Shown: positions 1 to 43,015 of the stretch, piece after piece | Position numbering within the stretch: position 1 is the stretch's first letter | How the letters are laid out: the number at the start of each line of letters is the position of its first letter | Assembly (NCBI GenBank): GCA_945860285.1 | Contig: CAMAQB010000019.1 | Span: 1-43,015, forward strand | DNA: 43,015 nucleotides | Direction of reading: 5' to 3' | From: Akkermansia muciniphila | GTDB taxonomy: Bacteria > Verrucomicrobiota > Verrucomicrobiia > Verrucomicrobiales > Akkermansiaceae | Program-made: the position numbers and the translations under genes | Notes under the pieces: model-generated | The model's input: the letters and a program-made list of their open reading frames with translations, nothing else | Databases searched by the model: none | Told to the model about the DNA's origin: nothing

Positions 1-1
1 T

Positions 2-277
2 GACTTCACGAAAATCACTGCGGAGAGGCTGCTGGAAGTCGAGGAGGAAATCAATCAGCGCCCACGCAACATCCTGGCCTATCAGTCGCCGAGCGATCTG
101 CTTGACCATTTGAGAACAACCGAGCATAGTCCCTGCGGCGGCTTTCGCGGTGTTGCGGGACTCCACTTCAGGACTCGCTCCGCTCGCCCTTCAGTTCCAT
201 CCCGCAACACCGCGAAAGAACCAACGAAACAAAACAACCAATCAGACGAAACGACTCCTCGCCGAGATATTCGCTAA
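2..277 (+). CDS. IS30-like transposase, C-terminal fragment (5' end outside window)
   Basis: An open frame enters from the left edge and ends at TAA 275-277, giving 91 residues. The first ~40 residues include EEEINQRPRNILAYQSPSDL. This matches the end of IS30-family DDE transposases, where an 'LNxRPRKxLGxxTPxE' segment closes the catalytic domain (family knowledge). The last ~50 residues are low-complexity and Arg/Ser/Thr-rich. They are encoded by a perfect palindrome, so they are probably a read-through tail into the element's 3' flank rather than functional protein. The N-terminal DDE residues lie outside the window, so intactness cannot be judged. IS481/IS3 families have a related C-terminal motif and are the main alternative. 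Confidence 0.6.
   Translation, partial: DFTKITAERLLEVEEEINQRPRNILAYQSPSDLLDHLRTTEHSPCGGFRGVAGLHFRTRSARPSVPSRNTAKEPTKQNNQSDETTPRRDIR
142..218. repeat. Perfect 19-bp inverted repeat, 39-nt loop
   Basis: CTTTCGCGGTGTTGCGGGA at 142-160 is the exact reverse complement of 200-218. The loop contains the smaller palindromic segment ACTCGCTCCGCTCG. It lies at the 3' end of the transposase fragment. It could be a stem-loop terminator for the IS, a REP-type palindrome, or a pair of element ends. No T-tract follows, which argues against a simple intrinsic terminator. Confidence 0.75.
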
Positions 278-473
278 CAATTTGAATCCGCCTAATCTAA
301 TTCTTGTTGTTGGTTGGATTATGGTCCAGAATTTTAGCGCACCTCAAACACTTGAAATTCAACATAAAGTGCAACGCCTCTGCGCCTCTTCGGCTTCGGA
401 CTGAATGGTGTCGATTACGCCGCGGAAACCGACCCGAATGTCGCGGTGCCGTCGTTATCGTTATCGCCGCGGA

Positions 474-785
474 TTAGCGATGTGGTGCGCCGTCACCACC
501 GCTGGCTTGCTCGATTTTATTCTTTCGCTTCTTGTCCCATTTTACTCCCAAAATGAGCAGGAGAGCCATCGCCATCGGATGTGTTAGAATGAGCGACCGG
601 GAATGCCAAAGGCTGTAGTTCCAGGTTTGCTCCGTGACCTCGGTGTCTTTGCCATGCTCCGACACAAAAAAACGCCCCTCCTTTTTGGATCCATTGGCTG
701 ACGAGCCGCCGATGATGATCGAACCAACACCAAACGCAACGAAGTTACAAACACACAGGATCAAAATGGCCGTCGCGATCTTCAT
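474..785 (-). CDS. Small two-TM membrane protein, hypothetical
   Basis: A 103-residue protein of unrecognised function. An N-terminal hydrophobic segment (about residues 3-25) and a second one (about 68-82) flank a soluble stretch containing VSEHGKDTEVTEQTWNYSLW. The C-terminus is basic (KWDKKRKNK). I recall similar small proteins with a 'HGKYTEVSE...YSxWH' segment in unrelated bacteria, all uncharacterised, so this is likely a conserved membrane protein with an exposed loop. The start ATG (785-783) overlaps the trpD stop TGA (784-782) in an ATGA arrangement, so it is probably translated by coupling with trpD. The overlap and the coherent two-TM pattern support a real gene. A role in tryptophan metabolism is not implied. 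Confidence 0.7.
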   Translation of the reverse strand: MKIATAILILCVCNFVAFGVGSIIIGGSSANGSKKEGRFFVSEHGKDTEVTEQTWNYSLWHSRSLILTHPMAMALLLILGVKWDKKRKNKIEQASGGDGAPHR

Positions 786-1840
786 GCCTTATGTGTCGAC
801 TGGCTGTGTTTTTGCAACAGCCGCAGTTTTTCCAAGGCGGAGCCGTCGCGGATTGTTTCGCGGGCGATGTCGAGTCCGTCGCCGATATGATCGGAAAGTC
901 CTGCGCAGGTCAGTGCGGCGGCGGCATTGAGCAATACGATGTCGCGCTTGGGACCGCATTCCTTGCCGGAGAGAATGTTCTCAAGAATCACGGCATTTTC
1001 ACGAGCATCGCCGCCTTGCAGATCATCGACCGATGCGACCGCGAGGCCAAAATCTTCGGGACATATCTCTTCGTCCTCCAGATCCTGATAGTTGCCGGAT
1101 TTGCAAATGCGCGTGGGCCCCATCAGACTCACCTCGTCAACCGACCGCCCATCGGCGGTGCCGCCATTGACTACCCAGGCGCTGTCACGACCGAGGCGTT
1201 GAAGAATATCCGCGAATACCGGACAGAGGTCGCGCGAGAACACACCGGTGAGCTGGCATTCGGGCCGCGCCGGGTTCAGCAGTGGACCGATCAAATTGAA
1301 GATCGTGCGGATCTTCCGCTGACCTAACAATTTCCTCGCCTCGGCCACCGCCTTGAATGCGGGATGATAGGCCGGAGCAAACAAGAAACCGAGCCCTGCT
1401 TTGTCGAGGCATTCCCGGAACCCGTCCGTCTTCAAATCCAGCCGAACGCCGAGCGCCTCCAGCACATCGGCGCCGCCGGATTTCGAAGTGATGCCGCGGT
1501 TGCCATGTTTGACGACCACCGCGCCCGCTGCGGCGGCGATGAACATCGCCGTGGTGGAGACGTTGAAGAGATTCAGGTGGTCACCACCCGTTCCGCACAT
1601 GTCGAGAGTCGGCCCCTGCAAATCGAGCAGGTGAATGTGCGGATTCACCGCATGTTCGAGAAACGTTTCGACAAATCCCGCAATCTCCGCCGGTGTTTCA
1701 CCCTTGGCGGCCAGTGCCTCTAACAGATGTGCCTTTTTTTCCGCCGAAGCAGACGGATCCAACAAAAATTCCGCCGCGACCTCGATTTCCCGCGTCGACA
1801 ATTCCTGCCCGCCTTCCAGATGATGTATGAGCGAATCCAT
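782..1840 (-). CDS. trpD: Anthranilate phosphoribosyltransferase TrpD
   Basis: A 352-residue protein of normal family length. It transfers the phosphoribosyl group of PRPP to anthranilate, the second step of tryptophan synthesis from chorismate, in the cytoplasm. Visible signatures are CGTGGD (residues 82-87, PRPP-binding loop), FNVST (92-96), KHGNR (111-115) and SKSGGAD (119-125). The loop after GTGGD reads HLNLFNVST rather than the more usual GSGTFNIST. No other trp genes are in the window, so tryptophan genes are dispersed here. It follows dnaE on the same strand after 50 nt and overlaps the downstream small membrane gene by ATGA. The ATG at 1840 fits the family N-terminus. Confidence 0.95.
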   Translation of the reverse strand: MDSLIHHLEGGQELSTREIEVAAEFLLDPSASAEKKAHLLEALAAKGETPAEIAGFVETFLEHAVNPHIHLLDLQGPTLDMCGTGGDHLNLFNVSTTAMFIAAAAGAVVVKHGNRGITSKSGGADVLEALGVRLDLKTDGFRECLDKAGLGFLFAPAYHPAFKAVAEARKLLGQRKIRTIFNLIGPLLNPARPECQLTGVFSRDLCPVFADILQRLGRDSAWVVNGGTADGRSVDEVSLMGPTRICKSGNYQDLEDEEICPEDFGLAVASVDDLQGGDARENAVILENILSGKECGPKRDIVLLNAAAALTCAGLSDHIGDGLDIARETIRDGSALEKLRLLQKHSQSTHKA

Positions 1841-1890
1841 GTTATCGAGGAAATGCTAGCATGAGCGCGGTGGCGTGAACATCGAAAACA

Positions 1891-4800
1891 TCAGTCATCG
1901 ATCCACTTGTCGAGGGCCTGCAGGAGTTCATCGCTGCGTTTCACATGATAGAGTTCGGGGAGTTCGATGGTGGCGCGCTTGCCGCTGCTGTTTTGGAAAT
2001 GCAGCCACACCGGGGTTTTGCCGGGATAACCGGCGATGATGTGGCGGATGTCCTGCAGGTCGTGCTCGCCGTGACGAGTGGTCCAAAGTGTGAGTTGCAC
2101 AGGGCCCTTGTCATTCTTGGAAGCGACGCGGGGTTTGAGTTCATCAATTTCATAGCCAGTAAGACGACGTTGACCCGTGCGGTCGTCCGTTTGGATCGAA
2201 GCCTTGCACTTGATGATTTTTCCAGGTTCGAGAAAACCTTTTTCGCGTGCGGGCACGAATGATTCACCCCACACCACCAGTTCGGTTGAGCCGGTGAAGT
2301 CTTCAATGACCAGCACCCCGAATGGTTTGCCGTTCTTGGTGGTTTTCGCATCAACCGTGCGGATCATTCCGGCAAAAGGAAATCGCGCGCGCGCATTGGA
2401 TGTATCGAGATCATCGATGAGACCGATCTTGCAAAACTTGTCGGAATCCAACAGCCCGCGGAATTTGTCCAGCGGATGTCCGGTGACATAAAATCCCAGC
2501 AGCTCTTTTTCATGAGCGAGGCGTTCATCCTTCAGCCATTCTTCCAGCACTTCTCCGTGCCTGTTCGGAGCGAGCGGCGGTGCGAAATCGATCGAATCGA
2601 ACAACGACACCTGCCCCGAGGCGCGGTCCTTCTGCAATGACGACGCAGCCGCAACCACGGCATCGAGCCGCACAAACATTGTCGCGCGGTTATCACCTGT
2701 CCAATCGAGCGCGCCCGCCTTGACGAGAGTCTCAAGAATGCGCTTGTTGATCACCCGGGAATCCAGCCGGTTGGCAAGATCCTCCAGGTTTTTGAAAGCA
2801 CCATTTTTGTCACGTTCCTCGATGGCCTGGGCCATGGCGGCCTCGCCACAGTTCTTGATGGCGGCCAAGCCATAGCGAATGGCGGCTGATCCGGCGGGAG
2901 TTGTTTCGGCAAGAAAGCGCAGGCCCGATTTGTTGAGATCCGGAGGCAGGATCTCGATCTTCATGCGGTGGCACTCGGCGACGAAAACGGAGATCTTGTC
3001 GGTGTTGTTGATCTCATTCGAGAGCAGGGCGGCCATGAATTCAACCGGATGATTGGCTTTGAGATAAGCAGTCCAGTAGGAGATATGCCCATAACAAGCC
3101 GAATGGGATTTGTTGAATCCATAACCAGCAAAGCCCTCGATCTTGTTGAAAATCTGGTTGGCCAGCGACTCGCCGATGCCGTTGGTTTTCGCACAACCCT
3201 CGACAAAAACACCGCGCTGTTTGGCCATTTCGGCCGGATCCTTTTTTCCCATCGCGCGGCGGAGCAGGTCGGCACCGGCGAGGGTGTAGCCGGCAAGGAG
3301 TTTAGCGGCATTTTGCACCTGCTCCTGATAAATCATGATGCCGTATGTCACTCCGGAGACCTGCTCCAGCAAGGGATGCTCGAACATCGCTTTTTTGCGA
3401 CCCTTTTTCACCTCGATCATCTGGTCAATGTAAAGCATCGCTCCCGGTCGATACAGGGCGAGCAAATCAATGATGTCCTCGATTCGATCCAATCCGTACT
3501 TGCGGCACACCTCCACCATGCCGCCGGACTCCAATTGGAAAATGCCCATCGTTTCACCGCGGTTGAGGATTTCAAATGTTTTCGGATCATCCAACGGCAC
3601 GTCGGCCACGCGGAATCCGGGAATTTTCCTGCGGATATGGCTCTCGGCATCGTGAATCACGGTCAGGTTTTTCAGACCGAGGAAGTCCATTTTCAAAAGA
3701 CCGACTTCGGAAATGGCGTCCATGTCAAACTGCGTCACCACCTCACCCTCATTGCCAACCGTCAGCGGCAGGTGTTCATCGAGCGATCGGTCGCCGATCA
3801 CCACGCCCGCGGCATGCACTCCGGTATTGCGAACCAAGCCTTCGAGCTTGAGCGCGTAATCCCACAATTCCTGAAAGGTCGACGACGACTCGACCAGCTC
3901 GCGCAGCTCGGTGTTCTTGTCTAAATCGCGGCGCAGGATGGAGTCCCTGTATTTTTCCTTGTCCTCTTCTTCGAGCGGCTTGGGGTCGATCATTTTCGAA
4001 AGCCGGTCGCCATCGCCGTAAGAAACCCCCATCACCCGGGCCACGTCGCGGATCACGCTTTTCGCGCCCAGGGTGCCATAGGTGATGATCTGGGAAACGC
4101 AACGACGGCCGTATTTCTCCCTAACATATTCAATCACCTCGCCGCGTCGCGACTGGCAGAAATCGATGTCGACATCGGGAGGACTGACGCGTTCCGGGTT
4201 GAGGAAGCGTTCGAACAACAAGCCATAGCGCAGCGGGCAGATGTCGGTGATGCCTAGGGTGTAGGCGACCAGCGATCCCGCCGCCGAGCCGCGGCCCGGA
4301 CCCACGGGAATGTCGTGATCCCGCGCCCATTTGATGAAATCCGCGGTGATCAGGAAATAGGAAATGAAGCCCAGCTGACTGATCGTTTCGATTTCATAAT
4401 TGAGGCGCCCGGTTATCGCCGCTTCGGCGGATTTTTCCGCACCATACCGTTGCAGCAGTCCTTCGAAGCAGAGTTTCCGAAAATATTCCTCACGGGGCGA
4501 TCCATCGGGTGTGCCAAACTGCGGATACTTTTCCGAGCTGGTTTTATCGAGCTTGAGGGTGACATTACAACGCTCGGCGATCTCCAATGTCGCATCGCAG
4601 GCCTCCGGAGTATTCTGGAAGATCTCGCGCATTTCCTCGGCAGTTTTGAAATACACCTCCGGGGTGTAATGCATGCGGTTTTCATCGATGAGTTGTTTGC
4701 CCGTGCCGATGCAGATCAATGCGTCGTGAGCCTCGTGGTCACTGCGATGCAGGAAATGCACGTCGTTCGCCGCGACGGTTTTCAAGCCCGCCTCGCGCGC

Positions 4801-5388
4801 CAGAGCGATGAGTTCGGGCAGGACCTGCAATTGCGGTCCGAGCTGGTGATTGTGGATTTCGACGTAGGTGTTCTCCTTGCCGAAGATGTCCACCAGTTCC
4901 GCCAGTGTCTGCGCGGCTTTTTCCCGGTCCCCGGCGAGAAGCCATTCGTTCACAGGTCCGGAAATGCAACCGGTGAGACAGATGATGCCCTTGGAGAACT
5001 TGCGCAGGTCGCCAATTTCGACCCGTGGTTTGCCGTAGTACATGCCCTCAAGATGCCCGACGGTGACTAGTTTCGTTAGATTCTGCCAGCCCTCGTTGGT
5101 TTCCGCGAGCAGGGTCATGTGGCAGTTTCTTTTGCGCCCCGGGATGTCCCGCTTGTCATCCTTGGTCGTCGGACAAAGATAGATTTCGCATCCGAGGATC
5201 GCTTTGATTTGCTGCTTTTTGCAGGCCTTATAAAACTCGATCGCACCAAACATGTTGCCATGGTCGGTCATCGCCACTGCTGGCATGCCGAGTTGCGCGG
5301 CGCGCTTGGCTACATCGGCGGCACGGGTCATTCCATCAAGCGTGGAATATTCCGTATGCAGGTGGAGGTGGACAAAAGAATCGGGCAT
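1891..5388 (-). CDS. dnaE: DNA polymerase III subunit alpha DnaE
   Basis: This is the replicative polymerase catalytic subunit. The start is set at MPDSFVHLHLHTEYS (5388), giving 1165 residues; an upstream in-frame start would add a 14-residue tail the family lacks. Domains in order: an N-terminal PHP domain with HLHTEYS (8-14) and MTDHGN (40-45); a C-family palm with GPGRGSAAGS (363-372) and the catalytic aspartates in PDVDIDF (404-410); fingers with IMIYQEQVQNAAKLLAGY; tandem HhH around the KNLEDLANRLD region; and a C-terminal OB fold. Length and order are those of the DnaE1 type. It is followed by trpD on the same strand. tRNA-Met lies 64 nt upstream in the same orientation. Confidence 0.96.
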   Translation of the reverse strand: MPDSFVHLHLHTEYSTLDGMTRAADVAKRAAQLGMPAVAMTDHGNMFGAIEFYKACKKQQIKAILGCEIYLCPTTKDDKRDIPGRKRNCHMTLLAETNEGWQNLTKLVTVGHLEGMYYGKPRVEIGDLRKFSKGIICLTGCISGPVNEWLLAGDREKAAQTLAELVDIFGKENTYVEIHNHQLGPQLQVLPELIALAREAGLKTVAANDVHFLHRSDHEAHDALICIGTGKQLIDENRMHYTPEVYFKTAEEMREIFQNTPEACDATLEIAERCNVTLKLDKTSSEKYPQFGTPDGSPREEYFRKLCFEGLLQRYGAEKSAEAAITGRLNYEIETISQLGFISYFLITADFIKWARDHDIPVGPGRGSAAGSLVAYTLGITDICPLRYGLLFERFLNPERVSPPDVDIDFCQSRRGEVIEYVREKYGRRCVSQIITYGTLGAKSVIRDVARVMGVSYGDGDRLSKMIDPKPLEEEDKEKYRDSILRRDLDKNTELRELVESSSTFQELWDYALKLEGLVRNTGVHAAGVVIGDRSLDEHLPLTVGNEGEVVTQFDMDAISEVGLLKMDFLGLKNLTVIHDAESHIRRKIPGFRVADVPLDDPKTFEILNRGETMGIFQLESGGMVEVCRKYGLDRIEDIIDLLALYRPGAMLYIDQMIEVKKGRKKAMFEHPLLEQVSGVTYGIMIYQEQVQNAAKLLAGYTLAGADLLRRAMGKKDPAEMAKQRGVFVEGCAKTNGIGESLANQIFNKIEGFAGYGFNKSHSACYGHISYWTAYLKANHPVEFMAALLSNEINNTDKISVFVAECHRMKIEILPPDLNKSGLRFLAETTPAGSAAIRYGLAAIKNCGEAAMAQAIEERDKNGAFKNLEDLANRLDSRVINKRILETLVKAGALDWTGDNRATMFVRLDAVVAAASSLQKDRASGQVSLFDSIDFAPPLAPNRHGEVLEEWLKDERLAHEKELLGFYVTGHPLDKFRGLLDSDKFCKIGLIDDLDTSNARARFPFAGMIRTVDAKTTKNGKPFGVLVIEDFTGSTELVVWGESFVPAREKGFLEPGKIIKCKASIQTDDRTGQRRLTGYEIDELKPRVASKNDKGPVQLTLWTTRHGEHDLQDIRHIIAGYPGKTPVWLHFQNSSGKRATIELPELYHVKRSDELLQALDKWIDD

Positions 5389-5452
5389 CGTCGCTGCACC
5401 AGCGTAGTCGCGACCGGGGTGGCTGGGCAAGCGAGTTGATGAAAAAAATCCT

Positions 5453-5527
<75 letters not shown>

Positions 5528-5733
5528 ATTGAAAAGACCGCCTTTTCCACACGGCGGGCGCGGAGGGTGGACGAAATGAAGCTGTTTGTCCAACAAAAAA
5601 TGCGATCAATGTTTCCGCAAAGTGCGGACTGGTCCATCTTTGCCGTCCTTCTGGCCAACAGGGCTTACTTGCGTCAGTACCGGGCGGCTCACCTACAATG
5701 GCGCGTCGGCAGAAGAACGAAGATCTGCTGAAA

Positions 5734-8031
5734 CTACTCCGCCAGCACTGCAAAATCGATCCATTGACCCTGACCGCCTTCATGAGAATGAACGGCAATG
5801 GTGTTGGTGCCTTTTTTCAGTGCCTTTTTCATCAAATCGGTGGCCGGTATCAGGTAATAACCCTTCGAGCCATCGACCGCGATGATTTGCTGACCATTGA
5901 TGTGGATTTCGGTGTTGTCGTTGTGGCGAATCACCACCGCGCCATTTTTCAAATCGGCCCCGTCGTATTCAAAGGTTTTCCGAAAGTAAATCTCCGGTGT
6001 TTTCCATTCGGTTTTCGAGCCGTTGCCATTGCCGAATGGCGCGAGTCCACTCGGCCAAGCCTTGTCGTCGAAGCCCTCGTTCAGCCATCCTTCGGCGGGT
6101 TTTTCCGTCGTGAATTTGTAGGGAGTGCTCAGTTTTCCGTCTTGCTGCGCGCCCACAAGCACCTTCCACTTGGCGGTGAGAACATGCGTCGACGGCTGCG
6201 GCGCCTGAGCCTCGTTGCGCTCATAAGCTGCCTGGCGCGAAGTGATTTCGTGAATTTTCCTCACGTCGAACTTCGGCTTGCGATTGTAATAATAGAGGCC
6301 GTTGCGCTCCTGTTCAATATCCGTCAACTGGGTGTAACAAAAGCCGAACAAATTGGGATTATCGAGCATGGCATCAATGGTTCCCTTGTAGCGAAGATAG
6401 AACTCATCGAGATTTTTCGGACCGTTGCCATAACTCCAGCCGTCGCCTGTCGCCCAGCCGATGCCGCCGATTTCGCTGATCATGAAGGGAACACCGCGAT
6501 CCGCCTGGGAAGACGAGGCGTTGTAGTATCGGGAGGGAGGAAAGGGACCTTCGGGCGGTGCCCTGAAGAAGTTCTCCCAGCGCTTGCGCAGGCTTTCCGG
6601 TTCGCCGGTATAGTCGTGAGCATCCCTGACTTCCGGATGCGGCAGCGTGTGCGCCCAGCCGCTGGATTCCAGCGCAGGCCGTGTCGGGTCGATCGCCTTG
6701 GTGATGTTCCAAATCATCTGCTGCAACTCCCCTGTGTCCTCAAAGTTCTCGTTGAATGCGCACCAACCGACGATCGACGGGTGATTGCGATCGCGCAACA
6801 GGATCTCGGTCCATTCGTTGACTACGGCGGAAAAACCCTCGCGCTGGTTACCGTATCCCGCATTCGGATACTCGCCCCAGACCAAATAGCCGAGTTTGTC
6901 AGCCCAGTAGAGGAATCGCGGTTCGAATACCTTCTGGTGCAGCCGCGCGCCGTTGTAGCCGCAGGCCATCGACATGACGATATCCTGTTTCAAGGCTTCA
7001 TCGGAAGGAGCCGTCCACAATCCATCGGGATAGAACCCCTGATCGAGGATCAAGCGTTGGAAAACCGGCTTGCCATTGATGAGGACCTTTCTTCCCTCGA
7101 TCGCGATTTTACGCAGTCCGAAGTAGCTCTGCAGTTGATCGATTTTCTCCTTGCCGCTGGCGAGGGTGAATTTCAGATCGTAAAGAAACGGCGCACCCGG
7201 TTCCCACAGTTTGACCGACTTGAGATTGATCACCAGCCGGCTCTGACCCGGACCCGTGGAGGTCTCGGAGCCGACCAGCTCATCGCCTGCATAGGCCTCG
7301 ACAGTCAGCGCAAGGTCCTTGTCCGCGCCGTTGATTTTGGCATCGATCAACACCCGCCCGTGATCGGGATCGGGCACGACGGAAATGGTTTCCACAAAGG
7401 AAGATCCGACGGCCTCCAGCCAGACCGGCTGCCAAATGCCCGTGGTGCGGGTGTAAAAACAGCTGTAACTCTTGTCACCGCTTTGCTTGCCACAGGGTTG
7501 CAGGCCCGACCACATATCGTCGATCACCTTGACCACCACCTCGTTCGCACCGTCCTTGACGAACTTGCTGATGTCGAAGGAGAATTGAACATTCTCGCCG
7601 ACATGCATGCCTGCCAGCTGACCGTTGATGTAAACCCAGGATCGATAATCGACTCCGCCGAAATGAATGCGCACGCGTTGGCCTTTCATCGCGGCTGGCA
7701 GATCGAATGTCCGACGATACCAAACATCCTTGAGTTTCAGGGTGTTGCCGAAGCCCAGGCCGGACAACTTGCTCTCGGGACAGAAGGGTACGATGATCTT
7801 CGATGCGAGATCCTTGCCGTACGTTAGACCACGCGAATCGCCATCGGCCTCCTTGTCGTTTTCAAACTGCCACTCGCCATTGAGACTCATCCAGTTCCCC
7901 CGGAACATGTCGGGACGTGGATGTTCCGGACGCGGTGTGGCGGCCGACGCGGCAAAAATTCCCGCCAGCATGCCAGCAAGAAAAACAGGGAAACAGGGAA
8001 AACGTGGAATGGTGCACTGATCTTTATTCAT
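5734..8031 (-). CDS. Secreted glycoside hydrolase family 2 protein
   Basis: A 765-residue protein with a signal peptide (hydrophobic core ~13-30, ending near AASAATP). Domains in order: a GH2 sugar-binding jelly roll (~45-205, with DVWYRRTFDLP and GVDYRSWVYING), an immunoglobulin-like domain (~210-305) and a TIM barrel (~310-590). A C-terminal carbohydrate-binding jelly-roll-like domain follows (~650-765, EIYFRKTFEYDG). Catalytic glutamates by family analogy are E428 (WCAFNEN, acid/base) and E520 (MISEIGG, nucleophile). The substrate could be a beta-galactoside, glucuronide or mannoside and cannot be fixed from motifs. It lies 42 nt downstream of the serine dehydratase on the same strand. A secreted polysaccharide-degrading role suits the later alginate-lyase-like gene. 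Confidence 0.9.
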   Translation of the reverse strand: MNKDQCTIPRFPCFPVFLAGMLAGIFAASAATPRPEHPRPDMFRGNWMSLNGEWQFENDKEADGDSRGLTYGKDLASKIIVPFCPESKLSGLGFGNTLKLKDVWYRRTFDLPAAMKGQRVRIHFGGVDYRSWVYINGQLAGMHVGENVQFSFDISKFVKDGANEVVVKVIDDMWSGLQPCGKQSGDKSYSCFYTRTTGIWQPVWLEAVGSSFVETISVVPDPDHGRVLIDAKINGADKDLALTVEAYAGDELVGSETSTGPGQSRLVINLKSVKLWEPGAPFLYDLKFTLASGKEKIDQLQSYFGLRKIAIEGRKVLINGKPVFQRLILDQGFYPDGLWTAPSDEALKQDIVMSMACGYNGARLHQKVFEPRFLYWADKLGYLVWGEYPNAGYGNQREGFSAVVNEWTEILLRDRNHPSIVGWCAFNENFEDTGELQQMIWNITKAIDPTRPALESSGWAHTLPHPEVRDAHDYTGEPESLRKRWENFFRAPPEGPFPPSRYYNASSSQADRGVPFMISEIGGIGWATGDGWSYGNGPKNLDEFYLRYKGTIDAMLDNPNLFGFCYTQLTDIEQERNGLYYYNRKPKFDVRKIHEITSRQAAYERNEAQAPQPSTHVLTAKWKVLVGAQQDGKLSTPYKFTTEKPAEGWLNEGFDDKAWPSGLAPFGNGNGSKTEWKTPEIYFRKTFEYDGADLKNGAVVIRHNDNTEIHINGQQIIAVDGSKGYYLIPATDLMKKALKKGTNTIAVHSHEGGQGQWIDFAVLAE

Positions 8032-8073
8032 AACAATTCGTTGGGCGTTGTAAAAAATGCGCCATCAACGGCA

Positions 8074-9654
8074 TCATCCGCAATGGCAGGCCGTGCCGCA
8101 GGATGACGCGCGCCGCGCGGCAAGTTTTTCCTCAAGGGCGATGGCAGTCGGCGTAATCGACAACCCGCCCAAATTGGTGCAGCGCACCTCGCGCGGCATC
8201 TGTTTTGCCACCTGCTTGGCGGTCTCGATGACTTCGTCGAGAGGAATCACCGGGTCATATCCCGCCAGAGCCATGTTGGCGCAGGACAGCGCATTGCTGG
8301 CCGCCATCACATTCTTGCCGAGACAGGGAACCTCCACCCGGTTGGCCACGGGGTCGCAGATCAGCCCGATCATGCTCTGCATCGCCATGGAAGCGGCGGC
8401 AACTGCTTGATTGAGTGTGCCATCCGCCAGCGTGACCAATGCCGCAGCGCCCATGCTGGCAGCCGAACCACCCTCGGCCTGACAGCCGCCAACCTCGGCG
8501 GCAAATGTCCAGCGCGTGGCGATGAACACACCGATCAAACCGCTCGCGAGCATGGCCTTTGCCATGGCAACTTCATCCAGCCCCATGGCTTCCGCCATTG
8601 CAATGACGGCACCGGGCAACGCCGCACAGGCCCCGGCCGTAGGCGCTGCCACGATAACTCCCATCGAGCTTTTCACCTCCATCAACGCGGTGACATAAAG
8701 AATGATGCGGTTCAAGGCCCCGCCGTCGAGCAAACGGCCTTGTTTCATCAATTCATCAAAACGACCACACTGATGACCGAGCACGCGATCCTCGTATTCC
8801 GTGCCGGCAATCCCCTCGGCGATGGAGTTGCGCAGAATGCGTACGATCTCCACCATTTTGCCGATCACTTCCGCTTCACTCAGCCCACCGCGCGCCATTT
8901 CATACTGCACGGCGAGCTGCCACAAGGGAGTGTCGCGTCCACCATCGCACTGCAACATCGCGGCACAACTGCCGAAGGGAACACTCATGCCCTTGCGGGA
9001 TTGCACGGGCAACACGGGAGACAGGCGTTTCACCGATCGAACCCCTTCGAGTCCGCTGATGATCCCATCGCTGACAAAGGAACCCGCTTTCACCTCCAAC
9101 AGGCAGCGACCCTCGGATCGATGCAGCAGAATTTCATCCGCCTCGAACCGGCTTGCCAACGCCGCCATCAACGCTCCGCCATCACCCTCGGGAAAGAGCA
9201 GCGTTTCATGGCAGTCGCCGAACATCGAAACGGCAAAACCATCAACATCGATAACTTCCATCATGCCACCACCCGTTGAAATCGCCCGCAGGGTATGCAC
9301 TTCCTTCTCGCTGCGCAGCGTCAATCGATAGGTGTTCGGATGAGGGTCGCCTGCATCGACGGTTTCGATGGCAATGCGAACACCGGTTTCGAGCAGGGTT
9401 TGCATGGATCCCGGCAGTCTCGCATCCGCGGCATCCCATCCCATCAGCCCACCGAACAATCCCATGTCCGATCCCTGGGTGTCGTGCGTGTTGGGCAGTG
9501 AGCCGTTGCGGTCAAACTCGACGAGAACATCGATAAAATCCCCTTCCATCAGATCGCGGGCCAGTCGCCCGATCCTCAAGGCGGCTGCACAGTGCGAGCT
9601 CGAAGGACCGCGCATCACCGGTCCGATCACATCATTGAAGATACTGACAATCAT
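8074..9654 (-). CDS. sdaA: L-serine dehydratase (iron-sulfur, single chain)
   Basis: A 526-residue enzyme that deaminates L-serine to pyruvate and ammonia using a [4Fe-4S] cluster rather than PLP. The N-terminal beta domain begins FNDVIGPVMRGPSSSHCAA and includes GSLPNTHDTQGSDMG. The catalytic alpha domain (~250-510) carries APTAGACAALPG, GGCQAEGGSAASMGAAA and GLICDPVANRVEVPC, the conserved cysteine contexts of this family. The C-terminus is unusual, ending SSCGTACHCG with three clustered cysteines. In characterised single-chain enzymes a C-terminal cysteine can fold into the active site as an intrinsic ligand, so this tail may do so (inference). The next gene on the strand is the GH2 glycosidase. 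Confidence 0.94.
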   Translation of the reverse strand: MIVSIFNDVIGPVMRGPSSSHCAAALRIGRLARDLMEGDFIDVLVEFDRNGSLPNTHDTQGSDMGLFGGLMGWDAADARLPGSMQTLLETGVRIAIETVDAGDPHPNTYRLTLRSEKEVHTLRAISTGGGMMEVIDVDGFAVSMFGDCHETLLFPEGDGGALMAALASRFEADEILLHRSEGRCLLEVKAGSFVSDGIISGLEGVRSVKRLSPVLPVQSRKGMSVPFGSCAAMLQCDGGRDTPLWQLAVQYEMARGGLSEAEVIGKMVEIVRILRNSIAEGIAGTEYEDRVLGHQCGRFDELMKQGRLLDGGALNRIILYVTALMEVKSSMGVIVAAPTAGACAALPGAVIAMAEAMGLDEVAMAKAMLASGLIGVFIATRWTFAAEVGGCQAEGGSAASMGAAALVTLADGTLNQAVAAASMAMQSMIGLICDPVANRVEVPCLGKNVMAASNALSCANMALAGYDPVIPLDEVIETAKQVAKQMPREVRCTNLGGLSITPTAIALEEKLAARRASSCGTACHCG

Positions 9655-9753
9655 ATTTTATTCCGTTACATTGAAGTCCTCAAACATGACAAGCGGTTCA
9701 CAACCGCCGCAGCCTAGTCCGGGAAAGAAGAAATTGCCAGTCTTACCTCGCCT

Positions 9754-9775
9754 TCACGGGCGGAAAATCCCGTGA
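9754..9775. other. Short hairpin in the divergent sdaA/sigma intergenic region
   Basis: TCACGGG (9754-9760) and CCCGTGA (9769-9775) form a 7-bp dyad with an 8-nt loop. It sits between the divergently transcribed serine dehydratase and the ECF sigma factor. It could be an operator or leader structure; there is no T-tract to suggest a terminator. Confidence 0.4.
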
Positions 9776-9843
9776 GCCATTTCTGTTTGCATTTCTCAAG
9801 GGTGATGATAGGAATCCGGGGCGTTCAATCGTCCGCATCGTGA

Positions 9844-10467
9844 ATGGACAAGTCCACGCTAAATGCCTCAGCGCTCAATGACTTCCTCGGAATCCCCGCG
9901 ATTCTTTCGTCCTTTGCCGATGAACAAACAGGAGTTGCTGACGCGGATGTGGTTCTGATGTTGCAAGTTGCGAGGGGCGACCACCCCGCATTCGAAACTC
10001 TGGTAAAACGGCATCAAAAACCATTACTGAACTTTTTTGTCCGCATGGGCGCTTACTCCGACAGTGAAGACCTTGTTCAGGATACTTTCGTCCGCCTCTA
10101 CCGCTACCGTGAGCGCTACCAGCCCACGGCGAAATTCACCACGTTCCTCTATGTCCTGGCGCACCGGGTCTGGGCGGATCTTGGCCGCAAAAGGCAGCGG
10201 AGCGATCGACTCTCCGCCAGCATCCAGACGGAAGTGGAAACTTGCAGCCAAACAGCAGATGCGTCACCCATGCCCGTCATGGACGTTGAAGCGGCGTTGG
10301 ACAAACTTTCGGACAAACTGCGCGATGTCATTGTCCTCAACATTTATCAGGGCCTGCGCTATCAGGAAATCGCCGATGTTTTGAATATACCGTTGGGCAC
10401 AGTCAAATCCCGCATCAACCTGGCCATCACCGCATTGCGTGAAATATTCCATGAAGAACAACACTGA
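9844..10467 (+). CDS. ECF-family RNA polymerase sigma factor
   Basis: A 207-residue sigma-70 family member with only regions 2 and 4. Region 2 (~45-115) contains HPAFETLVKRHQ, DSEDLVQDTFVRLY and KFTTFLYVLAHRVWADLGRK. Region 4 (~148-203) contains LSDKLRDVIVLNIYQGL, then the helix-turn-helix YQEIADVLNIPLGTVKSRIN. The first ~30 residues precede the conserved core, so an internal start is possible. The 3' end overlaps the anti-sigma gene by 17 nt, the usual coupling for a sigma/anti-sigma pair. A TonB-dependent receptor follows, as in FecI/FecR systems, but that receptor has no N-terminal signalling domain, so a classic surface-signalling cascade is not shown. Confidence 0.92.
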   Translation: MDKSTLNASALNDFLGIPAILSSFADEQTGVADADVVLMLQVARGDHPAFETLVKRHQKPLLNFFVRMGAYSDSEDLVQDTFVRLYRYRERYQPTAKFTTFLYVLAHRVWADLGRKRQRSDRLSASIQTEVETCSQTADASPMPVMDVEAALDKLSDKLRDVIVLNIYQGLRYQEIADVLNIPLGTVKSRINLAITALREIFHEEQH

Positions 10468-11608
10468 CCATCCGGCTAACGGCCAAGACTGCCGCTTCCA
10501 TGAGGATGCCGCGCGCCACTTCACGGGAGAAATTTTCCTCGCGGAGTTTCAGTCCCACTTGAAGGAATGCCCCTCCTGCCAGGAAGTCGGTGCCGTGCTG
10601 CAACGCCTGCGTTCCCTCCCCGCTGTGGATGTTTCCGACCATCTAACAGCCCATGTTCTCGCGGCAATCCAACAGCCGGAAACAAAACTCGTTCGTCCGC
10701 AATTCCACCTCTGGGCTGCTGCAGCCGTCGTGGTGATCGGCCTTACGGCAATGAGCATCTGGCCGTTTGGAAAAAAACCAACGGAAACTCTTGCGCAAAG
10801 CAGTCAACCAGCGGTTGTGGCGCAAAACACCGACCGCAGTGTGCAGGAGGCGCTGGACTGGTTCTGCCGCACCCAGGAGACCGATGGTTCCTGGAGTCCG
10901 GCCCGTTGGGGCGGTGATCCGCGATTTGAAGTCGCGTTGACTGCCCTGCCCATGCTCGCCATTCTTTCTGCGGGTGCCGAAAAGACGCCACAGCGCGTGG
11001 AAGTGATCGCCAAGGCCCGGCAATATCTGCAATCCACCTGTGACCGCAAAGGCCGCTTCGGTCCGCAGTTTTACGGTTCATCCTACAGCCAGGGCATTGC
11101 AACGCAGGCACTGCTGTCATGCTACAAAAACCGTCCCGATGAGGAAAGCAAACGCCTGCTCGACAACGCGTTGACCGTGATTGTTTCCCAACAGCATGCG
11201 AATGGATGGTGGGGGCTGGGCGGAAATCCCCAACCCGATCTATCCATCACATTGTGGCAGGTAGAAGCATTGAAAATGGCCGTGGATCTCGGTTGGAAGA
11301 ATGTGCAACCTCATCTCACCCTTGGCGCGAAATGGGTGGCTACCCACTCCCATGCCGACACCACTCCGCGAAACGGAATCACTTCCGGCGGAGAAGTCGA
11401 TTATTTCAATGCCTATTTTGCAACCACACTTCTCAAATCGGCGAATGATGAATCCTCCCGCCAGCGCTTGGCCTCGATTCGTCACACCTTGCTCGGTAAA
11501 CAGGTTCAAAGGGGCAACGACTCCGGCAGTTGGACACCTGATGACCGTTGGGGCATGGCCGGAGGCAGGCTTTACACCACGGCACTGGCTTCTCTCTCGC
11601 TGCACTGA
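10451..11608 (+). CDS. Zinc-finger anti-sigma factor fused to alpha/alpha-toroid (prenyltransferase/squalene-cyclase-like) domain
   Basis: A 385-residue membrane protein. The ATG at 10451 is chosen; a GTG 12 nt upstream is also in frame. The N-terminal ~60 residues form a zf-HC2-type anti-sigma domain with H-x3-C-x2-C (H36, C40, C43) and an upstream cysteine in QDCRFHED. One TM helix follows (~87-106, LWAAAAVVVIGLTAMSIW). The periplasmic region contains repeats resembling squalene-cyclase/terpenoid toroid QW motifs: WFCRTQETDGSWSPARWG, QQHANGWWGLG and GNDSGSWTPDDRWG, each followed by a helical 'ALxxLxxL' segment. By family logic the N-terminus holds the sigma factor inactive at the membrane and the toroid senses a periplasmic signal. 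Catalysis is unlikely because the DxDD-type acid motif is not seen. The fusion is unusual. Confidence 0.85.
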   Translation: MKNNTDHPANGQDCRFHEDAARHFTGEIFLAEFQSHLKECPSCQEVGAVLQRLRSLPAVDVSDHLTAHVLAAIQQPETKLVRPQFHLWAAAAVVVIGLTAMSIWPFGKKPTETLAQSSQPAVVAQNTDRSVQEALDWFCRTQETDGSWSPARWGGDPRFEVALTALPMLAILSAGAEKTPQRVEVIAKARQYLQSTCDRKGRFGPQFYGSSYSQGIATQALLSCYKNRPDEESKRLLDNALTVIVSQQHANGWWGLGGNPQPDLSITLWQVEALKMAVDLGWKNVQPHLTLGAKWVATHSHADTTPRNGITSGGEVDYFNAYFATTLLKSANDESSRQRLASIRHTLLGKQVQRGNDSGSWTPDDRWGMAGGRLYTTALASLSLH

Positions 11609-11640
11609 CCTTGCGGAGACCGCGATCAACGATCAGGGCA

Positions 11641-11832
11641 TCGCCGGGAATCACTTACGGAAAATTCCATCGTGACACGATAGAAAAAATGCATCGTTCC
11701 CACGATTGCCACTGCAGGTCGGAATAAAAAAATTCACACCGCCACTGAACCTTTCGCGAATCCCCGACGCTCATGATTTAGGAAGGTGCCAAATGCTCCT
11801 TGCATCGATCAACTGAGACACACGTCCGAGAC
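11641..11832 (+). promoter_or_regulatory. Receptor leader with cobalamin-riboswitch-like sequence blocks (weak)
   Basis: The leader between the anti-sigma gene and the TonB receptor contains short blocks in an order reminiscent of the cobalamin riboswitch: GGGAA (~11646), GCCACTG twice (~11708 and ~11741), GGAAGG (~11781) and CCGAGAC (~11825) next to the start codon. The central CCCGC-ACTGT block and the full AGGAGACCTGCC box are not convincing. It may be a diverged aptamer or chance. The region has no other recognisable feature apart from A-rich runs. Confidence 0.25.
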
Positions 11833-14043
11833 ATGAACAACAGCAGCCAAGACAATCGGCCCCGCAAGCGGGGAATCGCACTCAAGAATCCTTCCCACCT
11901 GAAGGGACAACCAAAGAAAACCGCGGGAATTCTGCTCCCGGCAATTCTCATCGCACCTCTGCTGGCGCACGGCCAGGACTTGTTGAAGCCACTGGTCGTC
12001 ACGGCAACACGCTCCCAGGTTCCGCTCGCCGACACGGCCTACACCAGCACTTATCTGGATGAGGATTTTCTTTCGGAAAACACCCGGCGCAATATTCCCG
12101 ATGCGCTCAGTTTCACTCCCGGAGTGCTTGCCCAAAAAACCACCTACGGTCACGGCTCCCCTTTCATTCGCGGCATGACCGGTCGCAGCAACCTGCTGTT
12201 GGTTGACGGCATACGCCTCAACAACTCCACGTGGCGGGGCGGTCCGGTGCAATACTGGAACACGATCGATTCCTACTCCATCGACCATCTCGAACTGATC
12301 AAAAGCCAGGGCAGTGTGCCTTATGGCAGCGATGCCGTGGGCGGCACCCTCAACGCCTTTACCAAGGATTCCGGATTCCGCGACGAGGCGCAAGACCGGT
12401 TTTTCAGCCACGGCTCCGGATACTATGAATATCGTAGCAACGGCGAGGGATCAAACATCGGACGCCTGGAAGGATCGATGGGACAGGGCGGAAAATGGGG
12501 CATGAATGCCGGCATCAGCGTCAAGGATTTTGGCGACATCCATGACTCGGCGGTGGGCACGATGAAAAACACCGGCTATGACGAAACCGACTGGGACCTG
12601 CGTTTCGACATGGCGCTCAACCCTTCCACCACCCTGACAGCCGCATTGCAGCATGTGCAACAGGACAATGTCTGGCGCTGGCACCGTACGATTTACAATC
12701 CCGGCTGGGATCATGATGGGCATGTTTCAGCTCCCGGAACATGGCTTGGCAACATCTACGATCAGGATCGATTGTTAGGTTACTTGAAAATCGCGTCCGA
12801 AGACCCCCGCGCAGGCTCCTGGATTTCACGCTGGTCGGCGACGCTATCGTATCAGGATTCATCGGACAGCGAATTTCAGGACCGTCGCACAGCTGTGGGT
12901 CAGTCACTCAGTTCCACCCGCTATCAACAAATCCAGGAAGCCGATGTGCAAACCTACGGCATCGACCTTGAATTTGAATCGCCGATGGGCCCGGGGAAAT
13001 GGATTTACGGTTTGGACTACTACCAGGACGAAGTGGGCAGTTACGCCACACGCAACACCGGCAGCGGTTCTGTTTTTCGCCCCGCCTCCCGTCCGGTAGC
13101 CGATGATTCGACTTACAAACTTTTCGGCCTTCACGGTCAGTATCATTGGTTGGTGAATGATGCCCTCCGCATCGAGTCGGGCGTGCGTTACACCTTCGCG
13201 CAGGCGGAAATCGGCAAGCGCTGGGATGCCAATGCCGGTGCCGACATTTCCTCGCAGCGGGAATGGGACAATGCCGTTTTGTCGCTGCGGGCGATCCATG
13301 ACTTCAACAGCGAATGGTCGATGTACGGTGGTGCCTCACAGGCATTCCGCGCGCCCAACCTTGCCGACCTTTCCGGTGCCACAACCAGCCGATCCGGTGT
13401 GGAGACCGGCGGATCGGTGGATCTGGATCCGGAACGCTACATCACCTACGAAATCGGCACCCGCCATGGCACGGAGCATACGTCGTTCCAAGCAGCGGTG
13501 TTTTATACCGACATTGATGACATCATCACCGATGTCCCCGTCAGCATGGGATCGAGCACTTCGCAATCGGAAAACGGTCGCAATGGATACATCTACGGAT
13601 TTGAAATCGAGGGGGCATGGGAGATCAACGAACAATGGTTGTTGACGGGATATGCCGCATGGCAAAAGGGTGAAACCGAAACATCCAGCTATGTCGGCGG
13701 CCCGGTCACCGAAGAACCCTACAGCCGCGCGCTTCCGCTCACCGCATCAGTGGCCTTGCGTTGGACGCATCCTTCGAAAAAATACTGGGTTGAAGGCCGG
13801 GTGGTCGGTGCCGAAAAAGCGGATCGTCTCTCGGCGGCGGACATTGCAGACAACCAGCGTTTCCCAAGCGGCGGCACTCCGGCCTATGTGGTGCCGTCGA
13901 TGCACGCGGGCTGGCAGGCAACAGAAAACCTGTTAGTCACTGCGGGCCTTGAAAACATCACCGACGAAGACTATCGCAACCATGGTTCAGGCAACAACGA
14001 ACCGGGATTCAATGCCATTCTTGGCGTGAAAGCCACGTGGTAG
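11833..14043 (+). CDS. TonB-dependent outer-membrane receptor (hemin/siderophore-like)
   Basis: A 736-residue receptor from ATG 11833; an upstream TTG at 11800 is a less likely start. A basic N-terminus of ~30 residues precedes the signal-peptide core AGILLPAILIAPLLAHG, longer than usual. A TonB-box-like segment (LLKPLVVTATRSQ) follows, then the plug: NIPDALSFTPGVLAQKTTYG, SPFIRGMTGRSNLLLVDGIR and GSDAVGGTLNAFTK. A 22-stranded barrel with aromatic-rich strands ends in GFNAILGVKATW, with the terminal aromatic that marks BAM substrates. The plug resembles receptors for hemin or protein-bound iron, but vitamin B12 cannot be excluded. It lies downstream of the sigma/anti-sigma pair on the same strand. 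Confidence 0.9.
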   Translation: MNNSSQDNRPRKRGIALKNPSHLKGQPKKTAGILLPAILIAPLLAHGQDLLKPLVVTATRSQVPLADTAYTSTYLDEDFLSENTRRNIPDALSFTPGVLAQKTTYGHGSPFIRGMTGRSNLLLVDGIRLNNSTWRGGPVQYWNTIDSYSIDHLELIKSQGSVPYGSDAVGGTLNAFTKDSGFRDEAQDRFFSHGSGYYEYRSNGEGSNIGRLEGSMGQGGKWGMNAGISVKDFGDIHDSAVGTMKNTGYDETDWDLRFDMALNPSTTLTAALQHVQQDNVWRWHRTIYNPGWDHDGHVSAPGTWLGNIYDQDRLLGYLKIASEDPRAGSWISRWSATLSYQDSSDSEFQDRRTAVGQSLSSTRYQQIQEADVQTYGIDLEFESPMGPGKWIYGLDYYQDEVGSYATRNTGSGSVFRPASRPVADDSTYKLFGLHGQYHWLVNDALRIESGVRYTFAQAEIGKRWDANAGADISSQREWDNAVLSLRAIHDFNSEWSMYGGASQAFRAPNLADLSGATTSRSGVETGGSVDLDPERYITYEIGTRHGTEHTSFQAAVFYTDIDDIITDVPVSMGSSTSQSENGRNGYIYGFEIEGAWEINEQWLLTGYAAWQKGETETSSYVGGPVTEEPYSRALPLTASVALRWTHPSKKYWVEGRVVGAEKADRLSAADIADNQRFPSGGTPAYVVPSMHAGWQATENLLVTAGLENITDEDYRNHGSGNNEPGFNAILGVKATW

Positions 14044-14047
14044 ATGC

Positions 14048-14752
14048 TCAGGCGGTCGGGGCGGCGGGATACTCACGCCCCCCGAATACCGCCGAGCCAA
14101 CGCGCACATGCGTTGCTCCCTCTTCGATGGCGACTCCATAATCACCACTCATGCCCATGCTCAAGGCGGGCAATGACACGCCTGACTTGCCTTGCAGTTG
14201 ATCGCGCAATTCCCGCAGTCGGGCAAACCACGACCTCGACTTTTCCGGATCCACTGCCATCGGCGGCACGGTCATCAGCCCCTGGATTTCCAGCCGATCA
14301 AGCGACAGCAGCGCATCCCATGACTCGGTCAACTGCTCTGCGGAAAATCCACCCTTGCTCGTTTCCGCCGCCAGATTCACTTGCAAAAACACGCGGGGAA
14401 ACAGGCCGACTTCGCCCGCCAGTTCATTTGTGTATTGGGCGAGGCGCAATGAGTCAATGCTGTGGATCATGCTGAACAAAGGCAGCACCTTGCGTACTTT
14501 GTTGCGCTGCAACTGGCCGATGTAATGCCACTGCAACGCCGACGGCAGCAAAGGAATCTTCCCCTCCGCTTCCTGCAGACGGTTTTCACCAAAGTGAATC
14601 TGCCCTGCCAGAAAAGCCTCGTTTACATCAGCGGCGGCGAATGTCTTCGAAACCGCGATCAAAGTAACATCGCTCGCATCCCGTCCGACCTTCTCACAGG
14701 CCGCGCGGATGTTTGCGCCCACTTTTTCAAGATTCGCCGCAATTCCATCCAT
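14048..14752 (-). CDS. yggS: YggS/PROSC family PLP-binding homeostasis protein
   Basis: A 234-residue cytoplasmic protein of the fold-type III alanine-racemase-like family. It binds pyridoxal phosphate without known catalysis and buffers PLP levels (family knowledge). The PLP lysine is in LIAVSKT near residue 36. Other signatures are GENRLQEAE, WHYIGQLQRNK, HSIDS, VNLAAETSKGGF, GLMTVPP and the C-terminal LSMGMSGDYGVAIEEGATHVR. The ATG at 14752 overlaps the stop of prc in a TGATG arrangement, indicating coupling. Its stop lies 4 bp from the end of the convergent receptor gene. Confidence 0.95.
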   Translation of the reverse strand: MDGIAANLEKVGANIRAACEKVGRDASDVTLIAVSKTFAAADVNEAFLAGQIHFGENRLQEAEGKIPLLPSALQWHYIGQLQRNKVRKVLPLFSMIHSIDSLRLAQYTNELAGEVGLFPRVFLQVNLAAETSKGGFSAEQLTESWDALLSLDRLEIQGLMTVPPMAVDPEKSRSWFARLRELRDQLQGKSGVSLPALSMGMSGDYGVAIEEGATHVRVGSAVFGGREYPAAPTA

Positions 14753-17004
14753 CAACGTTCGGCCGTTTTTTTCAAAACACCTGCGGTTTTCGAAGCTTCG
14801 GTCATGTCGACCAAATCAGACAAAATCGACAGACCCTCGCGTTTCACCGAGTCCATGCCGCTGGGCCATTTCGGGGTATCGTCCAGATCTGCTGTTTCAT
14901 CCTTGGCCTTGCGCATGTAGTCCTCGTTCTCCGCAGCCGGATCGAACTCATGTGGCGGTTTGTTTTCGCTGATGTCGGCAAGCGACAGTTTGGAGAACTT
15001 CATGCCCGCCTTGTCGGACTTTGCCATTTCGGCAAAACGAAGCAGTCGCTCCTTGTTGCGGGCGTGACGCTTGGCATCGGAGTCCGCCAGTTCCTTGTCG
15101 CGGACTTCCTTGTTGAGGGACTCCTTGTTGTTGGCGATCTTCTTCTTGATCTCCGCAACATCCTCACTGATGTAAACAAGATCTTTGTTCTCCTTCACCC
15201 GCTTGTCGCTCAACTCCTTCAGTCGCGGCACGAACAAATGATCGCGATCCAGTGGCTCGAAATCGGACGCACGGCGGATGCGGTCGAACTCCATCCGGTT
15301 ATCGAGAAAACTTTCGCCCACTTCGAGCCCGTCGAGGAAACTCGGCAGCGCGATGTCCGAAATCACACCCTGCAACTGGGTGGAATCGCCGGAGGGGCGA
15401 TAGAATTTCTGCAGGGTGACCTTGACCGTGCCCGCGCGGTCGCGCCTGGCAAAAAACGGCATCATCCGCCCCACATCCATCAACTGCTGCACCGTCCCCT
15501 TGCCAAAAGTGGAGGTGTCGCCGACGATGACCGCCCGATTGTGATCCTGCAGCGCACCGGCCAGAATTTCGCTGGCGGACGCGCTCGTTTTGTCGATCAG
15601 CACAACCAGCGGTCCGTCATAGATCGGCTCGCGCAATTCCGAGTCCTTGACCTCGATCTGCCCGAGTTCGTTTTTCACCTGGACGACGGGACCACGTTCG
15701 ATGAAAAACCCGCTCATTTTGCGCACTTCTTCCAACGAGCCGCCGCCGTTGCCGCGGAGATCAATGATCAATCCGCTGATTTTTTCCTCCATCAAACGTC
15801 GCAACAGCTTTTCGACATCCTTCGCGCAACTTGCTTCATCCTTGTCGAAATCCATGTAAAACGACGGCAGTGTGATCCATCCAAGTTTCTCCGGGCGTCC
15901 TTTGCTGTCCTTTTTCTCGAAAATTTGCGCGCTGGCCTGCTCGTCCTTCATTTCGACTTTCCCGCGGGAGATGGTTATGAACGATGTTTCCCCGGCCGAA
16001 GCGCCGGCGGGTTCCACCTTCAAGCGCACCTCTGTGGCCTCCTTGCCGCGGATCAGATCGACCACCTTGTCGATTTTCATGAACATGATATCGGTGATTT
16101 CCCCCGTGTTCAGAGAGTCGACCCCGACGATCCGGTCGTTCAGTTTCAACTGCCCCGCTTTGTCGGCTGGCCCGCCGACAACGATGCCCTTGATGATCGT
16201 CGCCCCGTCCTCCTCGGCCTGCAGCATGGCACCAATGCCAACAAGCTGGTTTTTCATGCTGTCCTTGAATCGGGCGATTTCGCGATAGCCCATGTATTCG
16301 GTGTGCGGGTCGAAGGTCTTGGTAACCGCCGAGAGAAAATAATTGGCGACATCCTCTTCATCGGCCTCGGCGACGCTGTGCATCAGGCGCTCGTAGCGCA
16401 ATCGCACTTTCTCCTTGGGGCTTTTCTCCTTGGCCAGGGGATCTTCCTTGCCCTGTTCCTTGGCAAGGCGGGCCACGGTTTCCCGCCGCAAGGTTTCACC
16501 CAACAGCGCCTCCTTGATGTTCAGCCTCCAGAGATTTTCCGATTCAGCCCGGTTCTTGGCCCACGGCGCGTTTTTGCGGGTGCGCTCCACACTTTCATCC
16601 TTGGTGAAATCAAATTCCTCCTCCTTGAGAATCTTGTTAACGAATGTGGTGCTTTCGGTGACACGCTGTTTGAATGTGTTATAGATGTCGTTTGCGGCAC
16701 TGACACATTCTTTTTTCAACAGCAATTCATGAATTTTGTCGCCGTAATCAGTTTGAAAACGAGTCACGTCAGTCTGCGTGAAGTAAACCCGCTTGGGGTC
16801 CATGTCGCGCAGGAAGGTTTCCAGAAACTTGTTGCTCAGCTGCTTGTCCCACTTGTTGCGGGCAAAATGAGTGTTCTGAAGGAGAATGGCCACCTGCTTG
16901 CCGACTTCGTTGTAGTCGGTCGGCTGTTCGGCGGATACGGAACAACTGCTGGCCAGGACCAGGCTCGCGGAGGCCACAATTTGACGAATTTTTTGAAAGC
17001 TCAT
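14752..17004 (-). CDS. prc: Carboxy-terminal processing (tail-specific) protease Prc, S41 family
   Basis: A 750-residue periplasmic protease. The start MSFQKIRQIVASASL (17004) gives a signal peptide ending near SSCSVSA, perhaps a lipobox LASSC; an upstream open stretch with no signal is ignored. An N-terminal helical domain contains FLRDMDPKRVYFTQTD. The PDZ domain (~220-300) has IVVGGPADKAGQLKLNDRIVG. The S41 core has IIDLRGNGGGSLEEV, then TSASASEILAGALQD with the catalytic Ser, and TFGKGTVQQ with the catalytic Lys. The C-terminal Lys/Glu-rich tail resembles the Prc DUF3340 domain. Length matches Prc/Tsp rather than the shorter CtpA. A PDZ-only protein lies upstream on the same strand, and yggS is coupled downstream. 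Confidence 0.93.
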   Translation of the reverse strand: MSFQKIRQIVASASLVLASSCSVSAEQPTDYNEVGKQVAILLQNTHFARNKWDKQLSNKFLETFLRDMDPKRVYFTQTDVTRFQTDYGDKIHELLLKKECVSAANDIYNTFKQRVTESTTFVNKILKEEEFDFTKDESVERTRKNAPWAKNRAESENLWRLNIKEALLGETLRRETVARLAKEQGKEDPLAKEKSPKEKVRLRYERLMHSVAEADEEDVANYFLSAVTKTFDPHTEYMGYREIARFKDSMKNQLVGIGAMLQAEEDGATIIKGIVVGGPADKAGQLKLNDRIVGVDSLNTGEITDIMFMKIDKVVDLIRGKEATEVRLKVEPAGASAGETSFITISRGKVEMKDEQASAQIFEKKDSKGRPEKLGWITLPSFYMDFDKDEASCAKDVEKLLRRLMEEKISGLIIDLRGNGGGSLEEVRKMSGFFIERGPVVQVKNELGQIEVKDSELREPIYDGPLVVLIDKTSASASEILAGALQDHNRAVIVGDTSTFGKGTVQQLMDVGRMMPFFARRDRAGTVKVTLQKFYRPSGDSTQLQGVISDIALPSFLDGLEVGESFLDNRMEFDRIRRASDFEPLDRDHLFVPRLKELSDKRVKENKDLVYISEDVAEIKKKIANNKESLNKEVRDKELADSDAKRHARNKERLLRFAEMAKSDKAGMKFSKLSLADISENKPPHEFDPAAENEDYMRKAKDETADLDDTPKWPSGMDSVKREGLSILSDLVDMTEASKTAGVLKKTAER

Positions 17005-17104
17005 AATCTGCAATATCTGCCGTGTTATCTTACGTGGGTCATTGTGGCATTCTTTGGCAATTTGTCCACGAATCTTAGCATCACTGGCCCGGCGCTTTGT
17101 CTTT

Positions 17105-17899
17105 TTATTTGACCTCCTCCTTGGGAAACTGCCGCTCAAGCCATTCGGCGAAGTACTTGTCGCTGGATTTATCCTCCTCCACCAGCTTCGCAAGTTCCGC
17201 TGGATCGACCTGAAATCCGCCCCCGTTAATGATCCCTCCATTCGGGATGAGTCTCATCAACGCGGTGTTCTCCAGATTCGCCGGCCGCCGTGATAGTTCG
17301 ATCCCGAGGCTCGTGAGTTTTTCATTTTTCCAGATGCCGAAAACCGCCTTGTTGCCCGCGCCCTTGGCACGGATTATGGCGGAGAGGCCCTTGCCAAGGT
17401 CGCTGATTTCCATCGGTTGATGCCAGCGGATGTCGTCGAGGGAGACGATGATGTCACCGGGCTGGATGCCTCCTTTTTCGGCGGGGGAATCCTTGGTCAC
17501 CCAGGTGACAGGAATTCCAAAACACGGTTTGTCCTCGCCTGGCAGCACAATCTGCTCTTCCACGCCCATGGTGATGCCAACGTAACCTTCGCCAAATTTG
17601 CCATACTCGCGAATGGCTATGCTCTTCAACAGCTTCAAACATCGCTCGCGGACTTCGGGCTCGTTGGCATCGCGCAACAGGGCTAAAAACTTCTGCCTGG
17701 CCTTGTCCGGTTCGCTGGTGGCCCAGGTTTCCATGAACGCCATCGCGCTCTTGCGATCCCCTACGTCGTCCGCAGCCAGTTTTTGAACATGTTCGGCAAC
17801 CTTCGTGTCTGAAAAATCGTCTGGTTCCGCCTGCGCGCATGGTGGATGCAAAAGCCATATGGCAAGGCATCCCAGGGCCAGACAATTGATCGGTTTCAT
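17105..17899 (-). CDS. Secreted PDZ-domain protein
   Basis: A 264-residue protein starting at MKPINCLALGCLAIWLL (17899), with a signal peptide ending near CAQA. The N-terminal half is helical with Armadillo/HEAT-like character (KLAADDVGDRKSAMAFME, RQKFLALLRDANEPEVR). A PDZ domain follows (~105-200) with GYVGITMG, VTKDSPAEKGGIQPGDIIV and LGIELSRRP. No protease catalytic residues are visible, so it is probably a substrate-binding or adaptor protein. It sits 100 nt upstream of prc on the same strand, which also has a PDZ, and may assist it in the periplasm (inference). Confidence 0.8.
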   Translation of the reverse strand: MKPINCLALGCLAIWLLHPPCAQAEPDDFSDTKVAEHVQKLAADDVGDRKSAMAFMETWATSEPDKARQKFLALLRDANEPEVRERCLKLLKSIAIREYGKFGEGYVGITMGVEEQIVLPGEDKPCFGIPVTWVTKDSPAEKGGIQPGDIIVSLDDIRWHQPMEISDLGKGLSAIIRAKGAGNKAVFGIWKNEKLTSLGIELSRRPANLENTALMRLIPNGGIINGGGFQVDPAELAKLVEEDKSSDKYFAEWLERQFPKEEVK

Positions 17900-17947
17900 G
17901 ATGGGACCTCGAAAATGCAAGCCCTGAGGGTCGGCGCGATCCGCAGC

Positions 17948-18523
17948 TTAACGGAACGGATTCAAGCTCTTCTCTGGAACCTCAATGGTGTCGTCGGCCT
18001 GAAGCTCGATGTTGCGATCCTGAAGATTGTTCAGGTTGTAGGTCCGGCTCAACTTGCCACGCATCAGCAAGGTGCGCTTCACATCGCCAAACTCACTGGC
18101 CCCGCCAGCGGCTGCAACGGCCTGGTAAAGCGTCAGTCCAGGAGTCCACGGCTTCGGTCCGGCAGCACGGACAAAACCGCTGATCGTGACAAAATCATTG
18201 CGCACAACACCACCAGCTACAGTGGCGCTTATCTGGAATGTCGGAGTGCTGTAAATTCCCGCATTGCGGTAAGCTGCCTCCAACTTCGCAGCGGCAGCGT
18301 TGGTGGTCATTCCTGCAACATGAACTTCTCCCAGGAAGGGCATGCGGATGGTTCCTGCTTCAGATACAGAAACAGCGGCTGAATCAATGCGACCCTTCTC
18401 TTCCGGCGGGACACCTTGAACGGAGATTGAAATGCCTCGACCTGCTAGAATTGTTTGTCCGATAGCGGATGAACCGAGAGTCAGCAGCACGAGCAACAAC
18501 AGGGGAATGATACGATTTTTCAT
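17948..18523 (-). CDS. Polysaccharide biosynthesis/export protein (Wza-like, SLBB domain)
   Basis: A 191-residue protein with an N-terminal signal peptide (IIPLLLLVLLTLGSSAIGQ). A Poly_export domain follows: ISISVQGVPPEEKGRIDSA, then AGTIRMPFLGEVHVAGMT and AAAKLEAAYRNAG. A SLBB-like domain (VTISGFVRAAGPKPWTPGLTLYQAVAAAGG) ends with NIELQADDTIEVPE. It is much shorter than E. coli Wza and lacks the C-terminal outer-membrane helix and a lipobox cysteine. It is therefore a periplasmic export component, or needs a separate outer-membrane partner, perhaps the barrel encoded at 20895-22136. It follows the tyrosine kinase gene by 69 nt on the same strand. Confidence 0.88.
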   Translation of the reverse strand: MKNRIIPLLLLVLLTLGSSAIGQTILAGRGISISVQGVPPEEKGRIDSAAVSVSEAGTIRMPFLGEVHVAGMTTNAAAAKLEAAYRNAGIYSTPTFQISATVAGGVVRNDFVTISGFVRAAGPKPWTPGLTLYQAVAAAGGASEFGDVKRTLLMRGKLSRTYNLNNLQDRNIELQADDTIEVPEKSLNPFR

Positions 18524-18592
18524 TTGGATGGGAGTTAGGTTGGAATTGAATTTGCTTTGAATTGGCGTTGCATTGAAATGAGACGGGAACTA

Positions 18593-20752
18593 TCAATAAA
18601 GGGTGTCGTCTTTTTGTGATGAGGCGGCCGGCATGGTGGGACGAGATGGCCGCGGCGCAACGGGATTGTTTTGAATGGATGGAGCCTGGCTTTCCACAGG
18701 TGCATAGTAGGTGTAGTAACTCGTGTAGTATTGATACTGGCTGTCGCTGCGGACATCAACGTTGTTGAGCACCACACCGATTACGTTACCGCCGACATTT
18801 TCGACCGACTGCTTCACGCGCAGGAGCATGTTGCGGGGCAGCTTGCGGTGTTGCACAACGATCATCGTCAGGTCCACCTCGCTGGCGAGAACCGAAGCAT
18901 CGCTCACGCCGAGGATCGGCGGGGAGTCCACGAGAACCAGGTCGAAACGCTGTTTCACATCCTGAATCAGCTCCGACATCCGGCGGGAGTTGAGAATACC
19001 GGCGGCATCGGCGGGAAGAATCCCCGACGGCATGAAGAAAAGGTTGTCTACGGGAGTTTGCAAAATCACATCCTCCAGCATCAGTTCAGTAGTGAGATAG
19101 TTGGTCAGACCCACCGAGTTGTTGATGTCGAAAAACGTATGCAGACGCGGACGGCGCAAGTCGGCATCGATCATCAGAGTCGTGTAACCGCCCTGCGCGC
19201 AAATGTAGGCGAGGTTGACCAGAGTGGTTGACTTTCCTTCGCCTGCTCCACCCGAGACAACTGTCAGAGAGTTGTCCTCGGGATTTTTCCGATTGAACTC
19301 GATGTTGGTGCGCAGAATCCGATAGGCCTCTGCATCCGGGCTCATGCCGCTCTGCTTGTGCAGGATCCCCACCTCTTTCGGAATCACCGCGAGCACAGGC
19401 ACTTGCAGGTAGCGTTCGACATCCTCTAGTGTTTTCACGGAGGTATCAAGGTATTCAAGGAAGAACGCGATGCCGACACCGAACACAAGACCGATCAGGG
19501 CACCGAGGATCAGGTTCAAGGTTACGTTCGGGCTGGAGGGAAATTGTGCGACCAGAGGCTCCTCATGCAACTCAATCAAATTTTGCGGCTGCTTGATGTT
19601 GATGCGCTCGGTATTCAACTTCTCCTTCATCCGGTCCATCATCTGCTGCGAGGTTTCGAACTCGTTTTGCGCATTCTGAATGCTGTACATCAGGATCGTG
19701 TGGGTGATTCCCAGTTCCTTGATCTCGGCAAGGCGCTTCTGCAAATCAGCCAGGTCGGCGACCTTGGTTTCCCTTTTGAGTTGCAGCGATTCCTTGAAAG
19801 AGACCACGCTGGCCTGCAACTGTTTGAACAAACTCCCGACAGTGGCCGACTGAGCCTTGACGGTCGGATGATTGGGCCCCAATCCCTGCACCTGCATGCC
19901 TTTTAAAAGACGCTCTTGTTGTTGATAATCGGGATAGAGCGACTTGAGTTCCTGACCCGAGGTTTCCATGTTGGCGGCGTAGCGGATCACTTCATCGGCA
20001 TTCAGGCGTCCGATCGTGTTGATCTGGCTATCGATTTCCGATATCGCGGTCCGCGCGGCCTCCACCTGTGATTCAAGCATGGATTGCAAACCCTGCACCC
20101 CGTTGGAGCCTGGGTTGTTAGAAAACGTGTCGCGGATCATGGCTGGCGCGCGCCGCAGCAGATTGTCCCTTTGCTTGCGCTTTTCCTCGACAACATCGGA
20201 TTGATCCAACACGGCCTTTTCCAGTTCCTTGAGTCCCGCTTCCGCAGCTTCGGACTCTTTCGCCTCGCGGCGGCGTTTGTATGCTTCATACACTTCCTTT
20301 GCCACATCGCGCGCGTCCACCGGTCCAGTGTGCTTGACAGTGATCGTGATCAGGTCTGTGCCGCGAATGTTTTGCGCATCGACAATGCCACGCAAGGTCC
20401 CCATCGCCTCCTCTTCCGTCATTCCCCAGCGGGTCATCAGGTTCAACTGCTGCACGACCAACTTGAGGGTCAACTGCGACCGGATCACCTCGAACTCCGT
20501 GGCAAAAAACTGGGCAGTCATGGGACTGGCACCGACGTTATCGTTGCCAAAGGGCTGCAGCATGCGGGTGGAGGGCTTGACCTGCACCACGGCGGTACTC
20601 TCGTATTTTTTCGGCATCACATAGGTGATCACGGCGGCTGTCATGAACACCAGCAGCAGGGTCATCAGGATCACGCCGTAGCGGTTCTTTATCACCTGCC
20701 AATAGTCGACGGCATGGAGAGTGGCTTCACTTTGAGAATTTTGCGGTTGCAT
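18593..20752 (-). CDS. Wzc-like polysaccharide co-polymerase / bacterial tyrosine autokinase
   Basis: A 719-residue inner-membrane protein controlling polysaccharide chain export. It has an N-terminal Wzz domain with TM1 at ~27-46 and a long periplasmic coiled-coil region (~160-395). TM2 lies at ~411-433 after the proline-rich SSPNVTLNLILG. The BY-kinase domain has Walker A GGAGEGKST (501-509), Walker A' LMIDADLRRP (526-535) and Walker B LVLVDSPP (605-612). The C-terminus has a tyrosine cluster YQYYTSYYTYY (673-683), the usual autophosphorylation site, followed by a Pro-rich tail. No glycosyltransferases or polymerase are nearby, so the sugar assembly genes are elsewhere. Confidence 0.94.
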   Translation of the reverse strand: MQPQNSQSEATLHAVDYWQVIKNRYGVILMTLLLVFMTAAVITYVMPKKYESTAVVQVKPSTRMLQPFGNDNVGASPMTAQFFATEFEVIRSQLTLKLVVQQLNLMTRWGMTEEEAMGTLRGIVDAQNIRGTDLITITVKHTGPVDARDVAKEVYEAYKRRREAKESEAAEAGLKELEKAVLDQSDVVEEKRKQRDNLLRRAPAMIRDTFSNNPGSNGVQGLQSMLESQVEAARTAISEIDSQINTIGRLNADEVIRYAANMETSGQELKSLYPDYQQQERLLKGMQVQGLGPNHPTVKAQSATVGSLFKQLQASVVSFKESLQLKRETKVADLADLQKRLAEIKELGITHTILMYSIQNAQNEFETSQQMMDRMKEKLNTERINIKQPQNLIELHEEPLVAQFPSSPNVTLNLILGALIGLVFGVGIAFFLEYLDTSVKTLEDVERYLQVPVLAVIPKEVGILHKQSGMSPDAEAYRILRTNIEFNRKNPEDNSLTVVSGGAGEGKSTTLVNLAYICAQGGYTTLMIDADLRRPRLHTFFDINNSVGLTNYLTTELMLEDVILQTPVDNLFFMPSGILPADAAGILNSRRMSELIQDVKQRFDLVLVDSPPILGVSDASVLASEVDLTMIVVQHRKLPRNMLLRVKQSVENVGGNVIGVVLNNVDVRSDSQYQYYTSYYTYYAPVESQAPSIQNNPVAPRPSRPTMPAASSQKDDTLY

Positions 20753-20819
20753 GTGTTGATTTAAATTGGTTGATGGGGGAGTTGAAAAGAGAGGGGCTGT
20801 AGCGCACGATCATCATAAC

Positions 20820-20860
20820 CCAAAACAAAACTCCCGCAATGAAAAACATCGCGGGAGTTT
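20820..20860 (-). terminator. Rho-independent terminator after the outer-membrane barrel gene
   Basis: On the minus strand AAACTCCCGC (20860-20851) pairs with GCGGGAGTTT (20837-20828) around a 13-nt loop and is followed by TGTTTTG. It lies 35 nt past the stop of the barrel gene and separates it from the kinase gene, so the kinase probably has its own promoter in 20753-20820. Confidence 0.85.
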
Positions 20861-20894
20861 GTGAAAATTGTCAGCAAGTGAATTGCCGAGCAAG

Positions 20895-22136
20895 TCAGAA
20901 TGAGTAGTTCACGCCCATACTCAGGCGAAGGCGGTCGTAATCATTGCCAAGAAAATCAGAAGCAGAATCGGTGTAGTTGACACTGCACTCACCAGTCAGG
21001 GTGTCGGTGAACTTGGCGCGCAAGCCGAGGTAGAGGTTCAGAATGTCCTCGGAAGATCCCTCATCGGTGAGCGCTCCGGGTCCACTGACAATCAATCCCT
21101 TGTCGAAATTGATCGAGATGTAATCAAGACCACCGAACAGTGACAGGCGTGGTGACAGTGCATAATCTCCGTTCAGACCGATCCGCAATGCGCGTTGATC
21201 GTTGTACTCGTAGCTGGTTAAATCGTCGCTGGTTAAACCAACACTGCGAATCGTGTCGTAGTTTTCAATGCCGTAACGCATGAAACCGCGGACACTGAAG
21301 CGTGAATTGATCTGCGAATTCAGTGCTGCTTGCAAATACGGGGAGGTGGTGCTTTCACCGCCATCAACCTCACGCAGCTGCGCGCCGACATCCAACAAGA
21401 AAACCGAGGTCGGATTGAGGCGATGTTCGAGTCCCAAAGTGATGTAATGGTTGGTGTTGTCACTTGCATCACCGGTCCATTGCTCGTATTTGTATTGGCC
21501 GGTCAGCACGGTGCGCGGGGCAAACTGGTATCGCATTTGATGGTAAATGCTCCACGAATTGCGGTCGGACACTGCGCCGTTGCCAAGGTAGTTCGTAATA
21601 CTGAAGCCAGAAAAGGAACCCACGCGATCCGTCCAGCGATAACCAACTGAGTTTTCGGAGCTCCAATATGTGTAGGGATCGTTACCCGAGCGGGGGGCGG
21701 AAAGCCCGTAGGAATATTCTGGCTCCATTTCATAAGCTAAAAAATTATTGCTTATAAAACGAAGTCGCTCGCTGAAGCGATGTGTGAGGTCGAGGCCCAA
21801 ACGTCCATTTCCCCTGGTATCGCTCGCACCGGGAAGTTCGGAATCCTGAAGGTAGTAATTCGCGCCAACCCGCGCGTAAAGATCAAGGGTTGTTTGCGGA
21901 CTGACATTAGTCAAAGTAACAGAAGCATAAGGATTGAGACTCCACACTTCCTCCTCGAAGCCAGGACCGGAAGTGATCGTTGGGTTGAAGTTGTTGTCCC
22001 AAACGAGATTCATGCCCACTGTCCATTTTGCAGGGACACTATCCTGGACTTCGTCCTGCAAAAAGTAGAGGCCTTGGGAACTGACTGTGCCCACTGCGGC
22101 AATTGAGGCTACCGCAAAGAAGGTTGCTTTTTTCAT
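20895..22136 (-). CDS. Outer-membrane beta-barrel protein, exopolysaccharide-associated
   Basis: A 413-residue protein with a signal peptide (MKKATFFAVASIAAVGTVSSQG) followed by alternating amphipathic strands over the whole length. Examples are LDLYARVGANYYLQDS, TVLTGQYKYEQWTGDASDN and ISINFDKGLIVSG. It ends in LRLSMGVNYSF, a C-terminal Phe typical of BAM-assembled barrels. Its position beside kinase and export genes suggests a polysaccharide secretion porin or a structural barrel for an export complex lacking a true Wza pore (inference). No close characterised family was recognised. A strong terminator follows. The upstream small secreted gene is 33 nt away and may share a transcript. Confidence 0.8.
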   Translation of the reverse strand: MKKATFFAVASIAAVGTVSSQGLYFLQDEVQDSVPAKWTVGMNLVWDNNFNPTITSGPGFEEEVWSLNPYASVTLTNVSPQTTLDLYARVGANYYLQDSELPGASDTRGNGRLGLDLTHRFSERLRFISNNFLAYEMEPEYSYGLSAPRSGNDPYTYWSSENSVGYRWTDRVGSFSGFSITNYLGNGAVSDRNSWSIYHQMRYQFAPRTVLTGQYKYEQWTGDASDNTNHYITLGLEHRLNPTSVFLLDVGAQLREVDGGESTTSPYLQAALNSQINSRFSVRGFMRYGIENYDTIRSVGLTSDDLTSYEYNDQRALRIGLNGDYALSPRLSLFGGLDYISINFDKGLIVSGPGALTDEGSSEDILNLYLGLRAKFTDTLTGECSVNYTDSASDFLGNDYDRLRLSMGVNYSF

Positions 22137-22169
22137 AATGTAGGATGTTGTGAATTTGTGGGGGGTGAA

Positions 22170-22685
22170 TTAACCTGGGAAGTTCGGCTGATTGTTGTCC
22201 GTAGCAGGTTTGGTATCCTCGACGAAGGGTTTAAAAATGAAAAAGGGCATCGGGCCGGAGGGGCGATCAAGGATGCCGCCATTGCTGGTGCCGCCATTGC
22301 TGGTGCCGCCATTGCTGGTGCCGGGATCCAACTTGGCAGTAACCGCCTGCACGTCGGTCAACGAGTCGGGCGCAACAGCCACAGCACACTGGGCAATCAA
22401 ACGCATCTTCTCGGGTGCGGCCATAGCGGCAACTTCCACGATCGAGGCAATCAACTTGTTGTCGGCCTGCGTGGCCGTGATCGCCGACTTGACGATTTCG
22501 CCCGCGCAGTCTTGGTTTGCAAGAACGGCTTTTTCAACAATCTGCAAAACCAGGGACTGATTGGAAGCTACCTCTTCCTTGATCGAAATGGAGACCTTGA
22601 CACAATCTACCTGCGGCTTGTCTGCTGCATGGACTGATGCACAGCAAACTGCAGCGAGGAGGGAGAATTTCAATGTTGTTTTCAT
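22170..22685 (-). CDS. Small secreted protein with GTSNG tandem repeat
   Basis: A 171-residue protein with a signal peptide (MKTTLKFSLLAAVCCASVHA). The mature part is Ala-rich and helical (VSISIKEEVASNQSLVLQIV, AITATQADNKLIASIVEVAA). Two cysteines (VDCVKV, NQDCAGE), with a third at IAQCAVA, may form a disulfide. A GTSNG repeat linker follows, then a Pro-rich tail ending NNQPNFPG. Function is unknown. I recall small verrucomicrobial secreted proteins of this Ala-rich helical type beside exopolysaccharide genes, but cannot name a family. It lies directly upstream of the barrel gene and probably shares its transcript. Confidence 0.72.
   Translation of the reverse strand: MKTTLKFSLLAAVCCASVHAADKPQVDCVKVSISIKEEVASNQSLVLQIVEKAVLANQDCAGEIVKSAITATQADNKLIASIVEVAAMAAPEKMRLIAQCAVAVAPDSLTDVQAVTAKLDPGTSNGGTSNGGTSNGGILDRPSGPMPFFIFKPFVEDTKPATDNNQPNFPG
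22275..22319. repeat. Three tandem 15-bp repeats (GTSNG)
   Basis: GCCGCCATTGCTGGT occurs three times without mismatch at 22275-22289, 22290-22304 and 22305-22319. In the minus-strand gene it encodes GTSNG repeats. Perfect identity suggests a length-variable minisatellite that can change by 5 codons without a frameshift. Confidence 0.9.
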
Positions 22686-22734
22686 ATTTGATGTGGTGGT
22701 TGGAGGAGAATATAGAGAAATAATTTGATAATGA

Positions 22735-22808
22735 TGGAGCGGGCAGCGGGAATCGAACCCGCATGTCTAACTTGGAAGGATAGCGCTTTACCACTAAGCT
22801 ATGCCCGC
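22735..22808 (-). tRNA. tRNA-Gly (TCC)
   Basis: The minus strand forms acceptor GCGGGCA (22808-22802) with TGCCCGC (22745-22739), discriminator T and encoded CCA (22737-22735). The D arm is GCTT/AAGC and the T arm is GCGGG-TTCGATT-CCCGC. The anticodon loop CTTCCAA gives TCC at 22776-22774. The anticodon stem CTATC/GTTAG has a central T-T mismatch, which is unusual but leaves four pairs. Confidence 0.93.
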
Positions 22809-22933
22809 GCTGACATTTGGAGAATAGCCATTTATTCAGCGGGAGGCAACCTTTATTTTGTGAAACATCAAAAAAGCATAAATTTTTTTCTGCTTCGGAT
22901 CGGCAATTTTCGGTAATTACTTTGTTAAACCAG

Positions 22934-23683
22934 TCAAAGTCCGCTGGGGTGGTCGATGAATTGACATTCCAGGGAAAACGCATCCGCCAGTTCCGAAGCA
23001 AGGAGCCGCACGCCAAACGTTTCGGTGGCATAGTGCCCGGCGTAGTAAAGATTGATGCCCAGTTCTTCGGCCAGAGAATAACTCCAATGCGGTCCCTCGC
23101 CGGTGATGAAGGCGTCGAGCCCCGCTGCGTGTGCGACTTCGCTGCCCGCTCCCCCGGTGCAGAGCCCCACTGTGCGAATCCTTTCGGGACCAGCGGGACA
23201 GCAATGCACTTTGCCCGCGACGACAGCTTCCAGTCGATGCAGCAATTCCGTTCTGTCCACTTCGAGGCGGCCTTGCAAGCCGATCGGGAGCCCCTTCCAC
23301 GGCAAAAACGGCTGACAATCCCCCATGCCGATCGCCCGGGCCAGCGCGGCGTTGTTTCCCAAGCGAGGATGCACATCGAGGGGAAGATGTGCACTGTAGA
23401 TCGCCAGTCCTGCATCCATGGCGCAACGGATTTTTTCGTAAAACGCGCCCCGCAAGGGTTGAGCCCCCTGCCAGAACATGCCGTGATGCACCAAAAGCAA
23501 GTCGGATCCCGCGGCGATGGCCTTTTTCACGACAGGCAGTGATGCATCAACCGCGGCTGCCACGCGGGTGACGGTGCCGGGATTTTGCAACTGCAAGCCA
23601 TTCAACGCGCCGGGATAATCGACGATCTCCGCAATGCGCAGTTCGCGGTCCAGGAAATCGACGACGCGGGAGAGTGAAGCCAT
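22934..23683 (-). CDS. Nif3-like dinuclear metal-centre protein (YbgI/GTP cyclohydrolase 1 type 2 family)
   Basis: A 249-residue protein of the Nif3/DUF34 family, which forms hexamers with a dimetal site. The metal-binding pair LLVHHGMFW (~64-72) and later YSAHLPLDVHP (~96-106) are present. GEGPHWSYSLAEELGINLYY and AGHYATETFGV carry the C-terminal metal-site residues. The biochemical role of the family is unsettled, and GTP cyclohydrolase activity is not general. It begins 2 nt after the alaS stop on the same strand, so the two are cotranscribed. Confidence 0.93.
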   Translation of the reverse strand: MASLSRVVDFLDRELRIAEIVDYPGALNGLQLQNPGTVTRVAAAVDASLPVVKKAIAAGSDLLLVHHGMFWQGAQPLRGAFYEKIRCAMDAGLAIYSAHLPLDVHPRLGNNAALARAIGMGDCQPFLPWKGLPIGLQGRLEVDRTELLHRLEAVVAGKVHCCPAGPERIRTVGLCTGGAGSEVAHAAGLDAFITGEGPHWSYSLAEELGINLYYAGHYATETFGVRLLASELADAFSLECQFIDHPSGL

Positions 23684-23685
23684 GG

Positions 23686-26600
23686 TCAGGAAACGAGTTC
23701 GTTCATCGCGTTTTCGATCTCGGCACGTTTGTCGCGATCCGGTGCGGCCCCGCGCGCCATGTCGGCATTGCCGCCCCCTTTCCCGCCACCGAGGGCGGCA
23801 AGTTGTTGCAGCATCGATCCCGCCGCTTTACCGGCGGCCTTCGCCTCGGTGCCGCAATAGGTGCCGAGATGGAGTTTTTCGCCATCGTCGACCAGCAATG
23901 CAGCGGCGCCAGCGAAGTGCTGCTTCTTGAGACCGTTGAGAAGTTCCTGCAGCAACGAGGCATCAGCCTCGAAACTCGCTGCGATCGGTCCGCCGGCGGC
24001 GATCAATTCCGCCAGCGCGGCATCGGCCTGCTTGGCGGCCGCCCCGGCCTGAAGTTTCTTCACGCGCTTTTCAGCTTCGATCGCGGCTTCCTTGGTCTCT
24101 TCGAGCGTGCGCTGGCCATGAGCCAAGGTGGCGTTGATTTGCGAAATGTCGGCCCGCCGGACCAGCATGTCGTCCATGATGTGCGGGAAGTCGTTGACGA
24201 TGACCGGAGCCTCGCCGTGCGCGGCGAGCCTGTCGTTGGCGGTCTTGAGTTTCTCGCGGGCGGCCTTGAGCTCGGCATCCCATTTTTCAACCGCCTCGTT
24301 GAGATAAGCCCATGCGCTTTCGCCGCATACCGCCTCGATCCGGCGGACTCCCGAGGCGATGGCTCCTTCGGATTTGATTTTGAAAAGACCGATCTCACCG
24401 GTGTTGCGGACGTGGGTGCCACCGCAAAGTTCCTGGGAGTAGCCGTTGAACTCGTTAGGCTCGCCGCCGATCTGGACGACGCGGACGACGTCACCGTATT
24501 TGTCGCCGAAAAACTGCATGATATCGGCGCGGCCTTTGATCGACGCGTGGACCACTTCTTTCCAACTAACGGAATCTTTGGCCTTGATGGAAGCATTGAC
24601 CTTTTCCTCCATCGCGGCGATCTGCCCGGGTGTCACGGCGGCGCTGTTGAAATCGAAACGCAGGCGGTTTTCATCCACCGACGAACCCTGCTGTGCGGCA
24701 TCCTTCGACACGACTTCGTGCAGCGCCCAATGGAGTAGGTGGGTGGCGGTGTGGTGGGCTTCGATCGGGCGGCGGCGCTGCGTGTCGAGCTTGAGGGTGA
24801 CTCGGGCGCCGGGTTGAATTGTCGATTCTTGATTGTTGATTTCTGATTTTTGAATGATCAGGGCGCGGGCTTTGCCGATCTGTTGGACGCCGGTGATGGC
24901 GATTTCGCTGCCGTTTGTTAGAAGAGTCCCCGTATCACCAGCCTGGCCGCCCATTTCGGCATAGAAAACGGTCTTGTCGGTGATGACGAAGTGCGCGTCT
25001 TCCTGCGGGTGGACTTCGAGGATGGTGGCTTCGACGGTGTCGTTCTCGAAACCGGAGAATTCGGTGATCGCTTCGGTGGAGATGTCGAGGGCGCGGACGA
25101 CGCTGGATTTTTGAGCGGCGCGGGAGCGTTCTTGTTGTTGCTCCATGAGGGCTTCGAAGCGAGGCATGTCCACATGAAGACCGCGTTCCGCACACAGAAG
25201 TTCCGTTAGATCGATGGGGAATCCGAAAGTATCATAAAGCTCGAAGGCGAAGTCTCCGGAGAGGGGAGCGCCGCCGTCCCGGCGGCTGTCATGGGCATCC
25301 TGCCCATGACCCTTCGGACTGTGCGAAGGGAATGAAGAGAGATGTCCCCGCGTGATGCCCGGATCTGCCGCATTATCAGCAGCAATCTGTTTGCGGATTT
25401 TTTCAAGATTCACAGACTCCCAACCTTTTGCAAACAAAAAGGGATAGGGTCCGTCTTTGGTAAGTTCTGCTCGCTGTGGATTGCTTGCAATGTATTCGAA
25501 TTTCTCCCAAAGGTCCGAGTCACTGCGGATCAAGCGGTCGTGAAAATCGCGCTGCCAAATCGTGCCCGCACTTCCACCGAGCTTGTTGATTTCCTTCGCG
25601 GTAAAGGATTTAATCGAATGCATGAGATTGCCAAGTTCCCAAAAAACAGGATTGCCCTCCTTATCCCACGACTCGGGCTGAGGCTCGATGAGCAGATGAA
25701 AATGGTCCGGCATAATGACGGCGGCAAAAAGAATGTAACGCGTGCCGTGAAAATGTTGAATCGCGTCGAGGACGATCTGGCGGGCATCGGGGGAGAGTAT
25801 GGCGCGGTCTTGGGTGTTGACGGTGAGCATGTATTTGCCCCAAGGGCGCTCGAAGTGGGGCAGCCCGTGCGACTTCGAATACAGTGCGCCTTCGGCGATC
25901 CGTGATGATGCCCCCGGCGAGACGCCGGATGCTGCCGCCGGGACGGCGGCGCTCCCCAAAACCTCTTCGAAACGTTTCAATCCCCGGTCCAGCGTCTGAT
26001 TGAAACTCGCTTCTTCCTGCTCAAGCGTTTGCCGAAGGACATCCTGGCGGTTTTTCAACTCAGGGAATACTCCGCCCATCTCACGAACAAGCGTTTCCAC
26101 CAGTTCTCCAAAGAACGGTTTTTCTCCTGAGAAACCAAGCTGTCTTCCATATCGAACCGCGCGGCGCAGGATGCGGCGGAGCACGTAGTTGCGCCCGTTG
26201 TTGCCGGGCATGATGCCGTCGGCGATGGAGAATGACAGCGTCCGCAAGTGATCCGCAATGACGCGAAATGCAATGGCGGTTTTCATTTCCTCGGAGAAGA
26301 GGGAACGGTCGGCGCCGAGTTCCGGATAGATATCGACGTAGAATTTTCCGCTGAGTTCCTCGAGCTTGCGGAAGACCGGTTGGAAGACGTCGGTGGCGTA
26401 GTTCGAGGGCTTCTTCGAAAAGTCGGTGAAGCCCTTGGTATTCTGAATGATGGAGCAGGCGCGCTCGAAGCCCATGCCGGTATCGACGTGTTTCGCAGGG
26501 AGCTCGCGGAAAGTGCCGTCGGCCTCGGCGTTGTACTGGATGAAAACGAGGTTCCAGATCTCGATGCAGAGGTCGGAGTCGTTGTTGACCAGGTTGCGAC

Positions 26601-27198
26601 CGGTGACGGGATTTCCTTCGGGCGTGAGATCGACGTGAAGTTCCGAGCAAGGACCGCAGGGGCCGGTTTCGCCCATCATCCAGAAGTTGTCCTTCACATT
26701 GCCATGAACAATCTGCACCGCGGGATCGCAGCCTTTGGAAACAAACAGAGCGGCCCAGATGTCGTAGGCTTCCTGATCGAAACTTCCGGGATCGCCTTCT
26801 TTGGGGGCATAGACGGAGGCGTAAAGTCGGTGGGCGGGCAGGCCCCAGCGTTCGACCACCAATTCCCAGGCCCATTGAATGGCTTCCTTTTTGAAATAAT
26901 TGCCGAACGACCAATTTCCGAGCATTTCAAAAAACGTGTGATGATAAGTGTCGTAGCCCACATCCTCGAGGTCGTTGTGCTTGCCACCCGCGCGGATGCA
27001 CTTCTGGGTGTCGGCGGCGCGCGGCGGATCGTAGGGGGCTTTTTCCACCCCGAGGAAATACGGCACAAAGGGATTCATCCCGGCGTTGGTGAACAGCAGG
27101 CCGGGCGACTGCGGGAGCAGCGATGCCGAGGGCACGATGCTGTGTTGTTTTTCCCGGAAAAAATCGAGGAAACTCTGGCGGATTTCGGCTGCGTTCAT
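23686..27198 (-). CDS. alaS: Alanyl-tRNA synthetase with in-frame RAYT transposase insertion
   Basis: A 1170-residue product; without the insertion it would be 939, normal for AlaRS. The start MNAAEIRQSFLDFF (27198) matches the family. Aminoacylation motifs include PSASLLPQSPGLLFTNAGMN, FFEMLGNWSFG, GETGPCGPCSEL and HVDTGMGFER. After LKRFEEVL (residue 414) the frame enters 231 residues of a REP-associated tyrosine transposase (415-645) and returns to AlaRS at LSGDFAFELYDTFGFPIDLT. The editing domain is intact, with HHTATHLLH (~815) and CGGTHVRNTGEIG (~925), and a coiled coil and C-Ala domain follow. Both junctions are in codon phase with no stop. The insertion point is a loop linking the catalytic and following domains, so the enzyme may tolerate it. 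Only one alaS is visible here. nif3 follows after 2 nt. Confidence 0.93.
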   Translation of the reverse strand: MNAAEIRQSFLDFFREKQHSIVPSASLLPQSPGLLFTNAGMNPFVPYFLGVEKAPYDPPRAADTQKCIRAGGKHNDLEDVGYDTYHHTFFEMLGNWSFGNYFKKEAIQWAWELVVERWGLPAHRLYASVYAPKEGDPGSFDQEAYDIWAALFVSKGCDPAVQIVHGNVKDNFWMMGETGPCGPCSELHVDLTPEGNPVTGRNLVNNDSDLCIEIWNLVFIQYNAEADGTFRELPAKHVDTGMGFERACSIIQNTKGFTDFSKKPSNYATDVFQPVFRKLEELSGKFYVDIYPELGADRSLFSEEMKTAIAFRVIADHLRTLSFSIADGIMPGNNGRNYVLRRILRRAVRYGRQLGFSGEKPFFGELVETLVREMGGVFPELKNRQDVLRQTLEQEEASFNQTLDRGLKRFEEVLGSAAVPAAASGVSPGASSRIAEGALYSKSHGLPHFERPWGKYMLTVNTQDRAILSPDARQIVLDAIQHFHGTRYILFAAVIMPDHFHLLIEPQPESWDKEGNPVFWELGNLMHSIKSFTAKEINKLGGSAGTIWQRDFHDRLIRSDSDLWEKFEYIASNPQRAELTKDGPYPFLFAKGWESVNLEKIRKQIAADNAADPGITRGHLSSFPSHSPKGHGQDAHDSRRDGGAPLSGDFAFELYDTFGFPIDLTELLCAERGLHVDMPRFEALMEQQQERSRAAQKSSVVRALDISTEAITEFSGFENDTVEATILEVHPQEDAHFVITDKTVFYAEMGGQAGDTGTLLTNGSEIAITGVQQIGKARALIIQKSEINNQESTIQPGARVTLKLDTQRRRPIEAHHTATHLLHWALHEVVSKDAAQQGSSVDENRLRFDFNSAAVTPGQIAAMEEKVNASIKAKDSVSWKEVVHASIKGRADIMQFFGDKYGDVVRVVQIGGEPNEFNGYSQELCGGTHVRNTGEIGLFKIKSEGAIASGVRRIEAVCGESAWAYLNEAVEKWDAELKAAREKLKTANDRLAAHGEAPVIVNDFPHIMDDMLVRRADISQINATLAHGQRTLEETKEAAIEAEKRVKKLQAGAAAKQADAALAELIAAGGPIAASFEADASLLQELLNGLKKQHFAGAAALLVDDGEKLHLGTYCGTEAKAAGKAAGSMLQQLAALGGGKGGGNADMARGAAPDRDKRAEIENAMNELVS
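25288..25310. repeat. REP-like hairpin, left end of RAYT element
   Basis: GTCATGGGCA (25288-25297) and TGCCCATGAC (25301-25310) make a perfect 10-bp stem with loop TCC, immediately inside the left inverted repeat. A second weaker stem, CCCTTCG/CGAAGGG, follows at about 25311-25331. Confidence 0.85.
25914..25928. repeat. REP-like hairpin, right end of RAYT element
   Basis: CCGGCG (25914-25919), loop AGA, CGCCGG (25923-25928), just inside the right inverted repeat. It mirrors the position of the left-end hairpin but has a different stem sequence, so the two ends are not simple copies. Confidence 0.7.
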
Positions 27199-27632
27199 AG
27201 ATGCGGCTCGGAAACAATCATGATTCCCCAAAATTGGCAAGGTGATAGCAGCGGCTTTCCCTTTGGAACAGCCGGAGCCAAGTGCCAAGTCAGCAGTGAT
27301 CTGTGAATCCAAAGAACAATCAACAAGGTCCGAACCGTCAACGGCCTTTTTGTCTTCAGCAGCCCTTTTTGACAGAATTTCAGAATTTTCGGAATTCAAC
27401 AAAACCGTTCGATTTGCCAAAAGAGGGAAGTGGCGGATCTTACGGCGATCTAAACCAGGCTTTGCTTGTGAGACCAGCGGCTGCGTTGATTGAATGCGGG
27501 GGGATGATTGCCCGTTTTTCTTTTTTCCAGGCCGATCGCCGGGTATCATTCCCCCACCCCTCAGTGAAAATATTTTCCGATGTTGCAATTTTTTCTTGTC
27601 ATATTGAGACTGAGTCTCAATATCGACCGCGC
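27199..27632. other. 434-bp divergent intergenic region alaS / TonB receptor
   Basis: No convincing gene is present. The open frame that runs through this stretch into the receptor has no signal peptide or family match. The region is more AT-rich than its neighbours, with runs of T near 27520-27600. It must hold the alaS promoter on the minus strand and the receptor promoter. The only clear element is the dyad at 27601-27623. A possible -35-like TTGCAA at 27583 precedes it. Confidence 0.6.
27601..27623. promoter_or_regulatory. Fur-type dyad operator before the TonB receptor
   Basis: ATATTGAGAC-TGA-GTCTCAATAT is a perfect dyad with 10-bp arms, ending 9 nt before the receptor ATG. The core TGAGACTGAGTCTCA has the 7-1-7 form of Fur-family operators. 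Its position at the transcript start or ribosome-binding region would allow repression when iron is plentiful. The regulator (Fur, or another family member such as Zur or Mur) is inferred. Confidence 0.7.
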
Positions 27633-29759
27633 ATGCCTACTCAACATCCCCTATTCAAAGGTTTCGTTCTTTCCTTCACTTGTGCGACTGCGGTTCTGCA
27701 GGCTGCGGAGAACAAGCCCTCATCAAGTGCGGTGGAACTCAATGCTCTGCTGGTCACCGCCGAATCCGAAGCCGATGAAACCATCCGGGACTCTTGGTTG
27801 CCCGCGGTGGCGGGTGCGGCGATTTTTTCCGGAAAAAAAACGCAGGTGATCGATTTTGACAAACAACCGCGGATTGTCGGCAACAACTACCGGCAGGCGC
27901 TGAATCAAACACCGGGTTTGCTGCTCAGCGAGGAAAGCACCCCGCTGGTGAGCATCGGATACCGCGGGCTGAATCCCAACCGGGCACAATTCACCCAGGT
28001 GCTGCGCGACGGTCTGCCGATCCACGCCGATCAATTCGGCTATCCGGAAGCCTACTACACCCCACCTCTCGAAACCGTGGATCGCATCGAGTTTCTCCAC
28101 GGCGGTGCCTCGCTGCAATACGGACCCCAGCCCGGCGGTTCGCTCAATTACATCACCCACCGCCCCCGCACCGACAAGGAATTTTCCCTGCGCAGCCAGC
28201 ACGTCCTGGGCAGCGACGATCTCTATTCCACATTCACCTCGGCGGATGGCACGGTTGGGAATCTTGGCTACTATGCCTATTTCAATCACCGCCAGTCGGA
28301 CGGCTTCCGCAGCGCCAACAGCGATTACGATCTTAACAATGGTTCGATCAAACTGCTCTACACGCTGAACAACGGTGGCAACCTGATTTTTGCAGTCGAT
28401 TCCTATGAAGAGACACACGGTGAACCCGGCGGTCTGTCACGGGATGCTTTTTTCGCCGGCAACCGCGAGGCCACCCGACTTTACGATAATCTAACGATCG
28501 AACGCGATTCCGCCACACTCACCTATGAGATGGAGCCAACACCGGAGTCGTTTTTTACAGCAAGCATGTGGTGGTCGGATTACTCACGATACAGCGAGCG
28601 CCAGCGCGGTGGCGGCTTCGGCACGCTGCCTACCGGACCAACGGCATTGAGCAATACCATCGAAGACCAGGAGTTCCAAACGCTAGGGTTTGACGCTCGC
28701 TATCGCATCAATTGGGGTCGGGAGCACGCCCATACCTTCACCAGCGGAGTCCAGTTGTATCACTCCGATTCCCCGCGCAAGGACTCGCGTGGTGCCACGG
28801 CCGATGCCGACTCGGGCATGCTGCGCAACTACTCCGAGCGCGAAGTTTTCTACGCTCCGGTGTTCATGGAAAACCGATTTGTTTTCGGAAAATTTTCGAT
28901 CACTCCCGGACTGCGGTTGGAAAGCGCGTGGCAGGATGTCGAGGAAATCGTCAACGTCGACAAGACCGCTGCGGGCACTCCTTTGGGCACGAAAATTGAA
29001 GACATCACCGTGTTGCTCGGCGGCTTGGGACTCGAATACGAACTGCGGCCCGGCACTGCCATCTATGGCAACATTTCCCAAGGCTATCGTCCGGCGATCT
29101 TCACCGAAGCGGTGCCCACGGGCGGCACGATGTTTGTCAACAACGACCTCGAAGAAGGGAAATCGTTGGAATACGAAATCGGCTACCGCAGCCACCCGAA
29201 CGACTGGATTTCGCTCGATGCCAGCATTTTCCTGTTGGAATTCACCGATCAAATCGGCAGCGTCGCCGTGCCGGGCGGCACTTCGCTGGAAAACGTCGGC
29301 GACAGCAGCCATCGCGGCATCGATTTCTCGACCAGCATCGATCTTCTCACGCTCGCCCAGGGCAGCAAAGGAGCCAATTCGCTTGAATGGTTCTTAAATG
29401 CCACCCTGCTGGATGCCGAATTCACCAAAGGGCCGCTCGACGGCAAAACCCCGCAGTATGCGCCGGATTTCATTCTCCGCAGCGGGCTCACTTACAGTCA
29501 TGGCGACAAAGGAAAAATCACCCTGAGCAGCACCTGGGTGGACGGGCATTTTGCCGATTCCGCCAACACTGCCAACTATGCCGTGCCTGCTTACAACGTT
29601 TGGGATCTCACCGCCGAATACAAGGTTCATGCCAACCTGCGCATGCTGGCGGGCATCAACAACTTGTTTGACGAGGCGTATTTCACCCGGATCACCGGTG
29701 CCGGAATCGACCCATCCAACGGCAGGAATTTCTATGCGGGAATCTCGCTGGAGTTCTGA
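27633..29759 (+). CDS. TonB-dependent outer-membrane receptor, FecA-like
   Basis: A 708-residue receptor. The start ATG 27633 (MPTQHPLFKGFVLSFTC) gives a signal peptide ending near VLQAAE; an upstream in-frame extension is intergenic. The mature N-terminus VELNALLVTAESEADETI is followed by the plug with NYRQALNQTPGLLLSEES, YRGLNPNRAQFTQVLRDGLP and the FecA-like segment RIEFLHGGASLQYGPQPGGS. A long barrel ends FYAGISLEF with terminal Phe. The plug pattern fits ferric-citrate/siderophore receptors. The Fur-type dyad directly upstream supports iron uptake. Its TGA is immediately adjacent to the stop of the convergent methyltransferase gene. Confidence 0.92.
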   Translation: MPTQHPLFKGFVLSFTCATAVLQAAENKPSSSAVELNALLVTAESEADETIRDSWLPAVAGAAIFSGKKTQVIDFDKQPRIVGNNYRQALNQTPGLLLSEESTPLVSIGYRGLNPNRAQFTQVLRDGLPIHADQFGYPEAYYTPPLETVDRIEFLHGGASLQYGPQPGGSLNYITHRPRTDKEFSLRSQHVLGSDDLYSTFTSADGTVGNLGYYAYFNHRQSDGFRSANSDYDLNNGSIKLLYTLNNGGNLIFAVDSYEETHGEPGGLSRDAFFAGNREATRLYDNLTIERDSATLTYEMEPTPESFFTASMWWSDYSRYSERQRGGGFGTLPTGPTALSNTIEDQEFQTLGFDARYRINWGREHAHTFTSGVQLYHSDSPRKDSRGATADADSGMLRNYSEREVFYAPVFMENRFVFGKFSITPGLRLESAWQDVEEIVNVDKTAAGTPLGTKIEDITVLLGGLGLEYELRPGTAIYGNISQGYRPAIFTEAVPTGGTMFVNNDLEEGKSLEYEIGYRSHPNDWISLDASIFLLEFTDQIGSVAVPGGTSLENVGDSSHRGIDFSTSIDLLTLAQGSKGANSLEWFLNATLLDAEFTKGPLDGKTPQYAPDFILRSGLTYSHGDKGKITLSSTWVDGHFADSANTANYAVPAYNVWDLTAEYKVHANLRMLAGINNLFDEAYFTRITGAGIDPSNGRNFYAGISLEF

Positions 29760-30794
29760 CTACTTGCGGAAGAAATAATGGGAAACGATCCACTCGTTGC
29801 CCTTGCGATAACCCCATAGTTCCGCGCAGGCCATGAAAAACACCCGCCAGTAAACCCACCAGCGGGTTTGGTTTTCCGTGCCGTACGTTTCCGCGATCAA
29901 GGGCAGCAACTCATCCCGGGCAGCGTCCATGCGCGCGAGCCACGCTTCGGATGTTTTTTGATAGTGTGTCCCGCTGACCTGCCAGTGCCCGACGATTTTC
30001 AGATCGTTCTGGAAGTAGAGCAACAGGTCGTCCGATGGCATCTGCCCGCCGGTGAAAAAATAGCGCGCCATCCAGTCATCGTCGCCGGTCATCTCGTAGT
30101 GATACGCAAATTCCCGGTGCGTGAAAATGTGCACGAACAATGCTCCGTCCGCTTTCAGCCAGCGGGAAATGCGGTTCATGAGAATTTCATAGTTTTTCAT
30201 GTGCTCGAACATTTCCACCGACACCACCCGGTCGAAAACCGCATCGCCCTCGCCATCGTAATCGATCATGTTCGCCGTGCGCACCTCGACATTCGACAGT
30301 CCCCGCGCCGCCAGCTCCGCATCGATGTGCAATTTCTGGGTCCGCGAGTTGGAAACCGCGGTGATTCTCGCCTGCGGGTAATGCGACGCCATCCACAACG
30401 TCAGCGATCCCCAGCCGCAGCCCAGTTCCAGAATCCTCTGGCCGTCCCGAAGGTCGGCGCGCTCGCAGGTGATCTCCAGCATGCGCGCCTCCGACTCATC
30501 GATGCTGGTGACTCCCTCGTCCCAGTATCCGCTGCTGTATTTCAGATTCTTTCCTAACACTTTTTGAAAAAATCGCGTCGGCAATTCGTAGTGCTGCTCA
30601 TTGGCTTCCGCGGTCGCAATCGCCACTGGGCTCGCGCGCAGTTCGCGAATGTGTTTCATCAGCAATTCCTGGCGCTGCTCGCAGTCGAGCTTTTCAAAAG
30701 GCGCGAGGGTTCCGGCCATGCGCTGGCGGATTCCCGTGCGAATCAGGAAATCGGGGATGGCCCCTTTGGCGAGTAGTTCGTCGATGTTGATCAT
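29760..30794 (-). CDS. CFA-synthase-like SAM-dependent methyltransferase
   Basis: A 344-residue class I methyltransferase. The SAM-binding motif is ILELGCGWGS (121-130), with NEQHYELP (65-72) and VEMFEHM (193-199) in the positions of the HYDLGN and IEMLEAV motifs of cyclopropane synthases. It lacks the N-terminal ~100 residues of full-length Cfa. It is the last gene of the lipid cluster, its ATG (30794) overlapping the DUF1295 stop by ATGA. A pair of CFA-like enzymes in one operon suggests two successive or alternative acyl-chain methylations. The exact product (cyclopropane, methyl-branched or furan fatty acid) is not determined by the sequence. Confidence 0.88.
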   Translation of the reverse strand: MINIDELLAKGAIPDFLIRTGIRQRMAGTLAPFEKLDCEQRQELLMKHIRELRASPVAIATAEANEQHYELPTRFFQKVLGKNLKYSSGYWDEGVTSIDESEARMLEITCERADLRDGQRILELGCGWGSLTLWMASHYPQARITAVSNSRTQKLHIDAELAARGLSNVEVRTANMIDYDGEGDAVFDRVVSVEMFEHMKNYEILMNRISRWLKADGALFVHIFTHREFAYHYEMTGDDDWMARYFFTGGQMPSDDLLLYFQNDLKIVGHWQVSGTHYQKTSEAWLARMDAARDELLPLIAETYGTENQTRWWVYWRVFFMACAELWGYRKGNEWIVSHYFFRK

Positions 30795-31603
30795 GATTTG
30801 TTCGTTTGATTTGTTTCCAACTTCCCGGGTGGCCAGGGCACAAATGCACTGGTGCTTTGTTGATACTGACGATAGGCATCGCCCTTGCGAAGAACCGCGG
30901 CGGCCTCCGTGGGTGGAATGCCGGTGACCTTGAGAAGCAAATAGACAATGGTCGCGGGAGCATGAAACATCAGCCACCCCCACTGCGAACCGCAACAGAA
31001 AAGATAAAAGCCGGTCCAGATGACGGCTTCGAAAAAATAGTTCGGATGCCGGGAGTAGCGCCACAATCCGTCGCGACAGACCGCCGTGGCCTCGTGATGT
31101 TTCGATTTGAAACGGGTCATCTGCGCGTCGGCCAGGGTTTCGCCGGCGATGCCGATGAGCGAAACAGAGAGTCCCAGCGACTCCCACACATCCCACGAGC
31201 TGTCCGGGTCAATGGCGATCAACAAAAAAGGCAAGGCCAGCAGAACGACCGAAACGGCCTGCGCCTGGAAAAACCAGAAGAACGACGAAGCCACCCGGCC
31301 GTGCCAGACTTCGCGAAGTTTGGCGTAACGGGCATCCTCCTGCGGATGGGCTTTGGCGACCCGGCGATGCAGATGCGAACCGAGCCGCAGACTCCACAAG
31401 GCAACCATCGTGCCCGCAAGCCAGTGTTTCGCACTGCCGTCGCCGCAGCACAACAGCCACGACGATGCGACCAGCCCGATCCCGTAGGCCCAGAGCACAT
31501 CCACGAGTGAATAGTTGTCCAGCTTGCGCGCCCATGCCCAGCCGAGAAAAAACATCGTGGCCGCCGCCGCAATACCCAGAAACAAAGGCATCCAGAAGTT
31601 CAT
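30791..31603 (-). CDS. DUF1295 membrane protein (steroid 5-alpha-reductase-like)
   Basis: A 270-residue polytopic membrane protein with about six to seven hydrophobic segments, starting FLGIAAAATMFFLGWAWARK. The family signature is near the C-terminus: GLWRYSRHPNYFFEAVIWTG, then GIPPTEAAAVLRKGDAYRQY. The family is related to 5-alpha-reductases and isoprenylcysteine methyltransferases and often accompanies CFA-type genes. It probably acts on a lipid C=C bond using NADPH (inference). It begins 70 nt after the cfa stop and is coupled to the next methyltransferase by ATGA. Confidence 0.9.
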   Translation of the reverse strand: MNFWMPLFLGIAAAATMFFLGWAWARKLDNYSLVDVLWAYGIGLVASSWLLCCGDGSAKHWLAGTMVALWSLRLGSHLHRRVAKAHPQEDARYAKLREVWHGRVASSFFWFFQAQAVSVVLLALPFLLIAIDPDSSWDVWESLGLSVSLIGIAGETLADAQMTRFKSKHHEATAVCRDGLWRYSRHPNYFFEAVIWTGFYLFCCGSQWGWLMFHAPATIVYLLLKVTGIPPTEAAAVLRKGDAYRQYQQSTSAFVPWPPGKLETNQTNKS

Positions 31604-31673
31604 GCCCGAACCTCCCTGCTCCGGCGGTCATTCCGACCATGCCCCACTCCAACTACCATTGCGCCGTTTTTTG

Positions 31674-32960
31674 TTAGAAAAGATTATTCAACAGTGGATT
31701 GTTCGGCCGCGTGTAAACCGCCTGCACCACTGAAATGTTGCGGGTGGAAAATCCGGCCTCGCAGTATTTCAGGTAGTAATTCCAGGATCTGATGAATGCT
31801 TCATCAAAGCCCAGCGCCAGCACTTCGTTGCGAGCCCGGTTGAAATTCTCATGCCAGAGGGCAAGTGTGCGCGCATAGTGGGCGCCGAGATCCTCCAGGT
31901 TGTGCATGAAGAGATCGCCGGTTTTCATGAGGCACTCGTTGATCCGGCCGACGCTCAGCAGCAACGACCCCGGGAAGATGCGGGTCTGGATCCAGTCGAC
32001 GCCTTTTCTCAGACTCTCGTAACGGCAATCCGGCACCGTGATCATCTGCACTCCCAGCAAACCATCGCGGGTCAGCACCTCGGCGCACTTTGCGAAAAAC
32101 GATTGATGGAATTTGTCGCCGACCGCCTCGAGCATTTCGATCGAGACAATCTTGTCGTAGCTGCCGCTGATGTGCCGGTAGTCCTCGATGCGGATCTCGA
32201 TCAAATCCGTTAAATTTTCCGACTCCACCCGCTTCCTGGCATACGCGGCCTGGGCTTCGGAAATTGTCACCGCAGTGATGCGGCAGCCGTAGTTGCGGGC
32301 GGCGTGAACCGCGAATCCTCCCCAGCCACAACCGATTTCAAGAACCCTGTCGCCCGCATGGAGTTTCAGTTTCCGGCACAAGGCATCGTATTTCTCCCGT
32401 TGCGCCTCCTCCAACGATTGTCCCACATGTGTGAATTTCGCGCTCGAATAGGTCATGCCCGGATCGAGCCAGAGACTGTAAAACTGATTCCCGAGATCGT
32501 AGTGCTCGGCGATGTTGCGTCGGCTGTGCGACACCGTGTTTTCGCGGCGCAAATGACGGAACCAGTTGATGAAATGCAACACGTTCACCCCTGGCATGTC
32601 GTTCGAAGAAGTGTCCGATCCCTGCAAGGCGTTCATGTTGTCGATGAACCAGGAAACGACCGCAGCGATGTCGTCGGTGTCCCACAATCCATCCGTGTAG
32701 GCATCACCCATGCCGATCGCTCCATAGTACGCACAGCGTCGGAAAAACTCCTCATCATTGCGAATGCTGATGGCCGCGGTGACGGGGGCGCCTTCTTCCC
32801 CGAAGTAACAGACGCTGCCGTCGGCATATTGCGCGCGAAGTCCTCCGCGGTTCATTTTGCGCAACAAGCCGATGACCATGCGTTCGGGAAATCCCCGGCT
32901 TGTCCGCTCCGCCTTCGTAGCCGGCACGCGCTCGGCATTGATATCCATCGTGGTATTCAT
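31674..32960 (-). CDS. cfa: Cyclopropane-fatty-acyl-phospholipid synthase
   Basis: A 428-residue full-length Cfa-family enzyme. It adds a methylene or methyl group from SAM to unsaturated acyl chains of membrane phospholipids. The N-terminal lipid-binding domain includes YYGAIGMGDAYTDGLWDTDD. Active-site and SAM motifs are EHYDLGNQFYSLWLD (~152-166), VLEIGCGWGG (206-215) and IEMLEAVG (274-281). The C-terminus carries the FSTRNISVVQ segment. The ATG at 32960 overlaps the DUF1365 stop by ATGA. Context with desaturase, flavoprotein and DUF1365 is the arrangement seen in stress-induced lipid operons of several proteobacteria (family knowledge). Confidence 0.95.
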   Translation of the reverse strand: MNTTMDINAERVPATKAERTSRGFPERMVIGLLRKMNRGGLRAQYADGSVCYFGEEGAPVTAAISIRNDEEFFRRCAYYGAIGMGDAYTDGLWDTDDIAAVVSWFIDNMNALQGSDTSSNDMPGVNVLHFINWFRHLRRENTVSHSRRNIAEHYDLGNQFYSLWLDPGMTYSSAKFTHVGQSLEEAQREKYDALCRKLKLHAGDRVLEIGCGWGGFAVHAARNYGCRITAVTISEAQAAYARKRVESENLTDLIEIRIEDYRHISGSYDKIVSIEMLEAVGDKFHQSFFAKCAEVLTRDGLLGVQMITVPDCRYESLRKGVDWIQTRIFPGSLLLSVGRINECLMKTGDLFMHNLEDLGAHYARTLALWHENFNRARNEVLALGFDEAFIRSWNYYLKYCEAGFSTRNISVVQAVYTRPNNPLLNNLF

Positions 32961-33757
32961 GGTGTGTGATTTTTCAAACTTTCATGGGGACGCATCACGT
33001 CCAACTGCACCTCCCTGCGCTCGTTTTTTTGAAAAAACGGCACACGCTTGAGCCACAGCAGCAGGGCATGCCAGTGGATCAGTCCGATGATCCGCAGCGA
33101 GAGCAGCGGGTACTTGAAAGCGTACCAAAACAACCGCGCCGAGGTCAATTCGCGTTGCTCGCCGCGGATCGCACTCAGCAGAGTCCGCTCGTCGTTTTCG
33201 TAATCATCAATGTTCACACGCCAGGTCCCGCCGGGCTCGCCGAGTTTGAAATCGAACATCATTCCGGGATCGGAAAACGGCGAAACGTAGAAATTTTTGG
33301 CGATCCGCAGATGCCACAGGCCGTCATCACCGATGTCTTGCAGGGCGAATAGTTTCATTTCCCGGAAGGTGTTGACCACCTCCGCCACCGCGGCGATCGG
33401 CTCTCCCGAGCGGGCATGAATGAAGTAAAAGGACACCGGATTGAACCCATAACCGAGCACCCGGGGAAAAGTGAGCAACTGGATTCGCGCGTCGCCGGGG
33501 CAGGCAATGTTGCGTTCCGCCAGCCAGGCTGTTAGATTGCCGCGCAGACCACCCGGCGCTCCGATGTCAACGTGATCGCGGTCGTCGATGGAAAAAAAAT
33601 TGTAGCGGTTGTGACTCAACCAGCGAAGTCGGCGGGCCAGCGCGGGGAGTTCATCGATGTCAACGCTGAACATGAAAACGCGATAATCAAACGCGTGACG
33701 TTTCGGCTTCAGCCGGCAGTGCGTGATAGTGCATTCGTAGAGCGCGTTCATGTCCAT
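32957..33757 (-). CDS. DUF1365 family protein
   Basis: A 266-residue protein from the ATG at 33757, which has GGGAGGG 4 nt upstream; the ATG at 33751 overlaps the previous stop in an ATGA and is also plausible. It begins MDMNALYECTITHCRLKPKR and has the family motifs HAFDYRVFMFSVDIDEL, LTFPRVLGYGFNPVSFYFIH and KNFYVSPFSDPGMMFDF. The biochemical activity of DUF1365 is not firmly established. It consistently sits between a COG2907 flavoprotein and Cfa, and the lipid pathway context is its best clue. The conserved His/Asn/Pro-rich motif may bind an acyl chain or metal. Confidence 0.92.
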   Translation of the reverse strand: MDMNALYECTITHCRLKPKRHAFDYRVFMFSVDIDELPALARRLRWLSHNRYNFFSIDDRDHVDIGAPGGLRGNLTAWLAERNIACPGDARIQLLTFPRVLGYGFNPVSFYFIHARSGEPIAAVAEVVNTFREMKLFALQDIGDDGLWHLRIAKNFYVSPFSDPGMMFDFKLGEPGGTWRVNIDDYENDERTLLSAIRGEQRELTSARLFWYAFKYPLLSLRIIGLIHWHALLLWLKRVPFFQKNERREVQLDVMRPHESLKNHTP

Positions 33758-35028
33758 GGGTCCCTCCCGAGAATTTGCCGGCATACCCGTTCGGCGGACC
33801 ACAATCCGTCTTCGTGAAATCCATAACGCTGCCAGGCACCGCAAAAAAATCGCTGGCTGTCACTGCCCGCAACATCCAGTTCCGCCAAGCGCTCCTGCGC
33901 TGCCACGGCTTTCAAATCAAACAGGGGATGTTCATAAGTCAGGCGTTTTTTGACCCGTGTTTCATCGGGCGCGGACGGAGGATTGATGGAAACGAAATAC
34001 TGTTCCTGTTCCGAAACGCCCTGCAGTTCGTTCATCCAATAATGGGTCGAATAGCGATGATTTCCCTCCTGAGGACGGTCGATGCGGTAATTCCACGATG
34101 CCCAGCACCTGCGGGTTTTCGGCATGAAGCACGGATCGGTGTGAAGCACCGCTTCGTTTTTTTGATAGCGAAAATTGCCTAACAGTTGCTTCTCCAGTTC
34201 CGTCGGATCACCGAGCATCCCCAGCGCCTGGTCGCCGTGGGCGGCGATCACCACCTGGTCGAAATCGCAAGTCGTGCCATCGGAGAGAGTGACCTGCGAG
34301 CCGCCGGGTGTGTGGTTCACCGCACAGACCGCCGCACCGCGATGGATGTTTTGCTCGAAGGGCTTGGTGATTTTCGCAACATAACTGCGCGAACCGCCGC
34401 TGACCGTGCGCCACGGATGATGTGTGTCCATGCCGAGAAACCCGTGATTGTGCCAGAACCTCATCAAGGTCCGCGCGGGAAACTCCTCGATCCGCTCGGG
34501 CGGACTCGACCACACGGCCGATGCCATCGGCGAGAGATACCAGCGCAGGAAATCCCCGCCGTAGCTGCGTTTTTCCACATAATCGCCCAGCGACATTTCC
34601 GCAAAAGTCGGATTCCGCAATTCCTCCACGGTCTCGCGGTTGAAGCGGGCGATTTGCATCAGCATGCGCCAGTAGCGGATGTTGAAAAGGTTGCGCCGCT
34701 GGCCAAACAACAGGTTGACACCGGCACCATTGAACTCGAGGCCGTCCGCGACATGCTGCACGCTGAAGGACATCGTGGTTGGTTTGGTCGCAACATCCAG
34801 TTCGCGGAAAAGACGCGTCAACAACGGATAGGTAACTTCGTTGTAGACCATGAATCCGGTGTCGATCGGAATCTCCGCAGCGCCTTCCGCAACCATCACC
34901 GTATTGGTGTGTCCGCCGATCCGCTCGTCCTGTTCAAACAAGGTAACATCGTGATCCTTGCTGAGAAACCAGGCCGAGGCCAGTCCCGAGATACCCGATC
35001 CAACAATGGCAATTTTTTTTCGGTTCAT
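33748..35028 (-). CDS. FAD-dependent amine-oxidase-like oxidoreductase (COG2907)
   Basis: A 426-residue flavoprotein starting at MNRKKIAIVG (35028). The dinucleotide-binding GxGxxG is at 10-15 (GSGISG), then an acidic strand end LFEQDERIGGHTNT and DTGFMVYNEVTYPLL. Substrate-domain motifs include WSSPPERIEEFPARTLMRFW and CGAWQRYGFHEDGLWSA. COG2907 proteins accompany cfa genes. In a rhodobacterial pathway a flavoprotein of this kind desaturates a methylated acyl chain on the way to furan fatty acids, so a fatty-acyl dehydrogenase role is the leading idea (inference). Overlaps with the desaturase stop and the DUF1365 start are both ATGA. Confidence 0.9.
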   Translation of the reverse strand: MNRKKIAIVGSGISGLASAWFLSKDHDVTLFEQDERIGGHTNTVMVAEGAAEIPIDTGFMVYNEVTYPLLTRLFRELDVATKPTTMSFSVQHVADGLEFNGAGVNLLFGQRRNLFNIRYWRMLMQIARFNRETVEELRNPTFAEMSLGDYVEKRSYGGDFLRWYLSPMASAVWSSPPERIEEFPARTLMRFWHNHGFLGMDTHHPWRTVSGGSRSYVAKITKPFEQNIHRGAAVCAVNHTPGGSQVTLSDGTTCDFDQVVIAAHGDQALGMLGDPTELEKQLLGNFRYQKNEAVLHTDPCFMPKTRRCWASWNYRIDRPQEGNHRYSTHYWMNELQGVSEQEQYFVSINPPSAPDETRVKKRLTYEHPLFDLKAVAAQERLAELDVAGSDSQRFFCGAWQRYGFHEDGLWSAERVCRQILGRDPWT

Positions 35029-36026
35029 GCGCTGCGCTGCCGGGCTGATTTTTCCATGTTGGCTTCCTCGATCACCGACTTGGGAACGGGCCGCAAGTCC
35101 CAGATCACCCCAAGCCAGGAAAGCAGGCGCAGCGTGTAATAGGTGGGATCCAACTGCCACCAGCGGAATCCCTGTCTAACGGAATGCGGGTAACGGTGGT
35201 GATTGTTGTGCCAGCCCTCGCCGAGGGTGATCAGGGTCAGCAGCCAGCTGTTGCGGCTGTCGTCGTCGGTTTCATACGTTTTCCTCCCCCATACATGGGC
35301 GAGTGAATTGATGAACAAGGTGCCGTGCAGCAGGACGGTGGTGCTGATGAAAAACGTCCACACGAAAAACTGCGCCACGGTCACGCCCAAAGACGGTGCG
35401 AAGGTTTGCAAGGCCCAGCCGATGAGGAGCATCAGCAGTCCGTAGAAAAACGGCACGACCTGGTCACGACGGTTCAGGAATACCAGTTCGGGAAATTTCG
35501 CGAGATCGGGAATGCTCTTGTAGTTGGTCGGGAAATTCCGGGTCGATGTCAGCCAGCCGATGTGCGACCAGACAAAACCGCTGATCCGCGGTGAATGGAT
35601 GTCCTCCTCATGATCCGAGTGTTTGTGATGATGGCGGTGCGTCGCGGCCCACCACAGGGGTCCGCGCTGCATCGAACTGTTGCCAAGCACGGCGAAAACG
35701 AACTGCGCGACTCTAGAAGTCTTGAAGGTCTTGTGGGAAAAATAGCGGTGATAAAATCCTGTGATCGCGAACATGCGCACGGCATACAGAACAACGGCCG
35801 CAACCACGGCGGTGGTGCTGGCCCCCACCCAGAACACCGCCAGGCAACCGAGGTGCAAGAAGAGGAACGGCAACGTACGCTGCCAGTCCACGCGGGCCGG
35901 AAGAGTTGCAGGATTGGGCAATCCTTCGCGCTGGTAATCGGAATCGACCCACTGGCACAAAATCAGCCAGAGGGCATTCCAGGCTCGGGGTTTGCGGCTC
36001 GACGGCGGCGGAATCTCGGTGCTCAT
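35025..36026 (-). CDS. Acyl-CoA / acyl-lipid delta-9-type fatty acid desaturase
   Basis: A 333-residue integral-membrane di-iron desaturase. The three histidine boxes are HRYFSH (93-98), HRHHH (130-134) and HNNHH (273-277), with GEGWHNNHHRYPHS typical of stearoyl-CoA desaturase-like enzymes. Four TM segments fall around 52-95 and 190-240. It introduces a cis double bond into acyl chains using O2 and an electron donor, generating the unsaturated substrate for the downstream CFA-type methyltransferases. It follows the NTF2-like gene by 11 nt and overlaps the flavoprotein gene by ATGA. It also indicates aerobic metabolism. Confidence 0.94.
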   Translation of the reverse strand: MSTEIPPPSSRKPRAWNALWLILCQWVDSDYQREGLPNPATLPARVDWQRTLPFLFLHLGCLAVFWVGASTTAVVAAVVLYAVRMFAITGFYHRYFSHKTFKTSRVAQFVFAVLGNSSMQRGPLWWAATHRHHHKHSDHEEDIHSPRISGFVWSHIGWLTSTRNFPTNYKSIPDLAKFPELVFLNRRDQVVPFFYGLLMLLIGWALQTFAPSLGVTVAQFFVWTFFISTTVLLHGTLFINSLAHVWGRKTYETDDDSRNSWLLTLITLGEGWHNNHHRYPHSVRQGFRWWQLDPTYYTLRLLSWLGVIWDLRPVPKSVIEEANMEKSARQRSA

Positions 36027-36037
36027 GTTCGACTAGA

Positions 36038-36688
36038 TCAATGGGCATTCAGACGACCTCGGACGATGCCAACGGCACCTCCGACCATCGGCAGGTGCGC
36101 GTAGAAATTTTTTCCCGAATCCCAAAAATCCTGGTGAAACGCCACCTTGCCTTCCGCATTGAAGCGAATCTGACTGACACCGACCGAATGCACAGGCTTG
36201 CCCCCGCTCAGGGCCGGCGCTGCGAAAACCATCGACCAACGCACGTAATAATCGCTGCCCGAGCGCGCCACATCATCGATGGTTACGTGATAACTCGTCA
36301 TCGTTTGACTGGTTTTCACGAAGTATTCCTCGATCGCCGCCGCACCGTCGTGCCGCAACAGGGTGTCGTCGAGATAAGCATCCGCCGCATAGACCTTGCG
36401 GGTGTTTTCCTGGACGAAGGAAACATTGCCGATCCCTTGCAGAAAGGCCTTGAAGCGTTCCAGAGCGGCTTTTTCCTCCGCGCTTCCTTCCGCGAGTTCC
36501 ATGCGCGGTGTTTTGCCCATTTTGTCGCGATAAAAAGCAACATCCGCTTCCGAGGTGTTCCGCGGGGTGCAGGAAATGAGCAGGAAGACCAGAGCGACAA
36601 GGGCGGCAAGCAGGCCTGCTACAAAGGTCGCAACCGGATGCAAGAGGATCGAGACAGTCATGAGCCGCCAACGTAGCACCTGATTCAT
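36038..36688 (-). CDS. NTF2/SnoaL-like lipoprotein or membrane-anchored protein
   Basis: A 216-residue protein from ATG 36688 (MNQVLRWRLM); a TTG at 36718 or the ATG at 36661 are alternatives. An N-terminal hydrophobic segment ends in a lipobox-like LLISC. The rest has SnoaL/NTF2-like features: ALERFKAFLQGIGN, YLDDTLLRHDGAAAIEEYFV, YVRWSMVFAAPALSGGKPVH and VAFHQDFWDSGKNFYAHLPM. This cone-shaped fold can bind hydrophobic small molecules. It is the first gene of the lipid-modification operon and is divergent from the ABC fusion gene. The tight spacing to the desaturase supports a role handling a lipid intermediate (inference). Confidence 0.8.
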   Translation of the reverse strand: MNQVLRWRLMTVSILLHPVATFVAGLLAALVALVFLLISCTPRNTSEADVAFYRDKMGKTPRMELAEGSAEEKAALERFKAFLQGIGNVSFVQENTRKVYAADAYLDDTLLRHDGAAAIEEYFVKTSQTMTSYHVTIDDVARSGSDYYVRWSMVFAAPALSGGKPVHSVGVSQIRFNAEGKVAFHQDFWDSGKNFYAHLPMVGGAVGIVRGRLNAH

Positions 36689-36754
36689 TTCCTGCAAGGG
36701 AATCAACGAAAAAAACAACGTACCGGAAGCACCCCCGGAGCTTGTGTTGCGTGC

Positions 36755-39700
36755 TTGCTAGCAGACACAAAGTTGTGCAGGCTGCCGCTTGTGGCGCCGG
36801 TTGACCAGAGACAGGAAACAGATTCTCCTTGGAAAGCACGTCTCTACGATTTCCTGCGGATGATTCCCGGCATCGGCCGACTGCGCTTCCTGCGCCCCGG
36901 CAGCGATGCCTTGCTGGGTCCGCTGATCGATGCGTTCGCTGCCTTCGCACTGGCAGATAAAAACATCGATGACGACGAAGCCGACCTGATTCTCGACCTG
37001 CTGCGTTCGGCCTATCCCGAAGTGGACCACGGCTGGCTGGCGCGACGCCTGCAACGCTCGGTCCGCTCGCCGCGTTCGCTGCAAAACATAGCCGTGGAGT
37101 TGCATGAACGACTGGACGATACCGGCAAACTGGCACTGGGATTCCAGCTCTGGACGCTCGTCGATGCGGCACGCCGCTCGGCTCCGTTGCGTGCGACCTT
37201 CGACGTATTCATGCGGCGCCTCGGTCGTCCCGAATACGGACGGGAAATCTTGCTGGAAATGGGCGAAGACGATGTGGTAGCCGCGGCGGGGAGTTTCGAG
37301 CGGGTGACCTTTGGAAGCGCGGGCACGGCGGATGTCACCCTGCCGCCCCAGGCATCGCAAAACGCCTTCCGCGTCTATCGGGTCGGAGACCTGGTGATGC
37401 TGCGCAACACCGGTGAGCAACCGCTGTGGGTGCGCGGACGATCACTCGAAAGCGGCAGCTTTTTGCGTGTCAGGGAGGGTCAGGCGCTCGCTGTGCCGGG
37501 CTGGGCGTTGCAATACCAGGACCTGGTGCACTTTCTCAACGTCAAAAAAACCGGCATCATGCCGCGGATTCACATCGCCTCTAGCGACAAGGGCATCACC
37601 GTCGAACGGGCCAGGAGCCGGCAAAGCCTGGTGGTTGTGCGGTTCGGGCTCAACGTGGAAGTCGAAGCACACCGACCCTGCGACCTGCAAATCGGCAGGG
37701 AAAAAAAACTCGTGCCGGGCGTTGTTGTCATCTGCAGCCATCACACCCGGCTCATTGATCCCAATGGCGCAACGGTGGAACTCGAATCCCTGCGCAATCA
37801 AGCGCTCACGGCGGGCGGCAGATTCCGCTTTGACAACAAACGCCGGAGCTTTCGCGTGTCAAACGACCCGGCCGCGCTCGAAAAAGGCGATCTGCTCATC
37901 TCCACCGGACTTGCCCCGCGAGTGGTCCTGAAAATGCGCTATGTGCCCGAAGAGGCCGCCGGGTATGTGGAGGTCGTCTCCAGTGAGGGACAGGTTACGA
38001 TCGCGGATCAATCCGTGCGCGGGGTCACCCGATTGGAAGAAGGCGGCCTGATCCGGCTCTCGCCACGTCAAGCACTGCGATGCCACTTCTCGGAACATCT
38101 GATCGATGAGGAACGCCACGTCATCGAGTCGCTCGAGATCGAGGACCTGATCCACGACTTCACACCCCATGTCCGCGCGCTTGACAACCTGAGCTTCACC
38201 GTCCGCCGCGGCGAAATGATGTGTATCATCGGTCCCAGCGGTTCGGGGAAATCGACGCTGCTGGGCGCGCTGTCGGGACAGCTCGAACCGACCCGGGGCC
38301 GCGTGAAACTCAACGGTGTCAGCCTTTACAAGAACCGCCGCGAGCTGGTGCGGTTCATCGCCCACATGGCACAGGAGGAGGCGCTGTTCCCGCAACTGAC
38401 CGTGCGCGAACATCTCCGCCATGCGGCATCGATTCGCCGTCCCTCGCAATCGGCCGCCGACCGCGAACGGCGCATCGACATCGTCCTGGCCGACCTCGGA
38501 TTGCAGGGGCTTTCCCATCGGCGCGTGGGATCACCGGGGGAAAAAACCCTTTCCGGCGGCGAGCGCTCGCGCCTCAATCTGGGGCTCGACCTGCTCAGTG
38601 AAGCGGAGGTCTATCTTTTCGATGAACCGATTTCAGGCCTGTCATCAAAGGATTCCGAGCACGTGGCGGAAACCCTGCGCGCGATGGCCCGGGATAAAAT
38701 CGTGATCTGCTCGCTGCACCGGCCCGGTGCCCAGATGCTGCGATTGTTCGACAAGGTGCTGCTGTTGGACTCCGGCGGACGACTCGCGTATTTCGGCTCG
38801 CCTCACGAAATGATGGAATATTTCCGGGTCGCCTGCCAGGAACTGAGCATCACCCATCCCTCCATCACCAGCCAGAACGCGCTCGGGGCCGACTTCGTGT
38901 TCGATGTGCTGGAGACGCCGCTCAACACCATCGGCGGCGGCCAGAATCCGATGGCCACACGTCGATTCCCACCGTCGTTCTGGCAGGAACGCTTCGAGAG
39001 TGAAACGCTGATCGAATCGCTTCAAAAGAATGTCGATAGCCCGCCGACGAAAATCTCCGATGGCCAAGGCTCGCTGGCTGCAAGGCCGTTTCCCGTGCGG
39101 CGCCCGCGAAGGATTCGCGAAATTTTTTCCCTCTTCACCACCCATTTCCAAAGATCGCTGCTGTCGAAACTCCGCACCCGCGGCACTTTGTATTCCACCC
39201 TGCTCGAGGCTCCCTTGCTGGCGGCGCTCATCGGCTTCACGCTGCGCTCCTCACCCGATGGCAAGTACGAGTTCGATTCCGCGCTGCACATCCCGGCCTA
39301 TCTTTTTCTAAGCGTCACGGTGGCGATGTTTCTCGGTCTAACGAATTCAGCGACCGAAATCCTCCGCGATCGCCCGGTCATCCGCCGGGAACGCAATTCC
39401 TATCCCGGTGCCGGACTGTATGTGACCGCAAAGCTGCTCGCACTGATCATCGTGGCGGGATTGCAATGCGCCGCCTATCTTGCGGTGGCCCATCCGCTGT
39501 TGGAAATCCGCGGCGTCTTCATGGAGCACTGGCTGTGGATGACGCTGACAGCCTGCACCGGCACCGCTCTCGCCCTGCTGGTTTCCTGCATCGTCAAAAC
39601 CGAGCGCGCCGCCCTCACCTCGGTGCCCCTGTTGCTGGTGCCGCAAATGCTGCTGGCGGGCGCGCTGGTCTCCTTCAAGGAAATGAACCTCGCCCTGTTT

Positions 39701-40309
39701 GAAGAAGCGGAAATCCTTCGCGAAAGCGGTGGCACTCCGGTCCCGGCGAAATTCATGCCGCTGCGATATTCCTACGAAGCCATGGTCATCACCCAGGCGA
39801 CGCGCAATCCCTTTGAAAATGAACGCATGAGAATCCAACGCCGCCTGAACGAACTGACGGCAGTGCGCGAACTCACCAAGGAAAAAGCCGAACGCCTCGA
39901 AATCCTCAAGATTTCTCTAACAAAACTTCTCGGGGCTGGCGCCAACTCGGCCAGGGAAGCGGAGGCATTGACGCATGAAATTTCGAACATCGCACGAAAG
40001 GGAACGCGCGAGCAATCCATGAAGCTGAAAGTCTGGCCGGAAGCAGGCAAGGATGGCGCAACGCGTCAAATCGCCGACTATTTTGTCAACGCCAGGATCG
40101 ATCTGATGACGAGGGAAGCGGAAACCTTTCGCACCGATTATCGAAACCAGAAGCGCCGCTCGATCCATCTGGCGCTCGAACAACCGCTCTGGGACGAGCG
40201 CTGGAGTGAAACCGACCGCCGCAACGGATTCATTCTTGCGATCTATATTTTTGTTTGCCCCATCATTACGGTTTTGATTTTGCGCAAGCAGAACGGCAAG
40301 GTGAGTTAG
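36755..40309 (+). CDS. TerB-like / FHA-like / ABCG-type transporter fusion protein
   Basis: A 1184-residue protein. The start is uncertain: the frame opens at TTG 36755, GTG 36791 is possible, and the first in-frame ATG is 36858. Domains: N-terminal TerB-like helices (~50-150, ALADKNIDDDEADLILDLLR) and an FHA-like beta region (~180-260, VTFGSAGTADVTLP). A second beta-rich region (~290-450) follows. The ABC ATPase has GPSGSGKST (493-501), LSGGE (599-603), YLFDEP (620-625) and switch H655. An ABC2/ABCG membrane domain (TMs ~812-832, 845-865, 890-912, 927-946, 954-973 and 1160-1180) is interrupted by a soluble, charged coiled-coil insertion (~1015-1150). Substrate unknown; lipid or drug export is typical of ABCG. 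It is divergent from the lipid operon. Confidence 0.88.
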   Translation: MLADTKLCRLPLVAPVDQRQETDSPWKARLYDFLRMIPGIGRLRFLRPGSDALLGPLIDAFAAFALADKNIDDDEADLILDLLRSAYPEVDHGWLARRLQRSVRSPRSLQNIAVELHERLDDTGKLALGFQLWTLVDAARRSAPLRATFDVFMRRLGRPEYGREILLEMGEDDVVAAAGSFERVTFGSAGTADVTLPPQASQNAFRVYRVGDLVMLRNTGEQPLWVRGRSLESGSFLRVREGQALAVPGWALQYQDLVHFLNVKKTGIMPRIHIASSDKGITVERARSRQSLVVVRFGLNVEVEAHRPCDLQIGREKKLVPGVVVICSHHTRLIDPNGATVELESLRNQALTAGGRFRFDNKRRSFRVSNDPAALEKGDLLISTGLAPRVVLKMRYVPEEAAGYVEVVSSEGQVTIADQSVRGVTRLEEGGLIRLSPRQALRCHFSEHLIDEERHVIESLEIEDLIHDFTPHVRALDNLSFTVRRGEMMCIIGPSGSGKSTLLGALSGQLEPTRGRVKLNGVSLYKNRRELVRFIAHMAQEEALFPQLTVREHLRHAASIRRPSQSAADRERRIDIVLADLGLQGLSHRRVGSPGEKTLSGGERSRLNLGLDLLSEAEVYLFDEPISGLSSKDSEHVAETLRAMARDKIVICSLHRPGAQMLRLFDKVLLLDSGGRLAYFGSPHEMMEYFRVACQELSITHPSITSQNALGADFVFDVLETPLNTIGGGQNPMATRRFPPSFWQERFESETLIESLQKNVDSPPTKISDGQGSLAARPFPVRRPRRIREIFSLFTTHFQRSLLSKLRTRGTLYSTLLEAPLLAALIGFTLRSSPDGKYEFDSALHIPAYLFLSVTVAMFLGLTNSATEILRDRPVIRRERNSYPGAGLYVTAKLLALIIVAGLQCAAYLAVAHPLLEIRGVFMEHWLWMTLTACTGTALALLVSCIVKTERAALTSVPLLLVPQMLLAGALVSFKEMNLALFEEAEILRESGGTPVPAKFMPLRYSYEAMVITQATRNPFENERMRIQRRLNELTAVRELTKEKAERLEILKISLTKLLGAGANSAREAEALTHEISNIARKGTREQSMKLKVWPEAGKDGATRQIADYFVNARIDLMTREAETFRTDYRNQKRRSIHLALEQPLWDERWSETDRRNGFILAIYIFVCPIITVLILRKQNGKVS

Positions 40310-40483
40310 GCCGATGAAAGATAATCCGGAAATGGGCAGGATGGTGGTTTTCCGGCGCGGCCTGCAGCGGACGTTTCGCTTCGACCGAAAACGGAGACAG
40401 TTACCAAATGACGTCCGCCTGGTCTTATTGATTGCATTCGGTTTTGTCGTTCGCTAATTTCCCGCACGGCGTTTCCCTCGTTC

Positions 40484-40870
40484 ATGATCATGAAATTTCC
40501 CGCATCCTTCCTTCTGCCTCTGGCGCTTGTCCAGTTCTCCCTGCTCAACAGTTGCGAAAAATCACCTTCCCCCGATGCGGGAAAATCATCCACTGTCAGC
40601 AAGGCAAGTCAGGACGACGACACGCGCTTCGGTCCTTGGTCGAGCAAAGCAGAACTGCAGTTCCAAATGGAACGCCTCACCCCCGACCAGTATTTTTCCA
40701 AAGTTCAAGGGCGCTGCATCGAGGGCATCAACCAATACCGCGTGGTGATCGGCACCATTCCCCGCAGCGAATATCGCGAGTGGGCCGCGTTCTGGGGACT
40801 TACCGAGAAGGAACTTTTCGATTACGAGATCGCCCTGCTCCGGCTGGGTTTTGTCCGCAACCAGACCTAG
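40484..40870 (+). CDS. Lipoprotein, N-terminal part of an amber-interrupted LysM gene
   Basis: A 128-residue product. The signal peptide MIMKFPASFLLPLALVQFSL ends in a lipobox LLNSC, so it is likely a lipoprotein. A Ser/Lys-rich linker follows, then a small conserved-looking domain (ELQFQMERLTPDQYFSKVQG, IPRSEYREWAAFWGLTEKEL). Translation stops at TAG 40868-40870, after VRNQT. The same frame continues without further stop into a LysM-containing segment, so this is either a truncated gene or the first half of a read-through protein. Confidence 0.7.
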   Translation: MIMKFPASFLLPLALVQFSLLNSCEKSPSPDAGKSSTVSKASQDDDTRFGPWSSKAELQFQMERLTPDQYFSKVQGRCIEGINQYRVVIGTIPRSEYREWAAFWGLTEKELFDYEIALLRLGFVRNQT

Positions 40871-41404
40871 GTGTTTGCGGATTCTTCCGGAGTGGCCCTG
40901 CACCAATTGATCATGCTCTGCCCGGTCAACGCCGTGAGTTACGAGGACCCGCCGGTCGTAACCCTCGACAAAAGCAAAATCGACCCGGCCATCGTGGCCA
41001 GCGCTGGGAACAGCGGACGGATGACCCCTTCTTCGGAAGACGGGCAGGACGCAAGCGCGGAACAATCACCGGCTTCGAAACCTAACGATTCCGCAACCGC
41101 CTCGAGTGACCCCTTGACATCCGGTGACGATGATGCCGACGTCGCCACCGAGGCTGCCGGGGAACCCGAGACGGCGCAGGTTACAAAACCCGCAGGGGAA
41201 GAACCGATTCCCAAGGCCACGGTGGTTCCGATGGAAAGAAAACCGACAGGGAAAACCCACAATCACATTGTGGTGAAAGGCGACACGCTTAGCAGCATCG
41301 CCAGCCGCTACGGGATTTCCGTAGCCGCTTTGAAATCGGCAAACAATCTCGTCAACGACGCACTGCGCGTCAAACAGCTCTTGAAAATCCCCGCTGCGAA
41401 TTAA
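40871..41404 (+). CDS. LysM domain segment, C-terminal part of the amber-interrupted gene
   Basis: A 177-residue frame beginning with GTG immediately after the TAG; ATG 40913 is an alternative start. It begins FADSSGVALHQLIMLCPVNA, then has an acidic, Pro/Thr-rich linker and a C-terminal LysM domain (~134-175: HIVVKGDTLSSIASRYGISV, LKSANNLVNDALRVKQLLKI). LysM binds peptidoglycan, which needs export, yet this half has no signal peptide. That supports an original single protein: lipoprotein signal, globular domain, linker, LysM. As sequenced, the second half is probably nonfunctional unless read-through or re-initiation occurs. Confidence 0.65.
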   Translation: MFADSSGVALHQLIMLCPVNAVSYEDPPVVTLDKSKIDPAIVASAGNSGRMTPSSEDGQDASAEQSPASKPNDSATASSDPLTSGDDDADVATEAAGEPETAQVTKPAGEEPIPKATVVPMERKPTGKTHNHIVVKGDTLSSIASRYGISVAALKSANNLVNDALRVKQLLKIPAAN

Positions 41405-41411
41405 TGTCCGT

Positions 41412-42626
41412 TCACCGTTTCGCAGCAGGATAAAGCAGCCAGATCCGCTTGCCGGCGGTTTTATCGATGCCCGATAGGACATCGGCATATTTGGGGTCCT
41501 GATACACCCGCGAAGCCTGCAACAGCAAACCAGCGAATTCCTGCGGATCCACCGCCTTGAGCTGCTTGTAGGGCCAGGGTTTTTTCGGGTCGTCGATATA
41601 CGGAAGCAGGAAATCCAACGCTTTTTGAATGCCACCGCTTCCAGGCTGCTGATCATGCCAGAGATCCACGCCGACGTGTTCCGCCAGGATCGACAGATCG
41701 AAGAGAGCCTCCAGATTGAAGCGCGAGTAGCTCAAGGATGTCGTCCTCTGCAACTCCAATGGCTGGGTTCCGTCGGCCGCAATCTGACTGGCGATGCGTT
41801 TTTTTCCGGCTTCCCCGGCGATCTTCAGCGCCACGTCTTTTTTTCCTAACAACAATGCGACGCGCATGACCTGGGCATCGTAATACGTTCCGTGATTGTT
41901 CTTCGCCGCCGCCTCCGCGAGGGCGAGTCGATTCGTCGACAACCATTCGAAATAGTCCCGCAGCCAGGCCTGTAGGGCATCATGGTCGGATTTTTTCCAT
42001 GCGGGCGACTCGGATAGCAGGGACGCGCAGCCGGCCGCCGCGGCAAGGTTGCGCCCCTCCAACACGCCCTCGCCACGACCGCTGTTCAGACCGGGCACGG
42101 CTTGTGCGAAATTCAGATGCGGGTTCATCCGCGTGGCGGGTTCGACAAACCAGACGCGCAGGCAAGTGGCCGCATGGACGGCGTAACGTTCCTCGCCGGT
42201 GAAATAATAGGCCAAGGCGAGACTCTCGACCATCTTTGCCATGCGCGATACGCGAGGGCCGTCGTAGGCATCCGTCCGACATTCGGGGTTGACCTTGCCA
42301 TCCTGGCGGAAATAGGGAAGACCGTCTTTCTTTTGCGGGTCCGGCCAGAAATAAGGCGCGGTGCTCATGTAGTCGTGCTTGTCACCACTCGGAGGAATCC
42401 GGGTTTTGTCCATCACCGTCGGCGGCTTCTCCTGCAGCGTCTGTTCCGCTTCCGCCACGAGTTTCTTCAGGCATTTTCCGAGTGCTTCATCGCCCCGGCC
42501 CAGCCGTGCCTTGGTTTCCGTTAGAGAAGACGGCCTGACCGAGAAATAGTTCGGCGACGGTTCCGCCGCCCCGATCCTCGGGGAAAGGGAACCAAGCACA
42601 ATCAACACTCCCAGCAGTCTCATCAT
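41412..42626 (-). CDS. Secreted alginate-lyase family protein (PF05426-like)
   Basis: A 404-residue protein from ATG 42626; a TTG at 42632 is also in frame. The signal peptide is MRLLGVLIVLGSLSPRIGAA. The (alpha/alpha) toroid domain shows family motifs: YMSTAPYFWPDP, YFTGEERYAVHAATCLRVWF, MNPHLNFAQAVPG, EGRNLAAAAG and AAAKNNHGTYYDAQ. The Asn-His of NNHG is typical of the substrate cleft. It likely degrades a uronate polysaccharide by beta-elimination in the periplasm or outside the cell; the substrate is not certain. It is convergent with the LysM gene, 7 bp apart. Together with the GH2 enzyme it suggests polysaccharide use. Confidence 0.9.
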   Translation of the reverse strand: MMRLLGVLIVLGSLSPRIGAAEPSPNYFSVRPSSLTETKARLGRGDEALGKCLKKLVAEAEQTLQEKPPTVMDKTRIPPSGDKHDYMSTAPYFWPDPQKKDGLPYFRQDGKVNPECRTDAYDGPRVSRMAKMVESLALAYYFTGEERYAVHAATCLRVWFVEPATRMNPHLNFAQAVPGLNSGRGEGVLEGRNLAAAAGCASLLSESPAWKKSDHDALQAWLRDYFEWLSTNRLALAEAAAKNNHGTYYDAQVMRVALLLGKKDVALKIAGEAGKKRIASQIAADGTQPLELQRTTSLSYSRFNLEALFDLSILAEHVGVDLWHDQQPGSGGIQKALDFLLPYIDDPKKPWPYKQLKAVDPQEFAGLLLQASRVYQDPKYADVLSGIDKTAGKRIWLLYPAAKR

Positions 42627-42641
42627 CGTCAAAGCACAGGC

Positions 42642-42723
42642 ACAGATAGGGCGAGGGGGAGCGTCGAAGCAGGAAAAACTCCCTAGCTACGCGACGCTCC
42701 GAGAACAAGGCCGCCCTATCTGT
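42642..42723. repeat. Long interrupted palindrome upstream of the alginate-lyase-like gene
   Basis: Outer arms ACAGATAGGGCG (42642-42653) and CGCCCTATCTGT (42712-42723) match over 12 bp. Inner arms GGAGCGTCG (42658-42666) and CGACGCTCC (42692-42700) match over 9 bp. The whole can fold as a two-tier stem. It is within the 5' region of the minus-strand lyase gene and might be a leader structure or a small mobile palindrome. Confidence 0.7.
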
Positions 42724-42794
42724 TGTCCTGCTGCGTCTTGCGTGTGCGTAGCATGCACTGAAACTAAAAAGGGTTCAAGTCCTTTGTGAATAGA

Positions 42795-43015
42795 ATGAAC
42801 ATCGAAGAACAAAAGGAACTGCTAGCGATGAAAAGCACCACCAGAAGCCAACTGCGGGAGGGTGATCGACCGTGGGAAGGAAGGCTATGGGAAATCTGCC
42901 AGACGATGAACAAGAACCTCATGCGAGGCCGACTGGGTGGGACGAGGTGGCACAACACACCGAAATTCCGTCATTCAGCTCAGGAGGTAAATGGGGCGTT
43001 TGGGCAGAGGAGGTT
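42795..43015 (+). CDS. Possible CDS, 3' end outside window, unrecognised
   Basis: An open frame from ATG 42795 runs to the window edge without a stop: 73 codons beginning MNIEEQKELLAMKSTTRSQL. It contains many charged residues and the segment DRPWEGRLWEICQTMNKNLM. No family is recognised and no good ribosome-binding site is seen. It may be the 5' end of a gene, part of an insertion element bounded by the nearby palindrome, or chance. Base composition is more AT-rich and purine-biased than neighbouring genes. Confidence 0.35.
   Translation, partial: MNIEEQKELLAMKSTTRSQLREGDRPWEGRLWEICQTMNKNLMRGRLGGTRWHNTPKFRHSAQEVNGAFGQRR

What the first reader, a model, noticed from the sequence alone, without database searches (positions are those of the whole stretch)
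10451..11608. Anti-sigma factor with a periplasmic squalene-cyclase-like toroid as sensor
A zf-HC2 anti-sigma domain, one TM helix and an alpha/alpha-toroid with three QW-like repeats occur in one polypeptide, overlapping its ECF sigma gene. Known anti-sigma sensors differ (FecR, RskA, carbohydrate-binding domains). A toroid related to prenyltransferase or cyclase folds may bind a terpenoid or other lipid, or a protein as in complement/TED domains. The partner receptor downstream lacks a signalling domain, so signal input probably goes through this toroid.
Basis: partly seen in the sequence, partly recalled or inferred. Interest (0 to 1): 0.6.

Follow-up and report, generated by a model that had tools for sequence, protein, structure and literature searches.

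The report
Toroid-sensor anti-sigma switch controlling a receptor
In Verrucomicrobiota bacteria, a membrane anti-sigma factor carries an unusual ring-shaped (alpha/alpha-toroid) sensor domain, and sequence evidence from dozens of genomes indicates that its sigma factor switches on one particular outer-membrane uptake receptor, a wiring in which the usual receptor-to-anti-sigma handshake domain is missing.

Summary
Window 10451-11608 encodes a class I anti-sigma domain (Hx3Cx2C), one TM helix and an alpha/alpha-toroid of the squalene-cyclase/TED superfamily, overlapping its ECF sigma gene by 17 bp. It is not a one-off. A profile search found the same fusion in about 34 of 387 Verrucomicrobiota genomes, almost always right after an ECF gene. 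The toroid fold is supported by Pfam, by a profile match to squalene-hopene cyclase (E 2e-19), and by a moderate-confidence model. The catalytic DxDD motif is absent in all 39 toroids. New here: a sigma promoter, GAACC-N16-CG(A/T/C)T, precedes the receptor (or tonB-receptor) gene in 15 of 16 loci, at no other spacing. It also precedes unlinked receptors of the same subfamily in 6 of 6 genomes, and adjacent secreted toroids in 5 of 5. Receptor subfamily and regulator co-occur (25 of 34 versus 46 of 353 genomes, p 1e-13). No receptor has an N-terminal signalling domain. So this is a dedicated cell-surface-signalling-like switch whose periplasmic input domain is a toroid. What the toroid binds (imported ligand, protein partner or lipid) is unknown; a terpenoid is not supported. 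New variant of a known kind; literature search limited to the open-access library.

The parts
9844..10467 (+). ECF sigma factor gene (207 aa)
   Evidence: Sigma70_r2 and r4_2 above cut-off; orthologue directly upstream of the anti-sigma in 30 of 32 phylum loci
10451..11608 (+). Anti-sigma factor with toroid sensor (385 aa)
   Evidence: about 34 genomes carry full fusions
10490..10675 (+). Class I anti-sigma domain; Hx3Cx2C zinc motif at 10556-10579
   Evidence: motif in sequence; homologues pass the zf-HC2 cut-off
10703..10762 (+). Single transmembrane helix (residues 85-104)
   Evidence: hydropathy 1.94 over 19 residues
10808..11605 (+). Periplasmic alpha/alpha-toroid (residues 120-385), QW-type motifs at about 10859-10894, 11180-11213 and 11489-11533
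   Evidence: Pfam, PDB profile search, fold comparison
11747..11771 (+). Predicted ECF-dependent promoter GAACC-N16-CGCT ahead of the receptor
   Evidence: conserved in 15/16 loci at exact spacing 16; 0/27 ahead of ECF genes; shuffles 0.06
11833..14043 (+). TonB-dependent receptor, plug + barrel, TonB box directly after the signal peptide, no STN signalling domain (target gene)
   Evidence: subfamily co-occurs with the anti-sigma

Best explanation
It is a dedicated ECF sigma/anti-sigma switch for one TonB-dependent receptor. In the resting state the cytoplasmic anti-sigma domain holds the ECF sigma at the inner membrane. The periplasmic toroid, a catalytically inert relative of cyclase/TED toroids with a conserved pocket mouth, senses a signal tied to the receptor's cargo, either the imported ligand itself or a periplasmic protein that reports it. 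The anti-sigma is then inactivated, probably by regulated proteolysis, and the freed sigma transcribes the receptor (with tonB and/or a secreted toroid where present) from GAACC-N16-CG(A/T/C)T promoters. Shown by sequence: the architecture, the sigma pairing, the promoter, the receptor as target, co-occurrence, and absence of STN domains. Inferred: sigma inhibition, the toroid as signal input, the cargo, proteolysis.
For: Fusion found in about 34 of 387 phylum genomes, ECF directly upstream in 30 of 32 fetched loci. Receptor of one subfamily within the fetched locus in 9 of those 32, although the 14 genomes tested hold only 1-8 receptors each, and it is the only one in G729 and G619. Promoter motif in 15/16 receptor or tonB upstream regions, 0 at any of 9 other spacings, 0/27 ECF upstreams. 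Test in trans: the motif precedes unlinked receptors of the same subfamily in 6/6 genomes. Co-occurrence odds ratio 18.5, p 1e-13. Of 13 examined receptor-bearing genomes scored as lacking the regulator, 6 of the 8 with the motif proved to have a divergent or truncated toroid anti-sigma beside an ECF gene, and none was detected in the 5 without it. No STN in the genome. Inner-helix N-termini of the toroid are the best conserved part (2.58 versus 1.46 bits for outer helices). A Prc homologue (14755-17241) and an M50 site-2 protease exist in the genome.
Against: No experiment; sigma inhibition and ligand sensing are inferred. Nine of 34 regulator-bearing genomes lack a detected receptor of this subfamily, and at least five receptor-bearing genomes lack both the motif and a detected regulator. 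Some anti-sigmas keep only about two toroid repeats (L209-L212, L216), so a closed ring is not always needed. The motif was read first from the window genus and some phylum loci, so that part of the promoter count is not independent.
Confidence: 0.72

Rival explanations
1. The toroid is a protein-recognition domain, as in complement/TED: it binds the receptor's periplasmic face, TonB, or a secreted toroid made by the same regulon. A toroid-toroid handshake would replace the STN-STN contact of FecA/FecR-type systems.
For: TED_complement hits in 15 of 36 toroids; structural neighbours headed by C3 TED; secreted toroids with their own sigma promoter lie next to the anti-sigma in L085, L090, L209, L210 and L212; in FoxA/FoxR homotypic STN-like domains interact (PMC11637429).
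Against: Most loci, the window included, have no adjacent secreted toroid; the own-genome promoter candidate ahead of a giant PDZ/toroid-like protein is not conserved. No interaction data.
Confidence: 0.35
2. The toroid senses a terpenoid, hopanoid or other lipid.
For: Closest sequence relatives are squalene/hopene cyclases.
Against: No DxDD in 39 members; target genes are a TonB-dependent receptor, tonB and secreted toroids, not lipid genes; superfamily members bind sugars, cobalamin and proteins as well.
Confidence: 0.08
3. The toroid is only a structural shield or spacer: envelope proteolysis is the real sensor and the toroid has no specific ligand.
For: Truncated toroids occur in one family; Prc- and RseP-type proteases are present.
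Against: Toroid positions at inner-helix N-termini are conserved more strongly than the anti-sigma domain itself; even the Zn motif is lost more easily (21 of 39 keep it).
Confidence: 0.12
4. It is not an anti-sigma factor but a membrane-anchored toroid protein beside an ECF gene by chance.
For: zf-HC2 is below the curated cut-off in the window protein.
Against: ECF adjacency in 30 of 32 loci across the phylum and homologues above the zf-HC2 cut-off.
Confidence: 0.02

Closest known systems
FecI-FecR-FecA type cell-surface signalling (also FoxIRA, PupIRB, Has)
   Same: ECF sigma, single-pass inner-membrane anti-sigma, TonB-dependent receptor as target gene; fecA is a FecI target while fecIR is transcribed by sigma70 (PMC9249621), matching the absence of the sigma motif ahead of the ECF gene here
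   Different: Receptor has no N-terminal STN signalling domain and the anti-sigma periplasmic part is a toroid; anti-sigma is zf-HC2/class I type
Class I anti-sigma factors (ASDI; RsrA, ChrR, RskA, RsiW kinds)
   Same: Anti-sigma domain with Hx3Cx2C, co-encoded with the ECF; zinc and non-zinc forms mixed within a group, as described in PMC7406223
   Different: C-terminal toroid domain; no mention of a cyclase/toroid sensor found in the papers searched
Squalene-hopene cyclase / prenyltransferase / TED alpha-alpha toroid superfamily
   Same: QW-type repeats, profile and fold similarity
   Different: No DxDD, no CGEQ thioester motif, membrane-tethered to an anti-sigma domain

Membership tests
Class I (ASDI) anti-sigma factor | Anti-sigma domain with Hx3Cx2C or its zinc-free variant | tested here: met
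   Motif at residues 36-43; five homologues above the zf-HC2 cut-off; motif in 21 of 39
Class I (ASDI) anti-sigma factor | Co-encoded with an ECF sigma | tested here: met
   30 of 32 loci
Class I (ASDI) anti-sigma factor | Binds and inhibits the ECF | not testable with these tools
   needs a binding or transcription assay
FecIRA-type cell-surface signalling | Receptor is a target of the ECF sigma | tested here: met
   at the level of a conserved promoter motif, not measured
FecIRA-type cell-surface signalling | Receptor carries an N-terminal signalling (STN) domain | tested here: not met
   no STN hit; TonB box directly after the signal peptide in the receptors whose N-terminus could be read; no STN in the genome
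FecIRA-type cell-surface signalling | Anti-sigma has a FecR periplasmic domain | tested here: not met
   no FecR hit in the protein; the two FecR-domain places in the own genome are elsewhere
Alpha/alpha-toroid of the squalene-cyclase superfamily | QW repeats and toroid fold | tested here: met
   the model is of moderate confidence
Class II terpene cyclase (enzyme) | Catalytic DxDD motif | tested here: not met
   absent in all 39 toroids
HemR-type heme receptor | Conserved His between the FRAP and NPNL boxes | tested here: not met
   TonB-hemin is only the best-scoring subfamily, below its cut-off; no His in this stretch in the 15 receptors where it was found; the His criterion is from memory

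The most novel reading that the evidence does not exclude
A distinct class of receptor-coupled sigma signalling in Verrucomicrobiota in which an alpha/alpha-toroid replaces the STN/FecR module: the anti-sigma toroid reads either the imported cargo or a secreted toroid made from the same sigma promoters, possibly by toroid-toroid contact.
Probability: 0.45. Interest if true: 0.75.

Novelty: new variant of a known kind. Interest (0 to 1): 0.64.

Why it matters
It gives a phylum whose regulation is little studied a defined sigma switch with a promoter, a target receptor and a testable sensor domain. It would show that receptor-linked ECF signalling can work without the STN handshake, and would give one signalling role to the many membrane-tethered and secreted toroid proteins seen in these genomes.

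Tried and rejected
Full-length structure prediction (pLDDT 43) was uninformative; toroid-only gave a usable but moderate model. Viral contigs hold no relative. Weak toroid hits in other families proved to be secreted or membrane toroids without an anti-sigma domain. A second own-genome promoter candidate (G000:C55, giant PDZ/toroid-like protein) was rejected as chance, since homologues lack the site and a reversed control pattern occurs 14 times against 23. GAACT...CGNT hits inside ECF coding sequence are probably coding coincidences (a conserved NFF-type stretch). No riboswitch near the receptors. Heme as cargo was considered: best-hit family only, His not conserved; ZnuA and a Peripla_BP_2 ABC transporter lie next to two loci, so cargo is open. 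Mirror-tree analysis was left out because species relatedness would confound it. Other phyla, e.g. Planctomycetota, were not searched (no centre genome to hand). The 2021 ECF re-classification paper is not held, so an existing group listing cannot be excluded.

Full report
What is there. The window protein at 10451-11608 is a 385-residue, single-pass membrane protein: an anti-sigma domain with Hx3Cx2C, a hydrophobic segment at residues 85-103, a short linker and a 266-residue C-terminal domain with QW-type motifs. SQHop_cyclase_N passes its cut-off; zf-HC2 does not in this protein, but does in full-length homologues L038, L077, L083, L087 and L090. The sigma and anti-sigma genes overlap by 17 bp.

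The toroid. A profile of 36 homologous domains matches squalene-hopene cyclase (E 2e-19), thioester-containing/alpha-2-macroglobulin TED domains (E 5e-6 and weaker) and the RabGGTase beta subunit (E 6e-4) in the PDB; 34 of 36 members hit SQHop_cyclase_C, 16 Prenyltrans and 15 TED_complement. The toroid-only model (pLDDT 58.5, pTM 0.61) has top VIA-align neighbours that are almost all alpha/alpha toroids: C3 TED Z 14.1, squalene-hopene cyclase Z 12.2. The model is moderate, so sequence homology carries the weight. DxDD and CGEQ are absent in all 39 members. Conservation is highest at the N-termini of the five presumed inner helices (2.58 bits) and the QW loops (2.49), against 1.46 for outer helices and 1.51 for the anti-sigma domain. 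In alpha/alpha toroids that end usually forms the mouth of the cavity (general knowledge), so a binding site there is inferred.

Distribution. In the own genus 7 of 10 genomes sampled, plus one of another family, have close full-length relatives, and in the genus relatives the three genes sigma/anti-sigma/receptor are kept while the flanks differ. Across 387 Verrucomicrobiota genomes, 37 match at E 1e-20; by query coverage I count 34 as true fusions. In 32 loci fetched, an ECF gene lies directly upstream in 30; L089 is a contig end and L095 has the sigma about 2.4 kb away. The zinc motif is kept in 21 of 39; mixing of zinc and non-zinc forms is known for such groups (PMC7406223).

The target. 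Receptors of one subfamily lie in the same locus in 9 of the 32, often divergent from the sigma and with a neighbouring tonB (TonB_C confirmed in L073 and L074), although 14 tested genomes have only 1-8 receptors each. GAAC[CT]-N16-CG[ACT]T occurs in 15 of 16 receptor or tonB upstream regions, in none at spacings 12-15 or 17-21, in 0 of 27 ECF upstreams, with a shuffle mean of 0.06. Seven of the 16 are from one genus and the motif was first read there and in some phylum loci, so the independent tests matter more. In six regulator-bearing genomes whose receptor is unlinked, the receptor has the same motif (6 of 6). Over 30 receptor loci the motif appears in 22 (one probable coding hit excluded), while eight control spacings together give 2. 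Receptor subfamily and regulator co-occur: 25 of 34 against 46 of 353, odds ratio 18.5, p 1e-13 (genome relatedness not corrected). Among genomes first scored as lacking the regulator, six of eight with the motif turned out to have a divergent or shortened toroid anti-sigma beside an ECF gene (G662, G470, G616, G683, G445, G538), G585 and G669 did not show one, and none was detected in the five without the motif. In the own genome the motif pattern is intergenic and well placed only at the receptor, so the regulon looks small. L097 has a motif just ahead of its ECF gene, a possible exception to the lack of autoregulation.

Secreted toroids. Where a secreted toroid gene sits next to the anti-sigma (L085, L090, L209, L210, L212) it also has the promoter, 5 of 5. 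In the L209-L212 family the anti-sigma itself keeps only about two repeats. This raises the toroid-toroid rival.

Mechanism. The receptors have a TonB box straight after the signal peptide and no signalling domain; no STN domain exists in the own genome. The FecA-type contact described in PMC9249621 and PMC11637429 therefore cannot operate here in its known form. A Prc homologue in the window and an M50 protease make regulated proteolysis possible, but nothing ties them to this system. The cargo is unknown: TonB-hemin is only the best-scoring model, below cut-off, and neighbours include ZnuA (L074) and a Peripla_BP_2 ABC transporter (L100).

Known or new. Searches of the open-access library found no paper describing an anti-sigma with a cyclase/toroid sensor; the 2021 ECF classification is not held, so a group listing without comment cannot be excluded. 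I rate it a new variant of receptor-linked ECF signalling.

Noticed in passing
L047 (G000:C3:57000-68000), 630-6080: ExbB-ExbD-ExbD followed by two inner-membrane-tethered toroid proteins; the first has an S-x3-H motif in its TM helix and a Gly/Pro-rich linker, like a TonB-type transducer with a toroid instead of TonB_C. Related tethered toroids in eight other loci were checked; S-x3-H was seen in L240 and L243 only, and no ExbB/ExbD match was found beside them.
   Followed up: partly
L209, L210, L212: Short anti-sigmas with about two toroid repeats next to a divergent, full-length secreted toroid carrying the same sigma promoter.
   Followed up: partly
L036 and L037: Genus members whose anti-sigma domain has lost the zinc ligands while the toroid stays conserved.
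   Followed up: partly
L038:1-1100: Upstream of a toroid anti-sigma only an apparent frame-broken remnant of the sigma 3' end remains, beside an IS30-like fragment, and no receptor is nearby.
   Followed up: no
window 14755-17241 (-): Prc/Tsp tail-specific protease gene close to the system; neighbourhood not conserved in the genus.
   Followed up: partly
window 27303-29759 (+): A second TonB-dependent receptor, siderophore/FecA-like by best hit.
   Followed up: no
G000:C49 and G000:C13: FecR-domain hits and weak TonB-receptor barrel hits in frames of 1275 and 1233 aa; possibly FecR-receptor fusions.
   Followed up: no
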